Source of the DNA: Agrobacterium sp. RAC06
Lineage (GTDB): Bacteria > Pseudomonadota > Alphaproteobacteria > Rhizobiales > Rhizobiaceae
Direction of reading: 5' to 3'
Length of the DNA: 64,000 bases
NCBI RefSeq assembly: GCF_001713475.1
Contig: NZ_CP016500.1
Span: 259,508 to 323,507 of the forward strand
Shown here in pieces: positions 1-64,000 of this stretch (position 1 is the first letter of the stretch; the number at the start of each line of letters is the position of its first letter). The notes beneath the pieces were generated by a model that worked only from the letters and a program-made list of their open reading frames with translations, searched no databases and was not told where the DNA came from. The translations under genes and the position numbers were made by a program.

Positions 1-2
1 AA

Positions 3-1244
3 ACAAGTTGGCGGCATGATAAAGATAACGGTGGAGCGGCTAAACACAGAAGCTCGAATACTTTATCAGCTGCATTGACCGCTCTATGTTGGCTGCTAGT
101 CGTCTCTCAAGCTAGCCACATGATAGCTCCACCTTCACTCAGTGGCGCGATATCGTCGCTTGCGCAATTTGGTCTTATGCTATGTATGATAGTATTTGTT
201 CTGGCCGCGTTCACTGGAACATCGGGGAGGCATCAGGTAGCTGGGCTAATTTCGGTCTTATACCTGATGCATTTTTCTTTTTCTTCTTCGATTTCTGAAA
301 CCTTCCAGCTTTCTGAAGCTTTCCGGCGATTCGCTCCTATTTTTGCTCTATTGACGTTCTACATGGTTCCAAAGCGGACGAACTTTGACCGCATTCATTT
401 CACTGCAGTCGCGTTGGTTTGGCTGTCTCTCCTCTATGTTCTCAATAGTCCCGCCTATTTTCACGAAAGTGAGTTTTTCGCAAATGCTGGCGATAGGCAA
501 CCGCGCTTGTGGCCGTTCATCGAGGAAAGCCCTCATTCCACAGGCTATTACATCGGCGCCCTCGCGATAATATGTCTTGTGACGATACCTGCGAAGTCGC
601 GGCAGCCGTACACGTGGTTCGTGGCGCTGACATTTTGCATCTCTATCTACATTTTGCTCGGTCTAAGGTCTTCACAGGCTATATTAACTTTCCTAGCGTT
701 CTGCGCGGGAGCTCTTGTGTCTGACCATCGCGTAGCATTGGTGTGGCGAACTGCAACAGTGGTTCTAGGTATCATGTTATCTGCTTATGTTGTTGCTCGT
801 CAGATTCTCTATAATATAGATCTAATGGGTTACGTAGATATTTATCGAATGGGCTCCGGACGAATTGGTACATGGCTTGGGCGAATAGACGATTTTTCTC
901 ATCGATCACTTCTCGAGATGTTGATAGGTAGTGGCCCGGGCTCTGACGTATACAGAGGTGCGATGTGGACCTATGAAGCAACGGCACACAATACATTCAT
1001 TACATATCTTATCGAGTATGGTCTGGTTGGTTTTGTCTTCCTTTTGGTGACTATCGCATATCTTCCACGCCTATTCGGTAAAATAATTATCCCCGTATTG
1101 GTCGCAACGATAGCGTCGTCTTTGATTGGAAATGGGCTACTTATGCGGCCGCTTCCGATGCTTCTTTATTTATTTGCTGGCTATCTATGGTATGCCAAAT
1201 TTATGCGCGGCAGAATGCCTGAAGTTGCCGAACCAAAAAAATGA
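3..1244 (+). CDS. O-antigen ligase/polymerase-like membrane protein, 5' partial
   Basis: Multi-spanning inner-membrane protein of the Wzy/WaaL O-antigen polymerase-ligase type, which joins lipid-linked polysaccharide repeat units. Many hydrophobic segments are visible, and near the C-terminus the motif HNTFITYLIEYGLVGF, typical of the Wzy_C loop and following helix, is present. The frame is open to the left edge of the window, so the true start probably lies outside; the first internal start is a TTG at 75 with no obvious ribosome site. It overlaps the next gene's possible ATG at 1241 by 4 bases, as in an exopolysaccharide operon. The DNA is A+T-rich compared with the rest of the window, which suggests transfer. 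The family is clear; the exact polymer is not known. Confidence 0.75.
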   Translation, partial: TSWRHDKDNGGAAKHRSSNTLSAALTALCWLLVVSQASHMIAPPSLSGAISSLAQFGLMLCMIVFVLAAFTGTSGRHQVAGLISVLYLMHFSFSSSISETFQLSEAFRRFAPIFALLTFYMVPKRTNFDRIHFTAVALVWLSLLYVLNSPAYFHESEFFANAGDRQPRLWPFIEESPHSTGYYIGALAIICLVTIPAKSRQPYTWFVALTFCISIYILLGLRSSQAILTFLAFCAGALVSDHRVALVWRTATVVLGIMLSAYVVARQILYNIDLMGYVDIYRMGSGRIGTWLGRIDDFSHRSLLEMLIGSGPGSDVYRGAMWTYEATAHNTFITYLIEYGLVGFVFLLVTIAYLPRLFGKIIIPVLVATIASSLIGNGLLMRPLPMLLYLFAGYLWYAKFMRGRMPEVAEPKK

Positions 1245-1261
1245 ACTCTTGGGGTAAAGTG

Positions 1262-2347
1262 ATGAAAGTATTAGTTATGGGACACTCTGCTGGCCAGATT
1301 GGTGGGGTAAGTAATTTTCTGCGTATGATGCAGGAGAAGGCCGGTGCGCGCCATCAGATCGACCTATTTACGGTGGGGCCTAGAGATACTGAAAGTGGTG
1401 CCCTTGCCCGGTCGCTCCGGCTGTTGTCCGATTATTTTGCCTTTATCGGATTTGCAAAGAAGGACTACGACCTCATTCATGTGAATCCGTCACTTGACAA
1501 ACGCTCATTCGTCAGAACGCTTGTATTCTTGCTGATATGCATCATGTTTCGAAAGAAATCTGTCGTTTTTTTTCGCGGGTGGGATTGGGACGCCTTTCGG
1601 TTCTTCTTCGTTAAGTCCAATCCTGTGGGGAAGATCGCCAGGTGGATACTTTCCAACTCAGCCGGATTCATAGTTTTGGCTCCGTCTTTCAAAACTGAAC
1701 TTAGTCGTTTTTTCCCGACACACCGCATAGATGTATTGACTACCATGTTTGATGGTAAATACATGCCTGTTTCAAATTTCAAGTTTTACGATAGCCCACG
1801 AATGCTTTTCATGTCACGTTTCATAGATAGTAAAGGCGGTATTGCTGCTATCGATGCTTACGTCGAGATTGCAAAGGTTTACCCGGATGCAACCTTAGTC
1901 ATGGCTGGTGATGGACCGAAGCGTGTCGACTGGGAGAACTATGCGGTTTCGCTAGGTCAGGCTGCGCATGGTGTGAATTTCGTTGGATATGTAAAAGCTG
2001 AAACAAAATTGGCGGCTCTCTCTGATGCGAATATCTTTCTCATGCCGACAAGCCATCCAGAAGGGATGCCAAATGCTCTAATGGAGGCAATGGGTGCGGG
2101 TTTGATACCCGTCGTAACTGAAGCGGGTGGCACGTTCGACGCGATAAAGCATGGCGAGTTGGGTTATATGCTAAGCGAGCCGTCAGCGAAAGAAATGCTT
2201 CATGCTGTAACTTCAATTATGTCCAATCCTACTGGATCGACTGAAATGTCCAAAGCCCTGAGACTGCATGCCTGGGAAAATTTCGAGTCGAACGCAGTTA
2301 CCTCGCGGGTAATTAATATCTACGAGGAAATTGTCTTTGCTGGCTAA
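1262..2347 (+). CDS. Glycosyltransferase family 4 (group 1)
   Basis: GT-B fold glycosyltransferase that would add a sugar to a lipid-linked exopolysaccharide unit at the cytoplasmic membrane face. The N-terminus (MKVLVMGHSAGQIGGVSNFL) has the glycine-rich loop of GT4 enzymes, and the C-terminal half contains the family pattern FLMPTSHPEGMPNALMEAMG with its EGMPN and E-A-M-x-x-G donor-binding residues. I chose the ATG at 1262 because GGGGTAAAG lies just upstream; an in-frame ATG at 1241 overlaps the preceding stop but has no ribosome site. About 361 residues, the usual length. Sugar specificity cannot be read from the sequence. Confidence 0.88.
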   Translation: MKVLVMGHSAGQIGGVSNFLRMMQEKAGARHQIDLFTVGPRDTESGALARSLRLLSDYFAFIGFAKKDYDLIHVNPSLDKRSFVRTLVFLLICIMFRKKSVVFFRGWDWDAFRFFFVKSNPVGKIARWILSNSAGFIVLAPSFKTELSRFFPTHRIDVLTTMFDGKYMPVSNFKFYDSPRMLFMSRFIDSKGGIAAIDAYVEIAKVYPDATLVMAGDGPKRVDWENYAVSLGQAAHGVNFVGYVKAETKLAALSDANIFLMPTSHPEGMPNALMEAMGAGLIPVVTEAGGTFDAIKHGELGYMLSEPSAKEMLHAVTSIMSNPTGSTEMSKALRLHAWENFESNAVTSRVINIYEEIVFAG

Positions 2348-2390
2348 TCGTAGCGCAAAAAGTGGCAATCCTCGGCTGGAGCGGAATCAG

Positions 2391-3506
2391 ATGTTGAGTA
2401 AAGATCGTAGTAAAAGTGTCGTTTGCTATATCTATTTAAAGACAAATTTTTTAAATGTTGGTGATGCCCTTATTAATAAAGAGTTACTCAAAATACTTAC
2501 AGAATTTTCCGATGTTGTCGTAGACGTATCTGGTGCTCCAACTGCATTTGTAGACAGCTTGAGCATCAATGAGCTGCCAAACGTGGCGGTCCGTCGGATG
2601 GGGCCATTTCGACTGTATATGAGTATGGTCAGGGATAAAATGTTAGGAAAGCGGGTAGTTTACGTGTTGATGCCCGGTGGGAACCGAGGTGAAAAAAGCT
2701 TTGCCCTTTATCTGTTAAACGTTCTTTACAACGGTTATCTCGCAATTATGCGTATCTCTGGAGTCAGGTTGGTACAATTTGGCGTCAGTTTCGAGCATCT
2801 TGGGCCACGATATGTGAAAATACTTCGTGGGCGTTCGAAATTTATAGACGCTATTTTTGTCCGTGATCAGATGAGTCTTCAGTATGCAACGAAACTAGGT
2901 ATAAAGATTGCAGGTCTTATGCCAGATCTTGCCTTTAATCTAAATTTTGACAGGTTAGGATTTGCTTCGCGCACAGACGTTGTTCCTACCCCTGCGCGAA
3001 TTGCTCTATCGTTTCGTACGGACGGTAAGCATGCTTCTGAAGAGGAGGTGACGCTTTTCGTTCACGCTGTGAAGAAGCGTTACCCCAAGAATCCGCTGAG
3101 GTTCGTTTCGCAAGTAAAGTCAGATGCACGCTTCATGAGACAGCTTGCCGACCGGTTTGGGGCCGACGGAGACGGCGATGTGGATTTTATGGAGATTGTA
3201 AACGACCCGTATGACTTCAGAACTGTTTATGCTGATTGTTCAATTATTTTTTCTAACAGACTTCATGCCTTGTTAATGGCGATGGCTAGTGGGTGCATTC
3301 CTTTTGCCGTCCTAAATGATGAAAGTGGAGAGAAAGTACGCGGTGTTTTCCAGGAGATACGACTTGAAGGTAATGTTCTCTGCGTTTCTGATGAATTAAG
3401 TATGATTGACATGCGAGAAAGCATACCTCAAGAATCTGTGAAAATCGTTGAGGCCTCAAAGCAGATGCTGAGGAGCGTCATATCTTTGGCGGTGTTGCGT
3501 AGTTGA
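2391..3506 (+). CDS. Polysaccharide pyruvyl transferase family protein
   Basis: Resembles the polysaccharide pyruvyl transferase family (ExoV/CsaB/WcaK), which adds ketal-linked pyruvate to sugars of exopolysaccharides. Visible hallmarks are NVGDALINKELL near the N-terminus, the central MPGGNRG glycine-rich stretch, and SNRLHALLMAMASG near the C-terminus, matching the conserved R-x-H segment of the family. The ATG at 2391 is preceded by GGAG and fits better than the TTG at 2331, which overlaps the glycosyltransferase gene. It is the last gene of the A+T-rich exopolysaccharide run before an IS110 remnant. The true donor could differ from pyruvate, since some members of the fold have other roles. 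Confidence 0.8.
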   Translation: MLSKDRSKSVVCYIYLKTNFLNVGDALINKELLKILTEFSDVVVDVSGAPTAFVDSLSINELPNVAVRRMGPFRLYMSMVRDKMLGKRVVYVLMPGGNRGEKSFALYLLNVLYNGYLAIMRISGVRLVQFGVSFEHLGPRYVKILRGRSKFIDAIFVRDQMSLQYATKLGIKIAGLMPDLAFNLNFDRLGFASRTDVVPTPARIALSFRTDGKHASEEEVTLFVHAVKKRYPKNPLRFVSQVKSDARFMRQLADRFGADGDGDVDFMEIVNDPYDFRTVYADCSIIFSNRLHALLMAMASGCIPFAVLNDESGEKVRGVFQEIRLEGNVLCVSDELSMIDMRESIPQESVKIVEASKQMLRSVISLAVLRS

Positions 3507-3656
3507 ATAGGCCTAAATCACATGTTGTGGTCTGGAGAAGGACTTGGAAATGCCCCTTATGAACAGGACAGGGGTAATATGTTGGTTATGGGATGGCCCG
3601 CCCTTCCGAGGACATCGAGTATGATGTCCCTTTCTTGAAGGGAAAGGAGCAGAGCC

Positions 3657-4578
3657 ATGCAGATTTCTATCTTGGGCATCGACATCGGGAAGAACAGCTG
3701 CAGTGTTGTTGGGGTAGATGATCGCGGCGCCGTAGTTGTCCGCCGGACGATGCGGCGACAGACATTGATTGAACTCGTTGAGAAGCTGCCAGCCTGCGTT
3801 ATCGCGATGGAGGCCTGCTGTGGTGCTCACCATTTTGGCCGGCTCTTTGCCGCGAGAGGCCATGAGATCAGGCTGATGTCGCCGGAATACGTCCGCCCAT
3901 ATGTAAGGCGCAGAAGAATGATGACAGAGATGCCGAGGGCATTGCCGAGGCGGCATCTCGACCGACGATGCGGTTTGTCGATCTGAAGAGCCAGGAGCAG
4001 TTGGATATCCAGACGTTGCATCGGGTTCGATCCCGGCTGGTTGCGGAGCGAACGACCTTGATCAATCAGCTCCGTGCGGTTCTCCTGGAGAGAGGTGTCA
4101 TATTCGCCGCGGGCCGCATGAAGTTCCAGTGCGCTCTGGACGGTCTCCTTTCCGAAGCTGATGAGATTATGTCACCGCGCATCCGCAGCCTGGTCATCGA
4201 ATTGCGGGACGAGTGGCGAATGCTTGACAAGAAGATCGAGGCATTGAACGCTGAGTTCGTAGCACTCGCCAGGCAGAACATCGCGATGCGCCGCCTGACA
4301 TCGATTCCCGGCATCGGCGTACTCAACGCTACGGCACTCGTTGCCGCAATTGGTGACGCCGGTAGTTTTAAGCATGCCCGAGATCTCGGAGCATGGTTGG
4401 GGCTTGTGCCACGACAGTTCACCACCGGAGGCAAGGCACGTCTGCTTGGGATAACAAAGCGCGGCAACACTTATCTGCGAACTTTGCTGGTCCATGGCGC
4501 TCGAGCGGCAATGCACACGCTCAGTCAAAGTGACACGCCAATCGGGCAATGGCTCCAGACTATGTTGTCCCGAGGCGT
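3657..4578 (+). pseudogene. IS110-family transposase, frameshifted and truncated
   Basis: DEDD-type IS110 transposase broken into two frames. The first part (3657 to about 3905) starts MQISILGIDIGKNSC, with the family's first catalytic Asp in GIDIGK. The reading frame then shifts near 3900-3915, where a family member would continue with K-N-D-A-x-D-A. The second part (from about 3968) carries MRFVDLKSQEQ and the C-terminal Transposase_20 motif [18 protein letters not shown]. The 3' end is cut by the left inverted repeat of the IS3 element at 4578, and no IS110 sequence resumes on the far side, so insertion was accompanied or followed by a deletion. The element cannot be autonomous. Confidence 0.85.
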
Positions 4579-4631
4579 TGAACCGCACCGGGTTTGCCGG
4601 AGGCTTCAACTTCTGAGAAAGTGGAGCCATC

Positions 4632-4967
4632 ATGAGCAAGACAACGAACAAGTTTTCACCTGAAGTCCGCAACCGTGCCGTCCGTATGGTGCTGGACCAC
4701 GAGGCAGACCACCCGTCGCGGTGGGCGGCCGTTTCATCTATCGCGGCCAAGATCGGCTGCTCGGCAGCTACGTTGCATGAATGGGTGAAGAAGAGCGAGG
4801 TCGATAGCGGCAAACGCGCCGGCTTGCCGAGCGATGTGGCCGAGAAGATGAAGGCTCTTGAGCGGGAGAACCGCGAGCTTCGTCAGGCCAACGAGATTCT
4901 GCGCAAGGCGTCGGCCTATTTCGCCATGGCCCCTAACGGCGAATGCAAGCATTCGCCTGTCGGGTAA
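4632..4967 (+). CDS. IS3-family transposase OrfA
   Basis: HTH_Tnp_1-type DNA-binding subunit of an IS3 element. The N-terminus [14 protein letters not shown] and the helix-turn-helix [18 protein letters not shown] are typical, followed by the coiled-coil leucine-zipper-like region [20 protein letters not shown]. Relatives usually end in a short tail such as A-E-L-D-R-P-F-K-R overlapping the OrfB start. Here about 45 bases containing a perfect hairpin sit after ASAYFA, moving the LDRPFKR codons to another frame and replacing the tail by [13 protein letters not shown]. Whether this is natural recoding or damage is unknown. Confidence 0.85.
4938..4957. repeat. Perfect hairpin in the OrfA/OrfB junction of the IS3 element
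   Basis: The sequence GGCGAATGCAAGCATTCGCC has two 9-base arms that pair perfectly around AA. It lies just before the OrfA stop, where IS3 elements normally control frameshifting between OrfA and OrfB. Confidence 0.6.
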
Positions 4968-4994
4968 GAGGAAGCTCGACCGCCCCTTCAAGCG

Positions 4995-5900
4995 ATGATT
5001 TCGTTCATCGACGAATACCGTGGTGTGTTCGGGGTCGAGCCGATCTGCAGACTGCTGCCGATCGCCCCATCAACCTACTACGAGAATGTCGCCAAACGCC
5101 CGGACGTGGATCGCCTGTCGATCCGCGCCCGCAGCGATATCGGCCTGAAGATCGAGATACGTCGGGTCTTCGAACAGAACTTCCGCGTCTATGGCGTTCG
5201 CAAGGTCTGGCGGCAATTTAAGCGTGAAGGCTTTGAGGTCGCCCGCTGCAGTGTCGCCAGACTTATGAAGTCGATGAGCCTGCAGGGGATCATCCGAGGA
5301 AAGCCGATCCGCACGACATCCTCGGACAAGTCGGCCCCGAGCCCGCTTGACCGGGTTAACCGCCAGTTCAAAGCCCCTGCACCAAACAGGCTATGGGTTT
5401 CGGATTTTACCTATGTCGCCACCTGGCAGGGCTTCGTCTACGTTGCCTTTGTCATCGACGTCTTCGCTCGTCGCATCGTCGGCTGGCGGGCGAGCCGGAC
5501 GGCGCATGCTGGCTTTCTCCTCGATGCCCTGGAGCAGGCTCTTCATGATCGGCGTCCCGTTCATAGCGGCGGCCTCGTGCATCACTCGGATCGCGGTGTT
5601 CAATACGTGTCCATCCGCTATTCCGAGCGGTTGGCAGAAGCAGGTATCGAGCCATCTGTCGGAAGCGTCGGCGACAGTTACGACAACGCCCTCGCAGAAA
5701 CGATCAACGGTCTTTACAAGGCCGAGGTCATTCATCGACTCGGACCATGGAGGAGCTTCGAAGCGGTCGAGTTCGCTACCTTGGAATGGGTTGACTGGTT
5801 CAACCACCGGCGTCTCCTGGAGCCAATCGGGAATATACCGCCAGCCGAAGCTGAAGAGCGACATTACGCCATGCTGGACGAAGCAGCCATGGCCGCATAG
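4995..5900 (+). CDS. IS3-family transposase OrfB (integrase catalytic subunit)
   Basis: DDE transposase of 301 residues with an HTH_21 region (RRVFEQNFRVYGVRKVWRQ) and an rve integrase core. The three catalytic acidic positions can be seen: Asp in LWVSDFTYVATW, Asp in VHHSDRGVQYVS and Glu in DNALAETINGLYKAEV. The reading frame is intact to the natural C-terminus. It lies in the same frame as OrfA but after its stop, so a fusion product would need readthrough or a different frame path. Probably still able to fold; transposition competence is uncertain because of the altered junction. Confidence 0.9.
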   Translation: MISFIDEYRGVFGVEPICRLLPIAPSTYYENVAKRPDVDRLSIRARSDIGLKIEIRRVFEQNFRVYGVRKVWRQFKREGFEVARCSVARLMKSMSLQGIIRGKPIRTTSSDKSAPSPLDRVNRQFKAPAPNRLWVSDFTYVATWQGFVYVAFVIDVFARRIVGWRASRTAHAGFLLDALEQALHDRRPVHSGGLVHHSDRGVQYVSIRYSERLAEAGIEPSVGSVGDSYDNALAETINGLYKAEVIHRLGPWRSFEAVEFATLEWVDWFNHRRLLEPIGNIPPAEAEERHYAMLDEAAMAA

Positions 5901-5940
5901 CTTAAACGAAATGGCCTCCGGCAAACCCGTTGCGGTTCAA

Positions 5941-6283
5941 TACGTTCCGCCTTCTTGATCTAAGCGAGAGAGTAGTCGGCCAGGATATCGAGCTCGAAGC
6001 CAAACTTGCTCACGGGGGAGGATTGCCCGAGCTTCTGCAGGATCAGGTTCCAATACATCTACTTGAAAACCTGGCGCCGGTTGCCCAAAATGTTATCGTC
6101 ACTTGTTGCAAAGATGTGTAGCGTTGCTGCATTGCAACATTCTGCTGGTGGCTATCGACCAAAGTTAACTATTTGTTAAGTTTGCTAGTGACTGACCGTT
6201 TTGACTGCAGTAAGTGTTTTCTTAGAAGAGGCTAGGCGGTCTTTTCTTGTCCCGTTACGATCAATACATTCAGAGTTTGAGAT
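5941..6283. other. Intergenic stretch right of the IS3 element, no recognisable gene
   Basis: A 343-base gap between the IS3 right end and the sugar-transferase gene. It does not continue the IS110 element. On the minus strand a short run, MYWNLILQKLGQSSPVSKFG, looks like decayed coding sequence of unknown origin, with stops on both sides. The A+T-rich part from about 6130 probably holds the promoter of the downstream sugar transferase. Confidence 0.4.
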
Positions 6284-6967
6284 ATGGCAGAGCTGGGCGC
6301 CGTTGGTCATAGTCATGCGTTTGGATCCTCGATTGGTGGATCCGGCTTCCGCCGACCTAAGTCTATGGACCTTCTCTTGAAGAGGGCGCTTGATGTTGTG
6401 GCTTCACTTTCGGTCCTCATTCTACTGATGCCTGCACTTTTATTGATAGCAATCCTTGTGCGGCTTGAGAGCCCCGGCTCGCCGATCTTTTCGCAGTTGC
6501 GCTGGGGAATGAATGGCAAGAAGATCCGTATCTATAAATTCCGTTCTATGCGTGCAGATCTTTGTGACTCCTCTGGCGTTGCACAGACCGTGAAAGATGA
6601 CCCTCGGATTACCAGACTAGGTGCCTTCTTGCGTAAATCTAATCTCGATGAATTGCCGCAGTTGTTCAACGTGTTGATTGGTGACATGTCGCTCGTTGGA
6701 CCGCGCTGTCATGCAATTGGCATGTTGGCAGGTGGAATGCTCTATGAAGAACTCGTACCGACCTATCATCAGCGTCACAAGATGCGCCCAGGTTTAACTG
6801 GCTTGGCACAGATGAGGGGTTTAAGGGGGCCTACCGACAAGGTTTCGAAGGCGAAAGCCCGCGTCCATGCTGATCTACATTATGTTGAAAATTTTTCCTT
6901 CATCTTAGACTTGAAGATTATCTTCGGCACGATCTGGTCGGAGTTGAAGGGTGGCAAGGGCTTCTGA
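6284..6967 (+). CDS. Bacterial sugar transferase (ExoY/undecaprenyl-phosphate sugar phosphotransferase type)
   Basis: Polyisoprenyl-phosphate hexose-1-phosphate transferase, the priming enzyme that loads the first sugar of an exopolysaccharide unit onto undecaprenyl phosphate. After a short N-terminal tail it has one hydrophobic segment (about residues 34-58, LDVVASLSVLILLMPALLLI). The catalytic domain motifs follow: SPIFSQLRWG, KFRSMR, LRKSNLDELPQLFNVLIGDM and SLVGPRC. The 227-residue length fits the short ExoY-like class without the extra N-terminal membrane region of WbaP. It belongs functionally with the genes at 1-3506, now separated from them by insertion sequences. Confidence 0.9.
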   Translation: MAELGAVGHSHAFGSSIGGSGFRRPKSMDLLLKRALDVVASLSVLILLMPALLLIAILVRLESPGSPIFSQLRWGMNGKKIRIYKFRSMRADLCDSSGVAQTVKDDPRITRLGAFLRKSNLDELPQLFNVLIGDMSLVGPRCHAIGMLAGGMLYEELVPTYHQRHKMRPGLTGLAQMRGLRGPTDKVSKAKARVHADLHYVENFSFILDLKIIFGTIWSELKGGKGF

Positions 6968-7103
6968 GCACGTTCGCTTCTTTCGGCTCGAGACTCGAGT
7001 TCCTGTAGGTGACGAACATTTCAGAGAAGGCTACAGGTTTGGCGATACTTTTGGTAGAGTTACCCCCTAACAACCGGACAGGATCAGGTTTCGGTTTGAC
7101 GGT

Positions 7104-8299
7104 TTAAGAACTCATGTGGCGAGCGATACCCAATGCCTTGTGCGGGTGAAGGGTATTGTAGTGTTCGAAGCATGAGGTCAGTTGCGCGATAACGGTTTCG
7201 GCGTCAGGTCGAGGGTTCACTGAGACGTGGTCGCGCTTGAACGTTTTGACGAAAGCCTCTGCCATCCCGTTGGATTGGGGGCTGAGAATGGGCGCGGAGT
7301 ACAGCTCCAAGCCGATATCGATAAGTAGTGACCTGTGTTCTTTGCGATGAATCAGGAGCGTTGTCAGTCAGCCATTCGATTGGCTTTGGAAGGGTGTTGA
7401 TGAGACCGAAGCGGTTTTCCACAGCCGTAATGACCAGGTCCTGGATGTCCTCACTTTTGATACCCTCTATTGTCGCGACATGGGCAATGGCTTCGCGATC
7501 ACAGCAATCGAGCGCGAACGCAACGCGGACCTTCTCCTTGTTGTCGCAGCCGATCTCGAAGCCGTCTGAACACCAGCGCAGATTGGATTGCTCGACGGCA
7601 ACGCGGCCATCGTGTCGACGGGTGTCGAGAGCACCGGTGTGGCGCTGAAGAAGCATGCCGTGAACCTTCATCACCCGGTAGACGCGTTTGGCATTTGGCC
7701 ACGGTCGGCTTTCGCTGCGGGCTTTCCGATAAAGGATGGCGTGGACCCTGCGATATCCGTAGGTGGGCATATCGTCGATGATGGTCTTGATCTCATACAC
7801 CAGCTCCCGATCAGCAAGCGGCGGACGCCCTCTGGCTTTGGAGGGACGTTGCTTCACAGATTCCGTGATGTTGGATCGGGCGACATCCAAGGTCTCACAC
7901 ATCTTCGTCATCGCGAACCGTCCTTCGGCAACAAGAGCGAGCGCAACAGGTGTTTTTTGACCCTGATGCGATTTCAAGCGCTTCCTTGAGCGTTTCGCCT
8001 TCCATCGTCTTCTTGCCGAGGAGGCGCTGCAGCTCTTTCACCTGGTTCTGAAGCGCTCTGTATTCGGATGCATGAACGGCCTCTTCCTGCGATGCTGTAT
8101 CCGTCAGAGCACCCTGCGCTGCAAGTTTGCGCCAAGCAAACAACTGGTTCGGCTGAATGCCATCCCGTCGCGCCACGATGCTCACCGTGACATCAGGCTC
8201 GTAGGTCTCGTGGACTATCGGCAGCCTCTCCGCTGTCGGCCAGCGACGGCGACGCTCACGGCCGGACAGCACTTCTATTTTGGGGATGTGACTGGTCAT
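7104..8299 (-). pseudogene. IS3-family (IS2-like) insertion sequence relic, OrfA plus frameshifted OrfB
   Basis: OrfA (7895-8299, minus) starts MTSHIPKIEVLSGRERRRRW, with a transposase_8 helix-turn-helix (VSIVARRDGIQPNQLFAWRK) and a coiled coil. OrfB (from 7977 downward) has an intact first half with HTH_21 (DDMPTYGYRRVHAILYRK) and the first catalytic Asp in LRWCSDGFEIGCDNK. A frameshift near 7330, just after WLTDNAPDS, moves the C-terminal part (ILSPQSNGMAEAFVKTFKRD, holding the catalytic Glu) to another frame ending at 7104. A second shift replaces the C-terminal tail after HKALG. Inverted repeats were not identified with confidence. Confidence 0.85.
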
Positions 8300-8404
8300 A
8301 ATGTGTACATACTCCTAACAATTTACAAGTGGGAGATCGTGTCCGGGATTTAGCATTCAGTTTTATGGCCATCATACACTTGGGCGGGATTCATTGATCG
8401 ACGC

Positions 8405-8413
8405 GGGGGGGGG
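8405..8413. repeat. Run of nine G
   Basis: A mononucleotide tract at the 5' end of the interrupted membrane-protein gene. Such tracts slip during replication. Confidence 0.7.
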
Positions 8414-8591
8414 CTATCTCCGCCTTAACGCAATCCTTGCTAGCGGCCAGAGAGTTACGAGACCTTCAGGCGCAGATTGACATGGCATTCTGGGCTCAGG
8501 CTATGTTTTGGACAACGCTCGTAAGCCTCTTTCTGACGGTCATCCTAGCCCGCGCGGCATTCGCGTCTTTCAATCAATCTCGAGAAGCCAC

Positions 8592-9648
8592 TAGAGCACG
8601 TCCATTGAAAGCGGAAGCGCGTTGTGGATTCCCTTGGCTACCGAATTTCTGATTCCTTCCCTCCCACTGGTGATTTGGTCGGAGGCAATATGATCCGAGC
8701 TTTCAGTGATGATCTGCTTAGCCGCGTTCTGGCTGCGTCACGGGGTGGCATGTCGGCACGCTCAGCAGCGGCCCGATTTGGAGTCGGCATTTCAACGGCC
8801 ATCGCGTGGATCGCCAGCGCACGGGCGGGTCGGTTGACGCCTGCAAAGCAGGGCCGACGCGGCGGCTCGCGCCTGGATGCTGATGAGGACTTCATCATCG
8901 GCATGATCGGAGAAGAAAAGGACATCACGCTTATCAATATGGTTCTGCGATTGCATGAGGACAGAGCCGTATCGATCGGCCGCAGTGCGCTTGACGTCTG
9001 GCTGCGAAAGCGCGGCTGGACTTTCAAAAAGAGACCTCAAATGCAATGGAGCAGGACCGTCCTGACCTGCTGAAGCGTCGCCGGGATTAGTTCGACTGCC
9101 AGCTCGATCTCGATCCAGCGCGCCTCGTCTTCATCCATGAAACCAGCCTGGGCACAAAAATGTCTCGGCTTCGCGGACGAGCCCCTTGCGGAGATCGATG
9201 CCGTTCATCGGTCCCGCACGTGCAATGGAAAACAACGACATTTACCGGCGCGCTCAGGCTATCCGGCATGACCGCTACCATGGTCCTCGACGGTGCGATG
9301 AATGGCGTCGCGTTCCAGGCCTATGTCGAACAGGTTCTCATTCCAACCTTGGTGCCGGACGACATCGTCATCATGGACAACCTGCAGGCACATAAGGCGG
9401 AGGGCGTGCGTCTCGCAATCAAAGGCGAGGGGTGCCGTTTGCTCTACCTTCCTCCCGACATTCCAGACTTCAATCCTATCGAGAAGGCCTTCGCGAAGCT
9501 CAAGGCGGTCTTGCGCGCCAAAGCTGAGCGAACGGTCGAGGGCTTATGGAATACCGTCGGCCAGATCGTCACGCTGTTCGAACCACAAGAATGCGCCAAC
9601 TACTTCAAATCCAGCGGATATGACCCCGAGTAGAGCGGACGCGCTCTA
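8592..9648 (+). mobile_element. IS630-family insertion sequence, dead copy, bounded by TA
   Basis: The left end reads TAGAGCACGTCC and the right end, reverse complemented, TAGAGCGCGTCC, so short terminal inverted repeats are present with one mismatch. Each end abuts a TA, the known target of IS630/Tc1-mariner elements. Joining the flanks at one TA restores a longer reading frame, which confirms the boundaries. Confidence 0.85.
8690..9633 (+). pseudogene. IS630-family transposase, inactivated
   Basis: The N-terminal half (8690 to about 9040) carries the helix-turn-helix region MSARSAAARFGVGISTAIAW and the linker to RKRGWTFKKRP. A frameshift follows around 9030-9045. In the second frame an in-frame TAG at 9088-9090 replaces the Trp usual in R-R-R-D-W-F. 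The first catalytic position reads VFIHET instead of the family's V-F-I-D-E-T, so the Asp is lost. The second Asp (DIVIMDNLQAHK) and the Glu (FNPIEKAFAKLK) remain. Three independent lesions show long inactivity. Confidence 0.9.
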
Positions 9649-9827
9649 GGTTGGCGCGCGAGGTCGGCAAATACCAGATCGAGCTGTATGTACTCGCAGA
9701 GCGCGTCGCCTGTGGGCAGCGCAATAACATACTGATGTATTGCAATAATGGTGGAGCGACCCCGGCGACGCACTTTAGCATTTGCGCAAAACAAAACTGG
9801 TCGGTCTTAATGATATCAAAAACTTAA

Positions 9828-10413
9828 TCTCATTCGACGGCGGTGACTAAAAAGCTGGACGTTGATAGCAACTGGGAACTCCGCCCAGCAGGTTTTTTGG
9901 AAGACGAACCAGTCGGTAATCAGTTCAGGAGGAACCCGAATAGAAGTCAGAGACTTCTGAACGGTGATCAGATTATCTACTGCTCTGTGTTCAAACATGA
10001 ACACCTGACGCAATTCGCTTTTTATATAAATCCTCATCAACCGAAGTTCCTGAAGCCGGCGACTAACACGGTGACCTTCCGCCGCGTGGACAGTTCTATA
10101 CCGAGCAAGTTTTCTCGGGTGACGCTGGATGACACTCGAGAGGCCGGTTCAGCGGACTGACGTTTTAGGCCCGCCGGGCCGGCGAACCACGCCGCGCCTA
10201 GCGCCATGCGCCAAGCAGGAGGTGCGCGAGGCGATCGGGCAAAGGTAAAGGGATCTCGATCAATCGCAGGCATTGAATCGGCGAACACGTGAGGACCAGG
10301 AATGGAACTGGAGAGGTCGCCGCAGTCTCTACATCCGAAGTCAAACGGTACAGTTCGCCCCCGCCCCCCCCCCCCCCCCCAATATTGCCGTAATCGTGGG
10401 GCGGGTGAGCATT
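9828..10413. other. Unassigned stretch before the lyase-like gene
   Basis: About 590 bases without a gene I recognise. A 105-codon open frame with a GTG start (9843-10160, plus) and a 74-codon frame on the minus strand overlap each other; neither has a good ribosome site or a familiar motif. The region ends in the C tract described separately. It may be decayed DNA plus the upstream region of the lyase-like gene. Confidence 0.35.
10364..10380. repeat. Homopolymeric tract of 17 C
   Basis: Seventeen consecutive C, preceded by another short C run (10359-10362) separated by one G. It lies 33 bases upstream of the most plausible start of the lyase-like gene, and inside the frame if an upstream start is used. 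Tracts of this length are prone to slippage and to sequencing error. Confidence 0.9.
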
Positions 10414-11307
10414 GTGAGTTATTCGGATACTGATTCCATGGAAATATTAGCTGAACACACAGTTGCCCAGGTGGAAGCTGATCAACGACTTGGGGGTGGC
10501 CCGTTGGTCAACGTGGCGTATGTGCCAAGACCGCGCGCCGAGGAACACGCACCATCGTCGAGGGACTACTACCCAATCTTGAAGCCTTCTGGTCTCTCGA
10601 CCTCTCGTACTTCCTGGTTAGGGTTAACGATAGGCGTCCACACAGGCGCAGTATCCTTCCAGGACATGCCATATTCTCTCCAGCAATCGATAGACAAAAC
10701 GAAGTTACGTTTTGAGCTGCGTGATACGGTCATGGACCGCCGTCCAAACGACCCGGAATATAAGCGCAGAGCAGAAGTTTTCTGGTCCACATTGGTGGGT
10801 AACGCCTCGTTGCGTTATGGAACCGAGTACTGGACCGCGATGCAGTTCAAGTTTGCAACCCCGACGGACCCCGTCGGCCTCGGCAGCAGGAACATCGTAA
10901 TTGATCAGATTCCTGATCAGGATCTCCCCGGCTCCCCAATCCTGAGCACACGTTTCGTAGGAGGCAACCTGCGAATTGTTACGCGAGCGGCGAGTGACAA
11001 AAATTTCGGTACGGTGCGCTATGACCAGCCAATATTGACAGACGTCGTCCATGATCTGGTGCGACGCGTTGTGCTTGGCGAATCCGGAAAAATTGACGTA
11101 TGGCTGGATGGCATCCAGATTGTCGGCCTGACCGATATTCCAATCGGTCAATCTGGGGGATCTTTGCCTTTGGTTCCAAAAATGGGGCTTTACGCACCCT
11201 CTGGTGTGTCAGGCATCGTCAGTTGCGAGTTTGCGAATTACGCGTTTTGGGGCACAGTCAGCCTCCAATCTCGCATATCATCTCCTCCAGACTGGCCCAA
11301 GGACTGA
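10414..11307 (+). CDS. Polysaccharide lyase-like protein (heparin lyase I-type fold, PF14099-like)
   Basis: The central part resembles bacterial polysaccharide lyases of the concanavalin-like PF14099 group: SRTSWLGLTIGVHTGAVSFQ, then LRFELRD, YKRRAE, YWTAMQFKF and a C-terminal VWLDGIQIV strand. Such proteins cut acidic polysaccharides by beta-elimination. No signal peptide is visible, so either the N-terminus is incomplete or the protein leaves the cell another way. The start is uncertain: GTG at 10414 has GGGTGAG upstream, ATG at 10438 has none, and the frame stays open back through the 17-C tract to a TTG at 10273. It sits among IS relics near the exopolysaccharide genes, so it could trim that polymer; this is inference. 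Confidence 0.55.
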   Translation: MSYSDTDSMEILAEHTVAQVEADQRLGGGPLVNVAYVPRPRAEEHAPSSRDYYPILKPSGLSTSRTSWLGLTIGVHTGAVSFQDMPYSLQQSIDKTKLRFELRDTVMDRRPNDPEYKRRAEVFWSTLVGNASLRYGTEYWTAMQFKFATPTDPVGLGSRNIVIDQIPDQDLPGSPILSTRFVGGNLRIVTRAASDKNFGTVRYDQPILTDVVHDLVRRVVLGESGKIDVWLDGIQIVGLTDIPIGQSGGSLPLVPKMGLYAPSGVSGIVSCEFANYAFWGTVSLQSRISSPPDWPKD

Positions 11308-11383
11308 GATCCTTCACCCGTTTACGATCGCCAATTTGTGCGTGTGAGTTCATGCTGAAGCGCGACTTGCGGGCAGAGCGAAG

Positions 11384-11822
11384 CTATACGGCATGCCTCA
11401 GCTGTGCGAGCAGTTTCTTGCGGAAGACTTCTGCCGGTGTCCTGTATCCCAGGCATTTACGCGGAATCTCATTGTGCTGATTGCAGATCGCGATCAGTTC
11501 CGCGTCGGTTACGGATAAGGGCTCGACCTCTCTCGAAAGCCATTTTCGCGCTCGCCTGTTGGTGTTTTCGACCGTGCCTTTCTGCCAGGGCGATTGAGGG
11601 TCGCAGAACCATGTCTGCGTGCCAATGCTGGCTTGCAGATAAGGCCAGTCTGTGAACTCTGTGCCGCGGTCGAACGTGATCGAGCGGCGGGCGAGGTGGG
11701 GCAGCGCCTGTAGCGCTTGCACAAGACCATCCATAACTGGCCGGGACAACAGTGACCCCACGTTCCCTGACCAGTTTCACAGCTTCACGCTTATACTCGC
11801 GGCTGAATATTCGTCTTTGCAT
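11384..11822 (-). pseudogene. IS30 transposase C-terminus joined to an IS3 OrfA N-terminus
   Basis: Read on the minus strand, 11822 down to about 11747 encodes MQRRIFSREYKREAVKLVRE, the N-terminus of an IS3-family OrfA with a GGAGAGC ribosome site. It then runs abruptly, in a different frame, into an IS30-family transposase C-terminus ending at 11384 (motifs RRSITFDRGTEF, DPQSPWQKGTVENTNRR, CLGYRTPAEVFRKK). Neither element is complete. The fusion point marks an insertion or deletion between two mobile elements. Confidence 0.85.
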
Positions 11823-11885
11823 TCATGCTCTCCGGTTTCAAAAGGGACACCTTAACTGGATGCCCATGAAACCGGTAGCAGGCCA

Positions 11886-12014
11886 TTCGGCTGGTCCGAC
11901 CTCAAGATGGCGAACCACTACACGCAGAAGGTGGCACGAAAAGACCTCGCAAATCGAGGCGGGAGAACGGCTGGCGAACAAATTCCAGGTCGCACCTTTA
12001 ACAAATTCATATAG
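11886..12014 (+). pseudogene. Tyrosine recombinase/integrase C-terminal fragment
   Basis: A short plus-strand frame reads FGWSDLKMANHYTQKVARKD and ends at a TAG. G-W-S-D-x-x-M-x-x-x-Y is the tail of phage-type integrases, including the catalytic Tyr (HYT). Everything upstream has been replaced by the IS3/IS30 mosaic. It is probably the leftover of an integrative element. Confidence 0.65.
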
Positions 12015-12103
12015 TTAACTGGGGAATGGCGATCCGCTGTAGGTTTGAGATCGGTCACAAACTTGCCTGTGAGGATTGGTTGCTTTCGACTGGCTGGCAG
12101 GTC

Positions 12104-12994
12104 TTAACTTCGGGGCCGCGATAGCGTCCTTGCTATATCAATGATGTCATCGCGTGCTGCCGTCGGATCATCCTTGCTCCAAGCGACACCAAGCCCGATC
12201 TTCAGATCGATCCCTGTCACCTTCTTCAGCACGACGTCCCTCCCCGGCAGCTCTCCCGTCCATTCCGGCGCAAAGGCAACTCCCAGGCCTGAGGAGACGA
12301 GCGAGATCAGCGAGAAGGTGTCGTCACAGGTATAGGCGACATTGTCATTCAGCCCGTGCTCGTCGAAGGTCTCGGCGAAATAGCGCTCGGTGAAGGACAG
12401 GTTCTGTCGTTTGAAGGCGATGATCTTCTCCGCCCTCAAATCCTCGATCGTCACCTCGTGCTTCGAGGCAAGTGGGTTTCCCATCGGCACGGCCAGCAGG
12501 TACCGCTCATGGGCGATCGAGAAGAAGCGCAGCGAGCCGATATTCTCGACAGGCCGAATAAAGCCGAGGTTCAGCTTGCCGCATTCGAGCTGCCGGATGA
12601 TCTCTGATGTCGAGCCGTTCGAGACATGCAGACGGATATCGGGAAACTTCCGCCCGATCCGGGCGAGGAACGCTGGCAGCACGCCTGTCGTTGCCGGATA
12701 GATCGTGCCGATCCTGATCTCCCGCATGGTTCTGCCTCCTGCCGCACGCGCCATCTCTGCTGACAGATCCAGTTCTCCCAGCATTCTGACACAGCGATCA
12801 TAGAACACCTCCCCTGCCCGCGTCAGTTCCACCTTGCGGGTCGAGCGCGTCAGCAGTTGCACACCAAGCCCCTTCTCCAGCGCCTGGACCTGCGTGCTCA
12901 GCGCCGGCTGGGCAATGTTCACCCGCATGGCGGCACGACCGAAGTGCAGTTCCTCGGCAACGGCGACAAAATAGGAGAGTTGGCGGAGTTCCAT
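12104..12994 (-). CDS. LysR-family transcriptional regulator
   Basis: 296-residue LysR-type regulator. The N-terminal winged helix-turn-helix is MELRQLSYFVAVAEELHFGR followed by AQPALSTQVQALEKGLGVQL; the C-terminal effector domain starts near residue 90 (IRIGTIYPATTG). It is transcribed away from a small XRE gene and the ABC importer/dioxygenase operon that begins at 13485, so it is the likely regulator of that operon, with a small molecule from the pathway as co-inducer. The divergent gap holds a perfect 8-base inverted repeat (see the operator entry). Confidence 0.93.
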   Translation of the reverse strand: MELRQLSYFVAVAEELHFGRAAMRVNIAQPALSTQVQALEKGLGVQLLTRSTRKVELTRAGEVFYDRCVRMLGELDLSAEMARAAGGRTMREIRIGTIYPATTGVLPAFLARIGRKFPDIRLHVSNGSTSEIIRQLECGKLNLGFIRPVENIGSLRFFSIAHERYLLAVPMGNPLASKHEVTIEDLRAEKIIAFKRQNLSFTERYFAETFDEHGLNDNVAYTCDDTFSLISLVSSGLGVAFAPEWTGELPGRDVVLKKVTGIDLKIGLGVAWSKDDPTAARDDIIDIARTLSRPRS

Positions 12995-13020
12995 TTGATC
13001 CTCTCAACTGAGATCCGGAA

Positions 13021-13052
13021 TATCTGAATTTAAGATAACTGATTTTCAGATA
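13021..13052. promoter_or_regulatory. Inverted repeat in the LysR/XRE intergenic gap
   Basis: TATCTGAA and its reverse complement TTCAGATA are separated by 16 bases, between the LysR start and the small XRE gene. Perfect 8-base arms in a divergent gap make it a candidate operator for either regulator. Confidence 0.5.
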
Positions 13053-13079
13053 TAATGGAAGTGCTCCTCGCAACTTACG

Positions 13080-13331
13080 ATGGGGCAAGCAGTGAAAACA
13101 CTCGGAACGAAGAGCCACGCAGCGCTTATAAGCACGCTGATATCCATCCGCGAACAGATGGGGTGGACGCAGACAGACTTGGCGAAAAGGATCGGTGAAT
13201 ATCAGTCCTTTGTTGCCAGACTTGAAAGTGGCCAACGTCGTCTGGATGTGATTGAGTTTCTGGAGTTGGCAACGGTAATGCAATTCGATCCATGCCACAT
13301 CCTGAGGAAGGTTCAATCAGTCAAGGAATAA
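13080..13331 (+). CDS. Small XRE-family transcriptional regulator
   Basis: 83-residue protein that is almost entirely a Cro/CI-type helix-turn-helix. MGWTQTDLAKRIGEYQSFVA forms the two DNA-binding helices, and RLESGQRRLDVIEFLELA follows the family pattern. It could be a stand-alone regulator of the following ABC importer operon, about 150 bases downstream, or the orphan antitoxin-like half of a lost pair; no toxin gene adjoins it. Confidence 0.85.
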   Translation: MGQAVKTLGTKSHAALISTLISIREQMGWTQTDLAKRIGEYQSFVARLESGQRRLDVIEFLELATVMQFDPCHILRKVQSVKE

Positions 13332-13484
13332 CGGCTGGCCGAATGTCGCAGTCCCTCAATGGACAGCCTTTCGGGACGCTTTCAATCTGTTTTCTAGATC
13401 AATCTATCATCTCATGAATTAGACCGGCTGCAGCCATGACGGCACTTTCTCACTGGGAACAACCAGAAGAAAGTGAGAGCTACC

Positions 13485-14546
13485 ATGGATATGCGTATGC
13501 GACGGCTGATCGTCGGTCTTTTTCCGTTGCTTGGTTTTGTGGGTGGTGTGGGTGGTGCCGGCTCGGTGACTGCAGAGCAGCTGGTGCTGAACAGCTATGG
13601 CGGGCCTTATGAGGAGATTATCCGCTCTCGGATCATTGAGCCGTTTGAGGCTGAGACCGGCATTCGTGTGGTCTATGATGCGGTTGGGTCTTCGTCGCAG
13701 GACTATGCGAAGATCAAGGCGACGGGCGGGCGGCCGGGGTTTGATGTCGTCGTCATGACGGCAGCCCAGGCTCTGCAGGGATGTCAGGAAGGTCTGCTTG
13801 CGGAACTGCCGGTTGATGTGATTGGTGAGCTTTCGCACTTGTCCCCGCGCCTTAGCTCTGTTGCAGGGCCCTGTGGGGCTGTGCATGAAGTGCAGTACAT
13901 GTCGCTGCTTTACCGCACCGATCATGTCGAAGGCGTGCCATCCTCCTGGAACCTCTTGCTGGATCCGGCTCTTGACGGCCGGGTGATCCTGCCGACCTTC
14001 CAGAATGTTATGGCGGTCAATCTGCTGCAGGTCATGTCGGTGATGAATGGTGGCGGACTGGTCGATGATCTTGACCCTGGTTTTGCTGCCATGGCCTCTG
14101 TGGCACGTCAGTCGATTGGCTTTGAGCAGTCCTCGGCCCTTCTTGAAAGCTATATCAGGGACGGTTCCGTCTGGGCCATGCCGTTCTGGAATGGTCGGGC
14201 GCAGCTGCTTGTCGATTCCGGTGCACCTGTTGATTACGTCCGCCCTGCGGAGGGTACGATCCCACTGATTGCGACGCTGAGCGTGCCGGTCGGTGCTGAA
14301 AACAAGGACGCGGCCTATCGCTTCATCGACTTCTTCCTTCGGAAATCCAGCCAGGAAGCCTGGGTTGAAGGCTACCGTGTCAGCAGTGCACGCAGTGATA
14401 TTACTGTGCCGGAGGCGCTTCTGTCCCGCCAGATCAGCGCGGAAGAGCTTGATCAGCTTCTCCTGCCTGATCTGACTGTCATGGCGACACGCATGCCCGA
14501 ATGGTCCGAGCGCTGGGATCGTGACGTCGTGTCAGCGGCGCGGTGA
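13485..14546 (+). CDS. ABC transporter substrate-binding protein (spermidine/putrescine type)
   Basis: Periplasmic binding protein of the PotD/SBP_bac_8 type. A signal peptide (MDMRMRRLIVGLFPLLGFVG, then a cleavage region near SVTAEQ) is followed by LVLNSYGGPYEEIIRSRII, the usual opening strand of these proteins. I chose the ATG at 13485 over the GTG at 13473 because it gives the normal signal peptide. It heads a four-gene importer operon (binding protein, two permeases, ATPase) that continues into a dioxygenase, an RraA-like protein and a nitrilase. The ligand is probably an amino- or polyamine-like compound; the exact one is unknown. Confidence 0.9.
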   Translation: MDMRMRRLIVGLFPLLGFVGGVGGAGSVTAEQLVLNSYGGPYEEIIRSRIIEPFEAETGIRVVYDAVGSSSQDYAKIKATGGRPGFDVVVMTAAQALQGCQEGLLAELPVDVIGELSHLSPRLSSVAGPCGAVHEVQYMSLLYRTDHVEGVPSSWNLLLDPALDGRVILPTFQNVMAVNLLQVMSVMNGGGLVDDLDPGFAAMASVARQSIGFEQSSALLESYIRDGSVWAMPFWNGRAQLLVDSGAPVDYVRPAEGTIPLIATLSVPVGAENKDAAYRFIDFFLRKSSQEAWVEGYRVSSARSDITVPEALLSRQISAEELDQLLLPDLTVMATRMPEWSERWDRDVVSAAR

Positions 14547-14555
14547 GGATCAGTC

Positions 14556-15452
14556 ATGAGCAGTCTCTCTCTTGTCCTGCCCGCGGCGCTGCCGCGGGCA
14601 AAGGGACCGGCGCATCTTTATCTTGCGCTTTCGCCCTCCGTCCTCATGCTCCTGATCTTCTTTGCCCTGCCGATGGGCATGATGATCGGGCTCAGCTTTA
14701 CCGATCCCGTATCAGGCCTGCCGTCGCTCGCAAGCTACCAACGCTTCTTGACCGATGGTCTGTCATTGCCGGGTATCTTTCGTACGGTTGTGATGTCGCT
14801 TTGCGTGGCGGTCTGCGTCACGGTGCTTGGTTATCCCGTCGCCTATTACCTGGCGCGGGCGCGGGGACGGACCAGGGCACTGGTCTTTGCTCTGGCGCTG
14901 GCGCCTGAGCTCGCCGGCGTCGTTCTTCGCACCTATGGCTGGCTGATCATTCTCGAGGATCGCGGCTTCATCAATGATGCGCTTTTGCATCTGGGCTTGA
15001 TTGCCTCGCCCCTGCCCTTGTCGAAGAACATGTTTGCCGTGGTTGTCGGGCTGACCCATGTGGTGCTGCCTTTCGGCATATTGTCCTTGATGACCAGTAT
15101 TCAAGGCATCGATCCCAATCTGGAGCGGGCAGCCCAGGTTCTGGGAGCATCACGGATCAGCGTCATGCGCCATGTGGTCTTACCGCTTTCCTTGCCCGGT
15201 ATCATCAGCTCCCTTCTCATTGCCTTCACCATGGCCGCGAGTGCCTATGCCACCCCTGCCCTGCTGGGTGGCGCGGGGTTCAAGGTGCTGGCGACCATGA
15301 TCGCCGAACAGGTGCTGTTTTATGTCAACTGGCCGTTTGCGGCCGTGATGGCCAATGCCCTCTTTCTGATGATGCTCGGGGTCTCCTTTCTCGGGATCCG
15401 CTTCGAGGCACGTCGTCGCATGAGGCTGAGTGGCCGAGGAGGCGCTGCATGA
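14556..15452 (+). CDS. ABC transporter permease (PotB-like)
   Basis: Inner-membrane subunit of the polyamine-type importer, 298 residues with about six hydrophobic segments. The cytoplasmic EAA-like loop is LERAAQVLGASRISVMRHVV, which contacts the ATPase. It lies 9 bases after the binding-protein gene with GTGAGGATC upstream of its ATG, and overlaps the next permease by four bases, which suggests translational coupling. Confidence 0.92.
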   Translation: MSSLSLVLPAALPRAKGPAHLYLALSPSVLMLLIFFALPMGMMIGLSFTDPVSGLPSLASYQRFLTDGLSLPGIFRTVVMSLCVAVCVTVLGYPVAYYLARARGRTRALVFALALAPELAGVVLRTYGWLIILEDRGFINDALLHLGLIASPLPLSKNMFAVVVGLTHVVLPFGILSLMTSIQGIDPNLERAAQVLGASRISVMRHVVLPLSLPGIISSLLIAFTMAASAYATPALLGGAGFKVLATMIAEQVLFYVNWPFAAVMANALFLMMLGVSFLGIRFEARRRMRLSGRGGAA

Positions 15453-16255
15453 TGAACCGTCTCTCCAGTGTTCTGTTCTGGGTATCGCTTGTTGCGGTCC
15501 TCGTCTTCATCACCATGCCGATCATCGTGGTTCTCGCTGCATCCTTTAGTCCGACCTCCGAGGTGACGCTCAATCCCCTCAACTGGACACTTCGCTGGTA
15601 TGGGGATCTCGTGCATCCACGCTGGCTCGAACCCTTCTGGCTCAGCGTCAAGATTGCCGTGATCGTCAGTGTGATCAGTGGATTGGCGGGACTGATGGCG
15701 GCCTATGCCATCGTCTTTGAGCGCTTTCCGAAAAGCGATGTCGTCATGTCCTTCCTGCTGTCGCCGCTTTCGGTGCCGCAGATCGTTAAGGGTGTTGCGG
15801 TCGTCCTATTCATCTCGCAACTGGGCCTGCAGCAGTTCCTCGGGACGGAGGCCCTGATTGCCGCCCATGTCGTTCTGACCCTGCCATTTGTCACGCGCAT
15901 GGTCGCCGGTTCGATTGCGAATTTCGACCGGGGGCTCGACCAGGCGGCCCAGATACTAGGGGCCGGTCGCTTTGATCGGTTGCGTTACATACTGCTGCCT
16001 CTGATCAAGCCGGGCCTTTTGTCCGGTGTTACCTTCGCCTTCATCATCTCCTTCAACAACATCCCGCTCTCGGTCTTTCTGGTCCGGCCGGGTGATACCA
16101 CGCTGCCGATCAAGGTGATCAATCACCTCGAATACAGCCTCGATCCGGTCATGGCGGCCGTCAATGTCGCCTCGATGATCTTCATTCTGGCGGCAATCTT
16201 CATCTTTGAAAAAATCGGCGGTTTTTCCGCCCAACTCCATGGTGGAAGCAAATGA
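15449..16255 (+). CDS. ABC transporter permease (PotC-like)
   Basis: Second inner-membrane permease of the importer, 268 residues with six predicted membrane segments. The EAA loop is LDQAAQILGAGRFDRLRYIL. It starts inside the end of the previous permease gene and overlaps the ATPase gene by four bases, so all subunits are made together. Paired with the PotB-like protein it forms the translocation pore. Confidence 0.92.
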   Translation: MMNRLSSVLFWVSLVAVLVFITMPIIVVLAASFSPTSEVTLNPLNWTLRWYGDLVHPRWLEPFWLSVKIAVIVSVISGLAGLMAAYAIVFERFPKSDVVMSFLLSPLSVPQIVKGVAVVLFISQLGLQQFLGTEALIAAHVVLTLPFVTRMVAGSIANFDRGLDQAAQILGAGRFDRLRYILLPLIKPGLLSGVTFAFIISFNNIPLSVFLVRPGDTTLPIKVINHLEYSLDPVMAAVNVASMIFILAAIFIFEKIGGFSAQLHGGSK

Positions 16256-17328
16256 CCCCGCTCGATATCGAACTCCAGTCGGTGACCAAGTCCTATGGCG
16301 CAGTGCCTGTTGTGCGTGATCTCAGCCTGTCCGTCCCGTGCGGCGAGTTTGTCAGCATTCTTGGGCCTTCCGGCTGCGGCAAGACAACGACACTAAACAT
16401 GATTGCCGGTTTTGCCGCACCGTCTTCCGGTGACATCAGGATCCGCGGCAAGAGCCAGGTGCGGGTCTCGCCTGAACACCGCAATATTGGCCTCGTCTTT
16501 CAGAACTATGCGCTCTTCCCGCATATGACGGTCTCGGAGAATGTTGGCTTCGGGCTCAAGATGCGCAAGGTGCCCAAAGAGGAGATCGCGGGCCGCATCG
16601 CTGAGGCATTGGAAAGCGTTCATCTGTCCGGATTTGCCGAGCGCTATCCGCGCGAGCTCTCCGGTGGCCAACAGCAGCGGGTGGCACTGGCCCGAGCAAT
16701 CGCACCACGTCCCTCCGTCCTCCTCCTCGATGAGCCACTTTCCAATCTGGACTTGAAGCTTCGCGAGGCCATGCGCATCGAGCTGAAGGAAATCCAGGCA
16801 GAGCTTGGCATGACCTTTGTCTATGTCACCCATGACCAGGAAGAGGCCATGGCAATGTCAGACCGGATCATCGTCATGTGGGGTGGCGAGATTGCCCAGG
16901 AAGGACGACCAGGCGAGATCTATCGCAATCCGAAGTCCCGCTTTGTTGCGGACTTTATCGGGCGCTCGAACCTTATTCCCTATTCCTCCTGGAAGACGAC
17001 CGGGCGAGGCACGGAGGTGATGCTGGCCGATAGCGGCATCTCGCTGGTCTCTGCGGGCAAGAAGGTGACACCGGAAACAGGCTTTGTCTGCATTCGTCCC
17101 GAACATCTGCATCTTTCGACTGCGGCAGGGGATGGACCGAACCGGCTTACTGGTCGCCTGAGGCGGGTCGTCGATCTCGGGGCTCAACTGGAGCTTTCTG
17201 TCGAGCTCGCTGCCGATCTTCTGATCACCCTTGTCTGCAGCGCCTCTCAAGGTCTCGCCCTGCCGGCACCGGGCGGTGAGCTTTGGCTGTCGGTGGCGCC
17301 GGAGGATGTCCGGCTGCTTTCTTCCTGA
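16252..17328 (+). CDS. ABC transporter ATP-binding protein (PotA-like)
   Basis: ATPase that powers the importer, 358 residues. Walker A is [14 protein letters not shown], the signature is [14 protein letters not shown], Walker B is [12 protein letters not shown], and the switch His lies in [19 protein letters not shown]-like C-terminal domain (from about residue 270, including CIRPEHLHL) is typical of the PotA/MalK class. The stop codon is followed by about 140 bases before the dioxygenase gene. Confidence 0.95.
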
Positions 17329-17468
17329 AGGCTTGAGCGATTGGCCGCGCCTATCAATCGCGGCCGATCGCTATTGGAGCGCCGGGCAAGGACCGGCCTA
17401 GGGTTTGACAACGGCTGGGTGCCGTATCGGTTGAGGACTTCCTCGCCGCATCTCAAGGAGACAGGACT

Positions 17469-18335
17469 ATGATGCTCAAGGAAAAGATCCACGCGACGCA
17501 GAACTCCACAAATGTCTGCGCTGAAGTCGAGGGATTTGACTTTCACGACTATGACGACCGCGATATCGCGGAGCTACGCCGGCTGTGGCTCGAATATGGC
17601 GTGCTACGCTTCAAGCGCACTCAAATCAGCGACGCTGACCAAGTGCGCTTCTCGCGGTATTTCGGGGACTTCGTCATTCACCCCAAGCAATTGCAGGAAG
17701 GCGGGCACCCCACCCATCCGGAAATCCTCGTCATTTCCAACCAGATGAAGGACGGCAAGCCGAGCGGTGCACTCGGCAATAGCGAAGCGACCTGGCATAC
17801 CGATACCTGGTTCTACGAGCGTCCGCCGGCTGGCGCCATCTTGCGGGCAATCCAGGTCCCGCCCTCTGGTGGTGACACCTATTTCCTCTCCACCTATCTC
17901 GCTTATGAAAGCTTGCCTGAGGCGCTGAAAAAGGCCGTGACCGGCCGACAGATCTTCTTCCAGAATGTCTATGACAAGACCGGCAAGCTCCGGCTCAACA
18001 AGCAGGAGCCGAAGTCAAAGGACTTCCGCGAATGGGACGGGGTCGTTCATCCGCTTGTCCGCACCCATGGCGAAACGGGTCGCAAGGCACTTTATCTCGG
18101 TGGCACGTTCGAGGGTGCCTGGATCGTCGGCATGCCGCAGGATGAGAGCTTCGGCCTCTTGCAAGAGCTTTGGGCGCACACGACAGGGCAGAGCGACATC
18201 TTCGTCCAGTCCTGGGAGGAAGGCGATATCATGATGTGGGACAATCGCTGCACCATGCATCGTCGTGACGGCTTCGATCCCAACACCATCCGCATCATGC
18301 ATCGCACGACCACGTCGGGCGAACGTCCGGTCTGA
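17469..18335 (+). CDS. TauD/TfdA-family Fe(II)/2-oxoglutarate dioxygenase
   Basis: Non-haem iron dioxygenase of 288 residues. The iron-binding H-x-D is in TWHTDTWFYE and the distal His in MWDNRCTMHRRDGFD; the Arg that holds 2-oxoglutarate follows in IRIMHRTTT. Family members hydroxylate substrates such as taurine, phenoxyacetates or quaternary amines, often releasing an amine or sulfite. AAGGAG precedes the ATG. Its place after a polyamine-type importer suggests that it carries out the first attack on the imported compound. The substrate is not evident from the sequence. Confidence 0.92.
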   Translation: MMLKEKIHATQNSTNVCAEVEGFDFHDYDDRDIAELRRLWLEYGVLRFKRTQISDADQVRFSRYFGDFVIHPKQLQEGGHPTHPEILVISNQMKDGKPSGALGNSEATWHTDTWFYERPPAGAILRAIQVPPSGGDTYFLSTYLAYESLPEALKKAVTGRQIFFQNVYDKTGKLRLNKQEPKSKDFREWDGVVHPLVRTHGETGRKALYLGGTFEGAWIVGMPQDESFGLLQELWAHTTGQSDIFVQSWEEGDIMMWDNRCTMHRRDGFDPNTIRIMHRTTTSGERPV

Positions 18336-18365
18336 GGCGGGGGAATGCGAGAGCAGGAGAAGACG

Positions 18366-19019
18366 ATGCGAACAGACTATCAGGTCGAGCCCAACCAGCC
18401 TCCTTTGTCGAAGGCGCTCGTTGACCTGCTCTCGCAGACCGAAACCGCCACGATCGGCCATGTCGAACATTTAGGATTTGTCGGAGACGGCATCTTGCCG
18501 ATCACGCCTGCACGAGTTTCGGGCCAGGCCTTGACGGTGGCAGCACCCGGTCGCGACGGCGTTGTGATCTACAGGGCCATCGATCTCATTCAGCCCGGCG
18601 ACATCATGGTCATCTCGCGGGTCGACCGGGATGACATCGCCTGTGTCGGTGGCGGTGTTGCGCTTGCCGCTCAGGCGCGGGGAGCTGCAGCCATTATCAT
18701 CGACGGGCCGGCAACCGATCTTGAGGAGATCGTTGCGGTCGGCCTGCCCGTCTGGTGCCGCGGTCGTTCATCACGGACCACCAACCGCAAGATCGCCGTC
18801 GGCGGCTCGATCAATCTGCCGATTGCCTGTGGCGCTACCGCCGTCCTGCCAGGCTATGCCGTGCTCGCCGATCACGAAGGTGTCTTTGTGGCTGAGCGGC
18901 AGCGTATGGAGGCACTCGCCCGTTTTGCCATCGAGCGACAGAAACGTTCGGCACGTCTTCGCGCCCATCTGGCCGAGGGCCTATCCATCTTTGATTTCGA
19001 AAGCGATCAACAATCATGA
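18366..19019 (+). CDS. RraA-like / HMG-aldolase-fold protein
   Basis: About 217-residue protein of the RraA/dimethylmenaquinone methyltransferase-like fold, which includes 4-hydroxy-4-methyl-2-oxoglutarate aldolases and oxaloacetate decarboxylases. The core can be followed from IYRAIDLIQPGDIMVISRVD to GGGVALAAQARGAAAIIIDG and INLPIACGATAVLPG. Catalytic members carry an Arg-Asp pair after the I-D-G segment (D-G-x-x-R-D); here the sequence is DGPATD, so the Arg is replaced by Thr while the metal-binding Asp remains. The ATG at 18366 has AGGAGAAG upstream. It probably acts in the same pathway as its neighbours, perhaps with altered chemistry. Confidence 0.85.
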   Translation: MRTDYQVEPNQPPLSKALVDLLSQTETATIGHVEHLGFVGDGILPITPARVSGQALTVAAPGRDGVVIYRAIDLIQPGDIMVISRVDRDDIACVGGGVALAAQARGAAAIIIDGPATDLEEIVAVGLPVWCRGRSSRTTNRKIAVGGSINLPIACGATAVLPGYAVLADHEGVFVAERQRMEALARFAIERQKRSARLRAHLAEGLSIFDFESDQQS

Positions 19020-19891
19020 AGATCTCACTCATTCAGATGAATTCGCAGCCGGATCGCACAGCCAACCTCGCCCAGGCTCTGCGTTTGATGCGCGACGCCT
19101 GTGCTGTGGCAAAACCGGATCTCCTTGTCCTGCCGGAGCATTTCGACTGGACGGGTGGGACGCCAGAGGACAAGCGCCAGGCGGCCGATCTTGTGCCCGG
19201 TGGTGAAGCCTATGAAATGGTGCGTGCCTTTGCTCGCGAGACAGGTGTCGCCGTTCATGCCGGTAGCCTGCTTGAGCGACGCCCTGATGATCCGACGATC
19301 TTCAACACCACCATCGTCTTCGATGCCAAGGGGCGTGAAGTCGGCTGCTACAGGAAAATCCACCTCTTCGATATCACCGCACCTGACGGCAAGCGCTATG
19401 CTGAATCGGCAGTTGTGGCACCGGGTGATGGGCTGCTTGTCTATGACGTCGGCGGGTTCAGGATCGGCTGTGCCATCTGCTATGATCTGCGTTTCTCGCG
19501 CCTCTTCGATCGGCTGGCGAGCCTCGAGGTTGATCTGGTGATCCTGCCAGCCGCTTTCACTGAGCAGACAGGCCGGGACCATTGGGAGATACTATGCCGG
19601 GCTCGCGCAATCGAGTTCCAGTGCTTCTTTGCTGCCTGTGGGCAATGCGGCAGCTACAGGGCTCCAGATGGTGGTGACCGCGCGATGTTCGGGCATTCCA
19701 TGATGGTTGATCCCTGGGGGCGGATCATTGCAAGGGCGGGTCAGGACATCGGCGTCGTCGACGTCGAGATTGACCGAGCAACCGTTGACAAGGTGCGCCG
19801 GATGATCCCGATGACTGAACATCGACGTGATCTGAGCCATATGCCGGTCGCGTGTGTCTCGGTTGATCGCGGGCGGCAGGCCATGGGTTGA
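19016..19891 (+). CDS. Carbon-nitrogen hydrolase (nitrilase superfamily)
   Basis: 291-residue amidase/nitrilase-fold enzyme. The catalytic triad is visible: Glu in LLVLPEHFDW, Lys in CYRKIHLFD and Cys in GCAICYDLRF, with a supporting Glu in HWEILCRARAIE. Members hydrolyse omega-amides, carbamoylated amines or similar C-N bonds. It overlaps the RraA-like gene by four bases and ends the operon. Within this set it could release ammonia from an amide intermediate. The most similar known groups by eye are omega-amidase/NIT2-like proteins, but the substrate is open. Confidence 0.9.
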   Translation: MKISLIQMNSQPDRTANLAQALRLMRDACAVAKPDLLVLPEHFDWTGGTPEDKRQAADLVPGGEAYEMVRAFARETGVAVHAGSLLERRPDDPTIFNTTIVFDAKGREVGCYRKIHLFDITAPDGKRYAESAVVAPGDGLLVYDVGGFRIGCAICYDLRFSRLFDRLASLEVDLVILPAAFTEQTGRDHWEILCRARAIEFQCFFAACGQCGSYRAPDGGDRAMFGHSMMVDPWGRIIARAGQDIGVVDVEIDRATVDKVRRMIPMTEHRRDLSHMPVACVSVDRGRQAMG

Positions 19892-20031
19892 GCAGGGCAA
19901 GGCGCAATTTTACTAGGAGAAATTGAGATGGTCGTTGTGTCTCAGGTCATGCCGGGTCGAAGGGCGCATGGCTACCCTGCATTGGCGGATATTGATCAGC
20001 GCTGGTGGAGCTGCGATATCGCAAGCCTGCC

Positions 20032-20476
20032 AAGATTATAGCTCTTGCGGCTCGGTTGGCTTTCGTCGCTGGCGGCTTTCTTGCCTTGCCGCTGGTATGC
20101 GTATTTTTTGTCATGGATTGCCGACCATTCGCAGTTTCGTCCGCTTTGCCGCCGGGACAGGGTTGGCCGTCATCATCTTGTCACGGTAGCACCGATTGGG
20201 GCGAGACCCTCGACGATAACCTCGGCAGATCTTGATCGAGCGATTGCTTTCGTCGTGATGTCGGCGCTGTTCGCGATCGCCTATCCGCGCCGGATACTTC
20301 CAATTGCCCTCGCGTTGATTCTGGCCGTTTTCTTGATCGAGCTGGCTCAGTATTTTTCCGTAACGCGGCACCCCCAGTTTCATGATGCTCTGGTCAAGGC
20401 ATTCGGCGTGCTGATTGGTGTCAGTACAGGCAGGTTGATTAACCGCATGTCACGCAGAGGAGAAAAACTGCTTTAG
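20032..20476 (+). pseudogene. VanZ-like membrane protein gene, probably disrupted
   Basis: The C-terminal part (frame from about 20180) reads LVTVAPIGARPSTITSADLD, then an A-I-A-F helix, AYPRRILPIALALILAVFLI and HDALVKAFGV, the pattern of short VanZ-like membrane proteins. The matching N-terminal helix KIIALAARLAFVAGGFLALP is present but in another frame, with about 90 unrelated bases between. The TTG start at 20045 of the second frame gives an unnatural N-terminus. I read it as one gene broken by a small insertion with a frame change. Function unknown. Confidence 0.5.
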
Positions 20477-21069
20477 GCCCATCCGGCTGGGCGACGGACA
20501 ACATCTACAGCCATTAATCGAGCACCAGTGTCTTCACTTACGGTAAGCCGGCCAAGCACTTCACTATAGCTCTTGCCGCTGCGAGTGACCCACCTGGGGA
20601 ATTCCCGGTAGAATTCGCAATCAATTGAGGTGCTGCGTAAACTGAGCGAACACCCATCAACTATTTCCCCTTTTGCCTTCAGTTTGGCGGTTTGGAGATA
20701 CGCGGGTTCTCCGCATCGTTCTCAAACAGTGCCGGCGGCCGAGGGCGGCTTTTAAACGCTATGGGTCATGCCGCGCAAATCGCAGAAGTAAGTCGCCTCG
20801 GTGTTCAAGGGTCGAGACGTCAGGCTTCGTTTGTAAGACCTGACATACCAGATTGCTCAATCGGCTGGATTTCTTGCCTCGCGCTCTCATATGGGGAAGT
20901 TTTCTCGATTGAACAACTTAAGGCTACGCCCAGATTATGCCAATAGGCAGTCGATGGAATGTCTTGCCATCAACACCGTGATCGCAGTTTAAGGTATTCA
21001 AACACAAATGCACCTCCACAGGTGCTACATCGCTGTTCGTTCATAAATATGGACGCAAGATAAGTTAAG
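20477..21069. other. Intergenic stretch without a recognisable gene
   Basis: About 590 bases between the VanZ-like relic and the hipBA operator. The only open frame of note (20692-20946, plus, 84 codons) has no ribosome site or familiar motif. I see no clear repeat or terminator. Confidence 0.4.
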
Positions 21070-21085
21070 GTTCATTATAGTGAAC
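21070..21085. promoter_or_regulatory. Candidate HipB operator upstream of hipBA
   Basis: GTTCATTATAGTGAAC is a near-perfect palindrome (GTTCA/TGAAC arms; two central mismatches) that includes a TATAGT -10-like hexamer. It lies 110 bases before the likely hipB start, as expected for autorepression of a HipBA operon. Confidence 0.55.
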
Positions 21086-21179
21086 GTAGTTTGACAGTGT
21101 GATGAGCTCATGTCACGATGTTCGCGATGACGATGACCAAGAGCCCCTGCCTCAGCAAAGTGAACAAGGCGCCACCCCA

Positions 21180-21515
21180 ATGCCGCGCAACAGAAGCTAT
21201 TCCAGGGTTACGCGAGACGCCCTCCTCGTCCTAGGTAAACTGATCCGTGTCTCTAGAACCGAACGCGGCCTCACGGCTCAGGAACTCGCTGACCGCGCGG
21301 GCATCAGTCGGACAACCCTTTTCAACATCGAGAAGGGTTCACCTGGACTTGAAATCGGCATTGTCTTCGAAGTCGCGTCGATCGTCGGAATTCGTCTGTT
21401 CGACCATGATGAGCGTAACACGCTCAAGGCGCGCATGACCTATCTCGATGAAAAACTGACCTTGCTTCCCAAGAGTGTTCGTCACAGCGTGAAGGATGTT
21501 GACGATGACTTCTAA
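21180..21515 (+). CDS. hipB: HipB-like XRE antitoxin
   Basis: About 111-residue helix-turn-helix protein. The DNA-binding core is LGKLIRVSRTERGLTAQELA followed by RAGISRTTLFNIEKGSPGLE. In HipBA modules such a protein binds the HipA kinase and represses its own operon. I prefer the ATG at 21180 (MPRNRSYS) because the longer frame from 21099 adds a low-complexity acidic head. Its end overlaps the start of the hipA gene, which supports the pairing. Confidence 0.85.
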   Translation: MPRNRSYSRVTRDALLVLGKLIRVSRTERGLTAQELADRAGISRTTLFNIEKGSPGLEIGIVFEVASIVGIRLFDHDERNTLKARMTYLDEKLTLLPKSVRHSVKDVDDDF

Positions 21516-22827
21516 GGCAGAGGCAAAAGAGGCATTTGTCTGGATATGGCTGCCGGGAGCCACTGAGCCAGTCGTGGCCGGCCGCCTCGATCAGGATGGC
21601 GACCAGTTGCTCTTCATCTATGGTGCAAGTTACAGGCGTCGTAACAATGCGATCTCCATCTACCATCCGGAGCTCCCCCTGCAGGAGGGCGTTATCGAGC
21701 CTGCCAATGGGCTGAACATGCCAAGCGCAATCCGTGATGGATCGCCTGACGCCTGGGGGCGCCGCGTGATCATGAACAGGCTGACCGCACAAGCGCCCGT
21801 CGGAGCGAGTGTGTCGGATCTCAGCGAACTGACATTTTTGCTGCAGTCCGGATCGGACCGGATCGGCGCGCTCGATTTCCAGCAGTCCGCAAGCGAGTAC
21901 GTTCCTCGCCTCGCCGCGCAGGCATCGCTTGACGAGTTGATGGAAGCTGCGACGCGCATTGAGAGAGGAATGCAGCTTACGCCTGCGCTGGCTCAGGCTC
22001 TCAACCATGGCACATCGATTGGCGGCGCGCGGCCCAAGGCGCTCATCGACGACAATGAAAAGAAATTCATCGCAAAATTCTCCGCCAGCAACGACACCTA
22101 TAGCGTCGTAAAGGCGGAGTTCATCGGAATGCGGCTGGCATCAGCCTGCGGCCTTAATACCGCACCTGTGTCGATAACCCAAGCCGCCCACAAGGACGTG
22201 CTGTTGATTGAACGCTTCGATCGGCGACGCTCGGCAACGGGCTGGACACGACGTTCCATGGTGTCGGCACTGACGATGCTCGGGCTCGATGAGATGATGG
22301 CGCGCTATGCCTCTTATGAAGATCTGGCAGAACTCATTCGACACCGCTTCAGCGATCCGAAGGAAACGCTTAAAGAACTCTATGGCCGCATCTGCTTCAA
22401 TGTGCTTTGCGGCAATACTGACGACCACGCCCGCAATCATGCCGCCTTCTGGGACGGCAGACAGCTGACGCTGACGCCTGCATACGACATATGCCCGCAA
22501 GGTCGCACCGGCAGCGAGGCCACTCAGGCCATGCTGATCAAGGGCAACCTTCGTGCAAGCACGCTTTCCGCATGCCTCGCAGCGGCGCCCGATTACCATT
22601 TGACACATGCACAAGCGTCTAAGCTTATCGAACATCAGCTCACAACCATCGCGCAAAACTGGCGCTCGATTTGCGATGAAGCCGAACTGACCGAGGTGGA
22701 CCGCAAGCTGTTTTCCAGACGCCAGTTCCTCAACAGCTACGCTCTTGAAGGACTTGATGGGCATGGCTCCTTGCGGGATTCCTATGAAAGTGCACAGGAC
22801 ACGCTGCTTGCCCGCGGAGAGACCTGA
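21505..22827 (+). CDS. hipA: HipA-like serine/threonine kinase toxin
   Basis: 440-residue HipA-family protein. A HipA N1-type domain (from AFVWIWLPGA to IRDGSPDAWGRRV) is followed by the couple/kinase region. The loop SIGGARPKA, the catalytic DDHARNHAAF (with Asp and the downstream Asn) and the metal-binding YDICP are all present. In E. coli HipA phosphorylates glutamyl-tRNA synthetase and blocks translation; the target here is unknown. GAAGG lies 9 bases before the ATG at 21505. The pair may act in plasmid maintenance or stress tolerance. Confidence 0.9.
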   Translation: MTSKAEAKEAFVWIWLPGATEPVVAGRLDQDGDQLLFIYGASYRRRNNAISIYHPELPLQEGVIEPANGLNMPSAIRDGSPDAWGRRVIMNRLTAQAPVGASVSDLSELTFLLQSGSDRIGALDFQQSASEYVPRLAAQASLDELMEAATRIERGMQLTPALAQALNHGTSIGGARPKALIDDNEKKFIAKFSASNDTYSVVKAEFIGMRLASACGLNTAPVSITQAAHKDVLLIERFDRRRSATGWTRRSMVSALTMLGLDEMMARYASYEDLAELIRHRFSDPKETLKELYGRICFNVLCGNTDDHARNHAAFWDGRQLTLTPAYDICPQGRTGSEATQAMLIKGNLRASTLSACLAAAPDYHLTHAQASKLIEHQLTTIAQNWRSICDEAELTEVDRKLFSRRQFLNSYALEGLDGHGSLRDSYESAQDTLLARGET

Positions 22828-22961
22828 ATGAGACGCATGAACCCGGCGTGGTTTGATCGGCAGATGCATCAGCTCCAGGAGACAGCCTGACGGGGCGCCG
22901 ACCTCGCAACCGATTGCGGCGCCTGCCCGACGCAAGGCGCTCCATGCATGCCATGCCGCGT

Positions 22962-23285
22962 CTAGAGGTTTTCCTTGAGCAGGGTTTGGATGCGGATCTT
23001 TTCCTGGGCAGCAAGCGGTTGGCGAGCATCCGAACGGGCACGCATGATGCGCATTGCGCTGCGCACGGCATGGCCTGGGTCCTGCGCGATGACTGTATCG
23101 ATCCGGTCGTCGCGAAGCGCTTGTTCGCCGAAGGGCGTTCGTTCGTGCACAGCCACGGCAATCTGACTAAACTCGACGTTCCCGGCAGCGGCGAGGATCG
23201 GCACCTGGGCCTCTGCGCTCAACACATACCCGCACGCATCACTCAATCTTTGGGCAGCGGTGTCGTCGGCGGCATGGACCAGAGG
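22962..23285 (-). pseudogene. LacI-family regulator, C-terminal fragment
   Basis: On the minus strand the frame carries the end of a LacI/ribose-binding-type sensor domain: TVIAQDPGHAVRSAMRIMRA and QEKIRIQTLLKENL are near-invariant in a rhizobial group of LacI regulators. The helix-turn-helix and most of the sensor domain are missing; the frame loses similarity upstream of about 23285, where a short tandem repeat begins. A non-functional leftover. Confidence 0.7.
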
Positions 23286-23311
23286 ATCAGTGGATCAGTG
23301 GATCAGTGGAG
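23285..23311. repeat. Tandem repeat, three copies of GATCAGTGG
   Basis: Three perfect 9-base copies at the broken end of the LacI fragment. It marks the recombination scar between that relic and the LysR gene. Confidence 0.85.
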
Positions 23312-23364
23312 TTCTGGCCGCCAGATACAATCGAGTACCTTCCCCGATGAAAACCGTCTGGGCT

Positions 23365-24273
23365 TCAAGAAACTTCGAACTGGCTGGCGAGGCAGTTTGT
23401 CAATTGTGACGCAAAGCGTGCAGCAGCCACTGGCAAGGTGCGGCCCTTCAACTGACCGAGATAGAGGATGCCGGCGGGCACATCGCGTCCATCAAGCGGC
23501 AGTGAGACCATCCGGCCCGTTGAGGTTTGGTCCGAGAGACCGATCGGTATCTGGAAGGTGAGGATGTTCTCCATCACCGCGTGGTTTCGCAGGAATTCAA
23601 AATTGTCGGACTGGATAACCGGATCGAGGCGCACACCGGCAATGCGCATGGCAATGTCGAGCAGATGGCGCACACCATAGGCCGTCGTCGGCAGCGCGAT
23701 CGGGTAATCGACACAATCAGATAGCCTGACCGTCGACCTCGCCGCCAGCGGATGATCGGGGGACATCACGACATGCACCGGTTGGCGCACGCGGATGAGC
23801 GTCATGAAATCCGTGAGGCGCACAGGTTCGAAAACGATAGCAAGATCGGCGCTGTGATCGACGAGCGCGTGCTCGGCCGCCTCGCGATCCCGCAAGTGGA
23901 CACTGAAGGTGACGTTCGGGTGTTCCTTGCGATAGAGCGCGATCTGGCTCGGCAAGAAATAAGGCAAGAGCGCCTGGCTACAGGCAATCGACACATGGCC
24001 GCGCCGCACGCCAGAGAGATCGGCGATCTGCGAACGCACCCGCTCCATGTCCGAGAGTTGGTTGCGAATGTGGTGAATATAGATCTCGCCGGCGGCCGAT
24101 AGGCGCACACCATGGGCCAAGCGTTCGAAGATCGGCACGCCGAGCTCCTCCTCCATGGCGAGAATGCGCCTATTGAGCGCCGTCGAAGTGATCGCGAGCG
24201 TATCGGCGGCGGCCCGGATCGAGCCCGCCTTCACCACGGCATCGATGTATCGAATGGAAGCGAGGTAGCGCAT
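23365..24273 (-). CDS. LysR-family regulator divergent from the biuret operon
   Basis: LysR-type regulator of about 302 residues. The helix-turn-helix is MRYLASIRYIDAVVKAGSIR followed by STALNRRILAMEEELGVPIF, with an effector domain from HVSIACSQALLPYF onward. I chose the ATG at 24273; an upstream ATG at 24330 has no ribosome site and adds an unrelated head. It faces away from the BMP-type importer operon, and the gap contains a perfect inverted repeat of T-N11-A type, so it likely controls that operon in response to biuret or a related ureide. Confidence 0.92.
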   Translation of the reverse strand: MRYLASIRYIDAVVKAGSIRAAADTLAITSTALNRRILAMEEELGVPIFERLAHGVRLSAAGEIYIHHIRNQLSDMERVRSQIADLSGVRRGHVSIACSQALLPYFLPSQIALYRKEHPNVTFSVHLRDREAAEHALVDHSADLAIVFEPVRLTDFMTLIRVRQPVHVVMSPDHPLAARSTVRLSDCVDYPIALPTTAYGVRHLLDIAMRIAGVRLDPVIQSDNFEFLRNHAVMENILTFQIPIGLSDQTSTGRMVSLPLDGRDVPAGILYLGQLKGRTLPVAAARFASQLTNCLASQFEVS

Positions 24274-24290
24274 GAAGGGCCCTGTATAGG

Positions 24291-24311
24291 CTGCTGCATT
24301 TTTTGCAGCAG
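24291..24311. promoter_or_regulatory. Candidate LysR operator in the divergent promoter region
   Basis: CTGCTGCA, five T and TGCAGCAG form a perfect 8-base inverted repeat. Its centre fits the T-N11-A consensus of LysR regulators (T at 24295, A at 24307). It lies between the LysR gene and the binding-protein gene. Confidence 0.6.
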
Positions 24312-24434
24312 GCCGGCCAAAACATAGCACAAGACAGAAGCGCGTCCATCTGGATTACTGCCGTCGAAAGCCAGACGCGGAGCCCTCGAGACCGGGCCAC
24401 GCCGGCAAAACAAGCAAAAACGGGGAACGTCCAC

Positions 24435-25559
24435 ATGTCGAAGATCCTGATGCCCAATCGTCGCCAGTTTCTGATGAACTCAGCCGGTCTCGCCGGCGCA
24501 GCTGCCCTTTCGGGTCTGCTGCCGGCTGGAATGGCACATGCGGCGGGCCTCACGGTCGGCTTCATCTATGTCGGACCGAAGGATGATTTCGGCTACAACC
24601 AGTCGCATGCTGAGGGCGCCGCTGCGGTCAAGGCTATGGAGGGCGTCACGGTAGTCGAAGAGGAGCAGGTTCCCGAAACGGTCGACGTGCAAAAGACCAT
24701 GGAGAGCATGATCAGCTTTGATGGTGCAACACTCCTTTTCCCGACCTCCTTCGGCTATTTCGATCCCCACATCCTGGCTCTGGCACCGAAGAATCCGGAG
24801 GTGCGCTTCCAGCATTGCGGCGGCCTCTGGACGCCGGACAATCCGGCAAATGTCGGCTCTTATTTCGGCTATATCGGCATGGGCCAGTATCTGAACGGCA
24901 TTGCGGCCGGCTATGCCACGAAGTCGAAAAAGATAGGTTTCGTGGCAGCGAAGCCCATTCCGCAGGTGCTGTTGAACATCAATTCCTTCCTGCTCGGCGC
25001 GCGTGCCGTAGATCCCTCGATCACCTGCCAGGTCATTTTCACCGGCGAATGGTCGCTGGCGGTCAAGGAGGCGGAGGCCACCAATGCGCTGGCCGATCAG
25101 GGCATCGACGTCATCACCTGCCATGTGGACGGCCCGAAAGTGGCGATGGAGACCGCGGCTGGTCGCGGGATGTATCTGTGTGGCTATCATGCCAACCAGA
25201 GCGCGCTCGCGCCGGACAAGTATCTGACCGGAGCGGAGTGGAACTGGGCCAAGGTCTACACCGACATGGTCAAGACCACGCTTGCGGGCGGCACGATCGA
25301 CAACTTTGTCCGCGGAGGACTGGCAGACGGCTTCATCAAGATGAGCCCGCTCGGACCGGCCGTCAGTGAGGAGGCGCGCACCCGCTTCGAGGCAGTCCAG
25401 GGTGAGATCATGAAGGGCGGCTTCGCGGCGATCACCGGGCCCCTCAAGGACAACAAGGGCAATGTGGTGGCAACCGCCGGGCAGGCTCTGGTTGAGACCG
25501 ATGTTGCGCTTGAGAGCATGAACTACCTCGTGGAAGGCGTCGTCGGCTCCACCTCATGA
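24435..25559 (+). CDS. BMP-family ABC transporter substrate-binding protein
   Basis: Periplasmic binding protein of the BMP/PnrA type (BmpA, Med; known members bind nucleosides). The ATG at 24435 gives a Tat-like signal peptide (NRRQFLMNSAGLAGAAALSG, cut near AHAAG). The mature start LTVGFIYVGPKDDFGYNQSH matches the family opening with its Asp and Asn ligand residues. It heads an operon with two permeases, a double ATPase, ureide hydrolases and allophanate hydrolase. The ligand is therefore more likely biuret, triuret or a similar ureide than a nucleoside; this is inference from context. Confidence 0.92.
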   Translation: MSKILMPNRRQFLMNSAGLAGAAALSGLLPAGMAHAAGLTVGFIYVGPKDDFGYNQSHAEGAAAVKAMEGVTVVEEEQVPETVDVQKTMESMISFDGATLLFPTSFGYFDPHILALAPKNPEVRFQHCGGLWTPDNPANVGSYFGYIGMGQYLNGIAAGYATKSKKIGFVAAKPIPQVLLNINSFLLGARAVDPSITCQVIFTGEWSLAVKEAEATNALADQGIDVITCHVDGPKVAMETAAGRGMYLCGYHANQSALAPDKYLTGAEWNWAKVYTDMVKTTLAGGTIDNFVRGGLADGFIKMSPLGPAVSEEARTRFEAVQGEIMKGGFAAITGPLKDNKGNVVATAGQALVETDVALESMNYLVEGVVGSTS

Positions 25560-25587
25560 CAGAACAGCGCGAACAGGAGGCCAGTTC

Positions 25588-26697
25588 ATGAGCCTGCAGG
25601 TCGATCAGATGGCGCCACTTGACCGACGGACCGGCTTCCTGAACGAGGCCGGTGCCCGCCGTATCGAAGCGGTCCTTCTGCCCATGGCAGCCCTGCTTGC
25701 GGGAATGCTGGCCTTCGCAATCTTCCTTCTTCTGCTAGGCAAGTCACCGGTCGAATTCTATGGGCTTGTCTTGAAGGCGGGCTTCGGCACCGCCTTCTCC
25801 TGGACGAACACCCTGACGCGCGCAGCACCGCTGCTTCTGGCAGCGCTCTGCGTTGCACTGCCGGCCCGCCTCGGGCTCGTCATCATCGGTGGCGAGGGCG
25901 CGATCGTGCTTGGGGGCGTCGCGGCAGGCGCCGTCGCCATGCTGATGCCGGGCCTTCCGGCTGTTATCGGCATCACCCTCATGGCGGTTGCCGGCATGGC
26001 GGTCGGCGGCTTCTGGATTGGCACGGTCGGTGCACTTCGCCACCTGCGCGGTGTGAATGAGACGATCTCAAGCCTGCTGATGGCCTATATCGCAATTGCC
26101 CTGATGAACCACCTGATCGAGGGCCCCTTTCGTGATCCAGCAAGCCTCAACAAGCCTTCCACTGCACCGCTGCCCGAAACCTGGCAGATCGGCGAGATGC
26201 CAGGCATCGGCGTCCACTGGGGGCTTGCCCTTGGCATTCTCGCCTGTATCCTCGCCTGGATACTGATTGAGCGGACCACCATCGGATTTGCGGCACGCAT
26301 CGTTGGAGGCAACGTCCGTGCGGCAGAAATCCAGGGGCTTCCGGCGGGCACTCTCGCCATCGGCTTCACGGCGCTTGGCGGCGCCTTCGCAGGGCTGGCC
26401 GGCATGATCGAGGTCGCAGCGATCCACGGCTCGGCCAATGCCTCGCTTGCGGCGGGCTACGGCTATACGGGCATCCTCATTGCCTTTCTCGCCCGCCACA
26501 ACGGGCTCGCCATCATCCCGGCCGCCATTCTGTTTGCCGGCATCGAGGCGTCGAGTGGTCTCATACAGAGACGGATGGATTTGCCGGATGCGACTGTACT
26601 GGTCCTTGAGGGCATGGTCTTCATCGCCATCCTCTTGACTGACACGCTGCAGGGTCGCGTCCGCTTCCTCACTTTCCTCGAAAGGAGGCAGACATGA
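25588..26697 (+). CDS. BMP-type ABC transporter permease, first subunit
   Basis: Permease of the branched-chain/nucleoside class (BPD_transp_2), 369 residues with about eight or nine hydrophobic segments. Conserved pieces are ARLGLVIIGGEGAIVLGGVA in the middle and GFAARIVGGNVRAAEIQGLP, the usual cytoplasmic loop. AGGAGG precedes the ATG. It overlaps the second permease by four bases. It pairs with that protein to form the pore for the BMP-type binding protein. Confidence 0.92.
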   Translation: MSLQVDQMAPLDRRTGFLNEAGARRIEAVLLPMAALLAGMLAFAIFLLLLGKSPVEFYGLVLKAGFGTAFSWTNTLTRAAPLLLAALCVALPARLGLVIIGGEGAIVLGGVAAGAVAMLMPGLPAVIGITLMAVAGMAVGGFWIGTVGALRHLRGVNETISSLLMAYIAIALMNHLIEGPFRDPASLNKPSTAPLPETWQIGEMPGIGVHWGLALGILACILAWILIERTTIGFAARIVGGNVRAAEIQGLPAGTLAIGFTALGGAFAGLAGMIEVAAIHGSANASLAAGYGYTGILIAFLARHNGLAIIPAAILFAGIEASSGLIQRRMDLPDATVLVLEGMVFIAILLTDTLQGRVRFLTFLERRQT

Positions 26698-27617
26698 CTG
26701 ACGATATCGGCCTGTGGGGCGTGCCTCTTGCAATCCTTGGCGGCGCGATCCGTGTCTCCACGCCGTTCATATTCGTCTCCATCGGCGAGTGCCTGACGGA
26801 ACGATCGGGGCGTATCAATCTTGGACTCGAGGGCACTCTGGTCTTCGGCGCCATGAGTGGATATGCGGTCGCCTATCACACGGGATCGCCCTGGCTCGGC
26901 ACCTTGGCCGCCGCCTTCTCCGGCCTGCTCTTCGGCCTTCTGCATGGCTGGCTTTGCCGCCTGCCGCGCGTCAACGACATCGCCATCGGCATCGCGCTGA
27001 TGATCTTCGGCACGGGCCTCGCCTTCTTGTTCGGCAAGCCCTACGTGCAGCCCGTCGCACCGGACCTGCCGGCCATCCCGCTCGGCTTCTGGTCAAGCCT
27101 GCCGCAGGTGCAAGCGGCACTGAATGTCAATGTGCTGTTCCTCGCGGGCATCGTGCTCGCATTCGCCACGGCCTGGATGCTGAAGAATACCCGCGTTGGG
27201 CTGACGATCCGCGTGACCGGCGACAGCGCAGATGCAGCGCGCGCACTTGGCATCGACGTCAACCGGGTGCGGCTCTGGAGTACAGCGGCCGGCGGTGCGC
27301 TTGCCGGTGTGGGTGGCGCCTATCTCTCGCTCTATTATCCCGGCAGCTGGAACGAAGGCATCTCCTCCGGCCAGGGGCTGATGGCGGTGGCACTGGTGAT
27401 CTTTGCCCGCTGGAATCCGGTCAACTGCCTCTATGCCTCACTGCTGTTTGGCGGCGCCGGCGCGCTCGGTCCGGCGTTGCAATCCGTCGGCATCACCAGC
27501 GGCTACTATCTCTTTTATGCGGCCCCTTACGTGCTCACCCTGGGGCTTCTGGTTGCGACCAGCTCGCGCGGCCGCGCCATGCCATCAGCACCCGGCGAGC
27601 TCAGCATCGTCAAGTAA
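26694..27617 (+). CDS. BMP-type ABC transporter permease, second subunit
   Basis: Second pore subunit, 307 residues. It opens with the typical ATPFIFASLGE-like stretch, here [20 protein letters not shown] followed by INLGLEGTL. The cytoplasmic loop [20 protein letters not shown] contacts the ATPase. It is translationally coupled to the first permease and followed 44 bases later by the biuret hydrolase gene. Confidence 0.92.
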
Positions 27618-27661
27618 ACAGTGCCGCAGCTGCGGCAAGCGACAAGCGAATGGAGACCGAG

Positions 27662-28339
27662 ATGACCACCATTCAGGCCGATCCTTATCTCTGGCCCTAC
27701 AATGGAGATCTGAGACCGGACAACACGGCTCTGATCATCATCGACATGCAGACGGATTTCTGCGGACCAGGCGGCTATGTCGACAAAATGGGCTATGATA
27801 TTGGGCTCACCCGCGCACCGATCGAGCCGATCAAGGCCGTGCTTCAGGCTATGCGTGACAAGGGCTACCACGTCATACACACCCGCGAGGGTCACCGGCC
27901 GGACCTTTCCGACCTGCCGCCGAACAAGCGCTGGCGTTCACAACAAATCGGCGCTGGCATTGGCGATGCGGGTCCCTGCGGACGCATTCTTGTACGCGGC
28001 GAGCCGGGCTGGGAGATCATCGACGAACTGAAACCCCTGGATGGTGAGCCTATCATCGACAAACCGGGCAAAGGCTCATTCTGCGCCACCGACCTCGAAC
28101 TTCTCCTGCGTACCCGAGGTATAGAGAACATCGTGCTTTCGGGCATCACCACCGATGTCTGCGTGCACACCACCATGCGCGAGGCGAATGATCGCGGTTT
28201 CGAGTGCCTGCTTCTCGAAGACTGTTGTGCGGCGACAGATCCCGGCAACCATGCGGCTGCGATCAAGATGGTGAAGATGCAGGGCGGCGTCTTCGGCGCA
28301 GTTTCCGACAGTGGTAAGTTTGTCGAGGCCCTGCCATGA
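27662..28339 (+). CDS. biuH: Biuret amidohydrolase (isochorismatase-fold cysteine hydrolase)
   Basis: 225-residue cysteine hydrolase that closely resembles, from memory, the Rhizobium leguminosarum biuret hydrolase BiuH, which converts biuret to allophanate and ammonia. The catalytic triad is Asp28 (IIIDMQTDF), Lys134 ([10 protein letters not shown]) and Cys167 ([11 protein letters not shown]); these sit exactly eight residues before the reported D36, K142 and C175. Shared stretches include [19 protein letters not shown] and [25 protein letters not shown] precedes the ATG at 27662; a much longer open frame upstream is an overlap with the permease gene. It lies between the importer's permease and ATPase genes. 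Confidence 0.9.
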
Positions 28340-29874
28340 GCACCAACGCTCAGCAGCCCAAGGCACTGACACGCGCGATCGCGGTGGAAACGGTCGGCAT
28401 GACGATGCGGTTTGGAACGTTCACCGCGCTGAACGACGTCTCGCTGAAGGTCAAAGCGGGCTCCTTCCATGTCCTGCTCGGCGAAAACGGTGCGGGCAAA
28501 TCGACCCTCGTCAAATGCATGATGGGCTTTTATCGTCCGACGTCCGGCCAGATGATGGTCGCTGACCACGAGGTGCAGGTCCGAGACCCGCGCGACGCCC
28601 ACGATCTGGGCCTCGGCATGGTCTACCAGCATTTCACGCTTGTGCCCTCACTGACGGCGGCAGAGAACCTGGTGATCAGCCGGGCGGATGTGCCGGCCCA
28701 CATCGACTGGGGCAAGGAGCGCACTGACCTTTCAGCATTCATGGAAAGAATGCCCTTCACCGTGCCGCTGGACGTGCCCGTCGGACGGCTTGCGGCGGGC
28801 GAGAAGCAGAAGCTGGAACTCTTGAAGCAGCTTTATCTCGGACGCCGATTTCTCATTCTGGACGAGCCGACCTCGGTGTTGACGCCCTCGGAGGCCGACG
28901 AGTTGCTCGGCATGGTGCGCGGCCTGACCACGGCTGGCGAACTCACCTGCCTGATGATTTCACACAAGTTCCGCGAGGTGACGGCCTTTGCTGACGCAGT
29001 TTCGGTATTGCGCCGCGGCGAGTATGTCGGGGGTGGCAAGGTGGCTGACCTGACGACCGCAGAGATGGCGGCGATGATGATAGGCGAGAAGGAATTGATG
29101 CGGCCTGCGGCCCGCACCCCAATGAACGGCGCACCGGTGCTGACCGTCTCCAGCGTCAAGGCGCCGGATCGGTCGGGGCTCAAGACCATCGCCATCGATG
29201 ACCTTGCGGTGCGGGCCGGAGAAATCGTTGGCATTGCCGGCATTTCCGGAAACGGGCAGATGGAACTGATGGAGATCCTGTCGGGGCAGCGGCCGCTGTC
29301 TGCGGGAAGTGTGGAGGTCTGTGGCACGCCGTTTCGCGCCACCCGTGGCGAGATGCGGGCGTTGAATGTGCGCACGCTGCCGGAAGAGCCCTTGCGCAAT
29401 GCCTGCGCTCCAAAGATGAGCGTAGCCGAAAACATCTTCTTTCGCGATTTCGATTTCGTGGCAGAAAAGCGCAAATTCTGGCTGGATCGGCGCCGTATGG
29501 CCGCGCTGGCAGCCCGGCTGATTGGCGATTACAAGGTCAAGACTGCGTCGCTGGACACGCCAATCGCATCCCTTTCCGGCGGCAATGTTCAGCGTGCCGT
29601 GCTGGCCCGCGAGCTGAGTGGAACCGTTGACCTGCTGTTGATCGCCAATCCCTGCTTCGGTCTCGATTTCTCGGCCGTGGCGGAAATCCGCGCGCGCATC
29701 ATGGCGGCGCGCAACGGAGGTGCTGCCGTCTTGCTGATCAGCGAGGATCTTGATGAGATCCTCGAACTCTCCGACCGCATCCTTGTCATGTCGGAAGGCG
29801 CAATCGTCTTTGAGACGCAAGCTGACGGAGCCGATATCGGGGAGATTGGAAGACATATGGCAGGACATCACTGA
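28336..29874 (+). CDS. BMP-type ABC transporter, double ATP-binding protein
   Basis: 512-residue ATPase with two ABC domains, as in RbsA/YufO-type importers. The first has Walker [15 protein letters not shown], the signature-like [18 protein letters not shown] and Walker [12 protein letters not shown]. The second has [14 protein letters not shown] in place of a full Walker A (no GKT/S), the signature [16 protein letters not shown], and Walker [13 protein letters not shown], where the catalytic Glu is replaced. A degenerate second site is usual in this class. It overlaps biuH by four bases and touches the next hydrolase gene. Confidence 0.93.
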
Positions 29875-30539
29875 TGGCAGTTATCAAGGCACGCCCCTTC
29901 GACATAACGATCACCCCGGAACAGACCGCACTCGTCGTCATCGACATGCAGCGCGACTTCATCGAACCGGGCGGCTTCGGCGCCACGCTCGGCAATGACG
30001 TCACGCTTCTGCAGGCGATCATCCCTGCCACAGCGCGGCTGATTGAGGGTTTTCGCCGTGCCGGCCTGCCGGTGATCCACACGCGCGAATGCCATGCATC
30101 AGACCTTTCGGACTGCCCGCCTGCCAAGCGGGCGCGTGGAAAACCATCACTGCGCATCGGTGATCCCGGTCCGATGGGACGCATCCTGATTGCAGGCGAA
30201 GACGGCGCCGATATCGTCGCTGCCCTTGCCCCTCTGCCTGGCGAACCGGTCATCGACAAACCCGGCAAGGGCGCGTTCTACGCGACCCATCTTGGCGAAA
30301 TTCTGCAGGAGAAGGGCATTTCCCAGCTCGTCTTTGCCGGCGTGACCACGGAGGTCTGCGTACAGACCACCATGCGCGAGGCGAACGACCGCGGCTATGA
30401 GTGCCTTCTCGCGACCGACGCCACCGAAAGCTATTTCCCCGAATTCAAGAAGGCCGCCATCGACATGATGACCGCACAAGGCGCGATCGTCGGCTGGGCG
30501 GCGACAGTGGACCAGATTGTCGAGGCCCTCGATGCGTGA
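29874..30539 (+). CDS. Second isochorismatase-fold cysteine hydrolase (candidate triuret hydrolase, TrtA-like)
   Basis: 221-residue paralogue of BiuH. The triad is conserved: Asp24 (VVIDMQRDF), Lys129 ([10 protein letters not shown]) and Cys162 ([11 protein letters not shown]). The N-terminus lacks the biuret hydrolase stretch PYNGDLRP, and the substrate-side residues differ (for example FIEPGGFG for FCGPGGYV). Known relatives include triuret hydrolase TrtA, which forms carboxybiuret that falls apart to biuret, and other ureide hydrolases. Lying in the same operon as BiuH and allophanate hydrolase, triuret is an attractive substrate, but this is inference; another N-carbamoyl compound is possible. 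The start codon overlaps the ATPase stop. Confidence 0.85.
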
Positions 30540-30864
30540 GACCCTGCACATGGAACAGTTCCTGGCGAGCCGCTGGAAGGAAGCCCCCTTCGAACATTTT
30601 CGCGATGGTGTGGAGATTTGCCGTCTCATCCAGGGCGAACCGGAACTGGCGCTCTTGCGCTATGCACCGGGCGCCAGCGTGCCGCAGCACCGGCATACGG
30701 GGCTGGAGACCATTCTGGTATTGGAGGGCTCGCAAAGCGACGAGAACGGCCACTATGGGCCAGGCTCGCTTGTCGCCAACCCGGAAGGCACGGTGCATTC
30801 CGTCTCCTCGGCAGAAGGCTGTGTCGTCCTCATCCAGTGGACGAAGCCGGTTGAAATCCTGTGA
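30532..30864 (+). CDS. Cupin-domain protein
   Basis: About 110-residue single-cupin protein of the ChrR/anti-sigma-cupin-like type. Metal-ligand motifs are [16 protein letters not shown] (two His and a Glu) and, further on, [11 protein letters not shown] with the third His. The ATG at 30532 overlaps the stop of the hydrolase gene; a second ATG at 30550 is possible. It is conserved in order between the hydrolases and allophanate hydrolase. It may sense or bind a pathway compound or act as a small isomerase; no activity can be assigned. Confidence 0.85.
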
Positions 30865-30881
30865 CATCTGAAAGTGCCGTC

Positions 30882-32684
30882 ATGAACATAATGACAATGC
30901 CCTTCACCCTGAAGCATCTGCATAGCGCCTATGCCGCCGGCCTCAGCCCAGTGACTGTGATCGAGGAGGTCTATCGGCGCGTCGAAGAGGCTGACGATCC
31001 TGGTATCTTCATCCATCTGGCACCGAAGGAAGTAATGCTTGCAGCCGCCGCAGCCCTTGGCCCCTACGATCCAGCGCGGCCGCTTTACGGTATACCCTTC
31101 GCGGTTAAGGACAATATCGATGTCGCGGGCATGCCGACCACCTGCGCCTGCCCGGCCTTCGAATATGCCGCAACGGCTGATGCTTTCGTGGTGGCGAAAC
31201 TGAAAGCCGCCGGTGCGCTTCCGATTGGCAAGACCAATCTCGACCAGTTCGCCACCGGCCTTGTTGGCGTGCGCTCCCCCTATCCGATCCCAAAGAACGC
31301 CATTGATCCCTCCATCGTGCCGGGCGGTTCCAGCAGCGGCTCGGCCGTGGCTGTGGCGCGTGGCATTGTGCCCTTTGCTCTTGGAACGGATACAGCCGGC
31401 TCCGGCCGCGTGCCAGCCGCGCTCAACAATATTGTCGGGCTGAAGCCGACGCTCGGCACACTGTCTGCCACCGGCATGGTGCCGGCCTGCCGCACGCTCG
31501 ACACCATCTCGATCTTCACCTTGACTGTCCCGGATGCTTTCGCGGTCTATATGGCAACCGCCGGCTATGACGAGGCCGACGCCTATTCCCGCGATCTTGC
31601 AGCCCCCTTCCTGGAAGTCCCGGGGGCGGGCTTCAGCATCGGCGTTCCCGATATAGCCTCGCGCCGCTTCTTTGGCGATGTCGTCCAGCAAGGATCCTTC
31701 GAGGCGGTGATTGCTGTTTTGGAGGGTATGGGACACCGCATCGTGCCTCTCGATTTCACTCCGCTCTATCGCATCGCCGAATTGCTCTACGAGGGTGCAT
31801 GGGTGGCGGAGCGTTATGCGGCCATAGAACAAGTGATCCGCACCATGCCCGATGCGCTTTTTCCGGTGACCCGCGGGATCATCGGACGGGCTGAAACCTT
31901 AACCGCGTCAGATGCCTTCCGTGACATCTACCGACTTGCCGATCTCAAGCGCAAGGCAGCCCCATTGATCGCCGCGGCGGACCTCCTTTGTGTCCCCACC
32001 ATTCCGTGCTTCTTCAGCGTCACGGATCTGACACAGGATCCTGTCAGGCCGAATTCGAAGCTCGGCACATACACAAACTTTGTCAACCTGCTGGATCTAT
32101 GTGGGATCGCCGTGCCGGTCGCGACGCGCACCGACGGAAGACCTGGAAGCGTGACCCTGCTAGGTGCTGCCGGGCTGGATGGCCGCATCGCTGGCATAGC
32201 GGCCAGCCTGCAGGTTGAAGCCTCCCCTCCACTTGGTGCCACAGGCTGGGAGCTAGAGCCGATCGATGCCCTTCCCCCGGCCGCCGGCCCAGCCGAGATC
32301 GCAATCGCACTGGTCGGCGCCCATATGCGCGGCCTGCCGCTCAACGGCGAGATCACCCGTCTTGGTGGCCGCTTTCTTGCGCAGCGCCAAACCGCACCCG
32401 AATACCGCTTGCACGCACTTGCTGGCGGACCGCCTCAGCGGCCGGGGCTCGTCCGGGTGAACGAGGGTGGACAGGCGATTGCGCTTGAGGTCTGGGCGCT
32501 CCCCCTCGACCAGTTCGGTTCCTTCATGACAGGTGTTCCTTCGCCGCTCTCGATCGGGACCGTAAGGCTTGATGACGGATCTGCCGTCAAGGGCTTCCTC
32601 TGTGAACCGGCCGGCCTCCGGGGGGCCGAGGACATTACACCACTCGGCGGCTGGCGCGCCTTCCTGGCCGCAGCGTCCAGATAG
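30882..32684 (+). CDS. atzF: Allophanate hydrolase
   Basis: About 600-residue amidase-signature enzyme that splits allophanate into two ammonia and two CO2. The amidase Lys is in GIPFAVKDNID (Lys76) and the Ser-cis-Ser region in VPGGSSSGSAVAVARG. The stretch GLKPTLGTLSATGMVPACRT is characteristic of allophanate hydrolases rather than general amidases. A C-terminal domain of about 150 residues (from AEIAIALVGAHMRGLPLNGE on) is the usual small domain of this family. I chose the ATG at 30882 with GAAAG upstream; a GTG at 30861 overlaps the cupin stop. It completes the biuret route. Confidence 0.93.
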   Translation: MNIMTMPFTLKHLHSAYAAGLSPVTVIEEVYRRVEEADDPGIFIHLAPKEVMLAAAAALGPYDPARPLYGIPFAVKDNIDVAGMPTTCACPAFEYAATADAFVVAKLKAAGALPIGKTNLDQFATGLVGVRSPYPIPKNAIDPSIVPGGSSSGSAVAVARGIVPFALGTDTAGSGRVPAALNNIVGLKPTLGTLSATGMVPACRTLDTISIFTLTVPDAFAVYMATAGYDEADAYSRDLAAPFLEVPGAGFSIGVPDIASRRFFGDVVQQGSFEAVIAVLEGMGHRIVPLDFTPLYRIAELLYEGAWVAERYAAIEQVIRTMPDALFPVTRGIIGRAETLTASDAFRDIYRLADLKRKAAPLIAAADLLCVPTIPCFFSVTDLTQDPVRPNSKLGTYTNFVNLLDLCGIAVPVATRTDGRPGSVTLLGAAGLDGRIAGIAASLQVEASPPLGATGWELEPIDALPPAAGPAEIAIALVGAHMRGLPLNGEITRLGGRFLAQRQTAPEYRLHALAGGPPQRPGLVRVNEGGQAIALEVWALPLDQFGSFMTGVPSPLSIGTVRLDDGSAVKGFLCEPAGLRGAEDITPLGGWRAFLAAASR

Positions 32685-32817
32685 AGTGATGATCACAAGC
32701 CTCAACCGTAGCGACTTGCCGGAACAACAGTCGCCCGACATCCTGTCACCTCAGGAATGGCTGTGAGGATAAAAAAGAAGGCCAACAACTCACGAGCCTC
32801 TGTTGGCCTCCGCGCAA

Positions 32818-33096
32818 ATGCATGAGGTGGGGCAAGAGGTCGGTTTCGAGCCCTCCGCTCTCTCGCGCGCCTTTCGCCGCCTGACCGGCATGAATTTCTC
32901 CGACTACAGCCGTTCCGTTCGTGTCTGGCGCGCACGAATCCTGCTGAGCGAGACCCAGACGTCGATTACTGATATCTGCTTCGAGGCGGGCTTCAACAAT
33001 CTATCGAACTTCAATCGCACCTTCCGTTTTGAGACGGGTCTCACGCCCCGGGCCTATCGAAAGGCGGCAAGGATCAGGGCTAAGTCGCTCGTCTGA
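32818..33096 (+). pseudogene. AraC-family regulator, DNA-binding domain only
   Basis: The frame holds a full HTH_18/AraC DNA-binding domain: VGQEVGFEPSALSRAFRRLT, then SITDICFEAGFNNLSNFNRT and GLTPRAYRKA. No effector domain exists upstream: an in-frame stop lies at about 32768, shortly before the domain, and the N-terminal part is absent. It is either a truncated regulator or a short stand-alone form; I lean to truncation, since the start region has no good ribosome site. It lies between allophanate hydrolase and the ornithine cyclodeaminase-like gene. Confidence 0.65.
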
Positions 33097-33288
33097 CCCT
33101 CGATCGGGTTGGTGGATTGAATTTTTGAGCGATATCAGACGATGCTCAAGCTTGGTCGGACCTGTCTCCCCCGTGTCCTGGTTCCCCGCTTTGTCCAAGT
33201 CTTTGCCAAGACTTCGCCTCTGTAACCTTCCCCCTCGGCTATCATCCTCTTTTGTCGCGTCAGCGAGGTTAAGGGAGGATCAGGTCAC

Positions 33289-34386
33289 ATGGAAGGTAAT
33301 CAGACCGATACAAAACTGGCTTCGGTGTTGCGGTTCACACCGCATCGGGCCGAGCCGATTGTGCTGGACGAAAAGGAGATCGCCGCCAGTGGCTCTGCGC
33401 TATCGGTGAGGGAAGTGCATGACGTGCTGGAGCAGGCCTGGCACGATATCCGCAACGGTCGGGCACTGGGGCATAAGTCCGTGCTGTCGCTTCCCGAGGA
33501 GGCGTTCTGGCGCGAGGCAGGTTATCAAAGCCGACCAAAAGAGTTTGCCGGTGAGAGGCTCGGCTGGAAGCTCTCCTGCCTCTATGGTGCAAATCCCGAA
33601 TTTGCCGGGGTCAAGGTCATCGGTGCCAATGCCTTCAACCGGCATTTCGGCCTTCGACGCTCCAGATCGACCTATATTCTCATGGAGAAATTCTCCATGC
33701 AGCCGCTCGCAATCATCGATGCGACCGCGCTTTCGGCAGCACGTACCGGTGCTTATGCCGCTCAGGTGCTTCGTCTTTGTCCGATCGAAAAAGATCAGAT
33801 TACGGTGTTTCTGTTCGGTGCGGGGCCAGTTGCAAAGGCAATCCTCGCTTCGCTGGCGGATTGCACAGCCCGTCAAATTGGCCGCGTCTATCTCAAGGCA
33901 AGGAGGCTTGAAAGCGCAAAGGCGCTGCAAGCCTCGCTCTCCATGACACTGCCCTTCGATGTCGTCGCTGTCGAAGACAACGGTTTTCTGGCGGAAGCTG
34001 ATTTCGTCATCACAGCCACAAATTCCGACCGTCCGGTTTTCGGTGATCACGAGCTCAGGCACGACGCCTGTCTTCTGCATCTGGGGGGCGACGAAGTGCC
34101 AGCCGAGACCTTGCGCCGGATCCTTAGGCAGGGTCAGGTTGGCTGCGATGATCTGGCAACCGTCTCCAGGCGAAACTCGCAGAGCCTTGCCTTGCAGTTC
34201 TCAAGGGTGGGCGGCTCGCTTGAAGCACTCGGGCCCCATCTTGGCATTCTGGAGCTATCGAAGACCAAAGACTGGCGTGTTCAGCCAGGTGCGCCGCTCT
34301 CTGTCACCTGTGTCGGTCTGCCAGTGCTTGATCTCTATGTGGTGGCGGCACTCTTCCAAAAGTATCGGGCAAATCGCGAGATTTAA
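33289..34386 (+). CDS. Ornithine cyclodeaminase/mu-crystallin family protein
   Basis: 365-residue NAD-dependent enzyme of the OCD_Mu_crystallin family, which includes ornithine cyclodeaminase, alanine dehydrogenase and ketimine reductases. The Rossmann loop is VFLFGAGPVAKAI, and the substrate region GWKLSCLYGANPEFAGVKVI holds the Lys expected to bind the carboxylate. VITATNSDRPVFGDHEL is the usual post-Rossmann strand. GGGAGGATC lies upstream of the ATG. It is followed 47 bases later by an MmgE/PrpD gene, and the two probably act together on an amino-acid-like compound. Confidence 0.88.
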   Translation: MEGNQTDTKLASVLRFTPHRAEPIVLDEKEIAASGSALSVREVHDVLEQAWHDIRNGRALGHKSVLSLPEEAFWREAGYQSRPKEFAGERLGWKLSCLYGANPEFAGVKVIGANAFNRHFGLRRSRSTYILMEKFSMQPLAIIDATALSAARTGAYAAQVLRLCPIEKDQITVFLFGAGPVAKAILASLADCTARQIGRVYLKARRLESAKALQASLSMTLPFDVVAVEDNGFLAEADFVITATNSDRPVFGDHELRHDACLLHLGGDEVPAETLRRILRQGQVGCDDLATVSRRNSQSLALQFSRVGGSLEALGPHLGILELSKTKDWRVQPGAPLSVTCVGLPVLDLYVVAALFQKYRANREI

Positions 34387-34433
34387 GAACTGGGTATTTG
34401 CGCATTCCGCGCTGACCTGAGAGGGAGGACGTC

Positions 34434-35789
34434 ATGCCACCCATGACAGAACGCCTTGCACGACATGCGCTTCAAACCGATGTCGAGGCAGGCGGCCCCG
34501 AGCTGAAAGAGATTGCGCTTTGCTGCGTGCTTGATCTTCTGACGGCCGCAATTGCTGGAGCGGGGACCGCAGCACCGCATGCAGCACTCGGTATCACTGA
34601 CATGCATGGCAAGGGAGATGCGCCTGTCTGGTTTGAGGATCGCCGATCCTCCCTGTCGCTTGCCTTGCTGCATAACGGTCTTTGCGCCTCCTGCCTCGAC
34701 TTGGACGACGGCAATCGGGCAGCCCGCGGCCATCCCGGTGCCAGCGTCATTCCAACCGTGTTGACACTCGGTGCAAGTCTGCCAGAGGTCACGGGATCGG
34801 CGATCTTGTCGGCGATCATCGCCGGCTATGATGTCGGTGTCCGGATTGCGGCCTCGCAAAGGCTGGACGCCATTGCGACGCGTCAGACCGGGCGATGGGC
34901 GGCCTTTGCATCCTGTGCGGCTGCCGGGCGTCTTCTTGGTGTCTCGCAAAAGGTGCTGTCTGAGGGGCTCGCGATTGCCGGCGTTCTGGCACCGAACCAG
35001 CGGGCCAATGGCAGTTCCGGTTATTCCAGGGCGACCGGCAATCTGGTCAAGGAGGGGATTGCGTTCAGCGCAAGGACCGGGCTTGAGGCGCTTTTCCTGG
35101 CGCAGCGCGGCTTTACTGGTCCAATCGATCTCCTTGATCATGACGGGTTTTATGACCAAGTCCGCCTTACAGCTGAACTCGGTGATCGGTTCGAGATCCT
35201 TGACACCTATTTCAAGCCCTATGCCTGTTGTCGCTATATTCATCCAGCCCTTGATGCGCTGAGCCAACTGATGCACGGCCATGACTTGGTCGCCGATGAC
35301 ATCGCCCGGATTGACGTGCATACTTTCTCGCAGGCGCTGCGGCTGGCCAACAGTTGTGCCCCGCAAACACTTGTCGGTCTGCAATACAGCCTTCCTTTCT
35401 GCCTGGGGGTTCTGGCAATCGAAGGCGACGAGGCGCTCCTGCCCGTCTCGGAGAGGCTTCTTTTTCGCAAGGATCTTGTGCTTTTTGCAGAGAGGGTCAC
35501 CCTTTCCGTCGACGAGGCGGCGGAGGCACGGTTCCCGCGCGAGACCTTGGCCAGACTTCAGCTCACCCTGAAATCAGGCAGGATTGTTTCCAGCGCATTG
35601 GTGACGCCTCGCGGCGATCCCAGCCAGCCCATGGAGCGCGCGGATCTGGCCTTGAAGCTCCAGCGTGTGATGAGCAATCGCGGCATCACAGATGTTTATG
35701 AGCATGTTGTTGGTGCAGTCGGCTGTCTTGGTGGGGGCGATCCGGGGCCCTTGCTAGGCGTGCTGGAAACAGGGTTCCAGCGGTCGTGA
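34434..35789 (+). CDS. MmgE/PrpD family protein
   Basis: 451-residue protein of the MmgE/PrpD family, whose characterised members include 2-methylcitrate dehydratase and cis-aconitate decarboxylase. Family features seen are DLDDGNRAARGHPGASVIPT (the conserved D-D and the H-P-G turn), AGYDVGVRI, and FKPYACCRYIHPALDA in the C-terminal half. GAGGGAGG precedes the ATG. Context with an ornithine cyclodeaminase-like enzyme suggests a catabolic dehydratase or isomerase. The true substrate is open, since this family is broadly diverged. Confidence 0.88.
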   Translation: MPPMTERLARHALQTDVEAGGPELKEIALCCVLDLLTAAIAGAGTAAPHAALGITDMHGKGDAPVWFEDRRSSLSLALLHNGLCASCLDLDDGNRAARGHPGASVIPTVLTLGASLPEVTGSAILSAIIAGYDVGVRIAASQRLDAIATRQTGRWAAFASCAAAGRLLGVSQKVLSEGLAIAGVLAPNQRANGSSGYSRATGNLVKEGIAFSARTGLEALFLAQRGFTGPIDLLDHDGFYDQVRLTAELGDRFEILDTYFKPYACCRYIHPALDALSQLMHGHDLVADDIARIDVHTFSQALRLANSCAPQTLVGLQYSLPFCLGVLAIEGDEALLPVSERLLFRKDLVLFAERVTLSVDEAAEARFPRETLARLQLTLKSGRIVSSALVTPRGDPSQPMERADLALKLQRVMSNRGITDVYEHVVGAVGCLGGGDPGPLLGVLETGFQRS

Positions 35790-35914
35790 CCAGGGCTTGG
35801 AGACGGAAACAACGAGATCCCGGATATGATTGTCAGCAAAGGCAGGTCGTCTTAATGTTGTAATCGCAGCATGCTCGACAATCGGTGCAAGCCGCTGTGC
35901 TTTTGAGGATGGAC

Positions 35915-36076
35915 ATGGCCGATCGTGCGCAAAAGACCGATGAGGAAAAAGGCGATGAGGTGCTTCGGCGCCTGCTCAAGACCCTGCCCGACCCGAAGCC
36001 CGGCAAACAGCCCGTGCCCGTGTCCGTGTCTGTGCCTCAAGGCTTGAGCGACGATGGTAAGATGCTCGAGAATTGA
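35915..36076 (+). CDS. Small hypothetical protein
   Basis: 53-codon frame beginning MADRAQKTDEEKGDEVLRRL with GAGG about eight bases before the ATG. The product is charged and Pro-rich at its C-terminus (PDPKPGKQPVPVSVSVP). Similar short rhizobial proteins exist as unnamed frames, but I do not recognise a domain. It stands alone between the MmgE/PrpD gene and an IS1595 fragment. Confidence 0.5.
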   Translation: MADRAQKTDEEKGDEVLRRLLKTLPDPKPGKQPVPVSVSVPQGLSDDGKMLEN

Positions 36077-36121
36077 GCGCATATAACTTCGTCTTGACCG
36101 GGTACTCTCCAGGCGAGCGGA

Positions 36122-36493
36122 CTATTTCAGGACATTGTCGATACGCTCTGTCATGTGGCAGGCGGATTTGTAGCTAACGTCAAGCATGCGGTGAAGCTGA
36201 TTGGCATTCATGCGGTACCGGTAGGCGCCCATGAGATGGGCAGCGAGCACCCATTTGTGCAATGGGATGTTGGAACCTTCGAGCGCCGTACCGACGGTGA
36301 CCGAAAAAGGCTTGCGGCATTCCTTGCACTTGTAGAGGCCGGGCCGGGTTGATTTGCCGGCAAACTTCATGATCCGGAACTTGTCGCCATTGCCGCAATG
36401 CGGACAGATCGGACCTTTTGGCCAACGGAGCTTTTCCAGGTGTTGGCGTGCCGTCTCGGGATCGTTGTAGAGATCAATCGTAAGGTCAAACAT
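36122..36493 (-). pseudogene. IS1595-family transposase, N-terminal fragment
   Basis: The 123-codon frame carries the zinc-ribbon of IS1595 transposases: GPICPHCGNGDKFRI and YKCKECRKPFSVTVGTALEG give two CxxC pairs, followed by IPLHKWVLAAHLM. It ends after MTERIDNVLK, before any DDE catalytic residue, so about two thirds of the protein is missing. It lies next to the truncated end of a hipB/hipA relic, which its insertion may have broken. Confidence 0.85.
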
Positions 36494-36568
36494 CCGTCTT
36501 GGTCCGGCCCTGGAGATTTAAGCGTCCTGGTCAGCAGGTGGCGCCAGAGTTTTCATAGCAGATTTTCG

Positions 36569-36842
36569 TCATCGACCGTCCCCAAAGGTCGGCAGGAAAT
36601 CGAGATCATCGTCGCATATGGGCAGCGCGGCCGGGGCCGTCCTGAGATCGCCGACCTCAATGCCGACAGTGCGTGCGGCGATCAAAGACTTTGCCAAGCT
36701 GGCAGCTCGGCTTGCCGGGCACAAGCTCGACGATAAAACGCTCATCCGTACCAGGCCGTCTGGCCAGCTCAGCCTGTGTCCAGCCCAGGAACTTCCGCCT
36801 TTGCCTGATGGCAGCACCGAGATCGCCTGCGGATCTGAACAT
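36569..36842 (-). pseudogene. HipB-like antitoxin, frameshifted
   Basis: On the minus strand, MFRSAGDLGAAIRQRRKFLG and TQAELARRPGTDERFIVEL form the N-terminal two thirds of a HipB-type helix-turn-helix, with AGGAAC upstream of its ATG at 36842. A frameshift near 36690 sends the end (ARTVGIEVGDLRTAP, LDFLPTFGDGR) to another frame. The start of a hipA-like frame (MTKICYEN) overlaps the stop and ends at once, where IS1595 sequence begins. This is a second, dead HipBA module, distinct from the one at 21180. Confidence 0.75.
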
Positions 36843-37292
36843 GGACCAGTTCCTGACTTGGCTGACCGTAGAGGGGGATTTGCTGAGAGACAATGCGATC
36901 CTTACCAATCGGGAAGCATTGACGCAAAAGAGCAAGGATCGACCCGGTCGGGAAGTTTTCGGCGGCCGCCGCTATCGAAGAAGGGGTCTCGATATCGGTT
37001 TCGCGCGTGTTTGTCCCGCTCGGTCTCATGGGCTTGATGGGTGAGGAACGTCTCGTCCCTGGGGCTTCCCCTGCCCTCTCCTCTCCTCTCGCCTGCCCTG
37101 GCACGTTCTCAACGAGTGATCGCCAGAGATGGCCTGACGTCACCCTGTGGCGAACCAACTCGCCCTTCTCGCCCGGCATCATGTGGCCTGCTGCCTGAGG
37201 TGTTTTGTCCCCGGATGACGAAACTTGGGGCCTCCCCCTTTATTGCAGGTGCGAAACCTGTATCTCCATAGAGCGATATTCCGGAGGTATTC
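36843..37292. other. Intergenic stretch without a recognisable gene
   Basis: About 450 bases. The part near 37070-37100 is a pyrimidine-rich CTCTCCTCTCC run. Open frames here are shadows without ribosome sites. The last 30 bases carry the ribosome site for the small gene at 37293. Confidence 0.4.
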
Positions 37293-37502
37293 ATGGGGCC
37301 TGGTTTTATTCTGGTGATTGTGCAGATTCTTGCCGGCGGGACGGAGCTCGAGCATGTCTCGGCTTTCGAGAGCCGCAAGGAATGCGTGAGCGTTGGCGAG
37401 CAGTGGGTTGATGAGACGCTTTCTGACGCCCGGGGTGAAGCAACGAGTGCCGTCCTATCCGCCTGGTTCTATTGCCAGGAGGTCCGTGGTGCCAAGCGTT
37501 AG
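37293..37502 (+). CDS. Small hypothetical protein with strong ribosome site
   Basis: 69-codon frame MGPGFILVIVQILAGGTELE with GGAGGT seven bases before the ATG, one of the best ribosome sites in the window. The N-terminal 15 residues are hydrophobic, and two Cys (residues 31 and about 62) might form a disulfide, so a secreted or membrane-tethered small protein is likely. The tail is SAWFYCQEVRGAKR. It resembles short rhizobial proteins of unknown function. It converges with the amidohydrolase gene. Confidence 0.6.
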   Translation: MGPGFILVIVQILAGGTELEHVSAFESRKECVSVGEQWVDETLSDARGEATSAVLSAWFYCQEVRGAKR

Positions 37503-37516
37503 ACGTCCTCAAGCGC

Positions 37517-38965
37517 TCAGCAGGTCATGCCTGACACGATCCGCCTCTTCGAGCTGTTTTTCCTCTGCAATCCATGGACAGCACTGGGAAATAGCATCCC
37601 GTCTGACACGACCAGCCGGCCGTCTTTGTAGACATGGCGGATCTTCGAGATGTTATGCGGCTCTGCGATGACGATATCTGCTTTTCTGCCAGCTTGGAGC
37701 AGTCCTCTGTCGGCGAACAGCTCGGGAAAGACATGCGCGACGTTGCCAGTTGCAAGTGCAACAGCACGTGGCAGGCTCCAACCGTTCTTTCGCGTTATCC
37801 GGTGAAGAGCAGATGCGATGCTATCCCAGTCGCCGCCGGCATAATCCGTGGACAGGGTATCGATGAGACCCGCATCGACAAGCGCATCGAGATTGTCCGG
37901 GTGGTTTCGAAACCTTGTTTCGATCATGTCGAGGGTCGAAACGTCAATTGTAACACCCAGCGCTTTGAGCGCGCGCGCATAAGCGCATGCCTCTTCAGGC
38001 CGGAATGACGGATGATTGGCATGGGCTGCCACCATTCTTGACCCCGGATACTGCTTGGCGAGCGCTATGAGCGTCGTGGCGGTTGGCAAGGCATGATGGA
38101 AAATGGCAGGTAGCTTCAGCCGCGCTGATGCCTCGGCAATTTCTTCAAGGCCAAGCCGCGCGCAATGAACGGGGGCAAGCACTTTTGTGCGCAGCAGTTC
38201 GGCAAGCGTGTGGGCGGTGAGATCGATCGCGTTCTCATCGAGCAGGTCCTGGAGTGCTGCCTCGCTGATCCTAATCTTTCCGTCGAGGTTTCGGCCGAGC
38301 ACCGCTTCCTTCAGCTGGCGTGCCAGATGTGCTGAGATCCTGACACCTGTCTTTTCTTCGATGGCATCGGGGATAAACCGATAGTCCTGGGCACCGCCGC
38401 CGAGCGTCTGTCCCCCACCGGCTTCGCCAAGCACCCGGCACCCCCGTGAAACGAGATCTTCGAGCCTGGCTGATCGATGACGCGGTGTGAGCCCTTGGCC
38501 ATCGATCTGGTCGGCTGCCGCAAGGCTATGCGGTGTATGGGCACTCGTCATGTGGATGTCGAGCGCATGGGGCTCGAGCGCTCCGTCTCGTTCTTCCGAC
38601 AGGGCGAGCCCACAGACATTGATGAGTGATGTCGTTCCCGACAGCAGATGCCGATTCCGTTGATATCTGACGTCATCGAGTGAAAGCGGGGCAGAACCGC
38701 TCGGCATTGACGGGCCTGCGATCGTGGCATGGGCATGACCATTGATGAAGCCTGGCAGCATCAGATGCCCCTTGGTCGAAACGACGGTCTCGCTATCGCT
38801 CGCTTCGATCGGCCCCTCTGAGATTTCGATGATCACGCCGTCCTTTATGCGGATCGATGCTCTTTCAAGATGCGTCTTGCCATCGCCGGTAATCAGACTG
38901 CCGCCTGAAAGGACAAGGTGAGATCCGTGGTCGTTGCCTCTGCCTGCCATAGGGGGGCCTGTCAT
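37517..38965 (-). CDS. Amidohydrolase family protein
   Basis: 482-residue metal-dependent hydrolase of the amidohydrolase superfamily. Seen are the N-terminal composite strand (LVLSGGSLITGDGKTHLERA), the metal-binding HxH in LMLPGFINGHAHATIAGPS, later His residues in IFHHALPT and AAHANHPSF, and the catalytic Asp region in DTLSTDYAGGDWD. The C-terminal strand ADIVIAEPHNISKIRHVYKD closes the composite domain. Its ATG overlaps the stop of an OmpR-like regulator gene (ATGA), so the two are translationally coupled. Known relatives act on cyclic amides, imidazolones or aryl ureas; the substrate here is not clear. Confidence 0.88.
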   Translation of the reverse strand: MTGPPMAGRGNDHGSHLVLSGGSLITGDGKTHLERASIRIKDGVIIEISEGPIEASDSETVVSTKGHLMLPGFINGHAHATIAGPSMPSGSAPLSLDDVRYQRNRHLLSGTTSLINVCGLALSEERDGALEPHALDIHMTSAHTPHSLAAADQIDGQGLTPRHRSARLEDLVSRGCRVLGEAGGGQTLGGGAQDYRFIPDAIEEKTGVRISAHLARQLKEAVLGRNLDGKIRISEAALQDLLDENAIDLTAHTLAELLRTKVLAPVHCARLGLEEIAEASARLKLPAIFHHALPTATTLIALAKQYPGSRMVAAHANHPSFRPEEACAYARALKALGVTIDVSTLDMIETRFRNHPDNLDALVDAGLIDTLSTDYAGGDWDSIASALHRITRKNGWSLPRAVALATGNVAHVFPELFADRGLLQAGRKADIVIAEPHNISKIRHVYKDGRLVVSDGMLFPSAVHGLQRKNSSKRRIVSGMTC

Positions 38966-39696
38966 GGGGTGCTCCTCTCAAGGTCGAGATCTGTTCGATC
39001 AAGCGCATAGCCGTAGCCGCGCACGGTGCGGATGAGGTCCGGCCCACCATGGGCGTTCAGTCGACGTCTGAGATGGCCGATATGGATATTGACCGTACGG
39101 GCTTCGACAAAGACGCCACGCGGCCAGGCTCGAGCAATCAGGCGCTCGCGCGAAAACACCCGGCCGGGTTCACGCATGAGAGCTGACAGCAGTTCGAATT
39201 CAATGCCCGTTAGTCGGATTTCTCGGCGCCGCCGCCAGACTTTCCGAGCGGCGATGTCGAGCTCGATATCGGCAAAGAACAGGCGGTTGCGATCGTTGAC
39301 GCGGATCTGCCCCGCAAGGCGCCGGATTGTCTCGATGAGACTGGCAGGATCGAGCGGGCGGGGAAAGCTGTGAACTTTACCCATGTTTTCGTACCCCAAC
39401 GGGTCGTCCGCCCCGTCATGAGCGTCAAGAGCCAGAATGGTCAGGCTTTCCTCTGGCATGACATGTGAAAGCGCTCGAAGGAGCCATGGCGCTTCTGGAA
39501 GCTGGCAGTCGATCAGGGCTATCACCGGTTCCTGGCTGATGATCTGGTCAAAGCCTTCTTTGGCCGATGCGGCAAAGATCGCGGCGATGTCTTCGCATTC
39601 GAGACTATGTCTCAGAAAGAGCGAAAGCTCCGTTGCTGCCGTGCAGACAACAACCAGCGGTGCGCTGTCCTGCGCATCTGGATCCAGGTTTTGCAT
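38962..39696 (-). CDS. OmpR-like regulator with degenerate receiver domain
   Basis: About 244-residue protein with an N-terminal receiver-like domain and a C-terminal winged helix (DIELDIAARKVWRRRREIRL, TVNIHIGHLRRRL and VRGYGYALD). The phospho-acceptor-like Asp is present in VIALIDCQLP, but the N-terminal acidic pair is absent (PLVVVCTAAT) and the conserved Lys of the K-P motif is Arg (SFPRPLD). Phosphorylation in the normal way is therefore doubtful. No histidine kinase lies nearby. ATG at 39696 has GAGG upstream. It is cotranscribed with the amidohydrolase gene. Confidence 0.88.
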   Translation of the reverse strand: MQNLDPDAQDSAPLVVVCTAATELSLFLRHSLECEDIAAIFAASAKEGFDQIISQEPVIALIDCQLPEAPWLLRALSHVMPEESLTILALDAHDGADDPLGYENMGKVHSFPRPLDPASLIETIRRLAGQIRVNDRNRLFFADIELDIAARKVWRRRREIRLTGIEFELLSALMREPGRVFSRERLIARAWPRGVFVEARTVNIHIGHLRRRLNAHGGPDLIRTVRGYGYALDRTDLDLERSTP

Positions 39697-39854
39697 GAGC
39701 AGGCCTCGTACTTGGGTTCTTTGCCCGCATGACGAAGATGCCACGACCCGTGAGAAGGTTCAAACGGCAAGTGTCGGATCTAGATGAAGAATTGTTGCGG
39801 GGGCAAGGCGGGTCACTCTAGCAGATTTGTCACTTGGCAAGCCGGAAGGAATGG

Positions 39855-40781
39855 ATGTCAATGGTAGACATGCCCGCTCCGGTTGAAGGCTCTCGCATCA
39901 TCGGAAGGGCGCTGTTGGGTCTCGCGACGGTGGCGAGACAAACATGGAGTGCCAATCGCATGCCGATATCGCCATTCTCTTCATTCCCGGCACGGCCGGA
40001 TCCGCGCCGTAAAGCAGAAGTCGTGTTCTTGAGCCTTCCTGATCGGGCCAGGGCGCGCATTCTGAAAGCCCTTCAGGCTGAGCACCAGATCCGCTCGGTC
40101 GAAACGATCGAGCAATTGCGTCAAACGCTTCTCATCAAGGGAGTTGATCTTCTCATTCTCGATCGCTCGGCCAAGCCCCAGGATGATGTCATCCAGCTGT
40201 GTCGAGACATCCGCCTGACCAGTTCGGTCGCCATTATCTTGATGGTCGGTTCAGACGACCCTGATCTTCGCATCGAAGCGCTCGAGGCGGGCGCAGACGA
40301 TTGCTTCTCGCGAAAGCTCGGTTTGCGAGAGATCAAGGCACGCGTCGCCAGCCTCTTGCGGCGGGCAGCCTTTGGTGCAGCCGCGCTATCCATGGGCCGT
40401 GTGCTGTTCTTCGAGGGGTGGTCGATGGATCCCCACAAACGTGTTTTGACCGATCCCACCGGTCGTCTGGTCGATCTGACGGCAGCCGAGTTCGATCTGT
40501 TATGGGCCTTTTGCCGCAATAGCGGCAAGACCCTGTCACGCCAGACGCTCTTGAGTTTGACCAGGGTGGGCGCCGCGCGTCCCGTTGATCGCAGTATCGA
40601 TGTCCATATCAACCGTCTTCGCAGCAAGATTGAAGCCGACCCGCACCGGCCAGTGTTCTTGCGGACAGTTCGACTTGGTGGATACATCTTTACGCCGGCC
40701 GTCGAGTTCGATCTCCTTCCCAAAGGCAATAGGGTCAAGAAGGAACAGGGGGCGACAGGGGTCGAATGCAATCAGAAATGA
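39855..40781 (+). CDS. OmpR-like regulator, divergent partner
   Basis: About 308-residue regulator with an N-terminal extension of roughly 50 residues, a receiver-like domain and a C-terminal winged helix (LVDLTAAEFDLLWAFCRNSG, SIDVHINRLRSKIEADPH, VRLGGYIFTP). The receiver keeps the Asp of VDLLILDRSA but lacks the usual acidic pair near its start (AEVVFLSLPD). GGAAGGA precedes the ATG at 39855. It is transcribed away from the other OmpR-like gene, 158 bases apart, so the two may cross-regulate. No sensor kinase is seen. Confidence 0.88.
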   Translation: MSMVDMPAPVEGSRIIGRALLGLATVARQTWSANRMPISPFSSFPARPDPRRKAEVVFLSLPDRARARILKALQAEHQIRSVETIEQLRQTLLIKGVDLLILDRSAKPQDDVIQLCRDIRLTSSVAIILMVGSDDPDLRIEALEAGADDCFSRKLGLREIKARVASLLRRAAFGAAALSMGRVLFFEGWSMDPHKRVLTDPTGRLVDLTAAEFDLLWAFCRNSGKTLSRQTLLSLTRVGAARPVDRSIDVHINRLRSKIEADPHRPVFLRTVRLGGYIFTPAVEFDLLPKGNRVKKEQGATGVECNQK

Positions 40782-41100
40782 CCGAATACCAGCATTGCTG
40801 ACCAGGCGCTGGCTTTCACAGCGGGCTCAGACGATGGATCCGCAGGGGCTCTCAGCAGGCGGTATGCCCAATCGGGTAGCCTGTGAAAATTGTTAAATTT
40901 TGTTTCTTTTGTCTGTTAAAGTTGCGCGCAACAGATGTGCAGCTATAAATTGCCAGCATAACGATTTCACATGACACTTTTTTGGTACCAGCCGGCGTTG
41001 CCTTAAGGGCTGGCTCTTTCATGAGTTTCCATCGATGCGCGTGTAACCGGTCGCTTACGGTGGCCGGCCCTCGACCCTCATTGCCGAAAAGGATCTCTCT
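40782..41100. promoter_or_regulatory. Upstream region of traR with palindrome and hairpin
   Basis: This 319-base gap holds a perfect 12-base palindrome GTTGCGCGCAAC (40921-40932), directly followed by a weak TraR-box-like sequence (40927-40944, about 10 of 18 positions of the Ti tra box, AGATGTGCA core). It also has a hairpin CCAGCC/GGCTGG (40988-41013) followed by CTCTTTC, which may act as a terminator or attenuator. No gene is seen here. Confidence 0.4.
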
Positions 41101-41817
41101 ATGGGCAAGAAGCATCCATTTGACAGCCTCATCGAAGCCATCTCGACAGCGAGTGATCCCGATGCTTTGACAGCCGCCTTGTCAGAGTTCGGAGAAAGAC
41201 ACGGCTTTCCCTTCTTTGCTTATCTTCGGCTGGACGGCTCGCGTTGGCGAGCAGTTTCCAACTATCCCTCTGAATGGCAAGATCGCTATCATCGCAACAA
41301 TTACGGCCGCATCGATCCCATCGTCCGTGCTGTCAAACGCGGTGTCCATCCCTTCTGCTGGTCACTCGACGATCCTGTCTTTGACACCGAACGGGCCGAG
41401 GTCGTCGCCTTTCGTGACGAAGCCATTGCCCATGGTATTAGGGCGGGATTTTCGATTCCAATCCGGGTCGGCTTCAGTCATCAGGCGGTTTTGACCTTTG
41501 CCTCATCCGACACGCATTGTTTGAACCTCGCCGCCATGCTCGACATTGTCGAGGCGGCGGCGGCCGCTGCAATGCTGCATGTTGCTTTCTCCCTTCCCCG
41601 CATGCGTTGGCATCAAGCTGCCCCCAGCGATCTCACCTCGTTCGAGAGGATGTGCCTGCGCTGGGTTGCGGAGGGAAAGACCATGCAGGACGTGGCCGAT
41701 CTTCTCGACGCCAAGTATTCGACAGTGCGGATCTCGATCGACAAGGCACGGGACAAACTTGATGCCGTGACGATACAACATGCGACGGCTGTCGCTATAC
41801 GCCTCTCCCTGATTTGA
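41101..41817 (+). CDS. traR: TraR-type LuxR-family quorum-sensing activator
   Basis: 238-residue LuxR-type regulator with an N-terminal acyl-homoserine-lactone domain and a C-terminal LuxR helix-turn-helix. The AHL-contact residues Trp59, Tyr63, Asp72 and Trp87 (EWQDRYHRNNYGRIDP and PFCWSLDD) match TraR W57, Y61, D70 and W85 with a constant offset of two. The DNA-binding part is LRWVAEGKTMQDVADLLDAK. On Ti-like plasmids TraR with its lactone activates tra, trb and rep promoters. It faces the end of the trb operon on the opposite strand. No TraM antiactivator was recognised nearby. Confidence 0.93.
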   Translation: MGKKHPFDSLIEAISTASDPDALTAALSEFGERHGFPFFAYLRLDGSRWRAVSNYPSEWQDRYHRNNYGRIDPIVRAVKRGVHPFCWSLDDPVFDTERAEVVAFRDEAIAHGIRAGFSIPIRVGFSHQAVLTFASSDTHCLNLAAMLDIVEAAAAAAMLHVAFSLPRMRWHQAAPSDLTSFERMCLRWVAEGKTMQDVADLLDAKYSTVRISIDKARDKLDAVTIQHATAVAIRLSLI

Positions 41818-41921
41818 GCGCACTTGTCGCCTGGATGAAATTGAGAATTTTAGGGTAAAGCTGTCGTCTTATGCCCGTTGGTCAGATGAAACTGTGGGCT
41901 ACTCCGAATGGCCAGAACCGA

Positions 41922-43256
41922 TCATCCAAACACCAGGTCCTGATCAACCAAGATGTTGAAGCGGTAGCCCGGTCTGATCGTCAAGGTCGGCTGCGTGTCG
42001 AGTCCTTTTGAAACAGAGCCTTCGGCAAGCCGTCCGAAGGTTTCTGCAAAGCTGCGTCTGGCGGCGTCCGACGGGTCTGAGACCCCAAAGGCAGTTCGCG
42101 ACTGCGGAAGAGAAAGGTCGATGCCGGTGCCAATCAGCGCCACCAGCGCTGCAGTCCCGAAGTTTCGCATGAAATGGCGGTTGACCTTGTCCTTGAAGCC
42201 CGCCTCCCCTGCTTGGTCAATGCCGGCCATTGCGCCAATTTCAAGACGCTTGCCGTCCGGCAGGACGATATCGGTCCAGACAACCAGCACCCGGGACTGA
42301 CCGTAAGAGACCTTGGAATCATACTGGCCGACCAGTCGTGAGCCTTGCGGGATCAGGAGGTGTCGTCCCGTGGCGCTGTCATAGACGTTCTGGCTGACCT
42401 GGGCGAGAAGGCGACCGGGAAGATCAGCGTTGAGACCGGTCAACAGCAAAGCTGGAATGACGGAACCGCGCAACAATGTTCTAGAGCCCAAAGGCTCAAG
42501 GCGGCCCCCAGGGTTTCTCGCCGCTCTCGCTTTGTCGAGGAAGGCCTGCTTTTGACCCTGCCCGTTAGGATTGCCCAAGCCCTCCCCTGCCATATCGATG
42601 GTTTGGGCGGCCGCCATCAGCCGCTGTGTCAGGCGATCCTTCGAGCCAAGGTCATTCCTGACGGCTCCAGTCTCTTCCCCTTCAGGCAGTGGCGACAGTC
42701 TTTCGGCAAGCACGCTTGTATCGATCCTGAGCGGCGAGGCCCTGGCGCCCTCCGCCCTTTGCAGGCTTGCCATGACCTGGCGCTGGCGCTCGTTGAGGAT
42801 CTGTTCCTGGTGTTCGCGCTCCAGTCGCTTGCGCCAGAGATCATCCTCGTTGAGCTCGAGAGGAGCTGGCAAGACCGCCTGGTCTCTTGCCGGTCTGGTT
42901 TGCGTCACAAGCCTGGGCGCCGGGATCACTTCGGGCACGTCCGCGATCCTTGAAGGAGGCTGGACTACGGGCGGTGGCGGATTTTCCCCGATGATCCCGT
43001 CGCCGATCCCCTGTTTCAACGTGTCGGCAAAGCTGGTCGCTGGCCGGCGATCCAACCCATCCTCTGACCCTTGTCCACTGCGCCACAAACCGCGTGAAGA
43101 CAGCCCAAAGACGATTGTTGCGATCACGAGAATGGCGCCTGCCAGAACCAGGATGACCGGCAGACGGTTGAGCCGCTGCATCCTCTGCCCAACCCGATTG
43201 CCGGATCTGGCTGTCAAGACTTGAGGCGCACCGGAAAGCTGCAATGCTTCGCTCAT
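41922..43256 (-). CDS. trbI: Conjugal transfer protein TrbI (VirB10-like)
   Basis: 444-residue VirB10-type core protein that spans from the inner membrane to the outer-membrane pore of the mating channel. A cytoplasmic head is followed by one helix (LPVILVLAGAILVIATIVFG), a Pro-rich periplasmic stretch (PPPPVVQPPSRIADVPEVIP) and the C-terminal TrbI domain (LLIPQGSRLVGQYDSKVSYG, VLPDGKRLEIGAMAGIDQAG). It is the last gene of the traI-trb operon, overlapping trbH by four bases. Confidence 0.96.
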   Translation of the reverse strand: MSEALQLSGAPQVLTARSGNRVGQRMQRLNRLPVILVLAGAILVIATIVFGLSSRGLWRSGQGSEDGLDRRPATSFADTLKQGIGDGIIGENPPPPVVQPPSRIADVPEVIPAPRLVTQTRPARDQAVLPAPLELNEDDLWRKRLEREHQEQILNERQRQVMASLQRAEGARASPLRIDTSVLAERLSPLPEGEETGAVRNDLGSKDRLTQRLMAAAQTIDMAGEGLGNPNGQGQKQAFLDKARAARNPGGRLEPLGSRTLLRGSVIPALLLTGLNADLPGRLLAQVSQNVYDSATGRHLLIPQGSRLVGQYDSKVSYGQSRVLVVWTDIVLPDGKRLEIGAMAGIDQAGEAGFKDKVNRHFMRNFGTAALVALIGTGIDLSLPQSRTAFGVSDPSDAARRSFAETFGRLAEGSVSKGLDTQPTLTIRPGYRFNILVDQDLVFG

Positions 43257-43789
43257 GGACCGATCGCTCCGCCGACGGTTTCGAGGACCGGCGGTCCTGC
43301 AACATGAATAGTGCGCATTGCCGGGGCGCCACCGGCATCATCGGCGACATCGCCATTTTGGGCGCTAGCTGCTAGCTTTGTGCGATACACTTTCGACAGC
43401 CTGATGGCCGGCGTCGTCACCCGCAGAAGAAGATCCTCTCCCACCTCGAAAACTGTGAGCCTGAGGAGGATGTCTTTGCTTTCCGTGTCATCTGCTCCAC
43501 CGACACGATAGCCCTTGGTTGATAGGGCTTGTCTGAGGGCAGCACGCATGACCGGCGGCATATCCTGATCGAAGACAAGCTTCGATGTTTTCGGGATGAG
43601 GCCTGCAAGATCCTCTGTGAGATCAGTTGCAATCGGCTGAGCGACGGCCGGGTTCTCAAGCGTCGACAATAGCGCGTTCTGGCCGGTGGACATCGGCTTG
43701 CCGCCTTGCAGCTGGCAGGAGGCGAGCGTCAAGCCGATCATGAACAGGCTCGGGACCAAATTTGGGATCAAGGCTTGGCTGTTTTTCAT
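43253..43789 (-). CDS. trbH: Conjugal transfer lipoprotein TrbH
   Basis: 178-residue lipoprotein of the P-type/Ti transfer system. The ATG at 43789 overlaps the trbG stop; the longer frame would extend into trbG. The signal peptide ends in a lipobox LTLASCQ, so the Cys is lipidated and the protein anchored in the outer membrane. The rest contains PKTSKLVFDQDMPPVMRAAL, typical of TrbH. It is thought to work like VirB7 with TrbG and TrbI. Confidence 0.9.
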   Translation of the reverse strand: MKNSQALIPNLVPSLFMIGLTLASCQLQGGKPMSTGQNALLSTLENPAVAQPIATDLTEDLAGLIPKTSKLVFDQDMPPVMRAALRQALSTKGYRVGGADDTESKDILLRLTVFEVGEDLLLRVTTPAIRLSKVYRTKLAASAQNGDVADDAGGAPAMRTIHVAGPPVLETVGGAIGP

Positions 43790-43790
43790 C

Positions 43791-44627
43791 TCAACGCCCC
43801 CGCTTGATGGTGATTTTCTTCTGTCGCCAACCCGTTCCTGACAGAAGCACGGCTGCATCCACCTGATGGTCGACGATCATCAGGTCCTTGTTGACCCGGT
43901 AGTTGACGATTTGCCGCGCCCCCTCCGACATGAGGAAGAGAACGGGCATCTCGCCATTGGCAATCCCGGCTGGAAACTGGATGTAGGTCTTTTGGCCATC
44001 AAAATAGACACGTTTGGGCCGCCACTTTGCCTGCCCCTCGATCCTGTAGGCAAAATCAAGCCGGCCGGGCGATGCTGCATGGCCCCTAGCCCCAAGCCTC
44101 GCATTGACGATCGCGATCTGGCTTGACGCCGTTTGGGGGTAGGAAAAGCCGATACGCGCCATATAGCGGCTCTCATGCGATCTCAGCCGGATGTGATAGG
44201 TGCGCATCGATGTCGTGACGATCATCGAGGTTGCCAGATTGGCCTCTGTCGGGCGCACGATCAGATGAATTGTCTGTTGCGCGCCCTCGCCGGAGCTTGC
44301 AGCCTCCACGCTCCAGCGCACGCTGTCGCCGACCAGAACGTCCTTAACGGTCTCCTGTGCTTGAAGCTCGATATCGCAGACCTGCAGTGGCGCACAGATG
44401 ATCGAAGCCTGCCCGTCTGCGAAGACGAAGAGGACCTTGCCATCGCGGCCGTGTGTGACACCACCCCGCCCGCCTTGCCAGGCACTGGAATGGCTGAGCG
44501 CCTTGACTTCGGCAGGTGTCATTTCCTGTGACAGGGCCTGGCGGTGGCCGGCACCTGAAAAGGCCAATATGCTGATCAGAATGCCCGTTGCATGCTGTTG
44601 GAACCTGTATGTCACGACGATCTCCAT
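43791..44627 (-). CDS. trbG: Conjugal transfer protein TrbG (VirB9-like)
   Basis: 278-residue VirB9/CagX-type protein of the outer-membrane core complex. A signal peptide (ATGILISILAFSGAGHRQAL) is followed by the two beta domains: GKVLFVFADGQASIICAPLQ in the first, and WRPKRVYFDGQKTYIQFPAG with DAAVLLSGTGWRQKKITIKR in the second. It is placed as in Ti plasmids between trbF and trbH. Confidence 0.95.
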   Translation of the reverse strand: MEIVVTYRFQQHATGILISILAFSGAGHRQALSQEMTPAEVKALSHSSAWQGGRGGVTHGRDGKVLFVFADGQASIICAPLQVCDIELQAQETVKDVLVGDSVRWSVEAASSGEGAQQTIHLIVRPTEANLATSMIVTTSMRTYHIRLRSHESRYMARIGFSYPQTASSQIAIVNARLGARGHAASPGRLDFAYRIEGQAKWRPKRVYFDGQKTYIQFPAGIANGEMPVLFLMSEGARQIVNYRVNKDLMIVDHQVDAAVLLSGTGWRQKKITIKRGR

Positions 44628-44673
44628 TGCTCTCTGAAAAGCCGCCTGTCGGGTCGCTTGTCGGATCCCGTTG

Positions 44674-45339
44674 CTAGAGCTGTGCGGTCCAGTCGAAGTC
44701 GCGCACGTAAAGCCCGATCGGATTGAGCCGGATCACGGCCTCATCCTGGGGTTCGGTCAGCGTTACCGACGCAATGGCGCGAAATCGTCGGCTTGCTGTT
44801 TCCCGCCCTCTGCGGTCTCTTTCAAACTCGCTCCAATCGATCTGGTATGTTCGTTCCGACAAAGCGACGATGCTTGAGACTTCGACTGAAACCGTGACCC
44901 GTTTGGCGGCCTCAAAGGGCGAATTGCTCCGAAACCAGGCATTGATTTTCTCAGTCGACGGATCGGATGCCCTTAAAAGCGCGTAGGTGCGGTCGATATA
45001 CTGCTTTTGAACCACTGCATCGGGGGTGACAGAGCGAAAGCTTGATATGAAATTGCCAAGGATTGCCCTCACGACCCGCTGGTCGGCATATTCGATCTGT
45101 TCGGGAACTCCTGCTGCAACCGGACTGCCCAAGCGGTCGATCTCGACGATGTAGGGAACGAGCCTTGTCGTCTGGCTGAGAAAGAGGGCATAGCCAAAGC
45201 CGGTGGTCGCCAGGCAAAGACTAAGCAGTGCGACAGCCCTCCACACCCTGGCCTCCCGCACGAAACTGCCATAGCGCTCATTCCATTCGAGCCGGGCCGA
45301 CAGATAGGGGTTTTCCGGAAAGGAATTGCTCTTTGTCAT
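44674..45339 (-). CDS. trbF: Conjugal transfer protein TrbF (VirB8-like)
   Basis: 221-residue VirB8-type assembly factor. One membrane helix near residues 33-52 ([20 protein letters not shown]) is followed by a periplasmic domain ([31 protein letters not shown]). The ATG at 45339 has GAGGAGAGG upstream; a GTG directly before it is in the same frame. It overlaps the end of trbL. It nucleates the inner-membrane complex. Confidence 0.95.
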
Positions 45340-46580
45340 CACCGCCTCTCCTCAGGTCTTGGCGTTTTGGGGGAGGATCCTGAAGCAGAGGATGTCTTGT
45401 TGATCCCTGCTGACGCAGCCGCTTCGAGTTTGGCGTTGGCAAGGCCAAGCAACGAAGCGTGCTGGGCACCGGGTGCTGCAATCATCTTGTCGCGAGCCGC
45501 AGCACCCAAAGCCCTTCCTGCCTGCCCGGCGCCGGCCGAAAGCCCGATCATGGCAGCCTCAATGCGAGAGGCGCCTCCAGCCCGTGCCGCATCGGCGGCA
45601 CTAAATCCGGTGTTTGCAGCCGTCGCGGTCAGGAAGGCGCCGCCTGCAGCCATCGTGCCCGCCTGCGTGCCATGGCGGATCACTTCAAGGCCCTGGGTGA
45701 CCGAAACACCCTGCACGACGCCCTGGACGATGGTCGGGACATAGAGCGAGATGAGGAACACCACCACGGACAGACCGGCCATCGAGAAGGTCGAGAGCAG
45801 TGGATCACTGTCATTGACGGGGGCGGCGGCAAGACCAAGCAGAACGTCAGATCCGATCCGGGCGATCATCACCAGTGCCATCAGCTTCATGCCGACCGAA
45901 AAGGCATAGACCAGATAGCGTAGCGAGAAATCCTTGGTGAAGGACGAGCCGCCAAGCCCCAGCATGATCATTCCGGCCAGAAGCCCGACATACATTTCCA
46001 CCATGACGGCGACGAAGATGGCCGCCACGAGCGAAAAGCAGATGACCACGACACCCATGGCAATCACCGAGGCAATGGCCAGTGCATTGTCCTCGAAGAC
46101 CCCGAAACGGGCCTGCTGCGAAAGACCGGAGGCCACCTTTATGCCCGCGTCGAAAATCTCGGCAGGCGAGGCGGAACCCTGCCCTGCCCCGATCGCAAAC
46201 AGACTGTCGACCACAGACTTTGCAAAACCTGGTCCCTGTTCAAGAAGGAAGGCAAAAAAACCGATAAACAGGATCCGGCGCACCAATTCTGCAAACCAGC
46301 CGTCAAGTGACGCTGCAGACAAGGCCAGCCAGATTGCCGCAAGACCGATTTCGATCGCGGCCAGGATCCAGAACAGGGATCGTGCGGCTTCCATGATGGT
46401 GGACTGCCAGTCGTGAGTTGCTGCAACCACCTGGTTTTCCAGCTCGCTGAGCATGGCGCCTTGCTGTGCAAGCACTGGTGTCGACAGGCAAACCAGGCTG
46501 ATGGCTGCAAGCCAGATGCGGGCAGACGCAGGCCAGGATAGGCAGCACAAAATGCAGTGTTGTCGTCTTGATCTTCTCAC
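45339..46580 (-). CDS. trbL: Conjugal transfer protein TrbL (VirB6-like)
   Basis: 413-residue polytopic inner-membrane protein of the TrbL/VirB6 type. After a signal-like N-terminus come several membrane helices ([60 protein letters not shown]) and an Ala/Gly-rich tail. The start is a GTG that overlaps the trbJ stop (GTGA). In Ti and RP4 systems trbK lies between trbJ and trbL; here the two overlap, so trbK is absent from that place. Confidence 0.95.
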
Positions 46581-47395
46581 CAGCGTGGCTCCATTTTCTG
46601 ACCTTCCGGGATCTCCTCAATCGCATTGCCAAAGAAGGCTTCCCGCCGGGCCTGGGCCAGATCTCTCAAGGACTGCTCGGATTGCAGCCATGCGGCAGAC
46701 AGGGTCATCTGCTGGGCAAAAAGACCCCGCAGTTTCTGCAGCTGGGCGATCTGTTCGACGGCAATGTCATGGCCGACCTGCAGGGCCTTCATCTGCCCGT
46801 CGGATGTCTCGGACAGACGTTTGAGCGCCCGCGTGGTGTTGGCTTCGTTTTCAAATTGCTCGGTGGTCATGCCGGCGATGCGCAAGGTCGCTGCAATCGT
46901 CTCCTGATTGCTTTTCGACCAGGTCTGATAGGTCTCTGCGAAGGTTTCTCCGTCCGGACGCGCTTGCCGGAAGTCGGCATAGCCGCCAAATCGCTGCGCG
47001 AGGATCTCGTCGGCATTGCCCATCGTAAAGGCAATGCCCTCGCCTTGCGCTGCAATGTCTTTGAGCTTCAGGAGATCGGCTTCGACATCGCCCCAGACAT
47101 GCGCGGGAAGGGTTGCCGTGTTCTGCAGCAGGGTGGAATAAATCTGCAGCTGGTTCTGGATCTGTTGGGCAAGCTGGCTGATCTGTGTCAGTTGATGACT
47201 GACTTGCGTGCCTGAGCTTTCCAAAAGCCCGACGAGTTCGGCATTGTTGGCGAGTTGCGTCCATTCGGTCGCCGCCCCGGTGACGGAGCCAGCAAGCGCA
47301 CAGGAGAAATGGCCAAGAACCATGGCCGAGGACAAGAACGCCAGCCATGGCCGCTTCAGGTGGGTGCTGTTAACAATCAAGCAGCGACAACGCAT
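46577..47395 (-). CDS. trbJ: Conjugal transfer protein TrbJ (VirB5-like)
   Basis: 272-residue periplasmic or pilus-tip protein of the VirB5 type. A signal peptide (RPWLAFLSSAMVLGHFSCAL, cut near ALAGS) precedes a largely helical, Gln-rich body (QVSHQLTQISQLAQQIQNQL). AAAGGAGAG lies before the ATG. It overlaps the trbE end by 26 bases and the trbL start by four. Confidence 0.94.
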   Translation of the reverse strand: MRCRCLIVNSTHLKRPWLAFLSSAMVLGHFSCALAGSVTGAATEWTQLANNAELVGLLESSGTQVSHQLTQISQLAQQIQNQLQIYSTLLQNTATLPAHVWGDVEADLLKLKDIAAQGEGIAFTMGNADEILAQRFGGYADFRQARPDGETFAETYQTWSKSNQETIAATLRIAGMTTEQFENEANTTRALKRLSETSDGQMKALQVGHDIAVEQIAQLQKLRGLFAQQMTLSAAWLQSEQSLRDLAQARREAFFGNAIEEIPEGQKMEPRW

Positions 47396-49820
47396 CTGTC
47401 TCTCCTTTCAAGCTCAGCCAGTGCCTCGGCCAGTCCGAGCCATGGGCCTGAAAAAGTGTCTTGATCGTCCTGATCTGTTCAGCGTCCGACACGCCAGTGA
47501 AGGCGAGTGTCAAAGGACCAAGCGCCATCTCGAAAAGCCTGCGTCCTTTAGGCGTCACGCAGTAGTAGTCCCGCTTCGGGCGAGCCGTGGCGATGATCTC
47601 GATCTGCCGCTGGTTGAAACCGAGCCGCTCGTAAAAGGATGCCATTGACGTGGTCTGGGCTGCCGGATTGGCAAGGCAGATCTTGGTCGGGCAGCTTTCA
47701 ATGAGAACATCGACGATCCCGGACCGTTCGGCATCGGAGATCGACTGGGTTGCAAGGATGACGGCGCAGTTTGCCTTGCGCAGCACCTTCAGCCATTCGC
47801 GGATCTTCTCACGGAAAACCTGGTGGCCCAGCATCAACCAGGCCTCATCGAGAATGATCAGGCTTGGTGCTCCGGTCAGCCGCTTTTCAATGCGCCGGAA
47901 GAGATGCACAAGAACCGGAACGAGATTGCGCTCACCCATCGACATCAAGGCTTCGAGCTCGATGCACTGGAAGGACTGGAAGGCGAGCGTATCCATCTCT
48001 GCATCCATGAGATGGCCCATCGGCCCATCGATGGTATAGTGCTTCAAGCCATCCTTGATGTCCCGCAATTGAACGCCGCTGACGAAGTCCGACAAGGACC
48101 GACCGGAGGATGCCGCCATCAGGGTAATCTGGTGGGCAATTGCGTTGCGGTGCAAAGGTGTCACCGTGACGCCCTGAAAGACCAGAAGCATCTCGATGAA
48201 CTCCGCGGCAAAGGCCTGGTCGGCATCGCTTTCGAGGTCGGCAAGCGGGCAGAAAGACAGGCTTGCCCGTCCATGCTCTTCTCCACCGATCTCATGATGG
48301 TCACCACCGACTGCGCGTGTCAGCGGCATCAGCGACATGCCTTTGTCAAAGGCAAAGACCTGCGCATCTCGGTAGCGACGAAACTGTGCGGCAATCAGCG
48401 CAAGCAGGGTCGATTTTCCAGACCCGGTCGGACCGAAGATCAGCGTGTGGCCGACGTCTTCATGATGGAGATTGAAATGAAACGGCGTCGACCCTGATGC
48501 CACCTGGATCAAAGCTGGCGCATCGGACGGATAAAATGGGCATGGGGCAGTCGTTTCGCCGGTCCAGACCGAGTTGACCGGGAGAAGATCTGAGAGGTTG
48601 CTCGTGTTGATCAAAGGGTCGCGGACATTGGCGTACCAGTTTCCAGGCAAGCTGCCGAGATAGGCTTCCGTTGCGTTCAGTGTTTCGATCCGGGCGCCGA
48701 AGCCTTCTGCCTGGATCATGCGTCGGACCAGTTCGGCGTTTTCAAGCAATCGATCAGGGGCATCGTCAAAGAGGATGATCACTGAGGTGTAGTAGCCAAA
48801 GGCGACGAGGCCCGAATTGGCCTGGGCAATGGCGGTTTCTGTCTCGGCCACCATGGCCGCGGCATCCTGGTCGAGAGAGCGTCCCTGTGTCTGAAACAGC
48901 TGATCGAGAAACGGCCTCACCTTTTGCTGCCATCGCCGCCGTTTCTGTTCGAGCCTTCGTCTGGCATCGTGAGCGTCAAGGAAGATGAAGCGCGAAGACC
49001 AGCGATAGGATAAGGGCATCTGGTCGAGTGAATTCAGGATGCCCGGCCAGCTTTGTGACGGAAAGCCATCGATCGCAACCACGCCAATATGCCGGTCGTC
49101 GAGCTTCGGCGTCGTGCCATGCTCCATCTGGGCGGTTAAGATGCAATCGAGATACATGCCGACATCAGGAAGCCTAACCGGCATGTTTTCGCCGCTGATA
49201 CAAAATCTGACGAACTGAAGCAGGCTGTCGAAGCGCGCCTCGCGAAGACCGAAGGCTTCATTCAGGCGATGAGCCTGCATCTTTTGCAGCGAAATCGTTG
49301 CCGACAGATATTGCTCGATTTCCCTGATCGCGTTGGAAAAGGCGGCGAGCGCTCTATCGGCCGGACCAGCCTTTGCAGCGCCATCACTCGAGAAGACAAA
49401 CTGCGATAACCCCTCCCCCGCCTGATGACCGGGCTTGTAGGTCAGGACAAGGCTCTGCCGACTTTCGAAATGGCGATCCTGGACCGCAAAGTGACGTCGC
49501 CGCTCCTCATCGATCGCTCGAGATACGGTGTCTGGAAAATGCGAACGGTCACGGTCATGATATCCCGCGCTGGGGACCCGCAGACTGTCGACCTGCAACA
49601 TCCAGCCCGAGCCAAGTTTTGATATTATGCTATTGATTTCATGTGATATTCTGTTTCTTTCATAGGCTGTCGCGCTCTCTGTGTCCGGCCCGAAGAAATA
49701 CCAGCCGGCAAGCAGGCTGCCGTCCTTCAACAGCAGCGTTCCATCCTCGATCAGGGCGGCATAGGGCATGAGATCCGCAAAGGATGGGCCATGGTGTCGA
49801 AACCTTGAAAGGCCAACCAT
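47370..49820 (-). CDS. trbE: Conjugal transfer ATPase TrbE (VirB4-like)
   Basis: 816-residue hexameric ATPase that powers assembly of the mating channel. Walker A is IFGPTGSGKSTLLALI and Walker B SLIILDEAWLMLGHQ; the CagE/TrbE N-terminal domain begins MVGLSRFRHHGPSFADLMPY. The longer open frame upstream of 49820 overlaps trbD and is not used. Length and motifs are as in Ti plasmid TrbE. Confidence 0.96.
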   Translation of the reverse strand: MVGLSRFRHHGPSFADLMPYAALIEDGTLLLKDGSLLAGWYFFGPDTESATAYERNRISHEINSIISKLGSGWMLQVDSLRVPSAGYHDRDRSHFPDTVSRAIDEERRRHFAVQDRHFESRQSLVLTYKPGHQAGEGLSQFVFSSDGAAKAGPADRALAAFSNAIREIEQYLSATISLQKMQAHRLNEAFGLREARFDSLLQFVRFCISGENMPVRLPDVGMYLDCILTAQMEHGTTPKLDDRHIGVVAIDGFPSQSWPGILNSLDQMPLSYRWSSRFIFLDAHDARRRLEQKRRRWQQKVRPFLDQLFQTQGRSLDQDAAAMVAETETAIAQANSGLVAFGYYTSVIILFDDAPDRLLENAELVRRMIQAEGFGARIETLNATEAYLGSLPGNWYANVRDPLINTSNLSDLLPVNSVWTGETTAPCPFYPSDAPALIQVASGSTPFHFNLHHEDVGHTLIFGPTGSGKSTLLALIAAQFRRYRDAQVFAFDKGMSLMPLTRAVGGDHHEIGGEEHGRASLSFCPLADLESDADQAFAAEFIEMLLVFQGVTVTPLHRNAIAHQITLMAASSGRSLSDFVSGVQLRDIKDGLKHYTIDGPMGHLMDAEMDTLAFQSFQCIELEALMSMGERNLVPVLVHLFRRIEKRLTGAPSLIILDEAWLMLGHQVFREKIREWLKVLRKANCAVILATQSISDAERSGIVDVLIESCPTKICLANPAAQTTSMASFYERLGFNQRQIEIIATARPKRDYYCVTPKGRRLFEMALGPLTLAFTGVSDAEQIRTIKTLFQAHGSDWPRHWLSLKGETDALSLLDC

Positions 49821-49834
49821 CTTTCTTCTCCTCT

Positions 49835-50134
49835 TCACCTGGCAAAGGGGGTGGATGTGGCGCGGTAGACGGGGCGGTAGCGGATATGGCGCAGATAGAT
49901 GCGGCGCATCATCGGATCCTTGCGTGCCATGAGGCGAAGAACCGAAAGCACGATGACCCATGCCAGGGCGCCGAGAATGGCAGCGGTGATGGTAATCACC
50001 ACAAACACCAGAATGACGCAGACTAGCCCGGTCAACAGGACGAGTTCGCGATCAGCGCCCATCAGAAGATTGGGGCGCGACAAGGCGCGATGGATAGGAT
50101 GAGTGATGAGAGCATTCTCAGACACGGGCATCAT
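49835..50134 (-). CDS. trbD: Conjugal transfer protein TrbD (VirB3-like)
   Basis: 99-residue inner-membrane protein of the VirB3 type. [20 protein letters not shown] is the conserved start of the family, followed by two helices ([34 protein letters not shown]) and the tail [16 protein letters not shown]. It overlaps the trbC stop by four bases. It works next to TrbE. Confidence 0.95.
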
Positions 50135-50523
50135 ACCAAGCGCCCTCTTTCCTGTTCGAGGATGCGACTGGAGAGGTCGGGGCTCTGAACGGCAGGTCTC
50201 GTGTTTGTTGCAAGTGTGGCGCCCGTGGCACCAAACAGGCCGACGATCTGGCTTGCCCCGAGCAGAATGCCGGCTACGAGCACGACATACATCAGCCTTC
50301 GGGCAAAATCGTTCAACTCGCCGCCGAAGATCAGCATGCCGCCGGCGACAGCGACGGCTGCAAGGGCGATGAAGCCTGCGACAGGCCCCGTGATCGATTG
50401 CTGGATCTGTTCCAGCGGCGCTTCCCAGGGAAGTCCACCGCCAGAGCTTGCATGCGCGGCACCTGTCTCAATCAAGGTCGCTACCGCGGTCGATGCCACG
50501 ATCATCGTTTGAACAGCTTTCAT
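50131..50523 (-). CDS. trbC: Conjugal pilin TrbC (VirB2-like)
   Basis: 130-residue prepilin. A long signal peptide ([20 protein letters not shown]) and two hydrophobic helices ([40 protein letters not shown]) flank the short loop GELNDFARR, as in VirB2/TrbC pilins that are cyclised in some plasmids. ATG at 50523 has AAGGAG upstream; the TTG that overlaps trbB is a poorer choice. Confidence 0.95.
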
Positions 50524-50540
50524 CTTCAGCTCCTTTTTGA

Positions 50541-51476
50541 TCAAACAAGCAGGTATCGTCCCGCGTCGAAGCCCTCGACGCTGACGACTTCGTCGATCCG
50601 GCGCTTTCCGTCTGAGCGCTTGATCGACACGATGAGATCGATCGCGTCTGCGATGACATGCTGCATCGGCATGTGGCTCACTTCGCAGACCAGTTGCTCT
50701 AGCCGCCGCAACGCGCCTGGGGCATCATTTGCGTGCAATGTCGTGAAGCCGCCGGGATGGCCGGTATTCCAGGCCTTCAGAAGTGTGAGGGCCGCCCCGT
50801 CCCTCACCTCCCCGACCATGATGCGGTCCGGGCGCAGGCGAAGCGTGCTTTTCAACAGCCTGTCGATGGCAAGGCTGTCACTGCTTCTGAGCGTGACTGC
50901 GTTCTTGGCTGGGCAATCGATCTCGAGCGTGTCTTCGATGAGGACGATGCGATCGTCCGGGAAGCACTTGTGGATCTCCTGCAGCACGGCATTGGCAAGT
51001 GTCGTCTTCCCGGACCCTGTGCCACCACAGACGAGGATGTTGTGCCGCGCCTCGATCGCCCGCAGCAGACGATCATATTGCGTGGCGCTCATCGTCTCCT
51101 GTCTGACATAGTCCTCAAGGGCGATGCGGTTGACGGCACGTCGCCTGATCGAAAAGGTCGGAGCACTAACGGCCGGCGGCAGCAAACCTTCGAAACGATG
51201 TCGGCCAAGCGGGATTTCGCCAGAGACGATCGGCATTTTGTCGTTGACCTCTTGGTCAAGCGCATGGGCGACGAGTCCAATCAGAATTTCCGCCTGTTCA
51301 GGCTCAAGTGAGCCGGTACACTCCATTCCGCCGCGCAGTCTCTCGATAAACAGTTTGCCGTCGGGATTGAGCATGATCTCGATGACCTCGGGGTCTGCCA
51401 GGCTGAGGCAAAGATCAGTGCCGAGCGCCTGCTCCAGTTTGCGGTTCAGGCGGGCGCGGCTTTCAATCCTGTTCAT
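50541..51476 (-). CDS. trbB: Conjugal transfer ATPase TrbB (VirB11-like)
   Basis: 311-residue VirB11-type traffic ATPase. Walker A is [16 protein letters not shown], the Asp box [12 protein letters not shown], Walker B-like [16 protein letters not shown] and the His box [14 protein letters not shown]. It docks under the inner-membrane complex and switches between pilus growth and DNA transfer. ATG overlaps the traI stop, so it is coupled to the signal synthase. Confidence 0.97.
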
Positions 51477-52141
51477 GATGAAGCCCTTTGCTGTGTGGTC
51501 AGCGCGAGGAACGGCCGATAGCCCTCAGGCCGCAGCCTCTCGAACACCGCCTTCGAGATCTCAAGCGAACCGGCAACACTTTCCGTCTCGTTGATGACAG
51601 TGACGGGTCCGAGCCGCTTCATGGGCCAGCCGGCCATACGCAGGATACGCTCGAACCGGACATCTGTGGCCGTCACCAGTTCCAGGTACTCGTTCGACAG
51701 GCACCAATCGATGATGCCGGCCAGAAGCATTCTCGTTCTCAAACTGGAAAACGAAGGCTTGGCGATTGCGGCGGGCTTCAGACGCTTGTAGCCCGGTGAC
51801 GGCGAAGGCTGATGCTTGTCGATGCAAAAGCGCGAGCTCTCGATCATTCTCGGATGCACACGAAGCTTTCCGCCCTCAAGCAGCATGGGAAAGACTTGCC
51901 TGAGCATGCTGAAGCGCGCTGCAGGGTGCAGCCTGACGCTGCCGACGACCTGATGGCTCCCTTCCACAAGCAGGATGTAGACCGGCGCTTGATCGTCAAA
52001 TTGATCGCGCTCTTGGCCGTCCACGTTTTCGACATCCCAGTGGAGACGGTCGGCAAACACCTTCGACCTCAACTGCAGCATGGCTTGCATGAGTGATGCG
52101 GACTGGGGCTGCCGGGCATCTTCGATAACGACCAATTGCAT
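51473..52141 (-). CDS. traI: Acyl-homoserine lactone synthase TraI (LuxI family)
   Basis: 222-residue LuxI-type enzyme that makes the lactone sensed by TraR. Conserved LuxI residues are visible in LRSKVFADRLHWDV (Arg, Phe, Trp) and the following D-x-F-D segment (QFDDQAPVYIL), then VVGSVRLHPA. I chose the ATG at 52141 with GAGGAAAC upstream; the frame stays open another 267 bases but that extension has no family similarity. It heads the trb operon, the standard Ti/pSym arrangement for quorum-controlled conjugation. Confidence 0.95.
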   Translation of the reverse strand: MQLVVIEDARQPQSASLMQAMLQLRSKVFADRLHWDVENVDGQERDQFDDQAPVYILLVEGSHQVVGSVRLHPAARFSMLRQVFPMLLEGGKLRVHPRMIESSRFCIDKHQPSPSPGYKRLKPAAIAKPSFSSLRTRMLLAGIIDWCLSNEYLELVTATDVRFERILRMAGWPMKRLGPVTVINETESVAGSLEISKAVFERLRPEGYRPFLALTTQQRASS

Positions 52142-52556
52142 GACGGTTTCCTCGTTGGTCCTCTCATGAGAGTGAAACGAGGCGAGGCGGTCCAGATACA
52201 AATCTGTTGAACGGCTGAGCTTCTGCCGCATGGGACGTGAGTCGGGACTTGTGCCGCTGAGAGAATCGGTTTTGCTCGACATCACCGGTGCAATCCGCCC
52301 CGGCAATGGGCCGTTCTGCTCGGCTTTCCACGACAAATCTGTCATGGGCTCCTTTGGACTTGCCACCTGTAGATGTGCCCAAGCCTCTGGTTTTAAAGGA
52401 TCATTCAATCAAGGGGGAATTTTTAAGCGCGGCAGCAATGTCCAAACTGGCGCCGCAGCTGGGGGCTTCTTGCTTGCCAAGTGGGGGGAATCGGATAATA
52501 GTCCCGATAATTTCCGGATTTACACGAAAATATCGTGACTAGAGGCTTCCTGGCAA
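52142..52556. promoter_or_regulatory. Divergent control region between traI-trb and repABC
   Basis: This 415-base gap should hold the promoters of both operons. It contains a candidate TraR box at 52365-52382 and an A+T-rich segment (AATTTTTAAG at about 52420). On Ti plasmids TraR raises repABC copy number from tra boxes in the same place. The minus frame that extends traI into the region looks incidental. Confidence 0.5.
52365..52382. promoter_or_regulatory. Candidate TraR binding site (tra box-like)
   Basis: ACCTGTAGATGTGCCCAA agrees with the Ti tra box dyad ATGTGCAGATCTGCACAT at 12 of 18 positions, including the AGAT-TGC core. It sits 224 bases before traI and 175 before repA. Confidence 0.45.
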
Positions 52557-53744
52557 ATGAATGTGAGACGGGCAATGCAGGATACGGTGACGAGCTTTGC
52601 CGATATCATCCTCGAGCAGGGCGGAGAGATCTCGGCCAAGCTTGACATGCTGCGTATGGAGAAGTTTCCGCCCAATGCGCAAAAGACCCTTCGGTTGTTT
52701 CCATTGGCAGAAGTTGCGCAGTTCGTTGGTGTATCAGCAAGCTATTTGAAGAAGCTCCATTTGCAGGGCAAGGGCGTCGAGCCGTCGGTAACCTCGACAG
52801 GACGGCGATATTACACGGCGTCGCAGATGGATGAACTGCGCGCCCTTCTCGACCGTGTCCCGCACCGGCGCAATGGTGAAAAGCTCCAGGTCCTTGCCGT
52901 TGTCAACTTCAAGGGCGGCTCCGGCAAGACCACGACGTCTGCCCATCTTGCCCAGTTCCTGGCTCTGAGCGGCTACCGCGTCCTTGCCGTCGATCTCGAT
53001 CCGCAGGCTTCGTTGACGGCACTTTATGGCATCCAGCCCGAACTGGACGAGAAACCGTCCTTCTACGAAGCCATCCGGTATGATGACACGCGTCGCTCGA
53101 TTACGGAGATCATTCAACCGACGAATTTCCCAAACCTGCACATCGTTCCGGCGAATCTCGAACTGCAGGAATATGAATACGAGACCCCGCTTGCGATGCA
53201 GCGGAAGGACTCGATGGAAGGCAAGCTGTTTTATACGCGGATCGGCAAGGCGCTTGCCGAGGTCGATGATCAGTATGATGTGGTCGTCATCGACTGCCCG
53301 CCACAGCTCGGCTATCTGACGCTGACTGCACTCACGGCTGCGACCTCCGTGTTGATCACGGTCCATCCTCAGATGCTCGACATCATGTCGATGTCGCAGT
53401 TCCTGCTGATGCTCGGCGATATCTTGAAAAGTGTCGAAGGAGCCGGCGTCAACGTCAGCCTCGACTGGTTTCGTTATCTGATCACGCGTTTCGAGCCCAT
53501 GGATGTGCCGCAGCAGCAGATGGTGGGCTTCATGCAGTCGATGTTTGCTCAGCAGATGATGAAGAACCACATGGTCAAGACCACAGCTGTTTCCGATGCG
53601 GGCCTGACCAAGCAGACACTCTACGAGGTCGAGCGTTCGCAGTTTACATCAGCGACATATGACCGTGCGCGCGAAGCCATGGATCTGGTCAATGGCGAAG
53701 TGGTCGACCTTCTGGAGCTTTCCTGGGGGCGCCGTCGTGGGTGA
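52557..53744 (+). CDS. repA: Plasmid partitioning protein RepA (ParA-like)
   Basis: 395-residue ParA-type ATPase of a repABC plasmid. An N-terminal winged helix-turn-helix (LFPLAEVAQFVGVSASYLKK) is followed by the deviant Walker A (VNFKGGSGKTTTSAHLAQFL), the VLAVDLDPQASLTALYG motif and the later VVIDCPPQLGYLTL. It segregates the plasmid with RepB and represses its own operon. Its start lies 415 bases from traI in the opposite direction. Confidence 0.96.
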   Translation: MNVRRAMQDTVTSFADIILEQGGEISAKLDMLRMEKFPPNAQKTLRLFPLAEVAQFVGVSASYLKKLHLQGKGVEPSVTSTGRRYYTASQMDELRALLDRVPHRRNGEKLQVLAVVNFKGGSGKTTTSAHLAQFLALSGYRVLAVDLDPQASLTALYGIQPELDEKPSFYEAIRYDDTRRSITEIIQPTNFPNLHIVPANLELQEYEYETPLAMQRKDSMEGKLFYTRIGKALAEVDDQYDVVVIDCPPQLGYLTLTALTAATSVLITVHPQMLDIMSMSQFLLMLGDILKSVEGAGVNVSLDWFRYLITRFEPMDVPQQQMVGFMQSMFAQQMMKNHMVKTTAVSDAGLTKQTLYEVERSQFTSATYDRAREAMDLVNGEVVDLLELSWGRRRG

Positions 53745-53818
53745 GCCGTTGTCAGCCGTACAGATTGATGTTTTGTCCAAGTTTTTCAGGATCTTGGGGC
53801 GCAAAAAGGACGAGTATC

Positions 53819-54796
53819 ATGGCGCGTAAGGACATCTTTGCCAATATCACCTCGACGGAAGGGCCGCGACTGGAGCGTCGGGCAACGCCGGGCTACGCCA
53901 ACAAGGGCGCCTCGCGGTCAATGATCAGCTCGCTCAGCGAGTTGGCAGAAAAGGCCGCGATGGCCGATCAGACACTGTCTGGTGAAGCTGTTCTCGAACT
54001 GGACCCTGTGCTGATTGATGATTCCTTCGTCTCGGATCGCATGGGAGAGGACGAAGAAGCATTTCAGGAGTTGGTTGAAGCCATCCGGGAGCGCGGTCAA
54101 GATACGCCGGTTCTGGTTCGCCCTCACCCGGATGCGAAGGATCGATATCAAATCGTCTTCGGTCACCGGCGTGTGCGCGCTGCACGGCTCCTGAAGCGTC
54201 CGGTCAAGGCCGTGGTCAAGACGGTGTCAGACACCGATCATGTGATTGCCCAGGGACAGGAAAACTCTGCACGAGAGAACCTGTCCTTTATCGAGCGGGC
54301 AAGTTTTGCCCACCACCTGCAAGAGATCGGTCATGATCGACGCGTAATCCAACTTGCTCTGTCGGTTGATGGTGCGCTGCTGACCCGCATGTTGTCCGTC
54401 ACAAGCAGGGTGCCCGCCAAAGTGATCAAGGCGATCGGTTCGGCCAAGAGCATCGGTCGCGATCGTTGGCTCGATCTTGCCCAGACTGTTGAACATCCGG
54501 ATCTTCGCCTTGTGGCGGAGGCCTCGATTGCCAGGGATGATTTTGCAGATCTGCCATCTGAAGCGCGATTCGAGCGTCTTGTTCAGGATTTGCGAAATGC
54601 ACGCAAGCCAGCCAAGAAAACGCGCCCTGCAGGCAACTGGCAGTCGGGAGATGCCGCAGTCAGCGCCGAGTTCAAAGGTGCTGGCAAAAGCTACTCGATT
54701 TCCCTGAAGTCCCGGGAAGCCGTGAGTTTTGGTCGCTTTATTACCGAAAACCTGGAACGGCTCCATGCCGAATTCAGAGCCCAGTCAAAGTCGTAA
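53819..54796 (+). CDS. repB: Plasmid partitioning protein RepB (ParB-like)
   Basis: 325-residue ParB-type centromere-binding protein. The opening MARKDIFANITSTE is typical of RepB. The ParB/Srx domain is visible in PVLVRPHPDAKDRYQIVFGH and RRVRAARLL, and the conserved ENSARENLSFIERASFAH follows. I chose the ATG at 53819 with AAGGAC upstream rather than the frame open from 53741. It binds parS sites; I did not identify one with certainty. Confidence 0.95.
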   Translation: MARKDIFANITSTEGPRLERRATPGYANKGASRSMISSLSELAEKAAMADQTLSGEAVLELDPVLIDDSFVSDRMGEDEEAFQELVEAIRERGQDTPVLVRPHPDAKDRYQIVFGHRRVRAARLLKRPVKAVVKTVSDTDHVIAQGQENSARENLSFIERASFAHHLQEIGHDRRVIQLALSVDGALLTRMLSVTSRVPAKVIKAIGSAKSIGRDRWLDLAQTVEHPDLRLVAEASIARDDFADLPSEARFERLVQDLRNARKPAKKTRPAGNWQSGDAAVSAEFKGAGKSYSISLKSREAVSFGRFITENLERLHAEFRAQSKS

Positions 54797-54811
54797 GGAG
54801 ACGAAACGCAA

Positions 54812-54866
54812 AAGAAAAAGGCCCCCCAAGCGTCGCCGCCCTGGAAGCCTTCCTCATATCCTAGCA
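54812..54866 (-). ncRNA. Putative repABC counter-transcribed RNA (incompatibility antisense RNA)
   Basis: In repABC plasmids a short antisense RNA in the repB-repC gap limits RepC synthesis. Here a minus-strand unit is visible: TTGACT (54900-54895) as -35, a weak -10 near 54877-54872 (GATTCT), and a strong GU-rich hairpin at 54818-54851 followed by five T (on the minus strand, 54819-54815). The predicted length of about 55 nt fits known ctRNAs. The exact ends are estimates. Confidence 0.65.
54815..54851 (-). terminator. Rho-independent terminator of the antisense RNA
   Basis: The minus strand reads AAGGCTTCCAGGGCG, loop GCGA, CGCTTGGGGGGCCTT, then TTTTT. The arms pair over 15 positions with one mismatch if G-U pairs are allowed. 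Read in the plus direction it can also fold within the rep message upstream of repC. Confidence 0.65.
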
Positions 54867-54960
54867 GAATGAGAATCGCATCTCCGGGGATTTCAGTCAA
54901 GAGTCTTTGGCACCGTTTTTGGTGAGCAGTTTTCCTTTGCCTTCAAGAAGGTGAAGAAAA

Positions 54961-56175
54961 ATGCAGAGGCATTCCATAACCACGCCCTTTGGGCGGGGAT
55001 CGATTAAACTCGCCCATGTCAGTCGTCAATTCGAGGCGGCTCGGACCAAAGAGGGCAGGACCGCCGACAAGTGGAAGGTGTTTCGTGATGTTTGCGAGGC
55101 ACGCCTTTTGATTGGGATTCCGGATCGGGCCTTGACGGTTCTCGACGCTCTTTTGAGCTTTTATCCGCAAAGCGATTTGTCGGAAGAAGCTGGTCTGATC
55201 GTCTTCCCGTCCAATGCGCAACTTTGCCTTCGCGCGCATGGTATGGCTGATGCCACGCTCAGGCGTCACCTGGCACTCCTTATCGATGCGGGGCTGATTT
55301 CTCGCAAGGACAGCCCGAATGGCAAACGTTACGCCCACAAGGCACGTGATGGGCGGGTCGAAGATGCGTTTGGCTTTTCGTTGGCGCCGCTTCTTGCTCG
55401 CAGAGACGAGCTTGCGCAACTGGCCCAACAAGTGGTGGAGGATCGCCGGCGTTTGCAGCTGGCGAAAGAGGCACTCACGATATCAAGACGTGATCTGCGT
55501 AAGCTGATCACCGCTGCGATCGAAGAAGGTGCTGCTGGCGATTGGCATGCGCTTGAAGAGGCATATATCGACATTGTGTCCCGACTGCCACGAAGCCTGA
55601 CGATCCAGCTTGCCGAGGATTGCCTGCAGGAGCTCACCGCTTTGCACCTGGAGGTCTCTAGCCTCTTGGAAAAGCAGCTTATTTTTCAGAATATGAGCGG
55701 CAATGGCGCTGAAAATGAGCGTCATATACAGAATTCAAATACCGAATCCTTCAATGAACTTGAACCTAGCTCTGGAAAAGAGCAGGGCGAAAGCCCGAGC
55801 CTGGAGCTGAAAGCGAAGCGGGAGCCGATAAAGGCATTTCCTCTTGCTATGGTGTTGAAGGCCTGCCCACAGATTATCGACTATGGTCCGGGGGGCGCGA
55901 TTGGGACCTGGCGCGAGCTGATGCAGGCTGCGGTCGTCGTTCGGTCGATGTTGGGGATCAGTCCGTCAGCCTATCAGGACGCCTGCGAAACCATGGGGCC
56001 GGAAAATGCGGCAGCGGCGGTTGCGGCCATCCTCGAACGGGCAGGGCATATCAATTCGGCTGGTGGCTATCTGAGGGATCTGACGCGGCGGGCGGAGCGT
56101 GGCGAGTTTTCGCTCGGTCCGATGCTGATGGCCTTGATGCGCGCCAATCTGGAAGAAAAGAAGCGCTCGGCTTGA
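54961..56175 (+). CDS. repC: Replication initiator RepC
   Basis: 404-residue initiator of repABC plasmids. The N-terminus (MQRHSITTPFGRGSIKLAHV) and the winged-helix region (LIVFPSNAQLCLRAHGMADA, TLRRHLALLIDAGLISRKDS) are typical, and the C-terminal domain carries LGISPSAYQDACETMGPENA. The origin of these plasmids usually lies within repC itself, so oriV is probably inside this gene. It is preceded by GAAGGTGAAG. Its dose is set by the antisense RNA and by TraR-driven transcription. Confidence 0.96.
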   Translation: MQRHSITTPFGRGSIKLAHVSRQFEAARTKEGRTADKWKVFRDVCEARLLIGIPDRALTVLDALLSFYPQSDLSEEAGLIVFPSNAQLCLRAHGMADATLRRHLALLIDAGLISRKDSPNGKRYAHKARDGRVEDAFGFSLAPLLARRDELAQLAQQVVEDRRRLQLAKEALTISRRDLRKLITAAIEEGAAGDWHALEEAYIDIVSRLPRSLTIQLAEDCLQELTALHLEVSSLLEKQLIFQNMSGNGAENERHIQNSNTESFNELEPSSGKEQGESPSLELKAKREPIKAFPLAMVLKACPQIIDYGPGGAIGTWRELMQAAVVVRSMLGISPSAYQDACETMGPENAAAAVAAILERAGHINSAGGYLRDLTRRAERGEFSLGPMLMALMRANLEEKKRSA

Positions 56176-56784
56176 CCAGAGCGCAGGGAGGGGATCCACT
56201 TGATATCAGTCTTCCAGAATCCTGTTCCTTTGAACAGACGGGAGACATGCTCAACCAATGTACGGCACAGCTGAAGCAGTTAGCGAAGTTGAGATTGGCC
56301 GGGTGCAGTTCTGAAAGAGGTGGCGCCTTTAGAGCGGCACTTGCCTCGCCAATTCATGGAACGACCGTGGATCCGTGCCATCTGAAAAGAACCATGAACG
56401 GGGGGCACGGCCGGGTCACCTTCCATGTTCTCTGGCGATTTCCCTGCTTCAAGCGCCGTGACTAATTAAAGTGGTTTGTGCCGATCAGACCGATAAGGGA
56501 ATGATAGCCCATCCTCTTGGGCAATGACCTCACCGCTCAGTTCCGCGGGGAAACCACCCACCAAGCCGACCCCTGTGTTCAGCAAGACACGCCTGTTATT
56601 GAGGCCCAAAACCCAGCGTTGTTGGCAGGTACATAGCCGAAAATCTATTCAATTGGATGCTTTCTAACCTTGCCTCTCTGAAAAGCCATCCACGTATTGA
56701 TCAAGGGGCTAATTGAGTAAAATTTAAACAATTGGGCGCACACTTCAGGTACATACCAGTCGCATCCTCTTGCCGGAGACCCCC
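56176..56784. other. Intergenic stretch downstream of repC
   Basis: About 610 bases without a recognisable gene. One inverted repeat, CTGTTC-CTTT-GAACAG (around 56220-56236), lies about 50 bases after repC and might be a parS-like site or terminator. The last 100 bases are A+T-rich and probably include the chemoreceptor promoter. Confidence 0.35.
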
Positions 56785-58677
56785 ATGAAACGTCTGTCCA
56801 TCAGAGTTGCTCTAACCAGCATCTTAGGCATGATCGTTGCTGCAATTCTTGCGCTGTCGTTCACATCCTATTCCAGCTTGAACAAGCTCAACTCGAACAC
56901 GCAAGACATCGGGCAGTACTGGATGTCGCGCATGGTTCTGGCGCGTGAGGTCAAGGGCAACTTCAATCTTATGCGTCTTGCCTATGCCCGTCTGCTAATG
57001 GCATCTACGCCCAGTGAGCTAGAGCGTGAACTTCAAAACATTGCCGACATGGCCGAAACGGTTCGCAAGTCCATGCAGGAATATGAAGCAGGCGTTCGCA
57101 CGGAAGCCGGCCGCCAGCTTATCACTGCTCTGAAACCTGAGTTTGACGCTTACAATTTGCTTGGCGAGGAACTGGCAGAAATCAAAAAAGACGGTCAGAC
57201 GCTTGTAGCGACAAGTCTGTTCAAAAGTAAAATGAACGCGCAGTCGGACAAGGTGAATGAACTCGTCGATGAGCTCGTCGCCAAGGTTATCGAAAATTCC
57301 AACAAAGCAGTAGCCGATAGCGGGCAGGTCTATAGCGTCAATCTATCGACGACCTTGGGCATTGCCATGGTCACCCTCCTCATCTCGATTGCGGGCATCG
57401 CCTATGCGATATTCGGTGTCACCCGCCCGATCGGACGTATTTGTACCGCGATGCGCAACCTCGCCGCTGGCGACCTGGACAGTCAAATTCCTTTTGAAGG
57501 ACGAGCCGACGAAGTCGGTGAAATGGCCGCAGCAGTGGAAGTCTTTCGGCAGGCTGGGATCGCCAACAAGGAGCTCGAGCGCCAGGCAGAAGAGGCACGT
57601 ATCCGCGAAGGGCACCAGGATGCAGAGACACGTCGGCGTACTGCCGAGGAAGCAGAAAAGCTGCGCTTTGCGACCGCAACGCTCGGAAGCGGCCTGAAGC
57701 GACTGGCGGATGGTGATATCTCGTTCCAGCTCGATGAACCTTTTGCCACCGAGTATGAGCCCTTGCGCTATGACTTCAATGCCTCGCTGAAGCAGCTTGG
57801 CTCCACGTTGTCGTCCGTCATGCAATCTGTCGAGAACATCGACAACGGGACGCGAGAGATATCTTCTGGCGCCAATGATTTGTCCAAGCGAACCGAGCAG
57901 CAGGCGGCAGCCCTTGAGGAGACGGCCGCAGCGCTTGACGAGATCACTGTGAATGTGTCGACCTCATCCAAGCGCACCGAGGAAGCACGGACCGTCGCAA
58001 TCCTTGCCAACCAAAATGCAGCCAAGTCGGCAGACGTCGTGTCTAATGCCGAAGAGGCTATGCGCCGCATCGAGGAAAGCTCGCAGCAGATTTCCAATAT
58101 CATCGGGGTGATCGATGAGATCGCCTTCCAGACCAACCTGCTTGCGCTGAATGCCGGCGTAGAAGCCGCTCGCGCAGGTGACGCGGGCAAGGGGTTTGCC
58201 GTCGTTGCCCAGGAAGTTCGTGAGCTCGCCCAGCGTTCGGCAAGCGCTGCCAAGGAGATCAAGGGTCTTATCCATAATTCCTCGAGCGAAGTCGACAACG
58301 GTGTCAAGCTGGTGCGTGACACCGGCATGGCATTGAAGGCAATTGGCGACTATGTTTCGCAGATCAATCAGCTGATGGATGCGATTGCCACCTCCGCCCG
58401 CGAACAGTCCACTGGACTCGCTGAAGTCAACACCGCTGTGAACCAGATGGACCAGACCACGCAGCAGAATGCCGCGATGGTTGAGCAGTCGACTGCAGCC
58501 TCCGCAGCACTTGCCCAGGAAGCCACGCGCCTTCGCTCGCTGGTCGGCCAGTTCACTCTCTCTGGCCGCGCAACATCAGCAGCGGTCTCAGACCATCGGC
58601 CAGCAGCCGCGCCTGTTCGCCGCGCTCCGGCAGCCCATGGTAACCTTGCTGTGAAGGAAGAATGGAGCGAGTTCTAA
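56785..58677 (+). CDS. Methyl-accepting chemotaxis protein
   Basis: 630-residue transmembrane chemoreceptor. The first helix (VALTSILGMIVAAILALSFT) is followed by a four-helix-bundle-like periplasmic domain with the MCP signature LAREVKGNFNLMRLAYARLL. A second helix lies near residue 190-210 (LGIAMVTLLISIAGIAYAIF), then a HAMP domain (VTRPIGRICTAMRNLAAGDL), and the cytoplasmic hairpin tip [20 protein letters not shown]. The C-terminus ends EEWSEF, like the W-x-x-F tails that tether CheR/CheB. It signals to CheA/CheW encoded elsewhere. ATG at 56785 was chosen over the TTG at 56770. Confidence 0.95.
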   Translation: MKRLSIRVALTSILGMIVAAILALSFTSYSSLNKLNSNTQDIGQYWMSRMVLAREVKGNFNLMRLAYARLLMASTPSELERELQNIADMAETVRKSMQEYEAGVRTEAGRQLITALKPEFDAYNLLGEELAEIKKDGQTLVATSLFKSKMNAQSDKVNELVDELVAKVIENSNKAVADSGQVYSVNLSTTLGIAMVTLLISIAGIAYAIFGVTRPIGRICTAMRNLAAGDLDSQIPFEGRADEVGEMAAAVEVFRQAGIANKELERQAEEARIREGHQDAETRRRTAEEAEKLRFATATLGSGLKRLADGDISFQLDEPFATEYEPLRYDFNASLKQLGSTLSSVMQSVENIDNGTREISSGANDLSKRTEQQAAALEETAAALDEITVNVSTSSKRTEEARTVAILANQNAAKSADVVSNAEEAMRRIEESSQQISNIIGVIDEIAFQTNLLALNAGVEAARAGDAGKGFAVVAQEVRELAQRSASAAKEIKGLIHNSSSEVDNGVKLVRDTGMALKAIGDYVSQINQLMDAIATSAREQSTGLAEVNTAVNQMDQTTQQNAAMVEQSTAASAALAQEATRLRSLVGQFTLSGRATSAAVSDHRPAAAPVRRAPAAHGNLAVKEEWSEF

Positions 58678-58688
58678 TCGGGGACTGC

Positions 58689-58724
58689 AAGCAGGCCTCC
58701 GATGAAATTCGGAAGGCCTTGCTT
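58689..58724 (+). terminator. Hairpin after the chemoreceptor gene
   Basis: AAGCAGGCCTCCGA and TCGGAAGGCCTTGCTT pair with small bulges 12 bases after the stop. The following T tract is poor, so termination strength is uncertain. Confidence 0.45.
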
Positions 58725-58910
58725 GCTGCCGGTTTCATGGACACCGAGATGAGCGAGTGACCCCCTGGTTTCAAAGCCATGAGGGCAGCCTGGGTCCGGT
58801 TAGGTCTTCCTCTGGACAATGTTCGATGCGCGGGGGCTTTACACCATTGACCAAGAGCATTCGCGCCAATTCAAGGGTCTCAAAGCCGAAGTCGTTGAAC
58901 TGCTTTGCCA

Positions 58911-59412
58911 TTATCCAAGAAGACGGGACGCCCTCCCGCTCCTTCTTTGCGCATGATTATAGTACTCTGAAGCCTGCTGCACGGAGCGATGTCTTGATTG
59001 CTCCATAGCCTCAGGCACAGGGGTTCCGCGATCGGCTGCCTCAGTCAGATAACCAGAACGCAGGCCATTAGCGGAAAATTCTCTTGGATCTAGCCCAAGC
59101 CATCTGGGCACGTTGCTTAACGATATCGTTAATAGCCTTTGGGTCCAGCGGTCGACGCGAAACATTGCCCCACCGATCCATTGCCCTGAAGACACTGCCC
59201 TTGTCGATTTTCGCAGCCGCAAGCCACGCGTTCACGGCATCGACCGGTCGACCGCTGATATAGACCACTTCATCGTTGTCCGCATCGCTGGTCTTCGTGC
59301 GACCGAGATGAATGGAAAGAGAGAGCAGGGGAGGGCCCCCGTCAATCTGGATTGGCTCTTCCGGCAGTAGCTGTTCTTTTCCGAGACCAGCGATCTCGCT
59401 GCGGCGCCGCTC
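58911..59412 (-). pseudogene. Tyrosine recombinase C-terminal relic (paralogue of the intact gene at 61237)
   Basis: The minus strand encodes [14 protein letters not shown] to RGTPVPEAMEQSRHRSVQQA and ends RRSGRASRLLG, matching the last third of the intact integrase nearly residue by residue. A frameshift near 59100 splits it (KQRAQMAW then LGLDPREFSANGLRSGYL). It is cut at 59412 exactly where a chemoreceptor fragment on the other strand begins. Catalytic Arg, His-x-x-Arg and Tyr remain but not in one frame. Confidence 0.85.
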
Positions 59413-59958
59413 GAGCAGTCCTCGAAAGAGATTTCGAACATCATCAGTGTCATTGCTGAAATTGCGTTTCAGACGAACCTGCTTGCGCTCAACGCAGGCG
59501 TCGAGGCCGCAAGAGCGGGTGAGGCAGGTAAGGGCTTTGCGGTTGTTGCCCAGGAAGTCCGCTAACTTGCCCAACGCTCTGCAAAGGCCGCCAAGGAGAC
59601 CAATCAGCTGATCAAAAGTTCCTCGGACGAGGTCAATACGGGCGTCAAGTTGGTGGCTGATACGGGCATTGCGCTCGAGGGTATCCAGAACAATGTCGCG
59701 AGCGTCAACGAGCATATGACTGCGATCGCTGGAGCGGCAAAAGAGCAGGCGATCGGGCTGTCGGAGGTGAACAGTGCCGTCAACCAACTGGATCAGGTAA
59801 CGCAGCAGAATGCTGCGATGGTGGAAGAGTCCACGGCAGCCAGCAATGCTCTGCTCAACGAGATTGAGGGGCTGCGACAGTCGCTTTCTCGTTTCGCGAA
59901 GACCCCAAATGACAAGCCGGTTCGCGGATTGCCTCGATTGATTGCGACCGCAAGCTAG
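59413..59958 (+). pseudogene. Methyl-accepting chemotaxis protein C-terminal relic
   Basis: The frame from 59413 reads [20 protein letters not shown] and [20 protein letters not shown], the conserved tip of a chemoreceptor. A TAA at 59563-59565 replaces the Glu of the usual V-R-E-L-A-Q-R-S, and the frame then continues to 59958 through AIGLSEVNSAVNQLDQVTQQ. The sensory, membrane and HAMP parts are missing. The end lacks the EEWSEF-type tail of its intact neighbour, so it derives from a different receptor. Confidence 0.85.
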
Positions 59959-60045
59959 TCTAGGCGCATGAGAACGGCACGACCTGGTGTCGGTGAAACC
60001 TTTGGCAAACTCAACTCGGGTGGAAGTGCCGCTGGTCGGGTCCGC

Positions 60046-60768
60046 TCATGGAAGTAGGTACCGCGCCGCAAATGGGGCTAAGACCGATGTTGCCACAGCG
60101 TTAAGCGCCATTGCAATGCCGGCGAACAGTCCTGCTGTGGCGTTTACCTCGTAGGCGCGAGCCGTACCGATCCCGTGGGACGTCAACCCTACAGCAAATC
60201 CACGAGCGGCGTAGTCGTTTATTCGCATCATGGTCATGAAGGGCGTAACGATCAGCGCGCCGAAGATGCCGGTCAGAATGACTAGTACAGCCGTCAATGA
60301 GGGATCGCCGCCAAGCGATTGTGAAACCGCCATCGCCACGCCGGCTGTTGCCGATTTTGGAAGAAAAGACAGCAGTATGTCCCGCGGGAGGTCAAAGACT
60401 TGGCCGAGCGCGATCACAGAGGCCATAGCCACGATTGAACCGACCAGGAGCGCCACAGAGATCGGCAGCAGTAAGGCCCTGACTTCGTTCCATTTCCTAT
60501 ACAAAGGTACGGCGATTGCCACTGTAGCTGGGCCCAGCAAGAAGTGGATGAATTGGGCTCCCGCGAAGTAACGCTCATATGGCACTTCGGCCGCGATCAT
60601 CATGACGGAAAGTGCAAGTATGGAGATGAGCACTGGATTAACCAGGGGATGCCGTCCCAGTCTTTTTGAAAGCTCGGAAGCCAAGATCCAGGTAAATAGG
60701 GTCAATGTGAGCCATAAGAGAGGGGAGGCTGAAAGGTAGACCCAGAGCTCAATCGGCGATCGGTTCAT
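60046..60768 (-). CDS. lrgB: LrgB family membrane protein
   Basis: 240-residue LrgB/CidB-type protein with several membrane helices. Characteristic pieces are FLLGPATVAIAVPLYRKWNE, LPKSATAGVAMAVSQSLGGD and RGFAVGLTSHGIGTARAYEV. In Gram-positive bacteria LrgAB modulates murein hydrolases or exports pyruvate; plant plastid relatives carry glycolate and glycerate. ATG at 60768 overlaps the lrgA stop (ATGA). The longer open frame extends into lrgA and is not used. Substrate here is unknown. Confidence 0.93.
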   Translation of the reverse strand: MNRSPIELWVYLSASPLLWLTLTLFTWILASELSKRLGRHPLVNPVLISILALSVMMIAAEVPYERYFAGAQFIHFLLGPATVAIAVPLYRKWNEVRALLLPISVALLVGSIVAMASVIALGQVFDLPRDILLSFLPKSATAGVAMAVSQSLGGDPSLTAVLVILTGIFGALIVTPFMTMMRINDYAARGFAVGLTSHGIGTARAYEVNATAGLFAGIAMALNAVATSVLAPFAARYLLP

Positions 60769-61133
60769 GACCGACGCCGTACAGAGATCAGCTTTCTGAC
60801 CAGGATGAATGCCCAAACCGTGAGCATCAATGTGATAATCGCGGACAAAATGAGCACGGCACCGAGTGCCCATATCTGAGCACTCAGAATGCTGGCCAGC
60901 GCTACGACGCCGACACCTGCCGGTACAAAAAACAGCCCCAGATTTGACAGTAGGGTTTCGGCGGCCTCATCGATACTTGCTGCTTCCTGCGTCCATAGGC
61001 GATCCAGTACCGGAAGAGCTGCAAACAAGAGCACAAGCCCCGCCACGGGACCTGGTATGGATACTCCCAGCAAGAACACAAGGCTCTCGCCCACCAACTG
61101 GAACAGCAGAAGGACGGCAAGTCCACGAAGCAT
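60765..61133 (-). CDS. lrgA: LrgA/CidA family membrane protein
   Basis: 122-residue holin-like partner of LrgB. It begins MLRGLAVLLLFQLVGESLVF and carries the family stretch SIPGPVAGLVLLFAALPVLD, then a second conserved region NLGLFFVPAGVGVVALASIL. Four hydrophobic segments are expected. It is coupled to lrgB. A small two-gene transport or cell-envelope unit; no regulator of the LytSR type lies beside it. Confidence 0.93.
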   Translation of the reverse strand: MLRGLAVLLLFQLVGESLVFLLGVSIPGPVAGLVLLFAALPVLDRLWTQEAASIDEAAETLLSNLGLFFVPAGVGVVALASILSAQIWALGAVLILSAIITLMLTVWAFILVRKLISVRRRS

Positions 61134-61236
61134 CGGGCTCTCCTAGAATCGCATTTGGGCCAACAGCCCCGGCATTTGAGTGTGTCGTCAAAGACTGCGC
61201 AGTTAAATTCTCAACGCCTTCGATCGATGGACAAAT

Positions 61237-62400
61237 TTAGCTTAGAAGGCGGGATGCACGGCCGCTGCGTCTCTGTGCGTGGTTATAGTACTCCGCAGCC
61301 TGCTGCACGGATCGGTGACGCGACTGCTCCATGGCCTCAGGCAGGGGAATGCCGCGATTCGCCGCTTCGGTCAGATAACCAGAGCGTAGGCCATGGGCGG
61401 AAAACTCCGTCGGATCGAGCCCGGCCAGTTCCGCCCGGTGCTTTAGAATGTCATTGATGGCCTTCGGATCCAAGGGCCGGCGCGAAACATTGCCCCAGCG
61501 ATCGATCGCCCGGAAGACGCTACCCTTGTCGATCTTCGCTGCGTCGAGCCAGGCGTTCAGAGTGTTGACAGGGCGGCCGGTGAGATAAACAAATTCGTCG
61601 TTGTCGGCACCGCTGGTCTTGGTGCGGCCCAGATGGATGGAAAGAGAGGGCAGGGGAGGGCCGCTATCGACCTCGATAGGATCCTCCTGCTGTAACTGTT
61701 CTTTCCGGAGGCCCGCGATCTCGCTGCGACGTCGGCCCCCAGAAGCAAATGCTACCATCAGAATGGCCCTATCTCTCAAGTCACGCAGACTGCCGGTGGC
61801 ACAGGTCGCGAGGAGCTTTGCAAGTATGTCTCCAGTGACCGCCTTCGCGCTCTTTCGCCTCCTCGGTCGCGGCGTTGCTCGGATAGCAAGTCTGATGGCG
61901 GACCGGAGGGCGGGCGAGCCGAAAGCCCCCTGAAGCCCGCGCCATTTGGTCAGCGTCGACCAGGTCGCAAGCCGTCGGCGTACGGTATCAGGCGCATGCG
62001 GCCCGAGAGTACGTAGAAATCCCTGGATCCGCAGCTTGTCCTCGACTTCTGCCGGCATTCCATGTTCCGGATCCGCCAGGCGCTTTTCCGCATCCCAAAG
62101 ATGATGAGCGACGAACTTCAGCAGCATCGCTTCAGGAGTAGGCCAAGGAAGAGAGCGTCCAGTGGCTGCGAGTGACCAGGCCTGCAAGTAGGCCAGATCG
62201 GAGGTGAGTGCGCGCAGCGTGTTTGTGCCCATGCCCTCGTTGACGAGATGACGGAGTGTCTCGACATCCTGATCCGTCAGCAGCTCGGCGAGTTCGTCAC
62301 GCCGCTCCATCGGCAAGACGGACGCGATGGTATCGAGTTCTTCCACGCGGCGCGCGAGTGTGTCGCTGCTGGAAGGGGCGTTTGGAGCTTTCCTTGTCAT
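61237..62400 (-). CDS. Tyrosine recombinase/phage integrase family protein
   Basis: 387-residue site-specific recombinase. An N-terminal core-binding domain (LVNEGMGTNTLRALTSDLAY, LQAWSLAATG) precedes the catalytic domain. The catalytic Arg is in [13 protein letters not shown], the second pair in EFSAHGLRSGYLTEA (His-x-x-Arg), then SRHRSVQQAAEYYNH with the nucleophilic Tyr. ATG at 62400 was chosen; the frame extends toward the Phd-like gene on the other strand but without family similarity. It may resolve plasmid multimers or move a local element. A broken copy of its C-terminus lies at 58911. Confidence 0.93.
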   Translation of the reverse strand: MTRKAPNAPSSSDTLARRVEELDTIASVLPMERRDELAELLTDQDVETLRHLVNEGMGTNTLRALTSDLAYLQAWSLAATGRSLPWPTPEAMLLKFVAHHLWDAEKRLADPEHGMPAEVEDKLRIQGFLRTLGPHAPDTVRRRLATWSTLTKWRGLQGAFGSPALRSAIRLAIRATPRPRRRKSAKAVTGDILAKLLATCATGSLRDLRDRAILMVAFASGGRRRSEIAGLRKEQLQQEDPIEVDSGPPLPSLSIHLGRTKTSGADNDEFVYLTGRPVNTLNAWLDAAKIDKGSVFRAIDRWGNVSRRPLDPKAINDILKHRAELAGLDPTEFSAHGLRSGYLTEAANRGIPLPEAMEQSRHRSVQQAAEYYNHAQRRSGRASRLLS

Positions 62401-62477
62401 CTTGTGCTTCCAGATTCCTTGGAGCGTTTGCAAAAGTTCCGGAAAGCCCGTATATCCCGTAACAAAGGGGATCTGCC

Positions 62478-62756
62478 ATGACATCGATTGTGACAGCAGC
62501 AGCGGTTTCGAAGAATTTCGGCGCCTACCAGGATGCGGCCGTGCGAGAGCCGGTCATCATCACCAAGAATGGCCGGCCGCGCACAGTGCTCTTGGCCTAT
62601 GAAGATTATCTCCGGCTGGCCAAGCGCGATCGGAAGGTCAATCTGACGGCTGCGATCAGTGACGACGAGCTTGCCGCGATCGAGGCTTCGACAATGGAGC
62701 CAGGCCTGGATCATCTCAATTCCGAACTGCTGATGGACAAGAATGCTGCCGACTGA
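62478..62756 (+). CDS. Phd/YefM-family antitoxin
   Basis: 92-residue antitoxin. The Phd/YefM fold is recognised in SIVTAAAVSKNFGAYQDAAV (the A-A-V-S-x-N-F-x-x-x motif), then EPVIITKNGRPRTVLLAYED with the typical N-G-R-P-x-x-V-L strand. The C-terminal part is acidic and likely wraps the toxin. AAGGGG precedes the ATG. It overlaps the next gene, forming a two-gene module that may stabilise the plasmid. Confidence 0.9.
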   Translation: MTSIVTAAAVSKNFGAYQDAAVREPVIITKNGRPRTVLLAYEDYLRLAKRDRKVNLTAAISDDELAAIEASTMEPGLDHLNSELLMDKNAAD

Positions 62757-63174
62757 ACCCAAGGTCGGCTGGGTCTTCCGTTATTCCTATCTCTGGCACT
62801 GGCAGCATCTGGAAGGACGAGAGGAGGGGGACAAGGATCGTCCTGCTCTTGTGCTGGCGATTGTTTCTTTGCTCGAAGATGGGACACCTGCGGTTCGTGT
62901 CCTGCCGATCACCCATTCCCCGCCGTCCGATCCCAGCGACGCAATCGAAATACCGCCGGCTACCAAGCGCCGCCTCGGTCTCGACGACGAACGGTCGTGG
63001 ATCGTACTGACTGAAAGCAACCGCTTCGTCTGGCCGGGGCCTGACGTTCGCCCTGTTGACAGCGAGAGCGGATATCACGGGCCACTGCCTCCAGCACTCT
63101 TCGAAGAGGTGAAGCGCCGGTTTGTCGAGCTTGCCAGAAGCCAACGGCACAAAGCGACCATTCGTAGCGACTGA
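62743..63174 (+). CDS. PemK/MazF-like plasmid maintenance toxin
   Basis: 143-residue protein paired with the Phd-like antitoxin and overlapping it by 14 bases. The opening VGWVFRYSYLWHWQHLEGRE and the DKDRPALVLAIVSLL strand match the PemK/MazF-like superfamily fold, in which the R-P-x-x-V segment follows the active-site loop; VRVLPITHSPP is the next strand. Members cut mRNA at short sites. This subgroup is annotated only by fold, so activity is inferred. Confidence 0.75.
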   Translation: MLPTEPKVGWVFRYSYLWHWQHLEGREEGDKDRPALVLAIVSLLEDGTPAVRVLPITHSPPSDPSDAIEIPPATKRRLGLDDERSWIVLTESNRFVWPGPDVRPVDSESGYHGPLPPALFEEVKRRFVELARSQRHKATIRSD

Positions 63175-63388
63175 GCTCTTCATCCTGTTGTTAGCCCTCT
63201 AGTTCTGCGCGTCCAGCTGTGGTTTTCGCCGTGATTTGCCACGACTTTAGGCGTCGAACGCCGTCAAATCAATCACTTCCGATAAGGGTTACTTATCGGA
63301 GGTCAGAGACCCGCAGACTATTTATGCACTGTATGGAAACATAATGACTATATAGCTTTCGCTTAACGAATCATTTACCATAATTTCA
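63175..63388. promoter_or_regulatory. A+T-rich gap before the RHE_PE00001-type gene
   Basis: A 214-base gap. CGATAAGGGTTACTTATCGG (around 63280-63299) is a near-palindrome (CGATAAG/CTTATCG), an attractive operator or terminator candidate. The A+T-rich stretch after it probably holds the promoter. Confidence 0.45.
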
Positions 63389-64000
63389 ATGTCTTACGAT
63401 CTCGCCAAATTACCCATCCAGAGCTTGCTGCGGCCGATCTCCGAGGCCGCTGTCGCGCTTGCCCGTCTCGACGAGCGCATTGCCCGCTCCCCCGTCGGCG
63501 AGGGTTTTCTCGAGCGCTCGCATTTCCTCGAGGCGCATGCCTCGCTCTGGGTCGATGGCGAACTCGTCCATCTTGAGGACCTCGTCCTGCATGATGCGCT
63601 TCGAGATATCCGCGCACCGACCCACGAACTCACCATCGCCCGCGACATCCTGAAAACCCGCCGTCGCATCGCCGCCCATCCCCCGGCCTGGGCGCTTTCT
63701 GCCCAAGGCCTCGCCTCCCTCCGCGGGCAGGCGTGGCCTGCAGCATCATCGGGTGACGACGGGGAGGGTTTGCCGGATGGGAATGTTGAGGTCAGCGACA
63801 CTCGGGCTGGGGTGGGGGAGGCCGAAGATCCTGATGCCGACGGTCTGAGTGATGCGTTTGCCGCAATCGATGCGGTGCTCGCCCGGTCGGAAGCCGCGAT
63901 CGAAGAGGCGAAGAAGCCGGCGCGCGCCAAAAACGCTCCGGAAAAGGATCCCTTCGTCTACGATCTAGACTGGGATGAGGACGAGCGGCTGGCGGAGTGG
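63389..64000 (+). CDS. RHE_PE00001/DUF1612-type putative DNA-binding protein, 3' partial
   Basis: Open frame starting ATG at 63389 that runs off the right edge after 204 codons. It begins [20 protein letters not shown] and continues [40 protein letters not shown] and [20 protein letters not shown]. These are the hallmarks of a Rhizobiaceae-plasmid family named for R. etli RHE_PE00001 (DUF1612 with a C-terminal helix-turn-helix). The region after residue 120 is acidic and variable. The C-terminal domain lies outside the window. Function unknown. Confidence 0.85.

Follow-up and report, generated by a model that had tools for sequence, protein, structure and literature searches.

Positions 24435–32684 of the window, which is the whole stretch of 64,000 nucleotides analysed here, hold one tightly packed ureide operon. 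This confirms the earlier note, which had described it as such: every gene is an open frame at the position given below, and the gene context recurs in named loci. Judged from its sequence, this one gene set looks able to import triuret and biuret and to degrade them to ammonia, mostly with known enzymes, and a ureide-scavenging operon is probably the best explanation of the genes as a whole. Triuret and biuret are fertilizer impurities, with about 300 million pounds of triuret per year according to the TrtA paper (PMC7948467). Operons with trtA, biuH and atzF were published in 2020 and their BMP-type transporter in 2025; what is new here is comparative, a locus survey of the transporter and of the cupin. 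This survey suggests a role for the cupin, to which the earlier note had given none.

Layout, regulation and relatives of the operon

The operon genes lie on the forward strand in the following order: a BMP-type (PnrA-like) solute-binding protein (24435–25559), ABC permease 1 (25588–26697), ABC permease 2 (26694–27617), the biuret amidohydrolase BiuH (27662–28339, alternative start 27650), an ABC ATPase with two nucleotide-binding domains (28336–29874), a second cysteine hydrolase, predicted to be the triuret hydrolase TrtA (29874–30539), a single-domain metal cupin, a candidate carboxybiuret decarboxylase (30532–30864), and the allophanate hydrolase AtzF with a C-terminal domain (30861–32684 from a GTG start, or from the ATG at 30882 as in Agrobacterium sp. 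MA01). The Pfam families found in the window were LysR, Bmp, BPD_transp_2 (both permeases), Isochorismatase (both hydrolases), ABC_tran (two stretches of the ATPase), Cupin_7, and Amidase with AH_C. From the coordinates, overlaps of 4 nt join the permease genes, 4 nt biuH and the ATPase gene, 1 nt the ATPase gene and trtA, and 8 nt trtA and the cupin gene; the cupin gene and atzF overlap by 4 nt if atzF begins at its GTG, or lie 17 nt apart if it begins at the ATG. Gaps of 28 nt follow the BMP gene and of 44 nt permease 2 (32 nt with the upstream ATG at 27650). The position of the ATPase gene between the two hydrolase genes adds to the earlier description, as does a divergent LysR-type regulator gene adjoining the operon (23365–24273, reverse strand; Pfam LysR_substrate and HTH_1, in a scan that began at an upstream GTG, position 24330). 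Its start was set by comparison with Agrobacterium sp. MA01, whose annotated gene has the same 909 bp.

The LysR protein would control the operon, and the LysR/BMP intergenic region holds a perfect inverted repeat, CTGCTGCA-N5-TGCAGCAG (24291–24311), as candidate operator. L006 and L008, as well as the near-identical L096, have a repeat with these arms and this spacing, and the L202 region carries GTGCTGCA-N5-TGCAGCAC; such a dyad was found in four of the 19 intergenic regions viewed. Promoter and terminator scans gave matches at chance level, and a loose sigma-54 pattern had no match within 24261–24440.

Among the best 80 named TrtA loci of a longer list, where loci truncated at contig ends were scored as misses, TrtA was present in 80, BiuH in 76, at least three of the four transporter parts in 74, the cupin in 66 and AtzF in 50. 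Such recurrence indicates that the grouping is not due to chance, and the overlaps together with the recurring order argue for the unity of the operon. TrtA, BiuH and AtzF occur together, with the same ammonia route, in operons of Herbaspirillum sp. BH-1 and Rhizobium leguminosarum 3841 (PMC7948467); the main text of that paper, in its available part, names a decarboxylase, TrtB, but neither a cupin nor a bacterial transporter. On R. johnstonii 3841 pRL10 (NC_008381.1, 358000–374000), the genes for the BMP protein, two permeases, BiuH, ATPase, TrtA and cupin follow one another as in the window, and the proteins are 58–82% identical to ours. That locus differs in its extra formamidase and AtzD (cyanuric acid hydrolase) genes and in the adjoining regulator, which is GntR instead of LysR; AtzF does not appear within the 16 kb shown. 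The triuret loci of ammonia-oxidising and comammox bacteria combine trtA, biuH and atzF with a BMP-type ABC transporter, bmpA-nupABC, as the window does; trtB is given for AOB but not for comammox, and the available main text mentions no cupin (PMC12625717).

The hydrolases and the proposed route to ammonia

BiuH scored 421 bits against the NF050097 equivalog (cut-off 370), with 6azo as best PDB match (E 2.6e-126). It carries the BiuH residue set (DYYEKKSDCTQV) and the triad D28/K134/C167 that the earlier note had listed, and it is 82% identical to BiuH of R. johnstonii 3841. AtzF reached 761 bits against the TIGR02713 equivalog (cut-off 511), with an amidase and an AH_C domain.

The second hydrolase is an Isochorismatase-family protein in which the triad D24/K129/C162 was likewise verified, and the earlier suggestion that it could be TrtA-like held up. 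Its best PDB match was the crystallised TrtA, 6xix, with 284 bits against 194 for BiuH 6azo and 97 for RutB, and it fell below the BiuH equivalog cut-off (257 versus 370 bits). At the six positions named as differing between TrtA and BiuH in the available part of PMC7948467, it has only TrtA-type residues (F35, N41, A134, E160, Y187 and I205; residues DFNEKKAECYQI), and it shares Q202, common to both enzymes; at the same positions the BiuH of the window reads Y, Y, S, D, T, V and Q. Because of the best structure match, the published discriminating residues and the conserved context, the second hydrolase is very probably TrtA. That it might instead be a BiuH duplicate, a generalist or a RutB-like enzyme for another ureide would agree with its 49% identity to the window BiuH and with the existence of a natural generalist BiuH (PMC7948467), but the six TrtA-type positions and the bit scores make this highly improbable. 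A RutB-like or BiuH-duplicate identity was discarded on scores and residues.

These assignments support the route proposed earlier, from triuret through biuret and allophanate to ammonia. By analogy with characterised TrtA, the second hydrolase would take one ammonia off triuret to give carboxybiuret; BiuH would almost certainly convert biuret to allophanate and ammonia, and AtzF would, with only slightly less assurance, release ammonia and CO2 from allophanate. All four triuret nitrogens would end as ammonia.

The BMP-type transporter and its cargo

The exported binding protein of the BMP family (123 bits against a Pfam cut-off of 24.1), the two permeases and the double ATPase would, with fair likelihood, import biuret and probably triuret. 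The binding protein has a twin-arginine-like start with the motif NRRQFLM. Its closest solved relative, the purine/2-hydroxyatrazine binding protein AtzT (6pi5, E 2e-59), similarly has a Tat signal, in the available part of PMC6834077.

For the survey, BiuH matches of at least about 365 bits in class, phylum and order samples were collected, each genome once, which gave 123 loci; weaker paralogues, the window itself and G905, a fragment at a contig end, stood outside this set, whereas truncated loci at contig ends stayed in it. At least three of the four transporter parts lay within 8 kb of BiuH in 115 of the 123, and the transporter was mostly kept also at BiuH loci without TrtA. As it follows BiuH, mostly even where TrtA is absent, the distribution suggests that the cargo is biuret or a broader ureide. 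The ureide importer of the earlier note is thus better supported after the survey through its association with BiuH, and a ureide as the cargo itself is plausible.

A transporter of purines, nucleosides or cyanuric acid, not of linear ureides, is unlikely. It is suggested by the closest solved relatives, which are purine binders: AtzT binds guanine at 110 nM, and its stacking Tyr and Trp are common to the window protein (PMC6834077). Moreover, AtzD lies inside the R. johnstonii 3841 operon and in 18 of the 66 named cupin loci (within the best 80 TrtA loci). However, the window protein is identical at only five of the nine AtzT positions (Y45, S97, F98, E165, N169, W194, N218, N220 and second-shell T139), the hydrogen-bonding residues being replaced (E165Q, N218H, N220D) together with the second shell (T139Q). 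The operon is also without a purine gene, the transporter tracks BiuH across loci, and the genome of the window has no AtzD match and three other BMPs above the cut-off. This absence of an AtzD match speaks against cyanuric acid as the substrate of the operon in the window. In favour of the ureide importer, 112 of the 158 BMPs from loci with HMM-level TrtA had the same nine pocket letters as the window protein, and so did 24 of 28 from loci without it. A search of an open library found nothing pairing 'BMP family' with biuret, yet PMC12625717 describes the association as bmpA-nupABC.

The cupin and the carboxybiuret step

When no further enzyme is present, carboxybiuret has a half-life of about 20 min (PMC7948467), and in loci without trtB the 2025 study gave this step to 'an unidentified enzyme' or to spontaneous decay (PMC12625717). 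In Pseudomonas sp. ADP, whose route passes through carboxybiuret and dicarboxyurea, AtzEG and AtzH handle carboxybiuret before AtzF, as far as the available text goes (PMC6219798), which is what the cupin would do here; these proteins are unrelated to the cupin, and AtzE and AtzH were not found in the surveyed cupin loci. With AtzE and AtzH each scored from one seed, so that some may be missed, the 95 survey loci with a TrtA-signature gene divided into 34 with the cupin, 53 with AtzE or AtzH, eight with neither and none with both; the 28 BiuH loci without TrtA had no cupin and AtzE or AtzH in two. Fisher tests, in which kinship was ignored, gave 5.3e-5 for cupin versus TrtA and 4.6e-8 for cupin versus AtzE. 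The BiuH tree provided only four to five supported independent contrasts, each as expected or tied; these were too few for the sign test to reach significance. The recognised operon gene just 5' of the cupin was trtA in 110 of 111 cases (window and near-duplicates counted), and elsewhere an AtzH-like gene occupies this slot next to trtA, in L181 with a 3-nt gap.

Because it is placed where other operons have the AtzH-like gene, the cupin is predicted to be a metal-dependent carboxybiuret decarboxylase, an assignment to which we give somewhat less than even chances; its site of three His and one Glu would catalyse the loss of CO2 that yields biuret, a step otherwise spontaneous. The metal residues H53, H55, E59 and H89 were present in all 112 linked cupins; among 40 cupins aligned from a database the last three were invariant and H53 was kept in at least 90%, differing in P0161. 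The structure model (pLDDT 92.9) resembled cupins, and the protein had no match to PF11533 (the AtzH-like family, DUF3225/NTF2-fold). The nearest folds were mixed (ChrR, dioxygenases, lyases, KdgF) and named no reaction.

It is also conceivable, at odds we would put well short of even, that the cupin is a ChrR-like sensor or regulatory protein and that carboxybiuret decays on its own. ChrR cupin domains were its best family and fold matches, and the eight TrtA loci without a handler indicate that enzyme help is not obligatory; at L201 (contig end beside biuH) and L247, AtzD and BiuH are present with no TrtA, cupin, AtzE or AtzH in the stretch, so carboxybiuret may decay unaided there. Against a regulator stand the invariant metal site in linked cupins, the restriction to TrtA loci and absence from AtzE/AtzH loci among the 123, the 51.8 bits against a ChrR cut-off of 124.5, and a length (110 aa; 109–125 aa among the 120 relatives listed) that leaves no space for the zinc anti-sigma domain. 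No HxxxCxxC was found in the aligned stretch of 112 cupins. A ChrR anti-sigma factor was rejected on this length and score and on the start within the end of trtA.

In the BiuH-selected sample AtzD, the other maker of carboxybiuret, accompanied 14 of the 55 TrtA loci that lack the cupin and none of the 34 cupin loci, contrary to the named cupin loci above; the window's genome also had no AtzH match. The cupin may already be known as TrtB, the carboxybiuret decarboxylase. That name did not occur among the 120 relatives listed for the AtzH-like neighbour, where source names are partial and many rows nameless, and a search of the open library found no paper on a cupin together with either triuret or biuret hydrolase.

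Tentatively, and at well under even confidence, these results may be read jointly: carboxybiuret would be handled in mutually exclusive ways, by AtzE with AtzH, by an AtzH-like protein alone or by an unrelated metal cupin of a fold not known for carboxybiuret decarboxylation, next to a BMP transporter dedicated to biuret or ureide import. If the cupin is a decarboxylase, it would offer an enzyme for the carboxybiuret step in loci without trtB and a second, unrelated solution for a step common to cyanuric acid breakdown, a small protein that may perform what is otherwise spontaneous or done by an unrelated protein. Clustering of neighbouring genes, blurred by shadow frames in the GC-rich DNA, pointed to formamidase, AtzH, AtzE, GntR and AtzD.

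The operon and its second hydrolase

Eight genes run on the plus strand from 24435 to 32684, coding for a BMP binding protein, two permeases, BiuH (27662..28339), an ABC ATPase, an isochorismatase-family hydrolase (29874..30539), a cupin (30532..30864) and the allophanate hydrolase AtzF (30861..32684), which confirmed the operon described in the earlier note. Coordinates give overlaps of 1-8 nt between most adjacent genes, with spacers of 28 nt before the first permease and 44 nt before biuH, and the eight genes are likely to form a single transcript. A divergent LysR gene adjoins the run, and a perfect dyad, CTGCTGCA-N5-TGCAGCAG (24291-24311), also present in some relatives, lies between the LysR and BMP genes. 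The source genome comprises two contigs (4.96 Mb), with the window on contig 2, and the only plasmid record at 99% identity, punanmed2 of Agrobacterium sp. MA01, has an identical gene order. Systems of this kind are already known, and the available part of PMC7948467 describes the trtA/biuH/atzF enzyme set.

By every sequence test made, the second hydrolase is TrtA, which supports the earlier proposal that it could be TrtA-like. Its top solved match was Herbaspirillum TrtA (6xix, 284 bits), followed by a generalist biuret hydrolase (6xjm, 213 bits), BiuH (194) and RutB (97), and it scored 257 bits against the BiuH equivalog cut-off of 370, which the first hydrolase exceeded (421). According to the accessible text of PMC7948467, whose residue numbering is that of the window TrtA, F35, N41, A134, E160 and Y187 of TrtA, among others, were mutated towards the BiuH consensus, and I205 and Q202 are discussed. 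At positions 35, 41, 134, 160, 187 and 205 the window TrtA carries F, N, A, E, Y and I, and the window BiuH carries Y, Y, S, D, T and V; the Q202-equivalent glutamine is present in both. A scan of genome contigs with TrtA provided a named set of the best 80 loci, mostly rhizobial or from other Alphaproteobacteria by title. Across the 12 positions read, 78 of these loci kept the complete TrtA set, and the other two deviated solely at A134 (Ser).

The transporter and its binding pocket

Among these best 80 loci, BiuH was found in 76, at least three of the four transporter parts in 74, the cupin in 66, AtzF in 50 and LysR in 16; the six with fewer than three transporter parts (L015, L018, L028, L069, L076, L081) each lie on a contig that is short or that ends close by. 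A second set of 123 BiuH-orthologue loci was drawn from partly overlapping class, phylum and order samples of 289, 398 and 397 genomes. The transporter goes with BiuH, because it was present in 115 of these 123 loci and in 28 of the 34 lacking TrtA at HMM level (in six of the 34, a more divergent gene with the TrtA signature lies farther away), and TrtA without BiuH had distant matches only. The latter situation was met in 10 of 17 extra loci with weaker matches, where transporter-like matches were distant (L156, L160; 30-41% identity), AtzE was near six and the cupin accompanied none of the 10. Import of biuret, perhaps of other ureides too, would be the simplest reading of this association. 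For nitrifiers, a link between triuret loci and the BMP-type transporter is known from the part of PMC12625717 available.

Pocket positions were mapped from the AtzT residues reported in the accessible part of PMC6834077, with which all nine AtzT letters matched. AtzT reads Y-S-F-T-E-N-W-N-N and the window protein Y-S-F-Q-Q-N-W-H-D (Y54, S105, F106, Q151, Q177, N181, W206, H230, D232). The window's nine letters recurred in 112 of 158 BMPs at loci with HMM-level TrtA and in 24 of 28 at loci without it, and most remaining BMPs had a W-S-F-H-T/S-N-W-H-D pocket. The stacking pair is retained as Tyr or Trp plus Trp; the hydrogen-bonding residues are altered relative to AtzT. The final His and Asp also occurred in 11 of 13 lower-scoring BMPs and are therefore not unique to the operon group.

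The cupin as a predicted carboxybiuret decarboxylase

The 110-residue cupin was modelled as a confident cupin barrel (pLDDT 92.9), and its closest solved matches are the cupin domains of ChrR proteins along with various metal cupins. H53, H55, E59 and H89, the usual cupin metal ligands, were invariant in all 112 linked cupins (window and near-duplicates counted), as were Q68, D70, N83 and C97; in 40 database relatives, H53 was kept in at least 90% and H55, E59 and H89 in all.

The recognised operon gene immediately upstream of the cupin was trtA in 110 of 111 cases. In eight loci with no AtzE scored (L143, L144, L167, L181, L218, L219, L225, L246) an AtzH-like gene occupies this slot after trtA; that of L181 starts 3 nt past trtA, exceeds the HpxZ cut-off and has AtzH among its solved relatives. 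Carboxybiuret is the TrtA product (PMC7948467, available part), AtzE converts it to dicarboxyurea, and AtzH is thought to yield allophanate (PMC6219798, available part). The slot held by the cupin is thus one that, in other operons, goes to proteins acting on carboxybiuret or on what derives from it, and we predict that the cupin is a carboxybiuret decarboxylase.

When any TrtA-signature gene in the stretch was counted as TrtA, the TrtA loci among the 123 BiuH loci comprised 34 with the cupin, 53 with AtzE or AtzH and eight with neither, and those without TrtA comprised two with AtzE/H and 26 with neither; the cupin was never found with AtzE/H, nor without TrtA, in these 123. Fisher tests, which ignore kinship, gave p = 5.3e-5 for cupin versus TrtA and p = 4.6e-8 for cupin versus AtzE within 89 TrtA loci. 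The BiuH tree implied at least 14 cupin and 19 AtzE/H state changes, and 4-5 supported independent contrasts, never in the wrong direction, gave a non-significant sign test. Within the best 80 named loci, 66 had the cupin, two had AtzH near trtA and 12 had neither, the first two never together. In the set chosen by BiuH, 14 of 55 TrtA loci lacking the cupin had AtzD nearby, against none of 34 that carry it; in the named set AtzD was near 18 of 66 cupin loci.

How new this prediction is depends on the published decarboxylase TrtB. Should the AtzH-like gene prove to be TrtB, the cupin would be an unrelated replacement for it; should the cupin itself be TrtB, its predicted role is already known. 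Nitrifier loci without trtB are said, in the accessible part of PMC12625717, to depend on an unidentified enzyme or on spontaneous decay, and the open library searched contained no paper pairing a cupin with either triuret or biuret hydrolase. The carboxybiuret decarboxylase prediction is the part of the system worth bench testing.

Related loci and neighbouring genes

Rhizobium johnstonii 3841, the source of the characterised BiuH, has the order BMP-permease-permease-formamidase-BiuH-AtzD-ATPase-TrtA-cupin on pRL10, whereas the window operon lacks both formamidase and AtzD. Many relatives carry a formamidase gene between the second permease and biuH (L280, 4065-5081; L182, 10041-11141), and one cluster of such genes spans 66 loci. 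On a Citrobacter freundii plasmid (NZ_CP056841.1; L094, 802-10425) the order is atzF-BMP-permease-permease-formamidase-BiuH-ATPase-TrtA-GntR, without a cupin. E. coli plasmid p135-3 (NZ_CP080263.1; L095, 8995-16202) encodes a hydrolase, 55.7% identical, that has every residue of the TrtA set, next to oxalurate-type genes (DUF2877, fdrA, DUF1116, carbamate kinase) and a cytosine permease. Matches to TrtA with an E value of 1e-60 or lower occur in 77 Escherichia plasmid records. The BiuH-like hydrolases (58-59%) of L150 (8912) and L151 (9652) have altered residues (DYYQKSADCTEY, DYYQKAADCTEY) and distant BMP-type permeases nearby, and perhaps differ in ureide specificity.

Elsewhere in the window, a second gene run (13473-19891), likely catabolic, encodes a binding protein, two permeases, an ATPase, a TauD dioxygenase, an RraA-like protein and a carbon-nitrogen hydrolase. 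A HipA-family gene lies at 21496-22827; its copy on the MA01 plasmid is directly preceded by a gene annotated as helix-turn-helix. Downstream of atzF (33289-35789) are an ornithine cyclodeaminase-family gene and an MmgE/PrpD gene, both also in MA01.
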